This document shows positions 1 through 64,000 of a stretch of DNA of 64,000 nt, one piece after another. Source of the DNA: Antedon bifida (taxonomy: Eukaryota > Echinodermata > Crinoidea > Comatulida > Antedonidae); contig OY727095.1 in the NCBI GenBank assembly GCA_963402885.1, positions 31,873,001 through 31,937,000 of the forward strand, read 5' to 3'. Under the pieces are notes generated by a model. The model was given only the letters and a program-made list of their open reading frames with translations. It had not been told where the DNA came from and did no database searches. Made by a program: the position numbers and the translations under genes. Within the stretch, counting starts at the first letter, position 1; each line of letters opens with the position of its first letter.

Positions 1-77
1 CATATCACTACCATATTTGGGTATATCACTACCATATTTGGAAACATCACACTTTTTTTGTCAAACTAGTTTAGCTT
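1..77. mobile_element. CArG foldback MITE, copy 1 (cut by window edge)
   Basis: Right half only, with two ATATCACTACCATATTTGGG units, then TTTTTTTGTCAAACTAGTTT. The outer end of the terminal repeat (GATAGTGTAGACAGAGC) is missing: the sequence jumps to AGCTTAA, an internal deletion. Confidence 0.75.
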
Positions 78-345
78 AAATCTCTACTCAATTTCTATAT
101 TCCTTTGCTGCCATCAATAAAACAACGTTTTCAAGTTTACATAAATTTCTGTTTACAGTACCAAATGAGTGTAAATGGGTTACATACACCTAAAAGGGAG
201 ATGGGTCTAATATTATAACAGAAACAGAATTTTTGAAATTAGGAAACGAACACCAGGGATCAAGAGTGATGTGTTAGTCTCACTCTTTCCTCAATACCAG
301 GGCCAAGAAGCTGAGTGTTCCAGAATAATCAACCGACACATCATC

Positions 346-410
346 ATCATCAGTCATCATCAGTCATCATCATCATCATCATCAACATCATCATCTTACT
401 CAATCACAAT
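346..410 (+). repeat. CAT/TCA trinucleotide microsatellite
   Basis: About 20 TCA/CAT triplets with interruptions, followed at 480-670 by scattered TCATCA groups and a 20-bp duplicated phrase AGATTGGTTAGATAACACA (543-562 and 610-629). Confidence 0.85.
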
Positions 411-1559
411 CACTGCTAACTTTGGAAATACTGAAGAAAAATATACTGAATTATACTTCGAATTTGTAAACCCTTTAGGCCTATTTCATCATAATAATTC
501 ATCATAACTTCATCATCATTTTCATCATCCTTGTGTTTTATTAGATTGGTTAGATAACACATCATCATATTATAATTCCATCGTAATTTTCGTTTATCCT
601 CAGTGTGCAGATTGGTTAGATAACACACCATTTCATCAATTTCATCATCAATTTCATCATCATTGTCATCCTCGTTTAAAAAAATAAACAATCCATTACA
701 AATATTACAAATGAAAAGATATAATAAAACTTATAATTTCTCAATACTTTATTATTTTATTTTAGAAATAAAATAAAGACAACATGGTTATGTTTTTCTT
801 CATATTACAATGTGAGAATCAATTTCTTAAAAGAAACTGACCTTAATCAACAATATCACTTGATCACCTATATCTAACAGTCCAAACTTGAGGGCTCTAG
901 AAATAACATAAATACAATTGTCTGTTATTTTGGGTCTTTTAAGTAGGTCGACTACTTTACGATTTATTTTTGGCAAGCAAAATTTGTGGAACTTTACACT
1001 AATTCTGTTTATCATTTAGTTAATAATTTAGTTAGCATAAACAAAACGATAACTAAATAAACACGAAACATGTCATACGGTAATAATGTTATTTATATCG
1101 TAACGAAATAGATAAGAAAAATCAAACAAAAATATATTTCTAATTAATTTTGCTATAATTTAAAAAACTTTTTAAAATAATTCTTTAATTGTAAACATTA
1201 CATTACTATAATGTTTTATACTGGAAGAAATACATATTCTTCACTACAAATAATATTTTTAGAACTGAACGTATTTACTTTTGTTTAACTTGCTAAATAT
1301 ACACATTGTTAATTATTATTATTTACAATATAACAAAGCTCTGAAATGATATTTTAGTCGATCATTTCACTCTCGGGCGCCACCAAACAAAACTGATCCC
1401 CAACTTTTTACAGGTTCGTTCGCACAAGAAAATATTAAATACCCATGAACTCTATTCCTTATTTATAAACAAAAAATGACTTAATTTTCCACTGTAATAT
1501 CTGTATTTCGTTGATCTCGTCAATAATAGACATTCAAACAGCAGTAAAACAATTTCTTT

Positions 1560-2450
1560 AAATATTTATAACATATTTATTCAACTTAAACTTAACGGTA
1601 CTTTGTGGAAACACTCAACATCCGGGCAACACATTGTATTATTCTTTACGGCTAAGCAAACTAAACATTTTCTTTTACTTTTATTGAACATTTTCTCAAA
1701 AATTATAACTCTTATTTTAGTGACACACGTTTTAGGCCATTATGTCACCAAGACTATCGTTCTTTATGTACACGACGCTAAATACGATTCAACTATTTTA
1801 TGGAACATTTCCTAAAAATATCGATTCCAACTCATTATATTTTTAGTGGTACACGTCTATCAGTCATACATGCCACTAATATTGTTGCTCTTTATGGACA
1901 AGACGCTAAATAATATTATTTCAATCTTTTATTTTATTAAACATTTCCTAAAAATATCGATTCTAACTCATTATATTTTTAGTGGTACACGTCTATCAGT
2001 CATGCCACTAATACTGTTGCTCTTTATGGACAAGACGCTAAATAATATTATTTCAATCTTTTATTTTATTAAACATTTCCTAAAAATATCGATTCCAACT
2101 CATTATATTTTTAGTGGTACACGTCTATCAGTCATGCCACTAATACTGTTGCTCTTTATGGACAAGACGCTAAATAATATTATTTCACTATTTTATTTTA
2201 TGGAATATTTCCTAAAAATATCGATTCTAACTCATTATATTTTTAGTGGTACACGTCTATCAGTCATGCCACTAATACTGCTGCTCTTTATGGACAAGAC
2301 GCTAAATAATATTATTTCACTATTTTATTTTATGGAACATTTCCTAAAAATATCGATTCTAACTCATTATATTTTTAGTGTTACACGTCTATCAAGTCAT
2401 TCATGTTACTTTAGATTGTTTTTTCTTACGGACAATCGCTAAAATTCTTC
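1560..2450 (+). repeat. 132-bp minisatellite, about 6 copies, left of Nkx6
   Basis: The anchor ATATCGATTC(C/T)AACTCA recurs at 1819, 1955, 2087, 2219 and 2351 with spacing 136, 132, 132, 132 bp. Two decayed copies extend left to about 1560. Because 132 is 44 codons, a frame stays open from 1846 to 2442 encoding a hydrophobic 44-residue repeat; I regard it as incidental, since flanking copies carry stops and no start context or splice sites fit. Confidence 0.9.
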
Positions 2451-3299
2451 ATAAAAATTCCGGATTATCCGTCAGTATCAATATTCCAGAAAACATAAAT
2501 CACAAAATGCCATCCATATATTTTTAATGTCTTATTGAAAGTTTTGTTTTGTCTAGGCCATACGCCGTTTAGTGTCATTAACACGTTTAATGCCATATAC
2601 AGATATGTAATGGAAAACGGATATGTGTTTTATCATTACAAAAATACAGATTGCCCGCTTAAAGTATGACTTTTCACAACTCACTACAATAAAAGATTAG
2701 GGCAATGTTAAAGATCCAATTTATCTTACAATAAGAACCATCTATAATGTTCTATATGAGAAGGTGCGTACTTAGGCTTATCGAAGACGCGCAATGGATG
2801 ACATGACATTTTATTTAGATGATTACATAAGATATTGTTTGTCATATGTGAACATTATTAGATTAATCGAAGTGCGCGTACGCTTTTAGTATACGCGCAC
2901 ATCCGAGATTTGAAAGTTTGTTTGCCCAATTAGAGTAAAATATTATATAATACAATAAGCATTGGATCAGCTAATAGATCACGTGTATACTTTGACAATG
3001 CTAAACGAAAGAATAATTTGATTGGCTCACTTATCATCTTTGACTTTAGTTCTTTTAAAGAAACTTAGTAGATAAAGGACCATGTGCGCATGGGCGACTG
3101 TTGTCGGACTTTTCCAAGTCAAAATTGTGCGAAGAGTTTCCAAATTCAAATTTTCATTTTCCAGGAATGAAGTATATTTTAATTTATGTGACTCGATTAT
3201 TGACAAAAATGCTTTTTCCCTTTTTATATTGAGTCTATTTCTCTAAGACTTTACACATCATTGCGAAAATAAGAACATTATATATATATTGTTTTAAAG

Positions 3300-3575
3300 T
3301 TTATTACTATAATTTAAAAAAAAATCATAAATATGTTATCCAGATGGAAAGATTTCCTTTCAAAACTTAAACAGTACTTTACATACAATTTATTATTTTC
3401 TATACAGTTTGAAATGTTCTGTGGTACAAACAGCTTCCTTCCAACTTTATACTCTTAGTAAATAAGCATGCGCAGAAGGAAACTGGTGCGGTGCATGTCG
3501 CTAAGGTCCCTTGACCAGCCAAGGGCCTGCACTCTCTTCTAAAAGTTTCTTAATTTAAGACATTTTTATATAGAA
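3300..3575 (-). terminator. Nkx6: Nkx6 3' UTR with candidate poly(A) signals
   Basis: AATAAA hexamers on the minus strand lie at 3389-3394 and 3300-3305, about 185 and 270 bp after the stop. The segment 3460-3535 within it is unusually GC-rich for the window and carries a GCATGCGCAG word (NRF1-like). Which signal is used cannot be decided from sequence alone. Confidence 0.45.
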
Positions 3576-3800
3576 TCAATTCAGACTTTCCGAGTCTGAT
3601 TTGTCTTCTTCCTGATTATTTTCGATTCGTATTCTTTTTGCAAGTATTTCTGGATTGTTTCTGTCCATTTCTCGTTCATTTGGTAGGCTTGTTTTAGCAG
3701 CCACTAGATCATGTGTTTCGTTATCCTGGCGACGCTTAGCGGAGGCCATCTCCGCCGCGTGTTTCTTACGCCATTTCGTTCGTCGGTTTTGAAACCATAC
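3576..3800 (-). CDS. Nkx6: Nkx6 coding exon 3 (recognition helix and C-terminus)
   Basis: Begins directly at [20 protein letters not shown] after acceptor tttcttttctag and runs 74 residues to TGA at 3576-3578. The intron between homeodomain residues 46 and 47 is at the same place as in vertebrate NKX6 genes, as I recall them. The tail is basic then acidic ([11 protein letters not shown]), shorter than the vertebrate C-terminal domain. Confidence 0.97.
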
Positions 3801-6800
3801 CTAGAAAAGAAAATATATTTTTAATCAATTTTAAAACGGGATATTAATTGATGATGGCGTCATAATATAACTTCAAAAACCACATTTACAAACATATTAT
3901 GATGGATAAACATGATAGTTCAGGAGTATCGGTAATGTATCAACTTCGACGAATTTATCGGCCTGAAATACATTCCAACAATAACAATAAAATAATGTAA
4001 AGCCCTGTCTACACTATCAAATGTGACAAAAAAATGTTGACCATATATGGACATGATGATGTCATATCAAGACCATATTTGGGCATATCACTACCATATT
4101 TGGGCACATCACACTTGTTTTGCCAAACTAGTTTGAGCTTTAGCAATTAAGTAGCTGGGTACAGCTCTGTCGTTTATTTAATATTTGCTTCAGTAATAAT
4201 TTTGACATTTCAATTCCGGGATAGAAATAACAGCATACCACAGAACGCACCAGTTGCGCGGAAGAACACGAAAATAAACGTTATTAATAACCTCCTAGTC
4301 CAACAGCCCTTCTCGTAATTGTCGACAAAATTAAAGAGCTGTAAATTACATATCCTATAATTTATTGCTAGAATATCGCAATCATTATGACAAAAATGAC
4401 TAGAATACTTGGGTAATAATAGTGTAATGAGAATTTCACGTGGCTGGGGTAATGAATGTTTACACGATAAGCTATCCAGAAATCATGTTTCTCAGTAATT
4501 AATAAGTGTACGTACTCGAGTATAGCGTGCAATTCATATCTTGTTATCGCTAGTGTAAGGTATTTGGTAAATAATATTTGCAATTATATTCTGGTATAAG
4601 TGTTGATCTGGTGGAAGAAACCGTTTGATTTGCCGATATACAATTAACTGCCGAGGTATTAATGAACTTGCACAGTAACTAACAATGTTGAGGTAATTAG
4701 GAACAATTTGGTTGCCATGAAAAGATAATAATAACGCACAAAAACACGTCTTGAATAAAATAATAATTTTAAATGTGTGATTTATGATACTCAACGTGTC
4801 TCAAATCTTTATTATAAAAATAGATTTTATTAGATGGATAATATTTGCACACATTAATTTCATCGAAATCAATTAAAGGAAAAAAAAAATTTGGATTTGG
4901 TCAGGCTGTGCTTGATGGGTTTAAGACCAAAAATGTGTGTCGATAGAGAGGGCGCAATTTAAAATCACCAGTAACACGAACTTAACGCGCGCGTATCACT
5001 TTCATCAGTGTTTGAACCCGGTTGTCAAATTGCGTGTCATGAATATAAGGTCATGTTACTTTTCATAGAATATTTAAAATAAAAACTCAAATTTCGAATT
5101 CATTAGATTCACAACTAATTAAAATTGCAATGAATTTAAATCATACACAAAAAATAGCATCAAATATAAAAAATTAAACAAGCGTTTGTAAAAACATTTG
5201 AAAACATCAATAATTTGTCTTAATAATCAAAACTCTATCCTAATTAATCAAAGTCGTAATAGGCCCGAAGAAGAATTAATCAATTCTTTAAACCGTCATC
5301 ATCAGAAATGTACTGTACATTCTTGAAAGGACTAGGATATTAATCAACGGATTCTTTCTCCGGTACGGTTTTTTTTTTCATGAATTGGTTTATTTACTCT
5401 TTCCTTCAACGACTTCGATGTATTTACAAACCTTGTCAACAGTCGCATCACAACATGACAACTTGAGTTATTAGTCGATTTGCAAGAAAGAAATAAAGGA
5501 TCACTCACTTATAGACATAATCTTAAAATAAAAATATGCAATAATCTTACTTTTCTCTGGCAATATTGAGTTGTCTCGACTCGTGTACTATTATTTAATG
5601 CGTTGCATAATTCGCATGTTTTTTTAAATAGAATTAAAATAGTGCGGGAAAGCACTTTGTCTAACTGCTTGCGCAACAGCATATGTTTCAACATGTTTTA
5701 CATTGAAAAAATTGCAATTATTGTTGAGATATATCTCATAAAAAAATTCGGTACAAGTTAACGGTTGTGTTTTATTTGGCGACAAAACGCAATTACAGCC
5801 TACTTAAGCCGTATTTGTGTCTTATTTGAAAATATTAATTGCAATGACAATATCCGCATCGACGTTGTGGAAACAACGTTGTGGAAATCAGTGTTTAAAA
5901 GCCAGAAAAGAGCGCGTAAATACACGTTAGTTCGTTTAAATTGAGCAAAACACTAAAATGATACAATATCATAAAGATCTATCAGTCATTATTACTCAAA
6001 AGAAGTCGTTTGTAAAGTGTTTCGGATTATAAAGACAGGCGTTTGAGATAATCGCTCGCCATATGAAACTTACTGTTTTACTAATCGTAGCACTTTTTTT
6101 TTTCTTGAAAGGAATTGTTGTCTTAAGTTTCTTTTGAAGTGACACCGTTAACTCGAGGTCCCATGGGTCAGTAAATGCCATAGTTTTGAAAACACCAGTA
6201 AGTCCGTTTGGTAAATTTTATCATCGACGCTTTAGCAATATTGTTTCTTTTCTTTACGGCCTACAAGATGACTGGAATCATATATCATACGTTTGAAGAA
6301 CGCCGCAAGTAAATGCTTGTAAGTGTACTTAGCTTCATTTACACTTGACGTATTTATGATAATAATGATACTAATAAAAATGAAAATACTCCCTATACAG
6401 CTATTCATTACCGCTATCTTCAATTTCTAAGCTTACAAGACCCATTACTTATATTACTGTTACGACATATTCGACTATTGTAGGCCTATATTATTACTAA
6501 ACTATAGTACGGGCTTTAAAAACACAAACTATAACTTAACGCTGCTGCTGTTGCTGGCCTTTTAATATCTGTCTTCACTAATATCAATAAACTGTACTAT
6601 TTATTTACTGTTATAATTAATACATTTTGTAATAATAAAAAATAAATAAACCGAGGCTAAATTACTAAATTATCGATTATTGAGTTTATCGTATTTTATG
6701 CAAACAAAATCTGATATGATATACATTTGAAAAAGAGTGGCACAATAATTTCAGTTTTTTTAAAATAATGCCATGATAGGTTATTACACAGTATTTATTT

Positions 6801-9800
6801 ATTCAGTAATTCTCGCAGTCTACTGTATTCAAACTGTTTTTTAAAGCAAATATATACCTAGATATGTCTCCCAAATGGATGTTATTATCATCAAATGTAT
6901 CCTTAGTGAATCGAATATTAATAGAAGTATTTAAAATATTATTTAATAATGTGAACTTTGTACAAGAAATTCTCTTTCTCAACTCGCGTTTCTCTTTAAA
7001 ATTATACCTTTAATTTTTCCCCAATAAAGCAATTTTCTGGCTGTCAACAAAATGCATCAAAATGACGTTAATACGGGATACAAATACCTTTTGGTATTTT
7101 ATACGCAAAATAATCATTTTTTAATTACATTTCATGAAGGCCGGAAATCGGTAATTAAATTGCTCGCCAAAAACAAATTAAATTCAAATTGTGTAAATAT
7201 GAGCGAACAACAGTGGTAACTTTTACGCCACGATGAAAGTCCAAGGTGTTAATAGACACACAATAGCTAACGCGTTTCACACATGCAAATCGCGTTTCAC
7301 GTCTATCAAGGGACAATCGAAATCTCGTTTCGTCTTTTATTACGCAAAACTCTTGTTTAATATTAAGAGACAATGTTAAAGCCTACATATTAGATTTGTA
7401 ACCTCACGTATTTAAATTTATTTTAAAAACAACTGTTTGACAGTCCACATCGAAGAAAAAAATAAATAGGGGTGGTCTATTCAAGCCTATTGATATTAAG
7501 TTTGATGAAATTGAATCGATTCAAAAGACAATTCTTGCATAAGGACGTATCGTTTTGAGGTAATGTATTATGGTTTAAGTTATTTGTTACTGTGAAAACA
7601 GTTTTAAAATTGTTTTTTTAATTGTATTAGGCCTACATTGCATACAGATTTATTGAACAGTATAACTATTTATTTATTTATACAAAAATTGAACCGATAT
7701 CTGCATACATTAATAACTACAGGAAATAAACAATGGATAACAAAATATTATTAATATCATTGTACTTTAGATATCTCTTTGTTAAATGTAAAATATAAAA
7801 TAATAATAATAATTACATTACTTATTTGACAAAAATACCAAATAAAAAACGTTCGCTTATCTAGATTGGGAATGTAATACATAAGTAGTTGCAGGCGCTA
7901 GGTAGGTATAGTTATTAAATGAATAATTGTTGTATAGGCCTATTTCTATTTGATATGGATATATGAAAATGATTTAACAAAAACCGAACTTGACTGGTAT
8001 AGGAACTTTAAATAGGATGTTTTTATTTTTAGTTTCCAGTTATTTAGAAGGTGTTGATAAACGCATTTAGCTTGGAGCAAACGCACTTGCTAAACCAGTT
8101 CACACCTGCCGAAATGTAACCATCTTATTAATACCTCAATTAATAAAAAGAAATGCAAAAATTCTCCAGAATTTTTGTTTAGTTATCTTCGCATCTTATA
8201 AAAGAAAATATATAGTTTTTGTTGTTTATGTTTAATGTTTATTATTTACTTTTGTCGAGAATGATGGGATTTTAAACAAACACAATTTAGTCACCAAATA
8301 ATGCGGTACAAAGTTGACGTGCCATGTTATCAACAATCGAACGCGCGCGTAAAATACTCGCGTGTAACTGGCGAGTATAATAAGAAAGTTCGCAAGATTT
8401 TAAAGCGCCCTCTGTCTAATAGGCGGCATAAACTTTAAATATACTGCAAGTATTTAGTTTCAGGAAAAATATGTTGTACGCAAGTTAATCCTTTCTTACT
8501 TTAATCTTGTTACATAAATTCTTTCGTTATAAAAGCTTCAATAAAAGCCACAAATCCTCAATCGAAACTATTTTTCCGAGATGTTAATTGTAAATCGTCC
8601 GTTAAAATCCTCGTAAAAGATCTACGAAAACATACATTTGTATTTAAGAAACGAGTATTAACGAAGGTCAACCGGTGATAGAGAACATTACAACGAGAGA
8701 ATGAATGCCCCAAAGTACTAAGAAACAGCCTAAGTACAACTATTTTCAAGAAAGAATTATAGCTACAATTCATACAATGATATTCACAAATGTTACTACG
8801 AGGCCCTGGGTACCTATGTACTGTACTTTACTTTACAAAGATCGCTCAGTTTACGCAGGTGTTGGCGCCAAAGGGCTAGGAGATGGTTTTATCGTCTGCT
8901 AGCCAGGTTACGCGGCCATCATTCCCCTATATTGTGTGATGGTTTTGAACAGATGAACTTATTATTACGAATTATTAGTTATGTCATGTCTTTTATCGGT
9001 GAATAATATCAAATTAAACACGTCACAAAAACAAGCGTTTATATCTTGGTGCCAACGAAGAGACGTCGTAACATCGACGCGCACAAAATATTGATAATCA
9101 TTTTACACTTTTTTTACACATGACAACACAGTTTTGGACTATTTTATCGAAGATTTGATTTCAGTTATTTTTTTAAAAGTAATACTACAATCTTATAAAT
9201 ACTATACAGGCTGTTGTTTCGAGTATTGAAATAGTTACACATTCTATATACCAGGATTTTAGTGAACATACTTTAGTATACCAAAACGAAAAAAAGTGAT
9301 GCGATTTTCCAAAATGTATAATTATCTTATAATTAAACTGTAGCACGATTAATTAAATGATTTTATAATAACGAGCAGATATTTGCTTACTAATTGAAAT
9401 GTTCCTTTCTTTTTTTTTGATGGTCACTTAACGATTTAAATAAAAGGTAATTGAGACTTTAAGATGCAGAATCTGTCACATTTGGTAAAGGTTTACATTG
9501 AATTACAGCGACAATTATTCGGTAATTGTTTTACAGTCTAATCAATCACAAGATTTATTTACAGGATATACCAAGCACTCAGAATAATTGCCAAATTACA
9601 CTTTAATCATTAACAAAAATCGAAACAAATTGATTTTAATAGGCTTTATTATTTAGCAGAAGTTTTTAGACGAGCGCTACGACTGCAAATGGGATCAGAC
9701 TACATCGGGATTACTTACTTTAAAGAATGTTTTCATATGAACGGATAATGATGATGATGATGATGAGTGATGATGATGGTGGTGGTGATGATGATGATGG

Positions 9801-10004
9801 TGGTGGTGGTGATGATGATGGTGTTGGTGATGATGATGGTGACACAGATGATGATGATGATGATGATGGTGGAGGTGATGATGATGGTGACGAAGATGAT
9901 GATGGTGACGAAGATGATGATGATGATGATGATGATGGTGGAGGTGATGATGATGATGATGATGGTGGTGGAGGTGATGATGATGATGATGATGATGGTG
10001 GAGG

Positions 10005-10036
<32 letters not shown>

Positions 10037-13000
10037 GTGGAGGTGATGATGATGATGATGGTGGTGGTGGTGATGATGATGGTGAAGAAGATGATGATGG
10101 TGACGAAGATGATGATGGTGACGAAGATGATGATGATGGTGGTGGTGATGATGATGGTGACAAAGATGATGATGACGAAAAAGATGATGATGATGATGAC
10201 GACGAAAGATGATGATGACAACGAGTGATAAGTATTGAGGTGACGACGATGTATGATGATGACATATGGTTGTGGTGGTCAAGTTGAAGAAAATATATGA
10301 TAGTGATGTTGATGAGATACAATGATGAAGAAAAGATGTCTTAATGATAATAATAATAATGATAGCATTCACTGCTCAACATAAGACATATTAGCGTACG
10401 GTCTCCTCAATCATAATAATGTATTCGTCAGTATTTGATTAAGCTCCATTTGCAAAACGACAATTTATTAATATCAGTTTTTATACGCTCGTTAAAATAT
10501 TTTCGTTAACTTCAAATCCTACTAAGTTTAGTTTGTCACGAGTGTAAATCAACGCTGAAAATTCTACAGTTGTCAAATGTATAACCTGTAAATATTATTC
10601 GATAGCATTTTCAATTATCTGATTAATATAAAAATTGTTTCCAAATAGGTTAAGTCGTTGATGATTTACTGCGTAGAAATATTGATGCGATCACGTGATA
10701 GAATTAAAATGCTCAACAAAATACCAAAGCACAATATTTTCCTTCATTCCACTATATCTAATCCCAGTAATATGTCGTTATCGTTCGTTAAATTCCATGT
10801 TCGATTGGAAATTCAACCATCTGTTTTACGATGTGAAACATTTCGAAAAACTCGCAAAAAGTACCTATTATTAGTGTATAGACGTATTTCTTAAACCTAG
10901 AACATAATTCCCTTGGCTTTTCATATACGAAATTGCGAGGTTTTATTGTACCACAATAATGTTTTATATAATGTTCTTGTATATACTTTTTATTGCAATT
11001 GACATGATATTAAAGATGTATTGTCCCCCAAAAACATGAACAATTTAGATTAATACAGTCAAAATTTAAATAGGCCATTTTGCAGTTTTAGTTATTCACT
11101 TCTGTTAAAAAAACAAATATTTCACTTATAAAAAGACAGAATAAACGTTTAATTTTAACCAAAAACCATTGTTTGACAGACAATTTATTTTTGGCTTTAC
11201 ATTACATTTTTTCAGGTAAATAATTTTTTTTCGATCCAGTTTTTGGTCAAAGTAAATAACTATTATGTGACATTAAATGGCATATTACAAAACAATTAGG
11301 GGTGGGAGAACAATATATCTTTAAAATATGAAAACTACGTCACGGTCCCGGTATTTGATGAGCGCGTACGGCATTTAAACGACATTTTCTAGATATTAAT
11401 TATAATTATTGTTTCTTTTAAATTAATTGAATTTATTATATATCTTACCTTCACTTGACTTTCAGTCATACCAAGGGCGTAGGCCAATCGAGCCCGTTCA
11501 GGGCCTGCTAAATATTTGGTTTGTTCGAATGTTTTTTCCAAAGCGAATATTTGTTGTCCAGAGAACGTAGGCCTTGTATGCTTTTTCTTACCATCTTTAT
11601 CTACTGTTATACCTTGGCTTTGTGCTGCTGCTGCTAAAAATAAAACAATATTACATTTTACCAGAGGACAACGGTTTTAAACTCCATTATTTCAGTCAAT
11701 AAAACAGTAGGTATACTCATAATTTCTCCAAAATACTTTAGGCCTAAAAAACCTAACTATAATACTAGACATTCATGGTCGGTACCGGTACACTGTTACC
11801 CGTTATTTGTGCCTTGAATTGAAGCAGCCTAGACGGAATAATAGTAAAAGCTGAACTATACTTAATTTCACGTTATGTAATAACACTTTGAAATCATTAT
11901 TATTTTAAATTTTCGTTCTTTAATAGATGGTAAAGAGTAAAATAATATGAAATATCTGCGTTTGATGATGAAGATAAAGTCATAGAGATATTGTCATACT
12001 TTTTAATGTTGCATTTTTGATGTTTTAATATATGTGTTTTAATGATTTTATAATAACGGTATATAATAAGCCAAATTTTTAATCATGAAACTGAATATAA
12101 ATTTAACTACCTTTTCAAATAGATTTATTTTTAAACTGTATCTGTACTTTTATGTATCTATGTAACTTTTTGTCTGTCTTGATGTATCTATGTAAAGCGC
12201 ATTTGAGCATGTTTTTTCATGAAAAGGGCGCTATATAAATGTGGTATATTATATTATATGATAGTGAACTATAATTTATATCTCTAAAATGTCCTAGGCC
12301 TAAGATTGAGGCTGAGTATGATTATTCCACGAGCTGGACCCGTGTGAAAATAGCTTCAAATAGCATCATTTACTAATCACTTAGCGCTAATCACCTTGCC
12401 GTTAATTAATAACACTTTGAGATGTCAATCAGTATACTATCCTTTTACGTTCCGATATCTGGTCATTAATACTTATCAATATTTACATTTTACCGCGCAG
12501 TAAAAGGAAACGAGACGGCACGCGACCAAGAAATTAAACATCATAAATAATAATTAATTTACGATAACAAAATATACAACGGGTTTGTTTGTTTGTTAAA
12601 TGCGTTGACGATTAATTATTATTAGTTTTATGACAAATTATCTTTATAATTTTAGCTGTTGTATTCTTCTAATAATTATTATAATTCACACTTAAAATGT
12701 GGAATATTCCGCGCGGGAGATAACTTTACCGCGCGTATACTACTTGTTCAAATCAGGTTCATGATTGAAAAAGTGAAATTGCAATAATTGAATAAACTGG
12801 AATGAATTTGATGTTTGTTTTTCTGTAAGCAATGTAGGCATATATATTCAAATCAATTCAAAATAACATTTATTTACTTCCTTTCAAGATTTAAACAATA
12901 ATGGAATAAAGAAAAAATAACGACAAATAACAATAAATCTGACAGAAAGATGCAGGATCTTGAGTCGGGTCTGCCTGGGACACAAAATGAAGGGACAAAG

Positions 13001-16000
13001 ACAAGCGGGACACGGGACAGGACAAATCAACAGAAAGCAACCAGGACATTAAACACTATATAGATGTTAGGCTAAATGTATAGATAGAAGGATGTGATAA
13101 TAATACTCGTTTTTGTCATCTATAGCACGCCATAAAGACTAATTGAATACATTAATAATAAGGCCTAATACGCGTTAATACAGTGATAATTTCCACAGGG
13201 AAAATTAACGAACATGGCGCATTCATACTGTACCAGTCCAAAGCACTTAACTTAAACACCACCAGTTGGTTTGACCCGAATATTAGGGCGCTTAATACGT
13301 ATCTAATCTAATCAGTCATCATTTTCACCGCTATTAAACTCATTTTAATTGTTTTGAGAAGTTGTTCATATGTTCATTAACCCGTGTATCTTTGCTTTTC
13401 ATATCAATTAATTCACATTAACTTTCATATCAATATGTGAATATTCAGCTGGTGTGTTTTGTTTCTTTCAAGTGAACAAATACGTGGTCTTGCTTTATCT
13501 GCTGTCGTCGGCTTTCATATGATAAAAGGCTCAAGTATTAAATGTATTTGATCAGCGGTGTGGATTATTTCGTTGTAAGCTATTTTCTATTTAAAATGAC
13601 GTTATCATATATATTATATAATTTACAAGAAAGGAAGAAGGAAAATGTATATATTCGTTGTTAAGAACACTAACTGGAATGGCATTCCAATGGTAACTCT
13701 GTCTACACTATCAAACCTTATGTGACAAAAAAAAAGTGAAGTGCCCATATTTAGACATGATGATGTCATATCACTATTATATTTGGGCATATCACTACTA
13801 TATTTGGGCATATCACTAACCATATTTGGGCATATCACATTTTTTTTGTCAATCTAGTTTGATAGTGTAGATAGAGCTTTAACGCATAAAAAAGAGCAAA
13901 AAAAAAACAACCGGCCTGAAAAAGTTTATGTAAAACAGTATCTTATTATTACAAGACACAGTATATGGGTTAGGGTTAATAATACATTATTGCAACTTTA
14001 TTACCAATACCATGAAATTATATTGTCTTAATGAATACGGTACATTGTAGCAATTCATCTGGACATTAAGAGCATTCACCAATGGTAGCGCCAAGCGGTC
14101 GTCTGCGCATGGTACGCGCGCGTCTCAACATACAAATATCATCGGTATACGTATATAATATCTGTATATTTTTGTATAATTGTATTTCATAATAATTGTG
14201 CATTACATGTCGATAAGCATGATTAATTTGTAACGTGTGCTCTATCGTTTAATTTTGATATAAGAAAGGTCATGCGCACAGCCGATTAAAATACCAAGCA
14301 TGCGCAGTACGTTGTCAACATAATCGTCACTTTCTCAGCGTTATAATGTAGATCATTACTCGGTATAATGTTAACATTATTTATTAAAATAAAGACATTT
14401 TAATATAATTTATACATAACATTTAAGTTTATACGTGTCTAAAGGAAAATCATTCCTCATTGGCTTTGTTTCAATGAATGTCATAAAAATAGTATAACAC
14501 TAGTCAATGACAACACATTAAACACAGCTCGTATCATAATGTGCCTATGTAACTATCAAAATACAACATAATATTAGATCATGTTCAGATATTCGTTCAA
14601 AGACCTCAATTCTACGACTTTTCATACAATAATTTAAAGTCCCAGGTCTAACAAGGGGCTGAGAAGGGTAAATCATTACATTCATTATTACATTAACCGT
14701 TGTATGAACTATGTGAACTCCTAGCCCAGCTACTAAGTCGTTGACACAAGTACAGTGTCCGGTCATAATTACATTTTAAAAATGTAAAAAACAAAAAAGT
14801 AAAAATTCTGACAAAAAATACATGATTTAGGCCTAAAGAATTACTGTGATGCAACAGAATAAATATAACAAATTAATTAAAATAATAATAAAATTATAAA
14901 TAGGCCTACTTCTAAAATATATTTAGGCCTGTGTACTAGCCTATTTGTATTTACTCGATTTACCAGACATGGTTTGAAAGGTTAGCATTCGGTTAAAATC
15001 CTGATGAAATAAATTCATTATCTTTATATTGATGGAGATGAAGTATTATACTACAGATATTAAATTGTTGACGGTATAAATATTAATCAAAAGATATAGG
15101 AGGATACAAGATATACTATACGCTATCTCGCCATTACCTTATCAGCGAAAACGAATAAACCTATATCTATGTTGATGATTCCATGCGGTTGTCAAGCAAA
15201 TTTTCGAAAAAGACAAACACTTACTCTTCCCATCACATTAACGGCAATTAATCATTAAATTGTACACTAAATATCAAATAATATCTATTGATATTGAAAT
15301 AAGTTAACGGGGTTAACTGTGCGCAAACATATTATATACACGAAGGCTCATTATTTAATTTGTACAGTAATCACTCTACAAATGTGTTATCTATTTCAAA
15401 ACGCTTTGTTAAAAATGCAATAAATTTCCAACACCTAAATATACATTGACCCGTTTAATTTATCAACATAGGTCTGACAGATTTACGGTATATTAAAGTG
15501 AGTTTTAAATATTTTTAAAATTATGCCATCACAATTGCATAACATGCATACTTCGCTGTATTTAAGTACATACATAGAACTACTGTAATTCCAAAAATAT
15601 TCTGTGATTGTCCTTCTGAATTTGGGCCTATAGGAAAAAACAAATGTAGACCTATGCATAAACATTTGCGGTTTGCCGAAATTAAAAAACAAAACAATAC
15701 TGATGCAAAAATAATTGCACTTAAGCTCTTCCAATAATGATGCGCGTCCAAATTATAAAATGGTACAGCTTTTGTACGCGCGCTTCCAAATGATGATACA
15801 ATTGGCACAGCTTTTGTACGCGCGCGTCCAACTTATGATACAATTGGTACAGCTCTTGTACGCGAGCGTCTAAATTATGTTAATATAGTATACAGCTTTT
15901 GTACGCGCACGTTAACTTAGTGTTTCTTCAAGGTGTTACGAACCAAATGCAAATAAACGCGTAGTGTCACTTTGCCGTTCGTTAACATTTTCAGTTGCAT

Positions 16001-18752
16001 TATCTTACATTGCCTTGGTTGGATTTAAAAAGCAAGTATTGCGAACATCATCATCATTATGATATCATTAATTCCCATTTCATTCCAGTTTATCATCTTG
16101 CTTGGATTTTCGTTAAGTAGAGTTCGTGGGATGACTTCAAATTTGCGCAAGAGTTTGCAGCAAAATGCATGTTTTCTAAATCTGAAGACATTTTTAACAA
16201 TACATTCGATGATGTATAATAACAGCTAGAAAATACATCGCCATTGCACAGTTTTGAAATACATATCAGACTATATACGAATTTCTAGTTATAGTCTATA
16301 GTCTTTTATCACAGACGAATTGCCTATTTTAAATACTTTATAATGTACATTTCGCTTTGGCCTTTTCTTTAGGAATTGATATATTCTTATGAGCATACAG
16401 TATGTTGGTATGATTATTTAATGTCCATTATTATATTTCGTTGTACTGTATAGGCCTATGCATTTTATTTAGGACATTCACTTCAATAAATAGGCCTATA
16501 CTTCGTTCTTTTAATTTTTAACTTAGGCCTATACTTCATAAAAATCAAAACTTTTTTTAGTTTGTTGTTGTAACCGTGGCCTATTTAGCGGTTTTGACAA
16601 CCAATATTTTTGATCACGCATGCGCACATCGATTCTATTTTCTCTATTGATTGATATTTAACTAAATAATAAGGTTATTATTAATATTCAAAATCACTAA
16701 ATAACAAATGATATTGATTATTGAAATGAATTTAATGGTAGACAATTGCCTATATTGAATATATTACATAAGTATCATCAATTATTATGCCGAAAAATAA
16801 TGAGAGTACATTGAATGTTTAAGATAATGTATTTGCAAATCCCTCGTTTTCAGATGAACTATACAATAATGGTTAGCTTACGTTAAGACGAAATAATTAT
16901 CCAAAACATTGCGGCTTACTATACGAAGTTTACATATAATTTATTGGATGTTGGAGTCTCGATAAAATGTTAGCGCAAAGCAAACAAAAGATGTCTTTAC
17001 GAAATTGTTATTAACGCGAAAGGAGAGTCGTAAATAACCATACAGCATCACAATACTAAAACGATTATAATGTTCATAACATCAAGAAAGTTATTTCAAA
17101 CAATAAAGACGAATTTAAAAACGTTTTAATTTCTAATTCGTTTAGATTTTATCAGTTGGATCTTGAATTATGATCGTAAATATGTTCATTATTTGCAATT
17201 AAAGAACATGCGTTTTAGCATCTTTGTTCAGTATTAGACCTATGTGTTATATAGTATATTTTTAACATAAACTTTAAAATATCATGATAATTAATATTAT
17301 TATATTATGAATATTGTTTAGTATAATAATTTATCATTTATAAGGTTATATAATGAATCAAATTACATAAGACAGATATATAGAGTATAGAGTAAAAATA
17401 AATTATGAATTATATTATGTTCAACGAAATTTATGAAATGAACCAGTAATGTCTATATTTCTTTATAAATATGCTAATTTTAAAAAATACAGATTTATCA
17501 CAAAATTTCAAAATTAGTACGTGCGAATTTCAACGAAAAATCGAAATTATATAAGTTATAATATTATATTATTGAAATCAGAATGTTATGAAATTAAAAT
17601 GTTATGACAAAAAATTCAATTTATGCAACACCTAGGCATATGTCTATACATCCGAAACACGTAAGCACGACGAATGCTCAGCCGATCTGACGACTTCGAG
17701 CCGTGTGGTAACTATTACGAATAGTAGCCTACACAATCAAGCTTTGAAATACCTGTAGTAAAGGCTTACTTATAAAACGTTGAAAGACGCTGATGCGTTA
17801 TCATTTTTAAAACATGCTACTGAAAGACCATGATGAGTTCGTTTATTTTAAATATATGTTATGTTCCCATTGACATTGTTTCAATACCAGACACGTCGTG
17901 ACGACCTGAACGGCTAAGAGACACTTGATGTTACATTGAGAGCATTATCATTGTTACAAGTATACATTTGTTAACTTAACGAAAATATTTGTTTGTAAAG
18001 TGAAAATAAGTCAGTTTACCGTTGGGTTAGGACAAGAGATAACCTTTGTTTTCGATAACAATTCGATATGGTTCAATGCCGTACCGAAGTGGTGTGGATC
18101 GATACATACTATGTAATCATGTGTTACACGATACCAGGTGTATAGGCCTAACTTATAATTGAGCTAGAGACCTCCATTTCGATAAAGAAAAAAAACAATA
18201 GCTTCTAACTATTAATGTTGATAGGTATAATGTTGATAGGCCTACAATATTGATAATATATCACTATTTTTCATTTCATCACAAGCCCTAATGTTTCTAA
18301 ATTAGTTTATACTTTAGTTTACTGAATGAGAAATGAGTACACATACCTGAAGCACAAGCTAGACGGTCTGCCCATGGTGATGATGCTTGGAATAAACTCG
18401 CAGGATGCCAATATAAAGGTGATGGTCCCGGGCTTCCATGCCCTGCTAGCTCGCTCAACGGCTTAGCTAATCGATTCAAATAAAAACTAGATGCAAAAGA
18501 GTTCAGACGTGGAATACCCATTGAAGTTGCAAAGAATGCTCCCGCCGATTCCGGCCTACTCAAAATATCGTTGATTCCGTGTGGAGTGGCCGACGGCGAC
18601 AGTGCTTTACGGACATGTCCTGTGGGGTAGCCTAGCCCCGGTGTTTTCTCCGCCATATTATGTAAAGCAGCAAGTTGTGGATTGCTCATAATAAATGCAC
18701 TTGATCGTGAAGGGTTCATAAGAGCCTGGAAGTTCAATAAAGAATCTGTCAT
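3576..18752 (-). CDS. Nkx6: NK6-class homeobox transcription factor, complete three-exon gene
   Basis: The CDS joins 18347-18752, 11449-11633 and 3576-3800 on the minus strand: 816 nt, 271 residues plus TGA, with compatible phases and GT-AG introns of about 6.7 and 7.6 kb. Domains in order: an eh1-like repressor motif near residues 19-35 ([18 protein letters not shown]), the NK6-specific block [12 protein letters not shown] at 56-67, a conserved pre-homeodomain stretch ending in [10 protein letters not shown], the homeodomain at 152-211 and an acidic Ser-rich C-terminus. W48, F49, Q50 and N51 correspond to residues 199-202. NK6 proteins are nuclear, mostly Groucho-dependent repressors that pattern motor neurons and endocrine or gut endoderm in bilaterians; that role is family knowledge. 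At 271 residues it is shorter than human NKX6-1 because the Ser/Ala/Pro-rich linkers are missing. Confidence 0.97.
4000..4141. mobile_element. CArG foldback MITE, copy 2 (Nkx6 intron 2)
   Basis: Left end AGCCCTGTCTACACTATCAA, central CCATATATGG CArG box and TGATGATGTCAT, right end TTTGAGCTTTA with the distal TIR partly deleted. Confidence 0.85.
7200..7380. promoter_or_regulatory. Candidate enhancer block in Nkx6 intron 2
   Basis: Non-repetitive and rich in known site types: an AGGTGTTAATAGACACAC T-box-like pair near 7244, a perfect octamer ATGCAAAT at 7283-7290 flanked by duplicated CGCGTTTCAC, and GGACAATCG (Sox-like). A 72-residue open frame on the minus strand crosses it but shows no recognisable protein. 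Confidence 0.35.
8790..8945. promoter_or_regulatory. Candidate regulatory block in Nkx6 intron 2
   Basis: GC-richer island containing TTGGCGCCAAAGGG (E2F-like palindrome), CAGGTGTT and CCAGGTTACGCGGCC. Not repeated elsewhere in the window. Confidence 0.3.
9745..10230 (+). repeat. GAT/GGT trinucleotide array in Nkx6 intron 2
   Basis: About 480 bp of GAT, GGT and occasional GAC/GAA triplets, with higher-order blocks such as GATGATGGTGGAGGTGATGA. It produces open frames in several phases on both strands (poly-Asp/Gly, poly-His, poly-Ser, poly-Met/Val), all of which are artefacts of triplet periodicity. Confidence 0.95.
11010..11324 (+). mobile_element. TTAA-flanked MITE family B, copy 1 (Nkx6 intron 1 side)
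   Basis: Begins TTAAAGATGTATTGTCCCCC and ends ACAATATATCTTTAA, so the ends are inverted repeats bounded by TTAA. The interior is AT-rich, with a TTTTTGGTCAAAGTA word shared by all three copies. No ORF. A TTAA target is piggyBac-like; that link is inference. It sits just left of Nkx6 exon 2, inside intron 2. Confidence 0.85.
11449..11633 (-). CDS. Nkx6: Nkx6 coding exon 2 (homeodomain helices 1-2, start of helix 3)
   Basis: 185 nt encoding an Ala-Ala-Ala-Ala-Gln start, the basic [13 protein letters not shown] arm and most of the homeodomain through MTESQVK. The acceptor is a tandem one: ttttttag is followed directly by CAG CAG CAG. The exon ends in phase 0 at donor gtaagata. The residues [20 protein letters not shown] are essentially invariant in NK6 proteins. 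Confidence 0.97.
12178..12252 (+). mobile_element. Non-LTR retroposon 3' tail (GCGCTATATAAATG type)
   Basis: GTAAAGCGCATTTGAGCATG, then GAAAAGGGCGCTATATAAAT, ending GTGGTATATTATATTATAT. This stem-like tail is widespread at the 3' ends of L2/CR1-type LINEs and their SINEs in marine animals (family knowledge). Only the tail is recognisable. Confidence 0.6.
12840..13060 (-). other. Possible reversed retroposon tail
   Basis: TCAAATCAATTCAAAATAAC followed by AT-rich sequence and a GGGACA-rich stretch (12970-13050: GGGACACAAAATGAAGGGAC, GGGACACGGGACAGGACA). It looks like the reverse complement of a retroposon end plus simple repeats; not assigned. Confidence 0.3.
13695..13880. mobile_element. CArG foldback MITE, copy 3 (Nkx6 intron 1)
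   Basis: Longest copy: three ~20-bp ATATCACTACTATATTTGGG-type units in the core. Both terminal repeats are present (CTCTGTCTACACTATCAAAC and its mate ending GATAGAGCTTT). The CArG box has decayed to CCATATTTAG. Confidence 0.88.
15739..15915 (+). repeat. 42-bp CpG-rich tandem repeat, four copies (Nkx6 intron 1)
   Basis: TTGTACG recurs at 15772, 15814, 15856 and 15899 (spacing 42, 42, 43) within units containing ACAGCTTTTGTACGCGCGCG and TTATGATACAATTGG. One unit carries the exact ACGCGCGCGT word. Confidence 0.88.
18347..18752 (-). CDS. Nkx6: Nkx6 coding exon 1 (residues 1-135 plus first base of 136)
   Basis: The ATG at 18750-18752 begins [17 protein letters not shown] and has A at -3. The frame stays open upstream but no in-frame ATG was found in the nearby 5' sequence; a further upstream TTG is not a plausible eukaryotic start. 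An alternative downstream ATG (residue 12) would still retain the eh1 motif. The exon ends GCT TCA G followed by the donor gtatgtgt. It carries the eh1-like repressor motif and the [10 protein letters not shown] block that identify the NK6 class before the homeodomain is reached. Confidence 0.95.
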
Positions 18753-19220
18753 AATTCGCTTTTTCTTAGAAAAATCAATTTCCAAAATATCTTCAGAGCC
18801 TGTTAATTGACGTTTCTTGGCGAAATATATCGCAACGGGACTCGAGCATCGGTCGCCTAAAACAGTAAGTTGCTTCGTACGTCTTGCTTCATAAAGTTAA
18901 GCATAATAGGCCTATAAACTTTTTATTCTTGAACTGGAATAATTATAGCGCCTTGAGTATCCTTAGAGAAGCTCCTGACGTGTGTACTGCTAAGGTGAGT
19001 GCAAAAGACACAATAGTAGATACTCTGTTTGTATTAGTATATCGTGTATATAGAAATACCTTTTTTCTTAAGTACATGACAAATTGATACCATAAATCAC
19101 AATGTGACGTCATCAATCATTTCCACGCCTTCCTCTCAGTGGTTGACTTTCATCCAAGTCCGTGATTGGTCGACAAAAGTTGTCACAATCATATAATTTA
19201 CATGTCTGTTTACTTATTGG
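18753..19220 (-). promoter_or_regulatory. Nkx6: Nkx6 5' UTR and proximal promoter region
   Basis: Immediately upstream of the start codon. A CCAAT box on the minus strand sits at 19165-19169. A pyrimidine-rich acceptor-like sequence ending at 18857-18858 (CTGTTTTAG) could be the 3' end of an intron in the 5' UTR, giving an exon start at 18856. No convincing TATA box was seen. The transcription start is unknown. Confidence 0.35.
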
Positions 19221-19954
19221 TTTTTCAATTATGCGTGTAATACTTGATCATATTATTAGTTCGAAGTATGTGTATATTGTAACCAAAGACTCGTAGATCT
19301 TTCTAAATGATATTGCTCGATTCAACATGCGAATTTTGTTACATGATATGAAACCGAGAAAAGTTCAATTCGGATTAAAGACAGATAACTTTATATGAGT
19401 TATAGTTAATTGATTTCGTCAAATCAAATTGATTGCTTTCAATCTACGAATCGTTAAATGGATGGCTAAAATGTACATGTCTTATACTCACACACTAATT
19501 GTTTTAAAGACCGGATTAAGTAATGACTAAACCACACGTGCGCACGCGTACAAGTATTTGCGCAAATTTCAGTCTAAGATTAAATTACTAAAAATTCAAT
19601 TAAAAGGATTGGATTAATTTGATGTATAATTTTAACATTTTAAAGTTGTTTTATTGTATATACAAATTATTTTTATAACTTTAAATTGTCTGTACGTTTT
19701 TTTATATTGTTTTTAACACTGTTGATGTATTTTAACTGCAGTGTAGAAACAAAGATCTGATTTTTATTTTTATATACCAATAAAAGATGAATTTAATTGA
19801 ATTGTCTAGGTCGGCTTAGCGATGGCACACTCCTCCTAAACTTGAATTATTTTTATCCCACAATTAACGGAATTTCGAACAACTTTTTACACACAATTTA
19901 TTCAAAGTTTAGCCTTTAAAACGTACATAATTCGAGGGTGACGACGATACTGGT

Positions 19955-20485
19955 TGTGTGAATGACGACATTGGTGATGGTGACGGTAGTGACAGCGGCG
20001 ACAACGACGATAGTGGTTCTGGCAACGACGACGGTAGTGGTTGTGACAACGACGACGGCAGTGGTTGTGGCAATGACGACGATAGTAGTTGTGGCAACGA
20101 CGACGGCAGTGGTTAAGGCAACGACGACAATAGTGGGTGTGACAACGACGACGGTAGTGGTTGTGGCAACGAGGACGATAGTAGTTGTGGCAACGAGGAC
20201 GGCAGTGGTTGTGGCAACGACGACGATAGTGGGTGTGACAACGAGGACGGTAGTGGTCGTGGCAACGACGACGGTAGTGGTTGTGGCAACGACGACGGTA
20301 GTAGCTGTGACAGCGACGACGGTAGGTAGTGGCTGTGACAGCGACGACGGTAGGTAGTGGCTGTGACAGCGACGACGGTAGTGGTTGTGACAACGACGAC
20401 GGTAGTGGTTGTGACAACGACGACGGTAGTGGTTGTGACAACGCTGGTTTCGACGACGAAGACGGCGGTGGTGACGATGACAAAG
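19955..20485 (+). repeat. 24-bp minisatellite upstream of Nkx6
   Basis: About 20 copies of a unit built on GACGACGGTAGTGGTTGTGG plus CAAC, beginning about 1.2 kb upstream of the Nkx6 start codon. The period is a multiple of 3, so long frames are open on both strands (Thr/Val, Arg/His, Asp/Gly repeats); none looks like a gene. Confidence 0.93.
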
Positions 20486-21059
20486 ATTGTGTTGATACAA
20501 CGAATGTGATAATATAATTGTTATACCCAAGACAATTGATGATTTCCGTTTTAACTATTGTAGCAAAAACAAATTTCATTACTTCAAGGAAGATCACTCT
20601 TCCCTTATTTCGAGTATTAGGTAACAGTAATGGCTTATTGTGTGCAATCGTCTTAATAGCGTCAACGTTTGTTAAACGTTATCAACTTTAATTAAGATAG
20701 ATTCAATTTGGGTTATAGTTATATAGTATTTAGAGATTGGCCATAAACATTACTTGATTGCTTTAAGGGTATAAATAATCGTTCAACATTTCTGTATACT
20801 AAACGCGGCGGAGAATGCACGGACTTCCTACCTAATAAGTAAACGAACGACAGAACGAGGCTTGCAAATAATTGTCTGAAGCATTAGTATTATTTGAAAC
20901 AAAAGAAATTAATGGAAATTGAAAGTCACTCATTATGACCACTGTAAATACCAAGTAATATGTTGAGATTGTATGAAGATTCGCCGGAAAGCACGGTTTG
21001 GTCGAAGACAACTGATTTATTTGGCCTATCTTGGAGTAATTTAATCTATAGAGATTACA

Positions 21060-21470
21060 CATTCAATTTATTAAGGTAATTCTTAGCTGTTTTCCGCCGG
21101 ACACAAAGCAAGCAACACGGAGTTAGATGAACACTCTAGAAGATGAAGCATCATTTAATTAAAAGCCGATGGGAACATGTATATCTCGCTCTATAATCAA
21201 AACACTATTGCTAAACATAGACATTAATATCGCTAACTCAATTTCATTTTATCAGCCAGAGCGAAATCTTTTCAGCAGACACAAAATGAAAAAGCATAAA
21301 TCTTATATATTTTGCCCATAGCGAGTGCTTTTTATTAACTTTGATGTATCTACCCAAGCTCGATTACGTTGTGTAATCTAATTTCTTTAGCTGTCAAGCC
21401 CAATTTGGAATCATTTTGGCGGAATTCTTACAAATACTTTGTCGGATTACCGGCAAATCAACGATTGTTT
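21060..21470. promoter_or_regulatory. Candidate regulatory block upstream of Nkx6
   Basis: High-complexity sequence about 2.4 kb upstream of the start codon, with TTTAATTAAAAG (homeodomain-type), CTGTCAAGCCCAATTTGGAA and GGCGGAATTC. It carries none of the window's repeat families. Confidence 0.3.
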
Positions 21471-22684
21471 TATTGTTCATATACCAGATAATTTGTTGTG
21501 TTATTTGGTTATAACCGTGTCGATTGGTATTGATTGCTATTTAATTTCTCGTCGCTAGGTACGTGGCTGTGACGTAACACGATTTCAATCATAGTCACGA
21601 AATTGTTTTATTTTGGAAATTGAGATGGTGAATTGTCTGCACGAATTTGTTACAAAAAAACCGCACACATCTTATCATAAGTGGCATACACCATCACGAA
21701 ATGTGTACGCGCGCGTAAATTATTAGCACACGCGCGCGTAAATTGTTAGCACGTAAACTGTAATAACCGTATATCTATTTGTATAGGATTACTATTTCTT
21801 TTGTGATCAATTTATATTCGTCATGCACAAAAATGTATACATTTATCGTTACATATTACTTTTATACTGTTCTAAAAAAAAAAGTCCCTTTAGGAAACTA
21901 CTTTTAAAAAATCAGTTTATTTCCTGATGAATTAAAATACCTACTCGATTATCCATGGGTAGATTGTATAACCACAGGCAAATTCACCACCTGGTTTGTT
22001 CTGAAAAATAAATGAATAGATATTTTTAAAAATGTATTCAATATGATAGAAAAAATTAAAGATTGTTGAAAGTTAATGGGTGCAATTTACATTCAATAGT
22101 ATGATTTTCATGATTGGCATTGGTTATTATAGTTCATTTTGCCATTAGGTGAACATGAACCAGTTCGGCAAAGTCATAATGTAGGACATTCCGAAATATA
22201 CTGACTTTAATTACTTCATTTATCATAACCGAAATATATAAGACATTGTTAAGACGATAGTTTGAGATAAAGATATGATGATTAAAGGAAACGTACGTTG
22301 CATAATAATCTACTCAAAACTTATGCTGTTTTTGAATTAGTTAGTATGTTAGTTTGGTGAATTTTTATAAAATAATACACGGAATATAATACGATAATAC
22401 GCGATCTATAATTTGACGTTATATTACACAACTAATCGCAGAAAAGAAAGCGGTACTTTAACAATTAGTATATACTCCCACATCCAAAAAGTGTCATAAT
22501 TTGATACACCAGTATGCAGCGAATTTATCTAAACGAATTTAAAAAGTTTACATTTTAGGAGATAAAATATATACCGTCAAGTGATAGTTTTAATAATAGT
22601 GAAAATGAGAACATCTCAAAAATATCAATAACAGAACTTGTGTGATTCAAATTATCAAATGAGATATATATATGATATATTTTT

Positions 22685-22846
22685 AAGCTCTGTCTACACA
22701 TCAAACTAGTTTGACAAAAAAGTGTGAAGTGCCCAAATATGGTAGTGATATATGCTCAAATATAGTAGTGATATGACATCATCGTGTCCATTATGGGCAC
22801 ATCACATGTTTTGTCACATAAAGTTTGATAGTGTAGACAAGGTATT
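22685..22846. mobile_element. CArG foldback MITE, copy 4 (intergenic)
   Basis: Starts AAGCTCTGTCTACACATCAA; the right end is diverged (GTAGACAAGGTATTA). The core has two GATATGnnnAAATATGGTAG-type units. Confidence 0.88.
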
Positions 22847-22983
22847 AGAAAATGTTATAAAGTTAACGGTGTATAATAAATACATACTATTTTTTTTTTG
22901 TAAACAATCAGTGAGTTGAAGGTTAAAAAGTTGTAAAAGCAAACACGTTCAAAATCTAAAAATGAATTGGTAATAATGACAAT

Positions 22984-23125
22984 TTCACCCTCCATTTACG
23001 AGTCCCTTTTTATCTTAGTTAATTGTAAATAATGTGCTATTACCATGACAACATAAGTGCGTGTCTTTCATGTAATTGTCGCGTCAATTTAACACATCAT
23101 TAGAATGTTCTTGAATGCGATATTA
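22984..23125. promoter_or_regulatory. Candidate regulatory block (intergenic)
   Basis: High-complexity block with TTAGTTAATTGTAAATAATG, ACCATGACAACATAAG (RFX-like half-site) and TGTAATTGTCGCGTCAATTT. Immediately follows a MITE copy. Confidence 0.28.
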
Positions 23126-23129
23126 GTTT

Positions 23130-26100
23130 GCTTAGTATGACCATAACGCAACTAAGAAAGCAGTTTAGTCTAATTTTGTATTTCCCTAGTCAATTACAAT
23201 ATCGTGTCCTTTTATGTTTAAGCACTGTGTTTAAGCATGGAGTAATGGTTTAAAGTAGACCACACAGTTGATTCTGTAAGCCGAAGAGTACTCCAATACA
23301 CGATTCTTCGCTTCACAGCACAAAGGGGAATATCTAGATACTTTACAAACTCCCAGCGGACCCTGTCGCTAAAACTTGGTTTTGTACTTCTATAGGCCTA
23401 CTACTTTAAAAACTAGAATATATCTCTCATCCTGATTTTAATTCTCTAAATAAATCATAACAGTTACAATTGTATTACCGTTGATAGACTTGACAATAAC
23501 CTCGTTAAAAATGTTAAAATCATGGTTAATTTTAATAGAATAAGAGTTTTTGTTGACGTGGTTTTACTATCTTAACTCCATGGCTTTACCAAGGTAATTA
23601 GACATAATTTGACAATTGCTAATTGTATACATCACATAGATTGTATTATATAAGAGTCTGGGGTCTTTGTGAATGGAAGATGTCATCCAATTGATTCGGT
23701 TTCGCTAGAAAATGTCTACCAATTGCCGTGGGTGATGCCATTAAACGTATCTCCCCAGCGGAGTAGTTTAACTGCTTACTTAAGTGTAGCTAAAGTTGCT
23801 GTCCCTGGACACCAATATTCATCGTATGCAATATTGGCCTATTTTAATGTGCATACACTTTGAGCTTAAAGATATGAAGTTAATTCAAAGACATATTAAG
23901 TTTATGGATGTGTAATCAAAGTATCCATACATTTAGCGTATAGCATGATAACCTACAAATAAACACAGAGATATCTAGGGTATTAAGAAAAACGATCCAT
24001 ATTATGACGTTATTAAGTTAAAATATTAACGGCGAGTTAATGCACTATTACCAAGAATCGTGGTATTAATATTTAGACACATTAGGCCTACATCGTTTTA
24101 AAGACTGCCGATAAAAACTGCAATATGTGACATATTCAATTCACATTTATAGTTACATTCATCTATTTCACAAGCAATAATACAGTATAGGCCAAATTTT
24201 GAAAATGGATGTTATATAATGAGCCATGATAAGAGGCCATTGTTTAACTAACATGTCTAATTGATAGGTCAATTTGTTGTTTACGAATCATATGGCTTGT
24301 ACCGAACTTTTTTCCGAAAATACATTCCCTTCATAATATTCTAATTCAAAAGGAAACCCGTTGCTTTTTTTAGAATGTCGAAATTAATCATGAGAGTAAA
24401 TATAGTATATTTTAGTTATAGTCCAGTTCCCTATGCCAAAAAAGTTCCTTCGTGTGCAGATCATAGGGAAAGTGTAAACATTGTGTTTTATGAATATTTG
24501 ACTCATGCTGGTTATAAAACCCATATTTCTAAAATTCATCTTTGACCTCTGACCTCAATTTGAATGTTAATTATATTGTTGCAAATATTGTCTGCTTGTT
24601 TTGTTCCCGCCTAGCTCCAATCTTTGGGTAACTATTATTAAATAGGATACGCTCATTGTACTGATATATTATTTCTCAATTTATGTTATAAAACAAGGTA
24701 TTATTATTCGATTTCCAACACTTACTCGATTAGTGGGCGGGTTAGTTTGCTTATTATTTAGCGGCGGGTCAATATTGACTAACTCGAGTCGCCCTTCTAT
24801 GGGAATTATCCAGCTTATTTGATTCTAAATATCATTAGGATATAGGCCTACTTCTATACTTGTCAATGTTAATGTAACCACTATTATGCAATTATTAACG
24901 ATAAGATTGCTGATACAACAGGTGCGACAAGACTTATAATTACACAGGGTCAACTTTAGCCTAGATCAAAGGCACCGCGGCAGGTAAAGGTGTGTATTTA
25001 ATAGTTTTAAGTCTGACATGTCTACGAAAATCGATGATAAGTGAAGATTGATGACATAAGATAAGGCATCTGTTGCCCGGGACAGTCAGGTTTCGTAGTG
25101 GAGTTTGATCATATACGTAATTCGTTTCAATAATAGAAACACGCAATGTGGTCATTATAATCTATATTGTCACTTTTGATCATCATTAGACATATGGTGG
25201 ATAAACTGATGTGACAAGAGTGCGCATGCGTAAAACATACATTTCAAACAATTGACACACTATTCGCAAAGAGTAGGGGATCGTCTCCCGGTGTGCTGGT
25301 CTGGTAGGCGCTGCACTGCTGGCTGCTAGTGGGTCCGTGGACGGCCTTTCCAGTTAACTTTGAGGACAAATATAAATACATTTACCTTTACTTTTAACAT
25401 TATGAAATTTTTTTTTATAACCGAATTCTCAATATATAAACAGATAGAGCTCCGTACTAAATTAGAACCATGAAAACATTTCAGTAGACCTAAAACACAC
25501 ACAAACAGAATATACAGTTAGACCCAGTTAGATTCAAAATGAACAAAATTAATGATTTTGCATTTTAAAAAGTAAAAAAAGACAAAATAACAAAACTCAT
25601 TGACTTCCATGAGCTTCGGGTTGAATATGACATTGTATGGCTACAAACAATACTTGTATTTTAGAAAGCTTATGAACTCTATTGCATGTACAGGATGATC
25701 CGTTTGTCTTTTTGTGCGTTCAGATTCGAAGAAACCCGTTTTCTAAAAAGTCCTATCCGAAACACTTTTTTAGTCCGGAACTTCTAATTTCATTATAAAT
25801 AAAGTATTCATGTTATCATAAAATGTCTTAAACGTCTACTTAAAATATTTATATTTAAGTTCCGCCATGTAATCAAGATAGCGCTATCTTAGTAAAACAT
25901 ACCGTTATGTATTACTTCTTAAGATGTGTTTATACAAACGTAAAAACTAATAAAATAGATATAAAGCCTGTGTATAAGGAACTTAGAAATGTATTTCTTT
26001 AGTTTTATGATCGTTTCTTATTTGTTTCGTTTGTTCTTTAAGTGTTAATTCAAATAATCTCACCTGATAAAAATGAGAAGTTATTAATATTACTTATTAG

Positions 26101-26890
26101 TTTAATAAAACAAACAACTCAAGTTGCTTGGACGGCTCAGATATCTTCCAGTTAGGAAACTTAACTTTTTTTTTCCTCGCGTATTAATACTGTAGGTCAA
26201 TATTCTGTTTTATTATATCATATAAATAGGCATACGAAGCTGGTTTTTAAAATGGCTTTGTTTAAAATTCCAATAATGTATATAGCCTTTACATGAAACT
26301 GATCAAACCTTTTACCAATAATGGGATTTATTTTTAGGCCTATAACCATTTCGCGGAAACATCCATTTCCAACTTTTTTTTTTGTCTTTTGTGAGGTTTA
26401 CTCACCTTTATTTCCATTTCTAAACATAATTGTACATAATTCTTTTAATAAAAATATTTTCTTTGCAATCTAAATTGCTGTTTTGTTTCCATTCTTATTC
26501 TCCACCAAACAAGAGTACATTTTGGTTGGAACTCAAACCTCAAGTAGTGTTCTTCAGCCAATCAAACAAATATAGGTTACTAATGCTAAACAAATCAACA
26601 AAATAGGCTACTAATGTGATGTGAACACAACACACTGTGGCTTTATATAATAACTAATGTTATAAACACCCGGTTAATACTATAATAATATTTCGATATT
26701 TTCCCACACCCCGTGTATCAAGTAATAACAATAAAACAATGTCTTATTGATTTCAATGAGGAAGTTATTAATTTTCTTAATGTTTACCAATTCAAGAAAT
26801 CGTTTCACCTGTGTTTAGCAATCAACTTTCATTTGTGTAACTACTTAGCAATCAATAGGCGTTTTAGCAGGTGAGATTGGTAGCATTTCC
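23130..26890. other. Intergenic DNA, nothing further recognised
   Basis: Apart from the GC-rich segment at 25.3 kb this stretch is unique AT-rich sequence. The frames at 23669-23863 and 24961-25155 show no domain, splice or repeat evidence. Confidence 0.7.
25265..25365. other. Isolated GC-rich ~100-bp segment (intergenic)
   Basis: Contrasts sharply with its flanks (for example GTGCTGGTCTGGTAGGCGCT and GGGTCCGTGGACGGCC). No ORF with splice signals; a SINE body is possible but unproven. Confidence 0.35.
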
Positions 26891-26899
26891 TCAATTTAC

Positions 26900-28125
26900 A
26901 GACAATGTCAATGTTGTGCAACTCAAATTAAAGATTCAAAGAGAAAAAAAACTACACCGACAACTAAAAATGCCAATTACGGTAATATTAATACAATTTC
27001 GGAGGAAGAATTTACAATTAAAGTTAACGGGTTTATTTATCTATCATGAATAACAATAAAAGTCTAATAAATATCTTATAAGATTCAAAGGGAGTAACTA
27101 AAAACGGCAATTGCTAGAATTTTCGGTGGAAAACTCTACAATTAAATTTAACGGGTTAAGGCTATAACAGTAGATTATTATGTGTTTGTTACATTCTTAT
27201 GTTTTTTTATTTGAAATAAAGGATGATTTTACACTTTATACATCATGGAAAACAATAATAGTCTAATGAATATCTTGGATTCAAAAGGAGTTACAACTAA
27301 AACGTCAATTGCTAGAGATTTAGCTGAAAGACTCTACAATTAAAGTTAACGGGTTTATTTATCTATCATGTATAACAATACAAGTCTAATAAATATCTTA
27401 TAGGATTCAAAGGGATATAGTAACTAAAAACGGCAATTGCTAGATTTTTCGGTGGAAAACTCTACAATTTAATTTAACGGGTTAAAAGCTATACAGTAGA
27501 TTATTATGTGTAGAGGATGTTTGTTACATTCTTATGTTTTTAGTCGTCACCGCGTGGACGCGACTCTATAGTTCACTATGTCGGTCGGTCGGTCGGTCTG
27601 TCGGTCTGTCGGTCTGTCTGTCTGTCGGTCCGGTATCACTATGCGTTTTAGCACGCGACTTATGGCTGTTGGCCTTGTTTTATTTGAAATAAAGTATGAT
27701 TTTACACTTTATCCATCATGGATAACAATGATAGTCTAATGAATATCTTAGGATTCAAAGGGAGTTACAACTAAAAACGCTAGAGTTTTCGGTGGAAGAA
27801 TTTACAATTAAAGTTAACGGGTTAATTTATCTATCATGGATAACAATAATAGTTTAATAAATATCTTAGGATTCAAAAGAATTACAACTAATAAAAACGC
27901 AAATTGCTAGAATTTTCGGTGGAAGAGTTTACAATTAAATTTAAAAACGTGTTTATTTATCATGAATATACATTGTGAACATTATTGTAATATAGGATTC
28001 AACTGGAACAATACCAACAATAAATGCCAAACTGATAGGCCTATAGCCTAAATATATATAGAGTTTTCTACGTTTTTATGATAACATGGGGAAGATCACA
28101 CGAGAATGTTAACGGGTGATTGCAT
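26900..28125 (+). repeat. Degenerate ~110-bp tandem array with an inserted block
   Basis: Recurring phrases are ACAATTAAAGTTAACGGGTT, ATCTATCATGnATAACAATA, TCTAATAAATATCTTA, GATTCAAAGGGAGT and GCTAGAATTTTCGGTGGAA, in the same order six or more times. Spacing varies because some units hold an extra TATTTGAAATAAAGGATGAT segment. A block of unrelated sequence interrupts one unit at 27541-27680. Confidence 0.8.
27541..27680 (+). mobile_element. Insertion with GGTC/TGTC tetranucleotide core inside the 110-bp array
   Basis: Compared with the sister unit near 27200, the phrase CATTCTTATGTTTTT is separated from TATTTGAAATAAAG by about 140 bp of CpG-rich sequence containing (GGTC)n/(TGTC)n at 27583-27632. 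The origin is unknown. Confidence 0.6.
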
Positions 28126-28750
28126 AATTTATAATGGATAATAATGATAGCCTATATAATAATTTTAAATGCACCTTCGGATATCAACATATTTTTAAAA
28201 AAATCATCGCCGAAAATAACCAATCAGTAATCAAGTATCTAAACAAAAATAGTATATAATTTGTAGTTAAGGTCCTGATATTATCACTCAACCAACGAAA
28301 TGTATTTGTAGTTCCAATAATGAGGTTTAAAAGTCAAATTTGTTATCTAAAGTTGGAACTTCATTAACCTGTTTTTAAAGGACACAAATTGATAAAGATG
28401 ATATATTTCAAATTAATAATTTGAGATTAATATCAAACCCGAGCGGTACAATGTACTGATCGTTACGAAAACCAAATCAAGAAGTTGAGAGTCGAGAAAT
28501 TGTGTTAGCTACAGATTATGTATCACACCAGGGCCACTGTCAAGTCGATCTTCTTCATGATCAAATTGAGAGCGACCAAACAGTCGGAGTGTTTTTATTT
28601 TTTCTTGCATAGCCTATACAAACCAATATGCTGGGTTCGTTTAGGCCTAACTGTGACTAAATTAGTTTCACAATAGTTTTAGGATAAGGCTTCTTATTTC
28701 TCACACTATCATTGACGATTGTGTAGGCCTATAAACAAAACATTATACAA

Positions 28751-28917
28751 GTTAAGCGTGGTTCCCACTAGAGACGCAACGCAAGGACTTACGCCCAACG
28801 CAAGCGAATTGACCAATGACAGGCCACCGTTCGAATAATCCACCGCTTGTGATTGGTCAAATCACTTACGTCGCGTTACGTCCTTGCGTTGCGTCGCTAG
28901 TGAGAACCAAGTTTTAA
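28751..28917. mobile_element. Foldback element family C, single copy
   Basis: The arms share GACGCAACGCAAGGAC exactly in inverted orientation and continue as diverged repeats (TGGTTCCCACTAG / TGGTTCTCACTAG; ATTGACCAATGACAGG / TTTGACCAATCACAAG). Nearly the whole 167 bp can form one hairpin. It is CpG-rich compared with its surroundings. Confidence 0.8.
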
Positions 28918-29608
28918 GTCTAACCCGGTTACAATGAGCCGTAATTCAAAATGACCGACAAAGTCCAAACTCTTTGATTTGACCTTCAAAAATGTTTTGA
29001 AATATCAAGAAACTATCGAAAATATACATATCGGCCTACGCTATTTTAACATTGATTATACCATTATTACACTATCTAATTTAATTTACAAACTGATATA
29101 TAATCACAACGGTGTAATTACAAACACTTAGTAGAGACACAAATTTGGTACATATTATCTTTTGTTAAAACGAATGGAACATTAGTTTTATCTTTAACGA
29201 AACACGATTAGAAAAACAAACATGTTAATGGGAGTTCAATCCTCAATATGTTGTTTGTAACCAAACTTTTATCAATAACAAACAAGCTTATTTTGTTAAC
29301 TTATCTAAATCTAGATTATTGCTATGTTTAATGTATTGAAAATATAACGCTTAATGTAATTTGGGACTTAGTATTACACAAATCGCTATTATGACTGGTA
29401 TAGGTTTGAATTTACACGTTTAGGATGAGACTTGAAACTGTTGGTCCCCTTTGCAATGCCTTATTTTTGTATATGACGATCGTAATTGATTTAAATCCAT
29501 TGTATCAGCATCACATTATGGTTCATCGGTTATATAAAACAAACATTGAGAATTACAACATCAATAACACCAAAGTTTTGAGTAAGGACAATAGCACTAC
29601 ATTATTTT

Positions 29609-29741
29609 AAACTATATAAATAAGTTTGGCAAAAAAGTGTTTCCAAATATGGTAGTGATATGCTTAAATATGGTAGTATTATTACATCATCATTAATATG
29701 GGCACACTACATAAAGTTTGATAGTGTAAAGACAGAGCTTT
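29609..29741. mobile_element. CArG foldback MITE, copy 5 (intergenic, decayed left end)
   Basis: The left TIR is largely lost; the core AAATATGGTAGTGATATG units and the right TIR (TTTGATAGTGTAAAGACAGA) are recognisable. Confidence 0.8.
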
Positions 29742-30019
29742 AGAACAAAAACAAAAGACGAAACTCTTACTTCAGATCATTTACAATAAACAGTTAAGTT
29801 TATAAGTGTATATTATATTAATTATTATAAATCGCATTGAATACGCATGTTTTGGTAACTAAGAAAATGACATTGTATCAAAACCAAATAAGGAGATAAG
29901 CAAACGTAATTTAGTATTTCATAAAATGTTAAGATGGAGATGAAAGCGGAAGAAAAGCATTAAATTACGAATTTTTACGAACTTAAATGTATCTTTGTCT
30001 TGATTAAGTAAATCAACTT

Positions 30020-30340
30020 TAATGTCGTTACAAGTATGGCATCATTCGATTTAAATGTACATTAGCTGGAGGCGTGTCTCTTCGATGATATTACAATTAC
30101 ATTTATTTCCTCCAACAAAAGCCTGGGTTTTCAAACCTTAATTAGCAATATAAATGATCACAAGTAAATATGATATATTCCTGAAAAGCGATTACATATT
30201 GTTAAGTTATCGAGATGTCATTTAGCTAAATAGCGTGCGCACACTGTAGCATTGTTGTTTACCGCTTGAAGGAAGTTAGCGAAAATTAGCCAATTGTTGA
30301 AAATAATTACTAATTATGAATTACAAATGGAGTTCACGTT
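30020..30340. promoter_or_regulatory. Candidate regulatory block (intergenic)
   Basis: Contains AAACCTTAATTAGCAATATA, AATGATCACAAG and AAAATTAGCCAATTGTTG: clustered TAATTA/CCAAT-type sites in unrepeated sequence. Confidence 0.28.
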
Positions 30341-30929
30341 TAACAAATCCATAGGTTAGGTGCCTTGTGTAGCTACAGGGCTTCCCCTTCAGTTTTGTTT
30401 CTATTTAAATTATCTTGCTTTTGTTATGAAAAATGAAAATTGAAGAAGCGCAACCGAGTCATTAGTTTGTGATTATTAATTCATAACTAAACGTAACAAA
30501 CATGATAGACAATTATAATATTCATTAGATAATATCGAAATTTAAAGTGCATTTAATGACTATTTACACTTTTAAATGGTGAAGGTCGTGTATTGAATTT
30601 AACAAATGTACGGTAATATCTTGAGTTTAATTTAATTGTTTAATCAGCATTTCAATATTCCGTTAAGTTAAAGTTGTGATTTGAAAATACGAATGAGTTA
30701 TGGAAGCACGTACAAACATAATTTTTGCTACTCGGAGACAGCGACGATTAACAAACTCATAGAATACTAAATAAAGATCCATACAACATAAGTTCTGGCT
30801 TAAATAGTTTATTAGTAAATGAACATTCGCCCATGTAAAACTGCACATTGATTATTTCATTTTAAAATTTCAAAATAAAAACATTGATTAAAGTTACTTT
30901 CGAGTAGAACACGTGCAAAATAAGACGCA

Positions 30930-31062
30930 CTTCTGATGCGCAGCAACAGTTACACGAGACGCACTTCCGAAACGAATAATTACACGAGACGCACTTCCGA
31001 TACGCGCAGTTACTCGCACTTCCGAATTCCGATACGCACAGTTACACGAGACGCACTTATAT
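30930..31062 (+). repeat. Degenerate ~30-bp tandem repeat (GAGACGCACTTCCGA)
   Basis: ACGCACTTC(C/T)GA followed by TACGCGCAGTTACACGAG-type spacers, four to five copies. CpG-rich against AT-rich flanks. Confidence 0.8.
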
Positions 31063-32976
31063 TGATTATTAACGGCGTAAGCGTTGAGAGAGACATACGT
31101 AATTCTTTAAAGAAATTTAGGTAATAGGCCTAAATAACTTTTTTTTTTTTGTGTGCACTGCACATGGAGAGTTCTATTTTTCTACTACACAATACGGTAC
31201 AAAGCAAATAAATAGGGACTGCGTACTTCTTGTACTTTTCACAAACTTGATTATTGCTTACGCATTGGCATACATATCTATAGTCTCTCTCTCCCAAATA
31301 ATTCTTTATTTTTGAATACATAAGAATGTTACATACATCCCAGGTCACAGCTTGTAGGACCAAGCATACTGTATACAGGGCAGAACAATACACATACAAA
31401 ACAGTGCAACCGCATAAAATGCATACAGTAGGCCTTACAGCAATTGACATTTAAAAGTAAACAATATTATGAACTTTAGGGCTTAACTCGAATGTGTATA
31501 CAGTATAAAAGGTGTTTTACCTTACTCATAATGTTTAAAACATGACATTTTCAAATATAGCATGTCATAATACTTCAACCTAAAAGATTTCTTCCGAGAT
31601 TTGGAATGGCTTTGTAGTACACCATGCCACTCCACTACAACAACCATCTAACAATACAAATGACGTAATTGGTATGTTTAATCCATCTGCTTCTGTATAT
31701 GCAAATGAATAACATGTTATCTTTATCGCTATTATCGAACTTTAAACGTACAAAACTTTCTCAATATTATTTGGATTTTATTTTATTAAAAGAACTCTTG
31801 CGGTTATGTATTTTAAATTGAATTTACTAGAAAACGAAAATTAGATACAAGACCTATATGACAAGTAAACATATTTAATTTGTCAGTACATAATTGTCGG
31901 AATAACTTCGACTAAGTGGTGGATTTAGCAAAAGTCGTTTATTAATCGTGAAATAGACTCGAGTAATTGAACAGCTTATACAATACCACTTTAAATTACG
32001 AGCAGGCATTATTCATCATTGAGTCCTAGGCCTGGTAGTTGATCTTAAACGACTAGTTTATGCTAATTTCTCTCTGCCTTAGAACGTCTCAAGTCCCTTG
32101 CATCACATCCCACAGGACCAATTTTACTCATTATCGAAATCTGACGGTTATATTGTTCTACAAGACACGAGTTAATTAGAGATGATCACTTGTACGGCTA
32201 TTCAACAGAATAAAGATACATTAAAATAAATTCCATTTACGTTCATTTTCTAGATCGTTTAGAGCGTTTCAATTAAATCATCGCAAATGAAGTCATTTAG
32301 ATATAACAGGCTAAACGTACTGCCCCTCGGCAAATGTCATATAAGAAAACCTAGTCTTTAAACGTCGTAAATGTCCTGTTGATATACACATTAAAGATAT
32401 TTTAACTTTATATTAAACATTTCATTTAAACGATTTCGTTATTTATAAGGGACACTACTTTGGAATGGACAACTATATTATTGCTATACCGTTATTTACT
32501 CATTACCTTTATGTGCAGTTTTACATGGATGAATGTTCAGTTACTAAATAAAACTTTTTAAGCCACAACTTACGTTGTATTCGTTTTATTTTGTATAACA
32601 TGAGCATGGAGGTATAAAAATAATTTATAACTCCATGATATGAGTTCGTTAAATGCGCAGTCTCCGTGTAGCAAAAAACTGTTTTTATTGTAGCTTGGTC
32701 TTTGTATCGATTGAATTAGTATTATAAAGTGTTACATTTTATTAGGTTTAGAAAATATTAGGTTACTTTCTTCAAACTAAATACATTAAGATAAATAAAT
32801 CATAATTGTAATAGTAATGCTTTAACTTGTTATCCTAATAACGGAAAATTTAGTAATAGTGTAATAATGTAAGACTATCTCGTAACCAATTTATGATTTA
32901 ATATTAGTAAGTTTAAATTTAAAGGCATGTTATATTTTTCGATCCGGATTGGATTGTAACAACTGCTTTATATTTA

Positions 32977-33306
32977 TTAAAGATGTATTGTCCCCAAAAA
33001 CATGAAAAATAAAGATTATTTAAATCTGACTTTGAATAGGTTATTTTGTAGTGCTAATAAACTTTCGTAGAAAAAAAAAGATAATGTTTTCACTTATAAA
33101 ATGACATAATAAATCGTTAAATTTAACCAAAAATCGATTGGCTGGCAATTTGACAAATATTTGCTTTAAACTACATTTTTTCAGGTAAATATTATTTTTT
33201 TTAGACCCAATTTTTGGTCAAAGTAGATAACTATTATGTGACATTAAAATGGCATATTAAAAAAAAATGTTAAAAATTATTTTTCAGGGGGACAATACAT
33301 CTTTAA
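32977..33306 (+). mobile_element. TTAA-flanked MITE family B, copy 2 (intergenic)
   Basis: Full copy in the same orientation as the one at 11 kb: TTAAAGATGTATTGTCCCC to GGGGGACAATACATCTTTAA. The interior aligns throughout by eye. Confidence 0.88.
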
Positions 33307-33309
33307 GCA

Positions 33310-35490
33310 GGAATAGATGAAAATGCAGACGCATACAAACAGCAAAAAGAAACACAAACATTGACAAATTCTCTCAGTACATACATAGTATATTTATTAA
33401 TTTCCCGCCAACAATTAAATATCATTAGCTAAAACAAGACTTGAGTATTAAAATCAGTATTTAACCAGAACCACAGTAGTAAACAATAACAAATATTGTA
33501 ATAATTGTTGTATTATATTACAAACCATTTCGCATTGACAACAGCACCGATCGCTATGCGCGTAAAACACATTTAAAATTGTAACCAATCGGTGGTTCGA
33601 TTTAAGTAAGATTTAATGTTTGCTTGTTTTATGGTTTGAGCCTACGAAAGATTCGTAGAACAAAACGGTTGTTTAAATGATAACGGGCAAAAATGGTCTA
33701 TGATATAATCGAGCACCAATCTATCGTACGGTATAACATTTCGATATGTTTCAATCTTCATTAAATGGCCGTAATTCGCAATATTAACAAACTAAATATG
33801 GAAACACACATATAACCTTCATTTCAAATTTAAAGGAATTGTGTATCAACATATAAAAAATGAACAAACACATTTTTAATGTAGTTTCTTTCAAATGTTA
33901 TTTCTTGGTCGAATAATTTATAATAACAGAATATTAATAATATCCTTAATACAACATAATTTGGCCATACACTTTAAAGACACCACATAGATACTCTGAC
34001 ACGGGCGCGTAAACGTTGTTAGCAACGTTACAGATATTGAACGCGCGCGTTCAAACACTGATACGATACGTCTTGTCGACGCGCGCGTTTAAATACTGAT
34101 AACAATGGTACGGTTTATGTACGCGCGCGTCAAATTTTGAGTTTCTCTGTGGTGGCTATCATAACGATCATATCGGTCACTAATTATACCTTAAATATAC
34201 ACGTATCAATCATTGGACCGGGAAAATTGGCATCCTAATATTAATAGGTACTAGAAAGGTAAAACACCTTAGAATATCTACAAGTCTATTATTATTTATT
34301 ATAATATTTAAGATACATTCATAATTTATCAATTAAATTGCAACATTCCACTTATTTCATTATATTTAAGAAAAGGTAAAATGGGCGATAACATCAACGC
34401 TTAGTATAAGAACTATTTTGTGTTAATTTGTAAATACAATTACTAATTACAATTTTTCTAATTACTGTACATAGAGTGTATATACAAGGAAAGACTCACA
34501 CGGGACAATATAACAACAAGAAATATGAAGATTATTAAAATGAAAAAAAAAAGTTAATAAAAACACGTTATTCAGCCTAGTGTAGAGACAATACAATGTA
34601 AAAGACAAGTATTAACGATAAAATCCAATACATTTACATTTTGTAATTATTATGGCGTTAAAAAGCTTAAAATCAAAATGAATTTGCCTCTTACTGTATA
34701 TTATAGGCTGCTAAGAATTTCACAAAAACTTTGGTAAAAATACAGAGGGAGCTATTCACTTTTCAATATTTAAGAAAATTAGTGACATTTAAGAAAATCA
34801 GTGAAATTTAAGAAAAATGTGAATGAGAATTTAAAAAAAATATTGTTTACAATCAATACTGTTTAAAATTATGAATAACATAAAATAATGTGAAACGAAA
34901 TAACAAGTAATGAATTTTGACAGTGACAGCAGTCTGGTATTTGTATAAAGATAATGCCAGACAGATTAAACGCAATATGAGGTAGAAAAAAAGTTCAAAC
35001 TCAAACACTATCTAACAAGAAACTTACATAAGGTTAGATGTTACATAACAACAATACGCATACTAAACATAATTAATGAATATTTAAACGCTGATGACAA
35101 TTCTTGAATAAATAACTCTAAATTTACATAATAATCAGTATTTTCATAATACTATATTGTATTTGCTCAAACCCTCTTTGTCAGGGCGACATCCTAACTT
35201 AAGCTACATATTATTCCCTTTGGGATCCTATTTTAACAACTTTTTACATCAATGAATATCAGTATACCATCTTGTGTGCATGAATATTCATCATTTATAT
35301 ATAAATATTCATAACCTTATAAATATTCATATGCCCATAAATATTAATGAATCTATTTTAATCAATTAAATTAAACTTGTTTCAAGTAGGGGGCTAACAT
35401 TTAAATTTCAGAAGAAATTCTAAATTATTTTCCATTCATAAACAGCAAAACAACTGATTAATACAAAGTTTTAAACTTGCATAAAAAGTG
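33310..35490. other. Intergenic transition zone
   Basis: Contains the last three ACGCGCGCGT words (34041-34130), after which CpG-rich motifs stop. From 34.2 kb onwards the sequence is very AT-rich with short self-similar phrases (ATTTAAGAAAAT at 34768-34818). No gene seen. Confidence 0.6.
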
Positions 35491-35497
35491 CATTATA

Positions 35498-35745
35498 AAA
35501 ACAATCTAAGGAGTGATTAAAAACAATCTAAGGACAGATTAAAAACAATCTAATGATAGATTAAAATCAATCTAATGAGATTAAAAACAATCTAAGGAGT
35601 GATTAAAAACAATCTAAGGACAGATTAAAAACAATCTAATGAGATAAAAAACAATCTAAGGAGAGATTAAAAACAATCTAATGAGATTAAAAACAATCTA
35701 AGGAGAGATTAAAATCAATCTAATGAGATTAAAATCACATGAACA
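35498..35745 (+). repeat. ~20-bp minisatellite (AACAATCTAAGGAGAGATTA)
   Basis: About 12 copies alternating AACAATCTAAGGAGAGATTA with shorter AACAATCTAATGAGATTA forms. It lies in the transitional region between the two genes. Confidence 0.9.
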
Positions 35746-36339
35746 ACAGCAGAACAAAAATAACAAATAAAATATAATTAAAATTTAAACTACTATGACT
35801 AAAAAAAGTGTTAAAACGCTCTTTGCATGACGTATTATTCATTTACATTATACTGATAACATTTCTGAATCGATGGGAAATGTGTAAAAAGCTAACCAAA
35901 CTTTGTACTTTTTACCATAACACATTTTAACTTTTTGCTTTGTCAAAAGTACATACTTTTTGGAGATAGCCAATTAAAATGTTCCATCTTTTGTCATAAA
36001 ATCAAACTAAAATAAAATTATTTGTATAGTATAAACAAACAAAAAGGTGGTATTTAAAACAATTACAGTAATATAATAATCGGTAGTGTCAACCATAATT
36101 ATCTTTAAGATTGTTTCTACTAATTATTATTACTGCTATTTAAAAATGTTAAATATCAAATTTATAAACAACATAAAAAGAATAAAATACATTTTGTCCA
36201 AAATCTTGTGCATAAACATAGGGCTAAAAATATTAAGTATAACTTAGTATATCAGATTGAGAAGTCAATAATATTTAGATGACTTAAATTATGATTCTAT
36301 CATAGATAGTTTGGATTAAAGTTTAAGTTGTAAGATTTG

Positions 36340-36840
36340 AAGATCTGTAGCGGTTAGAACGAATTGTAAAGTCTAGATTCTTCAAATATGGTAAGTGCAG
36401 ATTTCTGTATAAATAGCATTATGATACAGACACCTGGCAATATAAAAAGAGCTGTACTTCATATAATCCAGTAAATGGACACAAACAGTTAAGATTTCAT
36501 GTCAAGCTTCATTGAAGAAGTGGAGAACAGTTCCACGGCAATTCTTTTAACTTAGCAATTTCTCTTTCGATTACAGAATCTTCTAAACGGCATTCTCGGC
36601 AATGTCGAGATCTTCCAAACACCTTACAGGTTCTTCTAAATGGCAGCAGAATCTTGATCCTGTAGACATCAGTAACCAGACAACTGGATAACATCTAGAC
36701 AGCAGTTTCTTTAAAGATTGGTGAAAGGTTGTTGAACTTTCTCCAGACAATGTCTTGATTTTCAAAATCTGCAAAGCAAGGCAAGATATTGTAAAAGGAC
36801 AATTCATTCATGCATCTTCTTTACAGTTTTACATATTCAT
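36340..36840 (-). other. Moderately complex segment, possible transcribed 3' region
   Basis: Less AT-rich than its flanks and open in two overlapping minus frames (36509-36694 and 36583-36807). The translations contain no recognisable domain. It could be part of a long INPP5A 3' UTR or a non-coding RNA; neither is shown. Confidence 0.25.
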
Positions 36841-37339
36841 TTTAGATCATCACTTCCTCACTTTCAGATAAAATGTATTTTCATATAGACTAAAATACCC
36901 CTTTTACACTGCCTTGCTAAACGCCATACAAAACGAAGGTGTTGACGCCTTGATTTGTGTGCTACACGAGAGGTATAATTTTCCATTTACCCATGGAGTT
37001 CTCCACAATTTAACAGCACCATAAGTTCTAAACTCTTTTGATATTACTTTTCTTAGCGACGGATCAAAAATGGTGAAATGAAGGGCTGAGTTTAATTTGA
37101 TGTCCTATCTTTTGCATTACAATGTGCAAAATTTAGGGGGAGCCCGGGCCGACATAAATATGGTTTTAAGACAGCTTTGGGAAAATTCTAACTATCAGGG
37201 AATAAATTGAAGTGCATTTCATTATAAAATGTGAAACAAAATTTAAAATGAAAATTCAAACAAATGTTATAGCAATGGGAAAAAAATCAATTTTTAAAAA
37301 CAAATATCAAATATAGGTACAGGACCCTAATAAAAGGTA

Positions 37340-37945
37340 CAGGACAGTGATGATGATTATAATGATCACCATTCTATGATAAATATGAACATAATTATGG
37401 TTATGATGATGATAAAGATGATGATGATGATGAAAATAATGATGCACATAGATAATTATGATGACACTGATGATGATAATGATGGTGACAATGATGATGA
37501 AAATAATGATGCACATAGATAATTATGATGATAATGATGATGATAATGATGATGACGATGATGAAAATAATGATGCACATAGATAATTATGAGACAATGA
37601 TGATGATAATGATGGTGATAATGATGGTGACAATGATGATGAAAATAATGATGCACATAGATAATTATGATGATAATGATGACGACGATGATGAAAATAA
37701 TGATGCACATAGATAATTATGAGACAATGATGATGATAATGATGGTGACAATGATGATGAAAATAATGATGCACATAGATAATTATGATGACGATGATGA
37801 TGAAAATAATGATGCACATAGTTGATGATGATGATGATGATGATGAAGATGATGATGATAATGATGATGATACTGATGACTATGACGATGATGATGACTA
37901 TGATGATATTAAATGATACTGATGATCATAATGATGAAATGACGA
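37340..37945 (+). repeat. GAT/AAT array with ~60-bp higher-order unit
   Basis: GATGAAAATAATGATGCACA followed by TAGATAATTATGA recurs about six times, separated by variable (GATGATAAT)n. The open frames here (poly-His/Ile, poly-Met) are repeat artefacts. Confidence 0.93.
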
Positions 37946-39844
37946 TCATACAAGATATTCAGATGGTCAATAAAATATAACAGAGGCAGATCTACAATTA
38001 ATAAATAGGCATGTGGTTTCCATTGTATTAAGCTCTGTTTTTTTAAAAAAGATTAAATATTAAACTGTAACTGTAACAAAATGAAATTCTAAGCATAAGA
38101 TAATGTAGATAGGTAGGATTAGTCATGCAAATAATATACAACAATTAATTTTCCATAATGCAAATATTCATAAAATACAAAAGCAGAAGAATAGTTCTAC
38201 ATGCAACTTGCATTATTCTATATAATAATGGCCAATAATAAAAAAACTAGCAGTCGACAAAAGGTAAACTGAAATGAAGCCTGGTTTTAATAAAATCAAT
38301 ACAAAGCAGAGAAATGACGACCCTCCTCCCCAGTAAACAGTGAATTTATAGATGATGATGATTGTTCATTTCTGATGGATGACTGGGTAAAAAATGTTCA
38401 GGTTAACATTTTTCAGATGCGTGGTGAATTTGAAATCTCTCTTTTTTCAGTATTATTCACCTTTTTTGGTCTATTTATCAAAATAAAGTTAACAAAATAT
38501 TTGGGCTCTCCTCCTACATTTTAAGATACTGTTGGGGAAACACTGCATTCTCCAGTGGTGTATATAGTTTTGAAATAGGGAGTCTCCAGGGCCTAAAAAT
38601 TGAGAAAGCAAGTGCTTAACTGAATTTCCTATTCTTTGCATTGTAATTTTCAAAATTCGACTTGCCTATGATTTCACTCCCTTTCAAAATTTGGTATATC
38701 TGTATTATTGTATGGAAGAAGCGTTCCTAGGATTTTCTGTTACGCATATTGCTTCTAACTGAACATACTGATGTGGAATATAGAATTTATAAAAACCAGG
38801 CTTTAAGGGTCTTTCACACCTGTTCCGGCATGGTTCCGGTCAGGCACTGGTAAAACAAACCGAAAGCCATTGTTTCATTTTCTTGCGGCTACGCACACAT
38901 CTATTGGCACATAGCCGTGTGGAATGTCATGAAAACGAAAAACATTTAGGTTTGATTTGATTTGCCAGTGCTGGACTGAAACCGTACTGGGATAGGTGTG
39001 AAAGAGCCTTTACACAGACATTGCACCAGACAATTTGAACAGCATGAGTTTACCAGATATTAGTATGATGGGTAGCACTTAAAATCAGATGACTCTAGGG
39101 CCCAGCGTGCACATATATAATATAGTCAGCATGGCATTTCTCAGCGGAGATATATTATTCCCTGAAGCAGAAAGCAATCCAAATGAAAGTTCATTAAATA
39201 AAGGAAGGAAATCAACAAAACAAAAATAGGAATTAAAAGAAAATAGAAATTAATTTGGAGGTAAGAAAATTTGTTATAAATATTGGGAAATTCGTCTCAT
39301 GAAAAAGCAGAATTTTCTGATAAACAGTTGAATTTTTAAAAAGATATTGTTTTGGTTTTGCAGGACACACATGACAAAAGTCTGTAATTATTGGTTTCTT
39401 TTTATACAAAGCCACCAGCGGGTGTTTTTATTTGATCATAAATTCGATTAGAAGTATATTTATGACATGCCATGCATGCCAAAAATGTTTTCTTTTCACA
39501 AATATTAACCAGTATTGCTGTCTAGGACATAGACTACCAAAAACATAAAACATTCCAAAAAACAGTTTCATCATTCAATGAGATTTTAAGCTTCTTTTAA
39601 ATTTAAACGAAAACTTTGGGGATGCAGAAAAGGTACCAACAAAAATAGCATGTATTAAGGATAAACGTCATTCAGAAGGGAAAGAAATGTAAGCATTTAT
39701 TACATGCAGAGTAATAAAGAAATATATATTAATGCAATATGATTATATAATTCATGTTATGTCATTCTTCTACTGACAATTATACCAATTCTAAAAGTTG
39801 CCACTAAAATGTTAAAGAACATTTTGAAGACTGTCTAATTTGAG

Positions 39845-40010
39845 GTACAATAGAGGAACTCTTTTAGTACACCCCTATTAAAGGGACACTTTGTGTAACA
39901 AATGAAGGTCAATATATGTTTTAACACGACAGCCAACCTCTATCCAGGGTACACCATAACAAGGATACATTGTTTTCTTACAAAGTGTCCCCTAAATAGG
40001 GTTTATACTG
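39845..40010. mobile_element. Inverted-repeat family D (GTGTCCCCT), copy 1
   Basis: One arm reads CCCCTATTAAAGGGACACTT and the other AAGTGTCCCCTAAATAGGG. It lies within possible INPP5A 3' sequence. Similar arms occur at 55.2 and 61.9 kb. Confidence 0.6.
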
Positions 40011-40364
40011 TTTTTAGTAATTTCATTAATTAAAATGCAGAGTTCAACAATTTGTAATTTGGAGACCTTAAGAAAATGTTCTTGCAAACCATGCATTTTT
40101 AGTGGCAGTTTTATCGTATAAATCTCATAATAAATATGTATATAAATAAACAGTATTAACATAGAATAATTAGTAGACATGCAAAACACTAATATCTAAA
40201 AATAATATCAATAGAAATTCTTTTCAATTCAATTTGCATGTTTTTAAAGCACAGTACTATTAAGAATAGTTGGGTGTTTAGATTCCCCAACTCATGTATT
40301 TTTTATTGCACAAAGCGACAGGCAGTAATATACAGGTTTATGATAGATACCCAAATTTAGAATT

Positions 40365-40515
40365 AAGCTCTGTCTACACTATCAAACTTTATGAGACAAA
40401 AAAATGTGATGTGCCCATATATGGACATGATGATATCATACCTACTACCATATTTGGGTATATCACTACCATATTTGGGCACATCACATAAAGTTTGATA
40501 GTGTAGACAGAGCTT
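40365..40515. mobile_element. CArG foldback MITE, copy 6
   Basis: Both TIRs intact (AAGCTCTGTCTACACTATCA and mate), core CCATATATGG, flanked by TA dinucleotides. Confidence 0.9.
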
Positions 40516-40880
40516 TATACACACAGTAAGCTTTCATTTTGGGACGGTATACAAAAGGAGAATTTGTGGGGTGATTTACCATTCATCTACCATCCCTAAA
40601 CGAAAGCTCCCTATTTTCCAGATGCATGTAAATTGTTGGTGTTGCGTCATGTCTTTGAAAAGTCTCCATTAATTATACAAGTGTACAACATGCAGTGCAG
40701 TGTGAACACAATGTTAATGTCTAAAACTAAATACATATATAAAAAAGTATAGGGTATTAGTTTTTTTCTAAATTGTTAAATAACAAAATCACATGAAATT
40801 GTTTTGTTGCAAACACCAGGTCATAAAACATGAAACACAAGCCGTTCTTGTAAACATTGGTTTCCACTAGAACATCAAGT

Positions 40881-41044
40881 AGAGCTCTGTCTACACTATA
40901 AAAGTTTATGAGACAACAAAATGTGATGTGCCCATATATGGACATGATGATGTCATACCACTACAATATTTGGGTATATCACTACCATATTTGGGCACAT
41001 CACACTTTTTTGTCAAACTAGTTTGATAGTGTAGACAGAACTTT
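40881..41044. mobile_element. CArG foldback MITE, copy 7
   Basis: Second copy within 400 bp of the previous one, both downstream of INPP5A. Intact CCATATATGG; TIRs slightly diverged. Confidence 0.9.
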
Positions 41045-41752
41045 AGGACGTGGACAGAATGCAACGACATAGATGCATCACACATGCATCAAAAGGTCAT
41101 TCCCACTTATCCAAAGGAAATAGGAAGATCTATGATTTAGCCAGATGATGTCTGACATTTTGGTTCGTTACAAAACAACTGTATCATATGAGATTGTTAT
41201 TTAACTCTGTAGACCTCTAACATGGTAGCAGAAAAAATGGAAATAAAATTGATCATAAAAATGATAAAACAATAAACTTACACAAAGGGGAAGTGAAGCA
41301 AAACAGGGATTCACTTTTGATCAAAATCTATACTGTGCCAGGTACAGAAATAAAAACAGCAAAAAACATGTTATAAAATAAAATATGCACACCATTTTAA
41401 ACATTTCTCTAAACACTAGAGAGAAAGACTAGAAAAAAAATGTTGATGAGTGATTTCCACATTATGGTTTTAATTTGTAACAAAACAGTGATACTTCTAT
41501 GGGCATGTTCAGCCTTAGTAATTTAACCGGTTAAGTTGGTCACCTACTAATCAAAGTTAGTATAATTTTTCCATGATGCCAACTTAGCTGGAAACTTTAA
41601 TTAAGTCTGAACAGGCCCTATGTGTACATTGATTATTAACCAAATATTACTTAATTTTCCGTAACCATTAGTTCGATAAAATAGATTAATAATAATTAAT
41701 AATGACATCATCATGAGTTAGTAAAGACATTTTGGTATGGTCTTCTAAAAAA

Positions 41753-41950
41753 AGTAGTTTTTATATAATTTATATTATAGACATATAGAGTAAAAAAATG
41801 GGTGTCTGATAGACTAATATCTATGTGTACTCTAGATGTAAATAATATGGAATGGAGTAATCTTAGAGTGTAAAGTAGTTTTTATTTAAATGATTTATAT
41901 TATAAACATATACAGTACTGTGATATATCTATGTGTACTCTAAAATAACA
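41753..41950 (+). repeat. Two-copy direct repeat, ~125 bp
   Basis: AGTAGTTTTTAT...ATTTATATTATA(G/A)ACATATA(G/C)AG and ATCTATGTGTACTCTA occur twice in the same order. Confidence 0.7.
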
Positions 41951-42149
41951 TGAACTTTTCATTACACAGAGCGTAATAAACATGCTCAAACACCAGTCAA
42001 TGTGGTGACAGCTTCTAAAACTGAAATTGAAACTAACGTGCAGCTATGCTCTATTTTTGTAACCTATGCTAGCCAGATAGTTAACTTGAAAATGTCCTAC
42101 TAAGTGAATAAATTTAGTGGATAGGATTATCATTTCAATTAAAACCAAA

Positions 42150-42518
42150 TATAGTTCATTTATTTGTAATATTAAACTACTGTTTTTTAATATATCCATT
42201 CACTTTTATGGAAAATAACAAAAATGATCAATTTTCCTGTTAAATTGCTCTGAAAAATGTCTTTTGGTCACATATTTAATTGTTTTTGTTTTAATTAATA
42301 TACTAACACACTGTTGCTATTAACTATTATAATTATTTTAAAAATTAATCAAGGGAACATTAAAAATTCTATATTATTTTATTTGTGAAGAAAAGAAAAT
42401 GAAAAAAGTTACAATTACAAACTTTAGTGAAGACGACATGCAAGAGTTAATAGTGATAACTTACAACAAGTGAGGGCGCCATACAGACAATTGCACACAA
42501 GAGGAAATGACACAGGTG
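42150..42518 (-). terminator. INPP5A: INPP5A proximal 3' UTR with candidate poly(A) signals
   Basis: Minus-strand AATAAA hexamers are at 42378-42383 and 42159-42164, about 140 and 355 bp after the stop. Longer 3' UTR forms reaching further left are possible, since the CpG-poor composition of the gene body continues to about 34 kb. Confidence 0.4.
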
Positions 42519-42620
42519 TCAAAGAACTGTACAACACGACATATCAGAATCACTACTTTTGTTATTACTTTGACGACTGTTACCTTTTGAATTCGCTAAA
42601 GAGAAGTGAAGATAAACTGG
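42519..42620 (-). CDS. INPP5A: INPP5A last coding exon with CAAX box
   Basis: Starts PVYLHFSLANSKGN directly after acceptor tttctcaattgcag, completing the GDHKPV motif in phase 0. It runs 33 residues to TGA at 42519-42521 and ends DMSCCTVL. Cys-Thr-Val-Leu is a CAAX box with Leu at X, the geranylgeranyltransferase-I preference; the human enzyme ends in Gln and is farnesylated. The linker between PVY and the CAAX is Ser/Asn-rich and not conserved, which is why the motif start and the CAAX carry the assignment. Confidence 0.9.
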   Translation of the reverse strand, partial: PVYLHFSLANSKGNSRQSNNKSSDSDMSCCTVL

Positions 42621-45600
42621 CTGCAATTGAGAAAATAATTAAGCACAATTAAATCATATTTCTTCTTCTATCATATTTAAACTTGATTTTACATGATATT
42701 ATATCAAGGAGGCTTATTATACAGAGTTATACAAGGTACATCTTCATTTCATTAAAATACCAAATACTTGAGTATTGTACATGGGCCTGAGTTATACGGA
42801 GGATTAGAATTGGAGTAATAGGTACTGTACTATCCAACTGAATTTCCACTATTCAATCCATCTTTCTTTATATCAATGGAATTTTCATTATATAAGCCAT
42901 TCCAACCTTTGAAGAAGAACATTTTTTTTTTTTCTTTATTAATTTTTTTCTTTATTACTTTTTTTTAATAATTTTTTTTTTCAAACAAAATCTTTGTATT
43001 ATTTGAATAATATCTTTCATTGAGTATAGTAAGATTACAAATTAATGTCTATGAAACTGTAACTGACATCATTTTATTCAACTTTGATATACTTACCTTG
43101 TGATCCCCCATGCATACATCAGCCCCAATCACTTCATACTCTGCTTGATTGTCATTCGTCTAAAGGAGAAAAAAAAGATACTGTAATTGTAATATGAACG
43201 ATTATAATAAAATAACAAATAAAGAAATGTTTGTATAAACTTTCTTTTTTCTTTTATTTTCAATCTTTTAAAATAAAGGCAAGGTAAAAGTTAGGTAAAT
43301 TGTACCTAATCACATTTGGCTACATAATCTTTCAAAAAATAAATACAAATGCTGGTTCATAGGGACTTTCTATTGGAATATGACTTTATTTCTTAAGCTC
43401 TGTCTACACTATCAAACTGGTTGACAAAAAAAGTGTGATATGCCAAAATATGGTAGTGATATGACATAATTATGTGCATATATGGGCACATCACATTTTT
43501 TTGTCACATAAACTTTGATAGTGCAGACAGAGCTTTAGTGTTTATTCGCCAAGCAAACCTTGTACAGTACATACCATAATCAACGATTCATTTGCACTCT
43601 TTGAATAAAAGACCCTGTCACACCATGACGGAACACGAGTCTGCATGTAGTCCTCACCCTGGTTCATGTCTTCACTATAAGGGTAGCTAAAATAAAATAG
43701 AAACCATAAAAATAGAATTAATGGTAAATTCCCATTCTCGAATTAAACTGTGTAAATAATTTAATTGACTTCGTGAGGTAATTTCCCGCATGATCGTAAT
43801 CACAATGGTACTGGGTTTGGTCTACTAGCGTTCCTGCTCCCAACTCGTCATCCATTCATAGAAGCCTTGATGAAGTAAGCCTACCTGGTGGTGACCATAG
43901 AACGGTCCCGAGATAACGACTATACTTCGGCTTTAGTCGATAGAAATATTGTTAGAGATAGAGTATACAATGTTTGATTATGTGTAGATGTGTGATTTAT
44001 TCTATTATTCAAATGATGTTCCGCATAAGGAGATGAAGATAGTAGTTGAGTGTAATGATTTTGTATATCAATTAATTATCCTAGACTGTATATTATGCGA
44101 TAATTATTATTTTATATATATTTTGTTAATATTTATTGTTATGATTATAATATTAATAAAAAGATATTTGTTAGTATAAATTTATTTATTTAAGTGTATT
44201 TTTTTTTTTATTATATATTTATATTTGTTTTTTCTTATGTGCTGCAATATATTTGTAACTATGGACGTGAATCCAGAATAAAAGCAAAATTGAAATTTAA
44301 TTGACTTAGGACATTTTATATACTGGTATAGTTTTTACACAGACAAAGGTAAACGCATACAAAACACAGTGACACAATAACTTTTTTTCACATCCTGTTA
44401 AATTGTCATCAATAATAATATATGTTCTCACCTTGGCGCAAATGACTTTTCGTGCTCCAAGAAATGCTCAGAAAAACTACCAGCCTCTTTGTCAAATTGC
44501 AATAACTAATAATAAAAATAGGTAAACATTGAGATTTAATGAATTCTCCCGGAACTCAAACACTAAACAATAATATAATTAATGTACAATTTATTCCTAT
44601 TACCCGGTATGAAAAATTAATTAGGAATACTATACACTTGCACAGAAATCAGCAATTTGGGACAGCCCAAAGATATCAAAACACTATGTTTGAAAATAAA
44701 TGTGTTTTCTGTGTCCGGGTATATATTTAATTTTCTGCTATCTATTGGTAAAACTTTACAATCATTTATCTTTTAAAAAATAGAAAATAGAGAATAATTA
44801 CCCATTTGGCTTTATTTGGTGAGATTTCACTCGCCTCAAATTTCTTCTTTTCTAGTGTTAACACAACCTATTATACGCAGGAAAAAAAACATTTAAAATT
44901 AATATATACAATAGAAATACAATAAAAGATGTAGTAGAAGAACTGGTACAAATTTTGGTAACACACAAAAATGTGCAAGTAATTCTATGGTGGGACTCAA
45001 AACTATGATGTCCAGTGGCTGTATTCACCAATCACACTTAAGTGAGATATTTACCTTAAATATTAAGTATTTCACTTAACTCAATAAAGTATTTACTTTA
45101 AGTAGTATTAACTTAGATAGGAGATTTGTTTTAATTTTAGAAGTTTCCCTTAGCCTAAGTGTGAATACGGTCACAGATCACTAGCTTGGTGTTTATACCT
45201 CCCTCTACCACCTAGCTTGCGCTGATAGCTACGTTAGATTGAAGTCCAAGAAAGTAGCGGGTACTGGACCAACAGGACAATAATTTTCTAGACTACTGCG
45301 AAATAGCTTTAACCCTCATGAAGCAGTAGTTATATAATTATCATCCATTGTTGTCAAAATATCAAATGCAAAATGGTTCAGATAATAAGTGTATTACCTT
45401 GCCAGAATTTCCATTCTCAGTAAATATAACTTTTACTACATCATTGTCCTCTTTTATGTACTCGCCAGAAGCAGATGTTGTCAGAGCCTATAAAAAATTA
45501 AACAAATAAATTAAGCATTCAAAAGCTGAGCGAAATACAAGAAAAGCAAAAGTACAATATTAGAAAACAAAGTACAATTATAATGTTTTTGTTGAAAAGC

Positions 45601-48600
45601 TAAAAAAGGTGTTTTAAATTGACACTAATTTGAAAACAGTATTTATGTTATGACAATTTCTTTTTCCCACCACAAATAAATGTGATAAGTCACATGTTGT
45701 TTAATGACTATAATGTGATTGAATAATAGGCTAATTATAGATGTTACATAACTGCTACAGTAGTTAACATTTTAAATATTTCACATGATTACTTTAATAA
45801 CATAGATGATATAATAAAAAAGAAAGTGAAAATGAAAACACAGTTATTAAAAAGCTATGTCTATACTATCAAACTAGATTGGAAAAAAAAGTTTGATGTG
45901 CCCAAATATGGTAGTGATATGTCCAATTATGGTAGTGATATGACATCATTATGTCCATATATGGCCACATCACATTTTTTGTCACATCAAGTTTGATAGT
46001 GTAGACAGAGCTTAACAATATTTGTAAAAGATTGAAAGCAAGATCTTCTTACTTTGACAACATCATGCGTGTCCAGCCTGAAGTTGAAATCTCCAAACAC
46101 AAAGTATGGCACCTTATCATGTTGGTCATTTTCTAACCTACAACAAATATTTTTAGTATATAATATACAGTAATAGATTTTCAGGCATAATATTTCTCAA
46201 TATTTAAGGCGCAAGGTCCCCCCACTTGTCGAGTCTCCGAGCAATTAAGGCAGGGCTGCCGCAATCCATCGCTATACAATCGGCACAGGTTCAAGGCACT
46301 CCTAGACCATTGTTCTGGTGGTAGAACAAGTCTTCTCGGATAACGATACAGTAGAATATCTTGTCTTGTCTCTACGTACAGCCAATCAATATTTAATGGA
46401 GCATTGGGGTTTAACTATATTTCTTCAATTAAACAAATTCAGCTGGGGATATACTATACCTGTCTAGCACAGCCAGAAGAGCCTTCTTTCTTTTATTACT
46501 GTATGTGGATGGAAACTACAAATAAAACAGTAGCAATTTATTATTGAAAAGCTCTGTCTACACTATCAAACTTTATGTTACAAAAAATGTGATGTGCCCA
46601 TATATGGACATGATAATGTCATATCATATTTGGGCACATCACACTTGTTTGTCAAACTAGGTTGATAGTGTAGACAGAGCTTATTTACAACACCTTCTTT
46701 CAGCAAATATCAAACAGTATTAATTGCCAGTTATAGAATCTTATTGTGAGACTGCTGTTCATTTCTGCCGTCACAAATGCATTTCTTCAAAACATTAATT
46801 TATTATCAACTGCTTTACAACTGGATTCAATGAACAACTTGCAGTCGAGATATAAAATACATTATATACTGGACATAATTGAGTGTAGCTTGTCTAGTAA
46901 ATTAACATAATTTGATGTGAGCACAGTTAATATTAGAGCTGTCAGATGTAATTACTTAAAAGTTATTACAAACATTAATGACAGCTTGTCATATTAAATA
47001 GACAAGGTATTGTATATTGAGAAAATGGCTTTAATAGATTGCTATTAACTATAGTCTTATATTTCACATAGTCTGAACACAATCAAAGATGGTGGCGTTC
47101 AAATACACGACATTCACTTACCGACTGCATGGCAATCACATTACTGGCATCGTGAAATAAATGTAGATTTATCAGATCAAAAATGCTATTAAAAAAAGAG
47201 AATAAATAAATTGTATTATAAAACAAGGTAAATTTTTTCGGTCCTCGACTCTTATATTGGTTTGTTTTGTATTGGCAGAAATTTGAATGATACTGTATAA
47301 ATAAAAATAAATGTAAGAGTTGAAATGAAAACAGAAAGTCATTAACATACAGTATTTCAAGTAGGCATGCTTTACATACTTCATTCTGTGGATGTTTGTT
47401 TATATTGGTTGTCAAGTAAAAACAATAAATCTTCATTAATGAATTTCCATAGTTAAAATGAAAAAAATAATATTTTGAAAAGATACAGATATTGAAAGTG
47501 ATACTGAAGAATGTATAAAGCTCTGTCTACACTATCAAACTTTATGTGACAAAAAAAGGTAGTGATGTGCCCAAATATGGTAGTGATATGCCCAAATATG
47601 TTAGTGACATAACATCATCATATCCATATATGGGCATATGTCACATAAAGTTTGATAGTGTAGACAAGGCTTAAAAGAAAATTAAAATTTATCTGGAATA
47701 ATTTATTATTAGTAGTAAAAGCTAGAAAGATATTGGAGAAAATAAACGTAATTCTTTGGATGGAACATTAAGCCAGTGATCGCGTAAGGCAATAAATTAA
47801 GAAGAAGAATTGTGCATTGGAATAATTCTAGATATTTTAATATGTTTTTTTATTAAAAGCAGAATATATTCTACAACATATAAAATGTCAGTATGTGTAG
47901 TTAACCAAAACGAGAATTCTAAAAACAATTAAAAACACATATTAATTATCTTACCTTCCATTTATACACCACCTGGTCCGTAAGAAACCTTTCCGAGAAA
48001 ATTTGGACTGAAAAAAACCCCCAAAAAACAAGCATAAAGTATACAATTTAAGGAAAATTTTAAGGAAAACATTTTTAAATAAAATATATTCACGGTAGAA
48101 TACAGTATTAATATTTCTTATCCAGTTTTTGTATAACAAAACCTAATATTATTTTACACAAGATTGTTTTTGTAAATAGTATTACGTATATAAAGCAATC
48201 CCAACTTTAACCTACAGTTATGTATTTGTATTGATTATCATATTATGTTGATAAGTATTATTTTTGACTATTAAGTTTCATTCTATACACGAATATATTG
48301 ATGTTATCCGTTAAATTAAAATCATAAAAAACTAAATATCTGTATTGATTATTGAATACAGTATTTCTCCTCAATTTTACTTTCACTGTGTTGTACAGTA
48401 GTGAATGATTCATTTTAGTCAATTTAAAATTAGTTTTTTATTTGTACTTAAGTCAATGGTTATTGTAAGAAATTTGCTCTTGGTAGTAATATTAAAAATG
48501 TTCATGAAATATCTTGTAAGTTGAGTTAAGACAAATCTATTATTAGCTTCAATTTTGTAGCTTGTCCCTTTTTGCAATAATACATTATGAATGTAAGGAA

Positions 48601-51600
48601 TACTAAGCATTAAGTTGTCGAGAGATTCCAAAGTAGTTGATGGGTATTGATGGGAATTGATGGGAATTGATGGGTATTGGTCGGTATTGATTGGAATTGA
48701 TGGGTATTGGTGGGTATTTATGGGAATTGATGGATACTGGTGGGTATTGGTGTGTATTGATGGATATTGATGGGAATTGATGGGAATTGATGGATATTAA
48801 TGGGAACGATGTGTATTGATGGGAATTAATGGACATTGCTGGGCATTGATTGGAATTGATAGATATTGGTGGGTATTGATGGGTATTGATGGGAATTGAT
48901 GGATATTGATGGGAATTGATGGGTATTAATGGGAACGATGGGTATTGATGGGAATTGATGGATATTGGTGAGTATTGATGGGAATTGATGAGAATCGATG
49001 GGCACTGATAGGTATTGGTGGGTATTTAATAAGATCCTAAAGTTCTTTTTTCACTTTCAATTTATTCTGTTTTTCTATTTTGTGGCATAATCATAATCAC
49101 ATTAAAAATATTTACACCAGAAGATCAAATTACTGATTGACAAATAGTCAACTATTGATTATTAATTATAGACATCAATTAATGGCTTTTACTTTAAATA
49201 ATATTAAATATATATAAATAATACCAATAACGGTATATATACTACTGTACATAATATAAAGCTACTTATACCACTATTAATATATTTATAGATTGTATAT
49301 AGACTGAACAAAGATACTGTACATAAAACTACTGTATCACACATAATTTATTTTTAATAAAAATAGAGACTTAAAAATTATCCAGAAATGTGTCAGTGTG
49401 ACTAAATATGAAACAAAAAACGAAAACGTTTTTAGTTTAGTAGCTAAAAACCTTTCATTTCCTCATAAACTTAAAATTTTTGTAGGTGTTTCATTACTTT
49501 TTTTAAGTTATCAAGGACTGATATCGTAAGATGATTAAAATCATCACTTGATCAATGCATTCAGTAACTGTCTGTATATTAAATGGCGTGTATTGCCACG
49601 CATTCGATTATGAACAGTGCACACTGAAATAAGTGCAATGCTCAATGCGGCAATACAGTACATAGTACTTTCCTAGTAAAGCTGTGTCCACACCAATGGA
49701 CAAAATTATAATGATATACTCTCCTACGGCTGCAAACTGAATTTTGGCCATAATACAGATTCTCAATTACGCTAAATGTTAGCGCAACGAAGCATTAGGC
49801 ATACAGACATCTGCACTTGCTTGAAATCAATACGAATTCTGTGATTGTACTAATTTGTGAATTTGGTGTAATCGCAGAAGGTATCACAACGCTGACTTAC
49901 TTCTAATCATGTGCAGATGGCTATGTTACTGGATAGTGCAAAAGTGACAGCTTACTTTTATTTATTTGAGAGAAACATTAGTTCATGGTATATATAAACA
50001 ACCCTTACCTCTGGGAATAAATTCTTAGGGAATTTCATTTTTTCGTGGCTGGTGCTTTGTGATAAATTATCCAAATATCGGACATGACCTTCGCATTCTC
50101 TAAATTCTTTACCTGTAATTATGAAAAAAAAAGAAAAACATTATTTATAATTATCTATTAATAAATACCCAACAAAAAAAGAAAAGCAACCACCACATGA
50201 TGAAGATTAAATATGAAATATAACACTAAAGTAAGACATAATGTAAGAAATATTAAAATAGTATTAAAGAAAAGAACTAGACATGTAACTCGTCACTTTG
50301 ACGAGTTAGTTATCCGCACGACAAACGCTACGTGCACGTCATACGTTGGAATATTGCACACAGAAAAAGATTATGGCATTATGACCTGAACTGAAGAATA
50401 TGATATGTTGTTAGTGCTGATTTCTGTCAATTTTGTGTCGTATAGTATATATAGTATAATATGTATACATATTACATGTAGAATAAGTAAAATTATGGGA
50501 CCTGCCATTTATTGCAATTTTTAACATGTTGACGGTTTTAAAATGAAACGCGAAGGTAGCAATTTCAGAAGGAAATTATCTCAGCAACAACATATTAACG
50601 TGTAGAAGAAATTTGAATACGTGAAATATTGATGCGCGCTCATTTAAATGTAATGAATTATGACGCAAAAGATGAAAATACGACATTTTTTATTTAACTG
50701 GCCATATGATGACGTCACAACATCCGATTGGCAAAATGTTCACATGATTTCGTATCTACAATCCAATAGCTTCCAGAAAACGTTTTAATCGTGATTATCA
50801 CATTTTATTCTTACGAGCTATAACAGATTAAAATTTACTATAAAGATGAAATTAATGCCAGACGTAATTTTAATTTTTAGGCATGATGACGTCATAAAAA
50901 TTAAAATATTTTTAAATCATGCGAAAGATAGTTGATTGACCTAGACAATATCAAAATCGGGGTGAAAATGGAAAACGGATAAGTGGAGATGCGCTCTATT
51001 AAATGTGATGAGCTATGACGAAAGATACAAAAATCATAAATTTTATATTCGCGTGGCCATACGATGACGTCACAATGTCCGGTTAGCCATATTAATACAT
51101 GATCTGATATCTACAACTCATCAACTTCCATAACATGTCATCCACAAAAAGTTGACCGTGCAGTTTAGAAATTACGACTGTTTAAAAAAAGGCATAATTT
51201 TGACGAATTTTTGAACTTTTTCATCAAAAACGCGCGCAAATTGTCCAATTTGACGTGCTCGTATGACGTAACTTTAAGTCGAAAGTGTTTAAAAGTTGGT
51301 AAAATTACTAGAAAAGGCTGGAAAAACATAAATCACGCAAAAAAAATATGTTTTTAATGCTACGTGCGCACCGCACACGTAAAAATTTGCGCACGCGTGG
51401 GAATTTTTGACATGCTTAAAACGACATGAAACGCGTAGAAACTTGATTAGAAATTAATTTTGCGCATTTTGAAACTTTAAATAAGCGTGCGCGCGTAACT
51501 TTTTGTAAAACACGCAATTTTTTTTCAACAGAAAGTTAGCGCATGATATAAATTAAACTTTTGCAAAGTTTCAATTTAAAATGTTATTTGGTTTTTGACC

Positions 51601-54600
51601 TATGTTAAATACGAGAAAATCGTTAAATCGCGCGTAAGTCACGTTGCGCAATTGTAAACATCCTGAAAAGGTTCGCTGCACAACTTCATATGAATGAAGA
51701 TATGTTGGGAAAGTTACGAAATGTTATGTTAGCAAGTTTTACAGATACGCGTGACACAAAAATTACAGAAAGAAAGAAGATAAAGATAGACATGTAACTC
51801 GTCACTTTGACGAGTTTGGTTATCCGCCGCGCAAGTGGTGCAACATCAACATTAAGGGGATAGGTTGAGGACAAAAGGAAGTGTTCACGTATGACCTGAA
51901 GAATATGATATGTTGTTATTGCTGAATTTTATTATTTAGATTCATATATAGTATACACAGTATAATCTGTATCCATATCACATACAGTGTAGAATAGGTG
52001 AAATTACGGGACCCGCTATTTTTTGCAATTTTTAACATGTTGACGGTTTTAAAATGAAACGCGAAGGTAGCAATTTCGGAAGAAAATTATCTCAGCAACA
52101 GCATATTAACGTGTAGAAGAAATTTGAATACGTGAAATATTGATGCGCGCTCTTTTAAATGTAATGAATTATGACGCAAATGATGAAAATACGACCTTTT
52201 TTATTTAACTGGCCATATGATGACGTCACAACATCCGATTGGCAAAATGTTTACATGATTTCGTATCTACAATCCAATAGCTTCCAGAAAACGTTTTAAT
52301 CGTGATTATCACATTTTATTCTTACGAGCTATAACAGATTAAAATTTACTGTAAAGATGAAATTAATGCCACACGTAATTTAAATTTTTAGGCATGATGA
52401 CGTCATAAAAAATAAAATATTTTTAACTCATGCGAAAGATAGTTGATTGACCTAGACAATATCAAAATCGGGGTGAAAATGGAAAACGAATAAGTGGAGA
52501 TGCGCTCTATTCAATGTGATGAGCTATGACGAAAGATACAAAAATCCTAAATTTTATATTCGTGTGGCCATACGATGACGTCACAATGTCCGGTTAGCCA
52601 TATTAATACCTGATCCGATATCTACAACTCATCAACTTCCAGAATATGTCATCCACAAAAAGTTGACCGTGTAGTTTAGAAATTACGACTGTTTAAAAAA
52701 AGGCATATTTTTAACGAATTTTTGAACTTTTTCATCAAAAATGCGCGCAAATTGTCCAATTCGACGTGCTTGTATGACGTAACTTTAAGTCGAAATTGTT
52801 TAAAATTTAGTAAAATTACTAGAAAAGGCTGGAAAAACATAAATCACGCAAAAAAAATTTGTTTTCAATGCTACGTGCGCACCGCACACGTAAAAATTTG
52901 CGCACGCGTGGGAATTTTTTTCATGCTTAAAACGACATGAAACGCGTAGAAAGTTGATTAGAAACTAATTTTGCGCATTTTGAAATTTTAAATGCGCGTG
53001 CACGCGTAACTTTGTGTAAAACACGCAATTTTGTTTCAACAGAAAGTTAGCGCATGATATAAATTAAACTTTTGGAAAGTTTCAATTTGAAATGTTATTT
53101 GGTTTTCGACCTATGTTGAATACGAGGAAATCGTTAAATCACGCGTAAGTCACGTTGCGCAATTGTAAACGTCATGAAAAGCTTCGCAGCACATCTTCAT
53201 GTGCATGACGATATGTTGAGAAAGTTACAAAATGTTATGTTTGCAAGTTTTAGAGAAAAGCGTTCCACAAAAATCATACAGAAAGAAAGAAGCCAAATAA
53301 AAAGATGATTTCGTAGAATCACAAGAGGTTATCCTGCAACTTCGTTGCGGATAACCAATAATTATTAAATGTATATATAAAACATTTATTTATTAAGTTC
53401 ACACAGAGGTCAAGTCCATTTCGGTCACTGCGGCTGGATACTTTTCAAGCTCAACTCAGATAATAAACAGTTGCCACGAACAGCCAGATACTGTACCAGA
53501 AACCGTTGTCAAATTAATGTGAATATTCTAACTTTTCACATTATTGATCGGAGCTGTTCAATGAAAATTAAATAAAATTCAAATGAATATTCTAAGGTGA
53601 CAGTGCCGGCTTTATGCATCTTCTATTTCATGGAGAAACATATAGCAAAGAGCATTAACATATAAAAATATTTTGTTAGTTTCTACTATTTATTTTATGA
53701 TTCAATACTTAAAACGACATAAGAAAACAGCTATGAAATAGTAACATAAAATTTGAACTCGTCACTTTGTATGAGTTAGGTTATCCGCCCAAACACGCAC
53801 ATGACCTGAGTTAAATACATTTATTGTTGAATTGTATCAAACATGGTCCAAAATTTAAAAATACAGTAATAATAAAAGGCATCCATACTGTACTGTATAT
53901 ATTAGCTACCATTTACTTGAGAATGACCGATTACAAGTGTGATCATTTTTGTAATATTTTTAATTGTGTAAATGACAATACATTATCCAGGCTACATAAC
54001 AAAATGATGGAGATCCTGAGATGATCTGATACCGGTGTCTTTTTTTAGCCTTTATATTTACACTTGTTTTTTCTTACTGTATGTGATGCAATTGATTTTG
54101 TAACCATGGACGTACAAATCCGAAATAAAAGTAAAATAAAAATTGTCAAACCAGTCCTCAATTAATAATCATACTATCTATTTGATGGAGAAGGCATACA
54201 TTATATCACATGCTTTTTGTAAGCTTTCTGTTCTCTACCATTAACTGTAGTTGAGACAGCATTAAAATAAATATTCAACAGCAGTCACTCTGTTTTATAC
54301 CTAATATGGTAAAAGCATTAGTAAAACTATAGAATGTACAATGTGTAACATAATGTGTACGGTCTTTATGAAGAAACATTGAGAATTTGAACGTCAGGAA
54401 TTATTTGATCATTTCAGAATCTCTTTGTTATTAATACCATTCTTTACGGTCAAAGGCTTTAATATAATCCAACTACAGTAGGTAGTCTTATTCCAATATC
54501 ATTGAGACAATATCAACTAGAGGTGTCAATAATATTGATCGGTGTTGTTCAATCAAGTTACCATGGTTTTCTGCAAATTTAATACTAAAAGCAAACAGTG

Positions 54601-57600
54601 AATTATCCAAGCAAATCTTCCTTTAGGTTTAGAGAACATGCATAATTATTCATCACAAATTTGACATGATTGTAATCAATACCAAAGTTATTTCAGATTA
54701 AGAAGAATGAACATAATTTGACATCACAATGAATTAAAGATGTATTGTCTCCTGAACATTTTTTTTATATTTTTATTGTTGAATATGCCAGTTTAATGTC
54801 ACAAAATAGTTATCAACTTTGAACAAAAATTGAATTGGAAAAAAATGTATTTACCTGAAAAAACTGTAATTTAAAGCAAAATATCAGTAAAATTGGCTTT
54901 GGCCATTTATTTTGTCATTTTATATGAGAAAACATTTTGTTTCCGTTTTTTTTACAGAATTGATTAACTTTATTAAAACTACAAAATAACCCATTTAAAT
55001 TCTGATGTATTTAATCTTCATTTTCATGTTTTTTATTAGGGGGGGGGGGGGGAGGAGCAATACATCTTTAATAAAACATAAAATATGTTCATAAAGTGTC
55101 TATTTTCTAGAATTTAGACCTCTCAACATGGGACACAAAAAGAACAGTACGAGGGACATATATTTTAACACTAAGTCCATCCTCTATTAAGGGGACACTT
55201 TGTTGGGTCTTAATGTACTAAATGTACAAATAATGAACACCTAATAGAGGCTCTACTGTATATTCATTTATTCAAATATTTGTTTATTTTGTAGGTACTG
55301 TATAGTATACTAACATAAATTAAAATTATTTTTCTGTATTAAAAAGTATAATTACTAGCTTATTGAATGACCAATTCAACCATGAACTTAGTATTAACAT
55401 ATGCTATTGCAAGATCGGTAATTACAAACAAATTTGTTTACATTTTATAATTGTGTCGTCCTTCGTCATTCATCAGATACCAATTATTATAATTATGCTA
55501 TAGGAATAGTACAATAGCAGTCAATGTTCAGGATCAATGGACATGTATAGAAATGTATGATATAAATATTATTATATGACAATGGTTACAACGTTTGGTA
55601 AAAATTAGGAATGGGATTAAAGTCAAGATTTTTAAATATGGTTGCAAAGGTATACTATATTAAAGGTATATCTATACTTTAGTGAAGATGAGACATATTT
55701 TCAAACTAATTTAATATATAATACAAACTATATATATATAATAGTATGGTATAGGAGAGGAGAGACAACTCATAAGAAATTACACTTCTATAGAATTCAA
55801 CATGAAATCTATTCCCTGATTTTACAGCCATTCTAAAGCTCTGTCTACTGTACACTATCATACTTTATGTGAAAAAAAAATGTGATGTACAGTATGATGA
55901 TGTCATATCACTACCATATTTGTGCAAATCACAACCATATTTGGACACATCACACGTTTTTTGTCAAACTAATTTGATAGTGTAGACAGAGCTTTAGATA
56001 ATGTTATAATATTAATATATCGTACATTGTATCTTTTCTGCCCAACCTTTTGTTACTGTACTTCACTTATTTCTGAGAGCCTAGGCTATTTAGGCTTCCT
56101 TCCCCACATACTATGTTTTAAATTACTATCAAACTTGTTTATATAATTAATACTATTTCTATTATGTTTTTTTAATATGTGTAGAGAATATGCAGTATTG
56201 AATAAACGAATACTAATTTATCTTGTAAGGATCCTAAAAAAAGCCAGCTACGCTTCCACGATAACGTTGAACGTGATGGAGAGAAAGTAAAGATATAAAA
56301 TTACACCATACCATTGTGTATCTTGAAAACAAGAATAACTAGGTACACAATTTTGTTTTTAACCTAATTTGATTTTGGAAGGTGAAACGAATAAGAAGCA
56401 GGTGATTAATAAGAAAATCAATAAAATTATAATTTGATGGTTTGCCATCATGAATAAAGAGTTCAGTATGCTACATCAAAAACATCCAGTACGTTTATAT
56501 TTGGTTGAAAGAAACGAGAATTGCTTCATTTCGAAACGATTTAATAACAGATGGAAGTATTGTTGCAATATTTTGTTATAATTTAATAGTTCATTATAGT
56601 CTTTATCAGTATGCTGGTTATTTTTACATTGATGACCGAATAAATATTATTATTATTATTATTATATGCTACGTTTAAAGATCCAGTTCGTTTAAATTTG
56701 GACAATTACTTCATTTCAACATAATTAACAGATTGTTGCAATATTTTGTTATAATTTAATAGTTCATTGTAGTCTTTATTACATCATTATACTGTAGGTT
56801 AAACTATCGTGTTCAAAAGACATTTTAATTTAACCTTTAACTCAATACCATCATTGTTAAAATTATCATTAACAAAAAAAACCCAACAAATGCTATGTGA
56901 AAGAATCTCACTTGCAACCACCATTTTGGCAAAAACAATTAGAAGGTGGAATACAGGGTGACCACACAATAATGGTAGTTTTGTTATAATTAGTAATACT
57001 ATTTACCACCTATAAACTGATAAACTGTGGAGGGTTAGCATTATTCTGTTCAGTATATCAAATTAAATCAATGAAATTGAATATACATATTTACAAAATT
57101 GCAGGTATAAATATACCTAATGCCGTTTTTCCATTAGGTGGTTTCTTAATAGTGATGACATACATACCTGTTTAATGCAATCATTTGTATCATATTAATC
57201 ATCGTTGTATAATATATATACATTATAGTATAATATACTGTAATTCAGGTAATATATTTAAAAGGCATTTCTAAAAAGAAATATTTCTTAGAAAAAACGA
57301 CGCTCATTTCAACATGCATCTCAATATTTATCAGCAAATGTTTTCATAGACTCTTTTTTCCTCAGACATGCTTTGAGGTGTGCGCATGCCCAGTCCGAGT
57401 TTCCAAATACCCATTTGTTCAGCCGTAGTAAACTATAAGCTACCGCGTGGTACGGTTTCCTAATGCTTCCGTTCTCTTTGAATATAACTGCCTAAAGGAG
57501 CGGTGTATTTTCTGTATTTTAGAATTAACAGAATATCAATGGAATGCAAGTATACTTACTTTTAAAATCATAATACTTGGGCGATGCTATTGAATCATGA

Positions 57601-60600
57601 ATGAAATAAATGTTTCCTAAAGCCTGCAAATAGAAAGAGACAAAGACTAAAATTATGATATCATATTTCAATATATGCTCCATTTCCTCCCAATATACAT
57701 AATTATAATAGCATATACTGTACAAGAATTTGAACCAGATATAGATAGTGTTACCTACGAGCTTGGCATTTTTCTTGGGCTGTTTGTTTTGAGATGTTGT
57801 ATTTGCTTATTTTACTTAACTAAAGCTCTGTCTACACTATCAAACTAGTATGTGTGATGTGCTCAAATATGGTAGTGATATGCCCAAATATGGTAATGAT
57901 ATGCCCAAATATGGTAGTGATGACATCATCATGTCCATATATGGGCACATCACATTTTTTTGTCACATAGAGTTTGATAGTGTAGATAGAGCTTAACATC
58001 ATCCAGTTCACTTCGTATGCATAGTATTAGTAATGTTTTTCTTAATAATTTGACTTTTTAGTTAAAAAATAAATAAACTAAAAATAAATTATTTTCATTG
58101 TTAAGGTCAGGATAATTATTCTACTATATTTAAATAATAATAATAAATAAAAATAAATAAATTTTGACTTTTAAGCACATAATGCATAAAGCCTCTATGC
58201 GCTTCACATTAAAATAAAAGTAATCAGTGAAATAAATAAATAAAGAAGAGCAATTAATAATTATTTTTAATTGATTTCTATATTGTTTGATTTTAAAAGG
58301 ATTACTTGAATGGCTCTGGTGCATATAGAAATATATTGTACACAATAATATTCACGTAATGCATACAAAAAGCAATCATGTACACTAAAAAAAGTAATAT
58401 ACTTCTGAATGCATAAAAATACGAGATGAATATAAAATCTATAATTATTAAATATGAACTGTATAAATCGATGTTTCAAATTGAACACATAATTTATTTA
58501 AGCTGGGTTTTATTTTTGCATTTCATATGAATAATTTAGATTTGATAAGCTGTCGAATATGTTGCTATGGAAAAAACATATTTAATAAAGCCACACATGT
58601 TAAAATAGTTTTAAATTCAAATGGTTTCAGATCAGATACAATAGATTAGTAATTTTTCTTTGAATAAACAAAGTATAAATGTATGCATAAAGCTCTGTCT
58701 ACACTATCAAACTAGTTTGACAAAAAAATGTGATGTGCCCATATATGGACATGATGGTGTCATATCACTACCATATTTAAGCATATCATTACCATATTTG
58801 GATACATCACACTTTTTATAGTGTAGACAGAGCTTTAAAGTATTATTCATCTCATTATTCTTGGCCAGTTTGTACATTGGTTTAATATACCTTCTTTTGT
58901 TTTTCTATATAGTTTATAGTGTTTGTTATAATTAATATTAATTAATTAAAATTAATAATATCCATCTAATATTTTTATATTGATCACAAATAAATTAATA
59001 TTAAATTACCAATGACACACTGTGCAATTTCAAATTTATGTAAAACATATTTTTTTTAGGAAGCTTGGGAGTAGAGAAGTGATTCGCCATTACGTCATTA
59101 AGCATTCAGCCCTGTATACCGTACTTACCGTAAAGTCGTCGGTTGCTTGGTAATTTTTATCCATCACAACGTGCGATCGTCTGTAGCATCTCATCTCTTC
59201 ACTTCCAAATAATGTTCTAAAAAAAAAACATAGTTGAAATCACACTGTATATACTGTAGTTCCATGATACAGTATTATTTGTGCATCACATCAATTTCTT
59301 TTTTAGGTTATGAATTTAGTAGCAAGAATCGGTACAACGTATTGGCTAAGGATGAAACCGAACCTCTTTCCAAAAATTATTTTGTGATTTAAGCAAGATT
59401 TGAAATATATTCAATTTATAATAGTATTAAATGTATATTAAAAAAAAATAGAGATTAAATTTCTTTACTCTGCTGACAATCTGCTTTTCCTAAACATTAA
59501 TAATTAATAAGTCATAGTCTAAATAACATTTGTGTTTACCGTACAGTCCAATACGTTTCACGTCAGAATAATCAAAAGATTAATAATAGTGGTATTAATT
59601 AACAACATAAATGCGTTCTGTTTACATTCAATCTCAATGATGAAAAACAAACCCATTTAACGTCATTCAATACGAGGCTAATCTTTTACAATGTTGACAT
59701 AGTACGCAATTGACGACGAAATGAAATAAATGAAAAATAAATATATTTTGACTCTTACTAATTATTAATAGAATTATCGTACATTTTGTATGTACAGTAT
59801 CAATCAGAAAAATGTCCATGTCTTTTGAAAATATTACAATATTTGTATAGTATAACAAATGACAATGAAATTAATGACTAATTATTAATAGAATTTACGT
59901 TATTATTTTATATTTTGTATGTATCATAAGAAATATTTCCATGTCTTTTGATAATATTTTACATTTTGTATGTATCAATCATAAGAAATATTTCCATGTC
60001 TTTTGATAATATTACAATTTGTCTATAGTATACAAATGACAATGAAATTAAATGAAATGACTAATTATTAATAGAATTTACATTATTTATTTTACATTTT
60101 GTATGTATCAGAAGTAATACAGTATTTCCATATCTTTTGATAATATTTTTAATCTAAAAATATTTTGCAGTTTACATTATAAGCTTTGCGAATTGGAAAC
60201 ATGCAGTACAGTATCAAGGGAAACATTTACAGTCAAGTAACAGATTTGAACCTCCGACCTCAGCAGTAGAAAATGAAGATCGTGTACATCCACTTACAAG
60301 TAATTGATATTTTTGAAATCAAATTTGAACGCCTCCCCTATGTCTACTATGGCAGCAGACTCCTCGAGATCGTCAAAGTGATTAGTATGAATAAGAAGGG
60401 GTTTGAGTAGGATTAATGGACAGGTATACCACAGTTACTTGATGTACTCGAAGCTAAAGGGCTTAGTAATATAACGGTACTTTAAGAGATGTATGTCTGA
60501 GTTACTTAAATCAGACATGTGCTAAAGCTATGTGACAATATATCTTGGTAGCTTGGATGAAGATGTTCAGGCGACATGTACAATAACTACAGTACATGTT

Positions 60601-62084
60601 AGTTATTGTACATTGTTATATATTGTATATGTCTACCTAGGCAAAAGAATTCTAATTCAGTGTGCTGGAATGACATTGTGGTCCTTATTCACTCCACCTC
60701 TTTCATGCTATTTCCATTCCATGGAAGACTTATGCACTAAAGCCCTATTTACACTATCAAACTAGTTTGACAAAAAAAGTGTGATGTGCCCAAATATGAT
60801 AGTGATATTCCCAAATATGGTAGTGACATGACATCATCATGTCCATATATGGGCACATCACATATTTTTGTCATATAAAGTTTGATAGTGTAGACAGAGC
60901 ACTATGAATGTTGTCAACAGATGCATAGACCCACCAAGGTGAGGGCATTGACGATTTTTGTTCTGATTGAAATCATTTTGTTTTTTTAATTATTCTGTGC
61001 CTTGCCATGCTCCTTAATCTTGCTTAAGGTAAGCATTTGACTAGAACTTTATTTTCTTATTTTACTGTGTTCTGTGCCTTTAGTTTTATTGAAAAAAAAT
61101 GGTTTAAATAATAACAATTTTGTATCAAATGCAATTTGTCATGTTCTGCCATAACATACATGATTATTCAATGTCGATTCTGTTTTTCTCACAATTCTGA
61201 TACTAGCAACTTGAGATTGAACTTTGGTATTTACAACGTCACATAGTATGTCATTCAATAACAACATGTTAATTTTGCATGTGTCCATTTAAACACACAA
61301 GGGAAAGTTCATTCAGATTGTTTTTATGCGTTATGCATTAAAAAAGAAAGTGAAAAGTCACAAAATATTTGTTTAAACAAATACATTTTTCTTAATAGCA
61401 TGTGTTTACATGCCAGAAACCCGGACACCCTTGGGCCGAAGTAAAGTCTGGTTTTCAGAAAACAAAGTGTTTAAGAACATACAATTTGGTCTGTTTTTAA
61501 CTTAAATTCCAGTCTTCAGAGTCACAGGTCATCATTTAACTTTGAACATAAATTGAAATTATAGACAAAGGAATACTGCATTAAGCTCTGTCTACACTAT
61601 CAAACTTTATGTGACAAAAAAATGTGATGTGCTCATATATGGACATGACGATGTCATATCACTACCATATTTTGGTTTATCACTTCCATATTTGGGCACA
61701 TCACAATTTGTTTGTCGAACTAGTTTGATAGTGTAGACAGAGCTTTAGAATATGCCAAACAACATTACGCAATTATAATACAGTGCTACATTATTATTAT
61801 GCTACTTCTGTTCAGGGGTCACACCTGTGAAATGAACAAGTGGCAATATTATGTTATAACACTACGGCCAACCCCTATTCATGGGACAGCCCTATATGCC
61901 TATAAGCCTATATACTTTGTTGGGTCTTAAAGGTGTCCCCTAAATAGAGGCTCTATCTATCGTATATTATATAATAAACATACTCAATAAAGTTGTTAAC
62001 TAGATTCATCCCTGTCTCAAAGTTTTTGCCTCCAACTTCTTGGCAATGGATTGCCACAAACCTAGGCTGCAGTCTCTGTAACAC
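42519..62084 (-). CDS. INPP5A: Type I inositol 1,4,5-trisphosphate 5-phosphatase, 14 exons, 5' end outside window
   Basis: Fourteen GT-AG exons join to 1122 nt: 373 residues plus stop, all phases compatible. The N-terminal ~40 residues are expected beyond 64000; nothing resembling them was found in 62085-64000. The enzyme removes the 5-phosphate of Ins(1,4,5)P3 and Ins(1,3,4,5)P4 and so ends calcium signalling at membranes. Visible motifs (numbering from the first visible residue): HCQE 13-16 (Mg-binding Glu), RKGFLRTRWC 124-133, HLFHDASN 145-152, GDFNFRLD 192-199, PSWCDR 301-306 and MGDHKPV 336-342. The C-terminus CCTVL is a prenylation box; the human enzyme ends CCVVQ. Introns hold nine copies of the CArG MITE and a 1.5-kb tandem duplication. 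Confidence 0.97.
43097..43159 (-). CDS. INPP5A: INPP5A visible exon 13 (MGDHK)
   Basis: 63 nt, phase 0 at both ends. Encodes TNDNQAEYEVIGADVCMGDH then K. The His of GDHKPV is catalytic in the fold. Acceptor tttctcctttag, donor gtaagtat. Confidence 0.96.
43395..43536. mobile_element. CArG foldback MITE, copy 8 (INPP5A intron)
   Basis: Lies 39 bp from the 3' splice-site side of the neighbouring INPP5A exon 12. TIRs intact; CArG decayed to GCATATATGG. Confidence 0.9.
43575..43686 (-). CDS. INPP5A: INPP5A visible exon 12 (catalytic PSWCDR)
   Basis: 112 nt. Encodes YPYSEDMNQGEDYMQTRVPS then WCDRVFYSKSANESLIM. PSWCDR is the second 5-phosphatase signature. Acceptor ctattttattttag, donor gtatgtac. 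Confidence 0.97.
43780..43930 (+). other. GC-richer segment related to 46.2 kb (INPP5A intron)
   Basis: Contains CCTGGTGGTGACCATAGAAC then GGTCCCGAGATAACGACTAT. See the related segment at 46205-46380. Not coding in any frame that fits INPP5A. Confidence 0.35.
44221..44300 (+). mobile_element. Repeat tail family E, copy 1 (INPP5A intron)
   Basis: GTTTTTTCTTATGTGCTGCA then TTTGTAACTATGGACGTGAA and ATAAAAGCAAAATTGAAATT; the same order recurs at 54.1 kb. It resembles a retroposon 3' end with a poly(A)-signal-like AATAAA. Confidence 0.5.
44432..44505 (-). CDS. INPP5A: INPP5A visible exon 11
   Basis: 74 nt. Encodes LLQFDKEAGSFSEHFLEHEK then SFAP plus the split Arg/Ser codon, aligned with the human LLEFDKELSVFKDRLYELD. 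Acceptor follows a tattattag tract; donor gtgagaac. Confidence 0.92.
44802..44867 (-). CDS. INPP5A: INPP5A visible exon 10
   Basis: 66 nt in phase 0 at both ends. Encodes VVLTLEKKKFEASEISPNKA then KW; the LEKK core is conserved. The donor gtaattat lacks the usual +5 G. It is phase-symmetric, like the previous exon. Confidence 0.9.
45398..45487 (-). CDS. INPP5A: INPP5A visible exon 9
   Basis: 90 nt in phase 0 at both ends. Encodes ALTTSASGEYIKEDNDVVKV then IFTENGNSGK, matching the human NEVVKLIFRESDNDRK segment. Acceptor aattttttatag, donor gtaataca. Being 3n and phase-symmetric, it could be skipped without a frameshift. Confidence 0.92.
45852..46014. mobile_element. CArG foldback MITE, copy 9 (INPP5A intron)
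   Basis: Ends 39 bp from the donor of INPP5A exon 8. Intact CCATATATGG and both TIRs. Confidence 0.9.
46053..46137 (-). CDS. INPP5A: INPP5A visible exon 8 (catalytic GDFNFRLD)
   Basis: 85 nt. Encodes RLENDQHDKVPYFVFGDFNF then RLDTHDVVK. GDFNFRLD is the first signature motif of the inositol 5-phosphatase family, with the Asp and Asn that bind metal and phosphate. Acceptor tatttgttgtag, donor gtaagaag. Confidence 0.97.
46205..46380 (+). other. GC-richer SINE-like segment (INPP5A intron)
   Basis: GGCGCAAGGTCCCCCCACTT to CGGATAACGATACAGTAGA. It shares CTGGTGGT...AGAAC...GATAACGA with 43885-43925, so both may be remnants of one short retroposon. Identity unknown. Confidence 0.35.
46460..46515 (-). 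CDS. INPP5A: INPP5A visible exon 7
   Basis: 56 nt, encodes FPSTYSNKRKKALLAVLD plus the split Arg; corresponds to the human SVYSGIRHKALGYVLDR segment. Acceptor gttttatttgtag, donor gtatagta. Confidence 0.93.
46549..46682. mobile_element. CArG foldback MITE, copy 10 (INPP5A intron)
   Basis: Only 33 bp upstream (in transcript sense) of the acceptor of exon 7. Short copy with one core unit, intact CCATATATGG and TIRs. Confidence 0.9.
47122..47185 (-). CDS. INPP5A: INPP5A visible exon 6 (HLFHDASN)
   Basis: 64 nt; the first C completes Ser, then IFDLINLHLFHDASNVIAMQ and S. HLFHDASN is diagnostic for the INPP5A subfamily. Acceptor ctttttttaatag, donor gtaagtga. Confidence 0.95.
47518..47673. mobile_element. 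CArG foldback MITE, copy 11 (INPP5A intron)
   Basis: Between exons 5 and 6. Intact CCATATATGG and left TIR; right TIR GTAGACAAGGCTTAA. Confidence 0.9.
47955..48007 (-). CDS. INPP5A: INPP5A visible exon 5 (SRKGF.RTRWC)
   Basis: 53 nt, phase 0 in, two bases out. Encodes SKFSRKGFLRTRWCINGR, almost identical to the human SRKGFIRTRWC core that contributes basic residues to the active site. Acceptor ggtttttttcag, donor gtaagata. Confidence 0.95.
48640..49030 (-). repeat. 10-bp minisatellite TGGGAATTGA in an INPP5A intron
   Basis: About 38 copies of TGGGAATTGA / TGGGTATTGA / TGGATATTGA between exons 4 and 5 of the visible gene. In minus-strand translation it reads as Pro/Ile/Asn/Ser/His repeats, which is not a real protein. 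Confidence 0.93.
50009..50112 (-). CDS. INPP5A: INPP5A visible exon 4
   Basis: 104 nt; the incoming base makes Ser, then KEFRECEGHVRYLDNLSQST and SHEKMKFPKNLFPE. It is divergent from the human protein except for the FP..FPE end. Acceptor cataattacag, donor gtaagggt. The 7.4-kb intron upstream of it is the longest in the visible gene. Confidence 0.92.
50281..53362 (+). repeat. 1509-bp tandem duplication in the longest INPP5A intron
   Basis: The unit starting ACATGTAACTCGTCACTTTG at 50281 recurs at 51790 (period 1509 bp). Compared stretches are about 97% identical by eye, so the duplication is young. The block ends with a hairpin around GGTTATCCTGCAACTTCGTTG at 53328-53357. Each unit contains three TGACGTCA palindromes spaced 177-178 bp (50710, 50887, 51065 and 52221, 52398, 52576), showing a degenerate ~178-bp sub-repeat. 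It is CpG-rich, unlike the surrounding intron. No convincing ORF was seen; it may be a non-autonomous transposon or satellite unit. Confidence 0.88.
53752..53825 (+). repeat. Truncated relative of the 1509-bp unit
   Basis: Shares the start AACTCGTCACTTTGTATGAG and GTTATCCGC, then CATGACCTGA as in the full units; similarity stops after about 75 bp. This shows the unit is a dispersed family, not only a local duplication. Confidence 0.6.
54060..54143 (+). mobile_element. Repeat tail family E, copy 2 (INPP5A intron)
   Basis: GTTTTTTCTTACTGTATGTG, TTTTGTAACCATGGACGTAC and AATAAAAGTAAAATAAAAAT align with the 44.2-kb copy. Short stretches upstream hint that the relationship extends further. Confidence 0.5.
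54734..55071 (-). mobile_element. TTAA-flanked MITE family B, copy 3 (INPP5A intron)
   Basis: Inverted relative to the other two copies. One end carries an expanded run of about 14 G at 55039-55052 where the others have four to five C/G. Confidence 0.85.
55166..55260. mobile_element. Inverted-repeat family D, copy 2 (INPP5A intron)
   Basis: CCTCTATTAAGGGGACACTT followed by TTGTTGGGTCTTAA and CTAATAGAGGCTCTACTG; shorter than copy 1. Confidence 0.6.
55835..55995. mobile_element. CArG foldback MITE, copy 12 (INPP5A intron)
   Basis: The left TIR carries a 5-bp insertion (CTGTCTACTGTACACTATCA). The CArG box is deleted; the two core units remain. Confidence 0.88.
57560..57623 (-). CDS. INPP5A: INPP5A visible exon 3
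   Basis: 64 nt, phase 0 in, one base out. Encodes ALGNIYFIHDSIASPKYYDF plus K, matching the human ALGSFYFLHESL region. Acceptor ctatttgcag, donor gtaagtat. Confidence 0.93.
57822..57995. mobile_element. CArG foldback MITE, copy 13 (INPP5A intron)
   Basis: Three AAATATGGTAGTGATATGCC units, intact CCATATATGG, TIRs nearly perfect. Confidence 0.9.
58689..58836. mobile_element. CArG foldback MITE, copy 14 (INPP5A intron)
   Basis: Intact CCATATATGG; the right inner arm is deleted (TTTTTATAGTGTAGACAGAG). Flanked by TA on both sides. Confidence 0.9.
59129..59216 (-). CDS. INPP5A: INPP5A visible exon 2
   Basis: 88 nt; the first A completes a Glu codon, then TLFGSEEMRCYRRSHVVMDK and NYQATDDFT. It aligns with the human SSDAMKEYNRARVYLDENY segment. 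Acceptor ttttttag, donor gtaagtac. Confidence 0.93.
59752..60150 (+). repeat. ~90-180-bp direct repeats in an INPP5A intron
   Basis: CTAATTATTAATAGAATT at 59758, 59878 and 60061; CATGTCTTTTGAnAATATT and ACATTTTGTATGTATCA recur between them. About 3.5 diverged copies. Confidence 0.75.
60241..60300 (-). mobile_element. Possible tRNA-derived relic
   Basis: The minus strand reads GAGGTCGGAGGTTCAAATCT, a B-box-like phrase, preceded by GTGGATGTACACGATCTTC. No clear A box or cloverleaf. Confidence 0.3.
60739..60902. mobile_element. CArG foldback MITE, copy 15 (INPP5A intron)
   Basis: Intact CCATATATGG, two core units, both TIRs recognisable. Confidence 0.9.
61583..61746. mobile_element. CArG foldback MITE, copy 16 (INPP5A intron)
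   Basis: TIRs intact; the CArG has one change (TCATATATGG) and the neighbouring word is TGACGATGTCAT. It lies about 240 bp 3' of the first visible INPP5A exon. Confidence 0.9.
61856..61960. mobile_element. Inverted-repeat family D, copy 3 (INPP5A intron)
   Basis: Shares TTTGTTGGGTCTTAA with copy 2 and the arm GGTGTCCCCTAAATAGAGG with copy 1. Confidence 0.6.
61984..62084 (-). CDS. INPP5A: INPP5A first visible exon (HCQE motif)
   Basis: 101 nt, phase 0 in, two bases out (GA). Encodes VLQRLQPRFVAIHCQEVGGK followed by NFETGMNLVNNFIE. The Glu of HCQE is a metal ligand in 5-phosphatases. Acceptor gtattttgtag, donor gtatgttt. The upstream coding exon lies outside the window. Confidence 0.94.
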
Positions 62085-64000
62085 CTACAAAATACAAGAA
62101 TATATATTATTATATACTTACTATAAATACAATTATTAAAGCCATGGAGAAATAACTTGATATCATATTAAATATAGTATGCTTAAGTATTGAATGTATT
62201 TATAAAACGAAGATTCAGATTCAGATTCATCAGTCATTCATACATATTGTACGATAATTGTTTTCTTGGCAGAAAAACACAAACAAAACAATACACACAT
62301 AATAATATTTACATTTATGATAAGCATGTAACTAACAACTGATCAAGCAATATAAAAAGATGAATTAAAATAAAAATGTAAAAATTAAATTTATTATTAA
62401 TAAAAACAATAGATTATAAATAATTCGATTATTAATTTGCTTAACTACTGTAACTTTAGAACATAAAATATTGATATTGGAAATCGTTTGTTATTTGTAA
62501 AAATAATCTACAGTACTATGGATATAAAAAACAAAATAATAGACTTTTTAAAACATTTCCACTGTATGTACACATTTAATTTAGTTAAACCGATGCGTCA
62601 GCAGGATAGATTATAAAATGCTTAAAAATCATCAAATTGTCATTTACAGTCTAAAAATAACCAACAATATTATTGAAAACGTTCATATAATATTCATCAA
62701 GCCATATAAAAATGAATATATAGGACAGATAAATCAACCTCCTATAGAACAGGGTTGTGAACACATAATTATAATTATAATTATAAGATTATAATTTATA
62801 TTTATATTATTACTACATGTGTTATAGTTTATTGTAAATGTATATTCTTATGGTGTTTTTATCCTTAAGGGCCACAATGGAAATAAGTTCGACCTTTGGT
62901 TACTTTTTTGTGTTACCCTGAATTCATTCTTTGTATTTTATATGTTTGTGTTATTTTGTGAATTCGAATAAAGAAATAAATAAATAAACAATTAAAATGT
63001 TATAAATGAATTTGTGTGATTTACTGTATAAGATCTATCAAAATTGATACTGTACAATTGTTTTCATATAACAATAACAAAAGACTGTCGGTACCTTAGG
63101 CTCAGAATTTGTAAACAAAGAAAAAATGATTACCTTTTGTTTGGTATGAAATTAGACAATCTAATTAGTATATCTAAGGTCTTGTTATAATTAATAGATC
63201 TAAGCATTAAGGTCTACAGTAATTTTCCCACTTTTAATATACATAATTAATTAGATTGTATACAGTGTCATCCTTTCCTGTAGGGACAAAGGCAGTTTCC
63301 ACTTGTTTATAATTAGTTAATTCTATGTGGGGAAATTTTGAAATGCTTTTGGAGTATACTTCTGTAAAATACAGTAATAAATAAATTTGTGGTGTTCAAT
63401 CTTAAACAATACAATGAAAGCCCCAGTGGTCTAATGGTTCGGACATCTGCATATCAAGGTTCTGGGTTTGAATCTCAGTTAGGGCAGCTTTTTGTCATTC
63501 TCACAGATTTATTTTATCGTTTCAAATTAATTAATCAATTTCAGTGTAACACCGGACGGTTTAGAATTTAATAATATTCATAAGAAATTTAAAAAGCAAT
63601 ATTATTTAAACAAGTTCAGAGAGACTCTTACTCTCAGCATATTATACAGTGAAACCTTAGTTCTCAAGCCTACCATGTGTATATACATAGAGATATTATA
63701 GTGAACTCTATGGTATATACTGTATACAGTAAATACTTTGACAGGCAAAAGAGAAATTCTATAACTCCTTGAAATGATTAATTAATGGAGAAGAAAATAT
63801 TTATACAGTATAAGAATGGAATAAGCTTCCTATTAATAAAAAAGAAATCAAACAATTTATGAAAGAAATATCTTTTAGTTATTATAATTTTTATATATAT
63901 TATATTACTGATGCTTCATATTCTCACTTGTTCTTATTATTTTTTAACCATGTTAAAGGGCCGACTGAAACAAGTTTACTTCTATGTAGGTTCGTCCTCA
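62085..64000 (-). other. INPP5A: INPP5A intron running off the right edge
   Basis: Only the tRNA-like element, a retroposon-like tail ending AATAAAGAAATAAATAAATA near 62990 and AT-rich simple sequence were seen. No exon matching the INPP5A N-terminus was found, so the first coding exon must lie further right. Confidence 0.7.
63419..63490 (+). mobile_element. tRNA-derived SINE head or tRNA pseudogene
   Basis: GCCCCAGTGGTCTAATGGTT matches a tRNA 5' half with an A box, and GGGTTTGAATCTC a B box. The T arm CTGGG TTTGAAT CTCAG pairs, the D stem GTC/GAC pairs and the acceptor GCCCCAG/TTAGGGC pairs with one mismatch. The anticodon stem does not pair, so it is not a functional tRNA. T-rich sequence follows. 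Confidence 0.6.

Follow-up and report, generated by a model that had tools for sequence, protein, structure and literature searches.

A CpG step between Nkx6 and INPP5A in the crinoid Antedon bifida: presumed mosaic methylation and a local change in two short words

The window analysed here is a stretch of 64,000 nucleotides from the genome of Antedon bifida, to which flanking DNA was added (10 kb at its left end, 20 kb at its right). It comprises two minus-strand genes, Nkx6 and the coding exons of INPP5A, which lie in two domains of different CpG content (given as the observed/expected ratio, o/e), together with repeats and two recurrent short words. The features are as follows.

949-34,220, no strand: CpG-rich domain with Nkx6; non-coding CpG o/e 1.13-1.31; extends leftward beyond the window for at least 10 kb
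3,705-18,896, minus strand: Nkx6; homeodomain exons at 11,446-11,613 and 3,705-3,800, likely N-terminal exon within 18,297-18,896
6,481-31,132, no strand: span of the 21 left TAGGCCTA sites, from the word count
33,777-34,694, no strand: interval containing the CpG step, which is best placed at 34,221 (33,779 if the CGCG-rich array is omitted)
34,000-34,140, no strand: CGCG-rich array at the step edge; related to 15,742-15,912, with relatives across the genome
34,221-64,000 and on to about 75,247 in the flank, no strand: CpG-poor domain, from segmentation
34,221-42,518, no strand: CpG-poor DNA past the INPP5A stop; 8.3 kb, o/e 0.43, predicted to be transcribed
42,519-62,084, minus strand: INPP5A coding exons inside the window, from tblastn with a human bait and from Pfam and PDB matches of the joined exons
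50,267-53,432, no strand: CpG-rich dispersed repeat in an INPP5A intron; two head-to-tail 1.5-kb units, 91% alike
54,075-54,081, plus strand: TACTGTA; bare TA in a related copy
55,846-55,852, plus strand: TACTGTA in a MITE; plain TA in 12 of the 14 other copies
60,118-60,124, plus strand: TACAGTA; bare TA in a related copy

The joined INPP5A exons match the Pfam family Exo_endo_phos2 (E 6.5e-16) and also solved inositol 5-phosphatases in the PDB. We take the gene to be INPP5A, a name based on the human sequence used as the tblastn bait. Its last coding exon starts at 42,620 following an AG, the protein ends in ...SCCTVL, and the first coding exon lies at about 74,200, to the right of the window (15 residues, 80% identity, E 0.002). 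For the likely N-terminal open reading frame of Nkx6 (18,297-18,896) no Pfam match was obtained. In a human case report, INPP5A and NKX6-2 head the gene table of one 10q26.3 deletion (PMC12453924), a proximity that fits an ancient linkage of the two genes; among the literature matches listed for INPP5A with Nkx6, none concerned invertebrate synteny by title.

Segmentation of the window placed the main change point at 34,221 (log-likelihood gain 167.7, compared to a maximum of 5.5 among 30 permutations), and CpG o/e drops there from 1.20 to about 0.5. Leaving out the CGCG-rich array (34,000-34,130) shifted the best change point to 33,779 and widened the 2-unit support limits from 34,207-34,674 to 33,777-34,694. 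The first-pass annotation had reported a sharp switch at 31-34 kb. The step is real, but it falls at the far right of that interval, and CpG remains high across 31-34 kb (1-kb o/e 1.13-1.21). Its hand counts of CpG in five 1-kb pieces (24, 40, 8, 10 and 9) were all within two of a recount (26, 39, 7, 10 and 9), and the step is also present in the plot of CpG o/e in 1-kb windows that it had suggested, with values mostly of 0.8-1.6 across 1-35 kb and mostly of 0.25-0.7 thereafter, apart from 50-54 kb (1.14-1.94) and 59-60 kb (1.23). In the segmentation, the exceptions were 50,291-53,432 in the poor half (o/e 1.77) and 1-948 in the rich half (o/e 0.35). The latter is a local dip; in the flanking DNA the CpG-rich domain continues for at least 10 kb further left. 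Across the step the dominant dinucleotide change is that of CpG (z -10.9); increases are seen for CpA/TpG (z 6.1), ApG/CpT (z 4.1) and CpC/GpG (z 2.8). The two sides hardly differ in GC content (0.306 and 0.296).

The CpG-rich block at 50,267-53,432 was considered as a CpG-island promoter, a candidate that was rejected because it is not unique sequence but a dispersed repeat, with relatives in two of 23 random 10-kb stretches (L022 and L032). In its look it resembles Helitron-like elements; the four of its 34 open reading frames of at least 35 aa that were scanned had no Pfam match. A CpG-biased change is absent between its copies (20/172 vs 45/381), and compared to other loci 65 CpG were kept and 48 lost, in alignments that partly overlap. 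A MITE family identified by blastn has 16 copies in the window, eleven on the CpG-poor side, four on the CpG-rich side and one at 1-72, which together hold 4 CpG against about 68 expected. Since the MITE is CpG-poor within the CpG-rich side too, its poverty predates insertion. A literature search with a MITE end found no paper, and a scan of Rfam returned nothing at gathering scores.

When the flanks are included, the CpG-poor domain spans 34,221-75,247, with an o/e of 0.51 excluding the repeat block, compared to 1.22 on its left and 1.07 on its right. Its right edge is upstream of INPP5A, about 1 kb from the first coding exon, and its left edge lies 8.3 kb past the INPP5A stop, as the first-pass annotation had put it (8 kb). 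After masking of the arrays, MITEs, exons and repeat block, the non-coding o/e for Nkx6 was 1.24 downstream, 1.31 in the introns and 1.13 upstream, and for INPP5A 0.43 downstream and 0.60 and 0.57 in the introns; the exons themselves gave 0.66 for INPP5A and 1.07 for Nkx6. The Nkx6 region is thus CpG-rich throughout, evenly so over introns, intergenic DNA and repeats. In the 8.3 kb past the INPP5A stop, eight of the 34 open reading frames of at least 52 aa were scanned, and none of them matched a Pfam family.

The second change at this locus concerns short words. TACGGTA/TACCGTA (TACSGTA) had been described as giving way to TACTGTA/TACAGTA (TACWGTA) on the right, exactly as CpG deamination would have it. 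The rise in TACWGTA stands (14 in 949-34,220 and 50 in 34,221-64,000, with one in 1-948), but the fall in TACSGTA is weak, with seven on the left vs three on the right. TACGGTA and TACCGTA are one word read on two strands. Compared to a second-order expectation, TACWGTA was found 48 times vs 7.8 on the right (minus 50,267-53,800) and 14 times vs 6.0 on the left. Among the right-side TA-NNN-TA words it reached 46 vs 8.1 expected, followed by TACGATA with 6 vs 2.0. A second word, TAGGCCTA, which contains no CpG, occurs 21 times in 949-34,220 (0.3 expected), never in 34,221-64,000 (0.2 expected) and once in 1-948, and stands far out among TA-NNNN-TA words. Deamination does not account for the word change: seven TACSGTA in 33 kb cannot yield 50 TACWGTA, the CpG-less TAGGCCTA switches too, three TACWGTA sites have a bare TA in a related copy, and TpG/CpA are not specifically raised. 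The TAGGCCTA switch, which was overlooked in the first reading, is sharper than that of TACWGTA.

TACWGTA is described as the canonical excision footprint of Sleeping Beauty in two papers (PMC3432063, PMC4378557), and scars left by excised Tc1-like transposons are the most likely origin of the sites in this genome. Among 72 non-tandem 5-bp differences between repeat copies, five belong to the TA-CWG-TA class (the largest class being AAAGT, with 13): the three sites listed above and two, in L022 and L032, that lack a true TACWGTA and were not counted. An ambiguous event in L016, outside these five, was not counted either. The two cores are enriched only when flanked by TA, being near expectation or absent with other flanking pairs. 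On the plus strand of the CpG-poor domain TACAGTA and TACTGTA are equally frequent (38 and 41), which is evidence against an RNA signal. For TAGGCCTA the indel cases consist of one clean 6-bp GGCCTA insertion at a TA (L020) and one 4-bp case (L033); among the literature matches listed for this word, none was about genome words by title.

A possible, though less probable, explanation sees TACWGTA and TAGGCCTA not as transposon scars but as binding sites, or as maintained words comparable to HIP1, an over-represented palindrome in cyanobacteria. It is favoured by the one-mismatch neighbours of TACWGTA, which are near expectation except for TACACTA, a component of the MITE, and by the search for a source element, which gave no convincing inverted repeat with CAG ends in the sequence examined. 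A search with Pfam PF01498 was empty as well, although it was also blank in 14 of 14 control genomes. More than 300,000 TACWGTA-type words are counted in the mouse genome in PMC4378557, and the word by itself therefore proves nothing. Against maintenance stand the three 5-bp insertions of the exact class at a TA in repeat comparisons, the equality of the strands and the confinement of the enrichment to TA-flanked cores.

The words were also compared to the CpG domain. Per 10 kb, TACWGTA and TAGGCCTA have densities of 19.3 and 0.2 inside 34,221-75,247, of 3.8 and 5.7 on its left and of 2.3 and 2.3 on its right. When blocks were fitted to the word positions without regard to CpG, TACWGTA proved dense in 45,750-74,500 (log-likelihood ratio 38, with 20 uniform draws reaching no more than 7.6) and TAGGCCTA sparse in 31,250-82,500 (17.6 vs 6.1); only the right edge of the TACWGTA-rich block lies close to a CpG edge. 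The random set consisted of 23 10-kb stretches, of which L012 and L014, being wholly repeats, gave no bins and were dropped from most counts, leaving 21; L020 was also excluded from the dinucleotide table and from one of the two comparisons at the 10-kb level. In these 21 stretches TACWGTA occurs 159 times vs 52.7 expected (3x; 7.6 per 10 kb) and TAGGCCTA 111 times vs 3.0 (37x). In sums of four random stretches, 79 TACWGTA were never reached in 20,000 draws and at most one TAGGCCTA was found in 0.07% of them; the INPP5A domain is unusual in its words.

A methylation-driven origin of the scars looked promising in the window and its flanks but failed in the random stretches. Across 78 bins from the set of 23 stretches CpG o/e showed no correlation with TACWGTA (rho -0.006, p 0.96) or with TAGGCCTA (rho 0.20, p 0.08), nor did it at the 10-kb level (p 0.18-0.80) or when 20 stretches were divided into 2-kb bins (p 0.17 and 0.47); in the 49 of the 78 bins with GC below 0.34, TAGGCCTA gave a rho of 0.30 (p 0.03). 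As neither word follows CpG in the random stretches, the word switch is local, and its cause was not found.

As to the CpG step itself, we consider it likely that a germline-methylated transcription unit, that of INPP5A, has its edge there, with Nkx6 spared, and that the word change is separate and local. The mosaic methylation proposed in the first-pass annotation is supported in that the CpG-poor domain covers INPP5A, Nkx6 is CpG-rich and DNMT1 is encoded in the genome; the derivation of TACWGTA from TACSGTA by deamination is not supported. DNMT1 is represented by one exon with Pfam PF00145, read as an open reading frame, which matches DNMT1 chains of the PDB at E 3.4e-20. According to PMC3827831, methylation usually drops steeply at both ends of a transcription unit, body methylation accompanies broad expression, and transposons of Ciona are often unmethylated. 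Germline gene-body methylation of INPP5A, presumed here from CpG content, is the best reading and would be ordinary invertebrate biology. The INPP5A body would have been CpG-methylated in the germ line over a long time, with its CpG thereby reduced to what CpG transitions running about 4-fold faster would maintain. The developmental regulator Nkx6 and the DNA flanking it would have escaped methylation. The 8.3 kb past the INPP5A stop are predicted to be transcribed, either as a long 3' UTR or by read-through. The case for methylation rests on the fit of domain to gene, on DNMT1 and on known invertebrate biology, and the direct evidence is modest.

A methylation-free origin of the CpG poverty, in a different regime of mutation or repair that goes with germline transcription or with a compositional domain, is unlikely. 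This alternative draws on the way in which CpG was lost. When the right-side dinucleotides were modelled from the left, CpG loss to any base fitted best (summed z2 1.2), compared to 20.5 for CpG to TpG/CpA and 170 for no change, and TpG/CpA are not above the level expected from loss to any base. The balance between the CpG deficit (151 per 10 kb) and the TpG+CpA excess (155) looks like proof of deamination but is no evidence for it; loss to any base fits better, and at a fixed base composition falling CpG forces other dinucleotides up. In the random stretches, too, a CpG deficit accompanies ApG/CpT at least as much as TpG/CpA (slopes 1.24 vs 0.33, Spearman -0.71 vs -0.57). The dinucleotide comparison counts against bulk deamination in the recent past but does not count against a long-standing steady state. 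A simulation of the equilibrium reached when CpG transitions are 4-fold and kappa is 3 gave ratios of CG, CA, AG and CC of 0.43, 1.13, 1.07 and 1.06, beside observed ratios of 0.41, 1.135, 1.12 and 1.12; ApG and CpC are observed about 1.6 standard errors higher, and the simulated GC (0.280) is lower than the observed one (0.296).

Deamination as the route of CpG loss is weakly shown, and the decay of repeat copies tests it only weakly. In pairs of repeat copies, which are partly dependent on each other, CpG transitions exceeded non-CpG ones in low-CpG surroundings (39 pairs; 29/174 vs 323/2607, 1.35x, p 0.1, not significant by itself) and in mixed surroundings (96 pairs; 201/1232 vs 855/6215, 1.19x, p 0.02), and the sense was opposite in high-CpG surroundings (85 pairs; 265/1792 vs 846/4795, 0.84x, p 0.006). 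CpG loss was not clearly greater in copies from a CpG-poor context than in those from a CpG-rich one (49 lost, 37 kept, p 0.24), with 33 and 18 in the GpC control. Among the pairs in the window, CpG changes were in excess in the right-side array at 37.4 kb (4/10 vs 5/101, p 0.004) and amounted to 4/9 vs 6/26 in the right-side pair at 56.5 kb (p 0.39), and the left-side 132-mers went in the reverse direction (4/84 vs 51/336, p 0.011); the other left-side pairs gave 0/8 to 2/8, and two left/right pairs 2/6 and 3/6. A regime without methylation is opposed by the dominance of CpG among the changed dinucleotides at nearly equal GC, by the presence of DNMT1 and by the closeness of the equilibrium methylation model to the data.

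A reading in which CpG poverty is the default and selection has retained regulatory CpGs around Nkx6, making the CpG-rich side the exception, is very unlikely. A developmental regulator does lie in the rich domain, and eight of the 21 random stretches have a CpG o/e below 0.65 (across 105 random 2-kb bins it is broadly spread, without clean bimodality), but the richness is uniform over introns, intergenic DNA and repeats and for at least 10 kb leftward, and the DNA upstream of INPP5A is likewise CpG-rich. That two sequences were joined in assembly at 34 kb, or that foreign DNA begins there, as the abruptness of the change might suggest, can practically be dismissed, as the MITE family and a three-copy dispersed element are common to both sides, the site is within a 35-Mb contig, and CpG recovers at the upstream end of INPP5A.

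The presumed methylated INPP5A unit resembles the mosaic gene-body methylation of the Ciona type, in which a CpG-depleted transcription unit stands beside a CpG-rich developmental regulator, with sharp edges and a DNMT1; it differs in that methylation is here read from CpG alone and in that the low domain reaches 8.3 kb past the stop. DNA methylation valleys are a feature of vertebrate developmental genes, holes in a methylated genome. The long, presumably unmethylated domain across Nkx6 is similar to them, although here it is the presumably methylated gene that forms the island. TACWGTA shares with the Sleeping Beauty footprint TAC(A/T)GTA the identical word, the equal orientations and the bare TA in a related copy at three sites; unlike in that case, no source element with matching ends was found in the sequence examined, and the density is 19 per 10 kb here vs 7.6 in random stretches. 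TAGGCCTA, like HIP1, is an exact palindrome far over expectation in random stretches, with mildly raised neighbours; unlike HIP1, it is found in an animal genome and is absent from 34,221-64,000, and the GGCCTA insertion in L020 hints at a transposon scar.

A further idea, which we regard as unlikely, is that two scar families have been sorted by chromatin, TACWGTA into the germline-transcribed, methylated INPP5A domain and TAGGCCTA into the unmethylated Nkx6 domain. In PMC3680223, CpG methylation is reported to boost Sleeping Beauty-type excision in cell culture, an effect that would be a candidate cause of such sorting. Given the partial match of the edges and the lack of a link to CpG in random stretches, the sorting factor would need to be narrower than CpG level. 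If the sorting is true, short scar words would be a record of old germline chromatin.

Overall, presumed mosaic methylation fits the locus well and would be nothing unusual, and to it is added a local change in two scar-like words that is not accounted for by deamination. INPP5A and Nkx6 would represent a two-edged case of mosaic germline methylation that can be read from sequence alone, and an INPP5A transcript extended by 8 kb is predicted. The two TA-core-TA words, enriched in the random stretches and sharply unequal across the border, may offer a cheap handle on the history of transposon excision in this genome.

Nkx6 and INPP5A lie next to each other in head-to-tail orientation (window 3,705-62,084), and an extract of a published report (PMC12453924) names INPP5A together with the Nkx6 counterpart NKX6-2 at human 10q26.3. 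Several repeats were located in this neighbourhood and in other stretches of the genome (L-numbers, each with its own coordinates):

Window 11,008-11,296; 32,975-33,306; 54,734-55,033: dispersed element in three copies, ends near TTAAAGATGTATTGTCCCC
Window 15,742-15,912; 21,707-21,752; 34,000-34,140; also L002-L008: arrays with ACGCGCGCGT-like words
Window 40,363-61,748 and elsewhere: MITE of 140-185 bp, 16 copies, ends AGCTCTGTCTACACTATCAAACT
Window 50,267-53,432; also the random stretches L022 and L032: CpG-rich dispersed repeat of 1.5 kb, copies head-to-tail
L031, about 850-2,160 and 8,740-10,000: direct duplication of about 1.3 kb, upstream of INPP5A

The two duplicate copies in L031 are 95% alike and about 8 kb apart. 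Copies of the three-copy element are found both left and right of the CpG step. The arrays are spread over many genomic sites (52 matches, including those of the window itself). The MITE is almost devoid of CpG at every location, and several of its copies have TTA adjoining each end. The 1.5-kb repeat, which contains ATGACGTCA motifs and a hairpin close to one end, is Helitron-like in appearance.

Short words were also over-represented: the exact palindrome TAGGCCTA, a CpG-free word, occurred at about 70 times its expected count in window 949-34,220 and at 37 times expectation in 21 random genome stretches. TAGSCTA was likewise above expectation, with 94 occurrences observed versus 24.1 expected.
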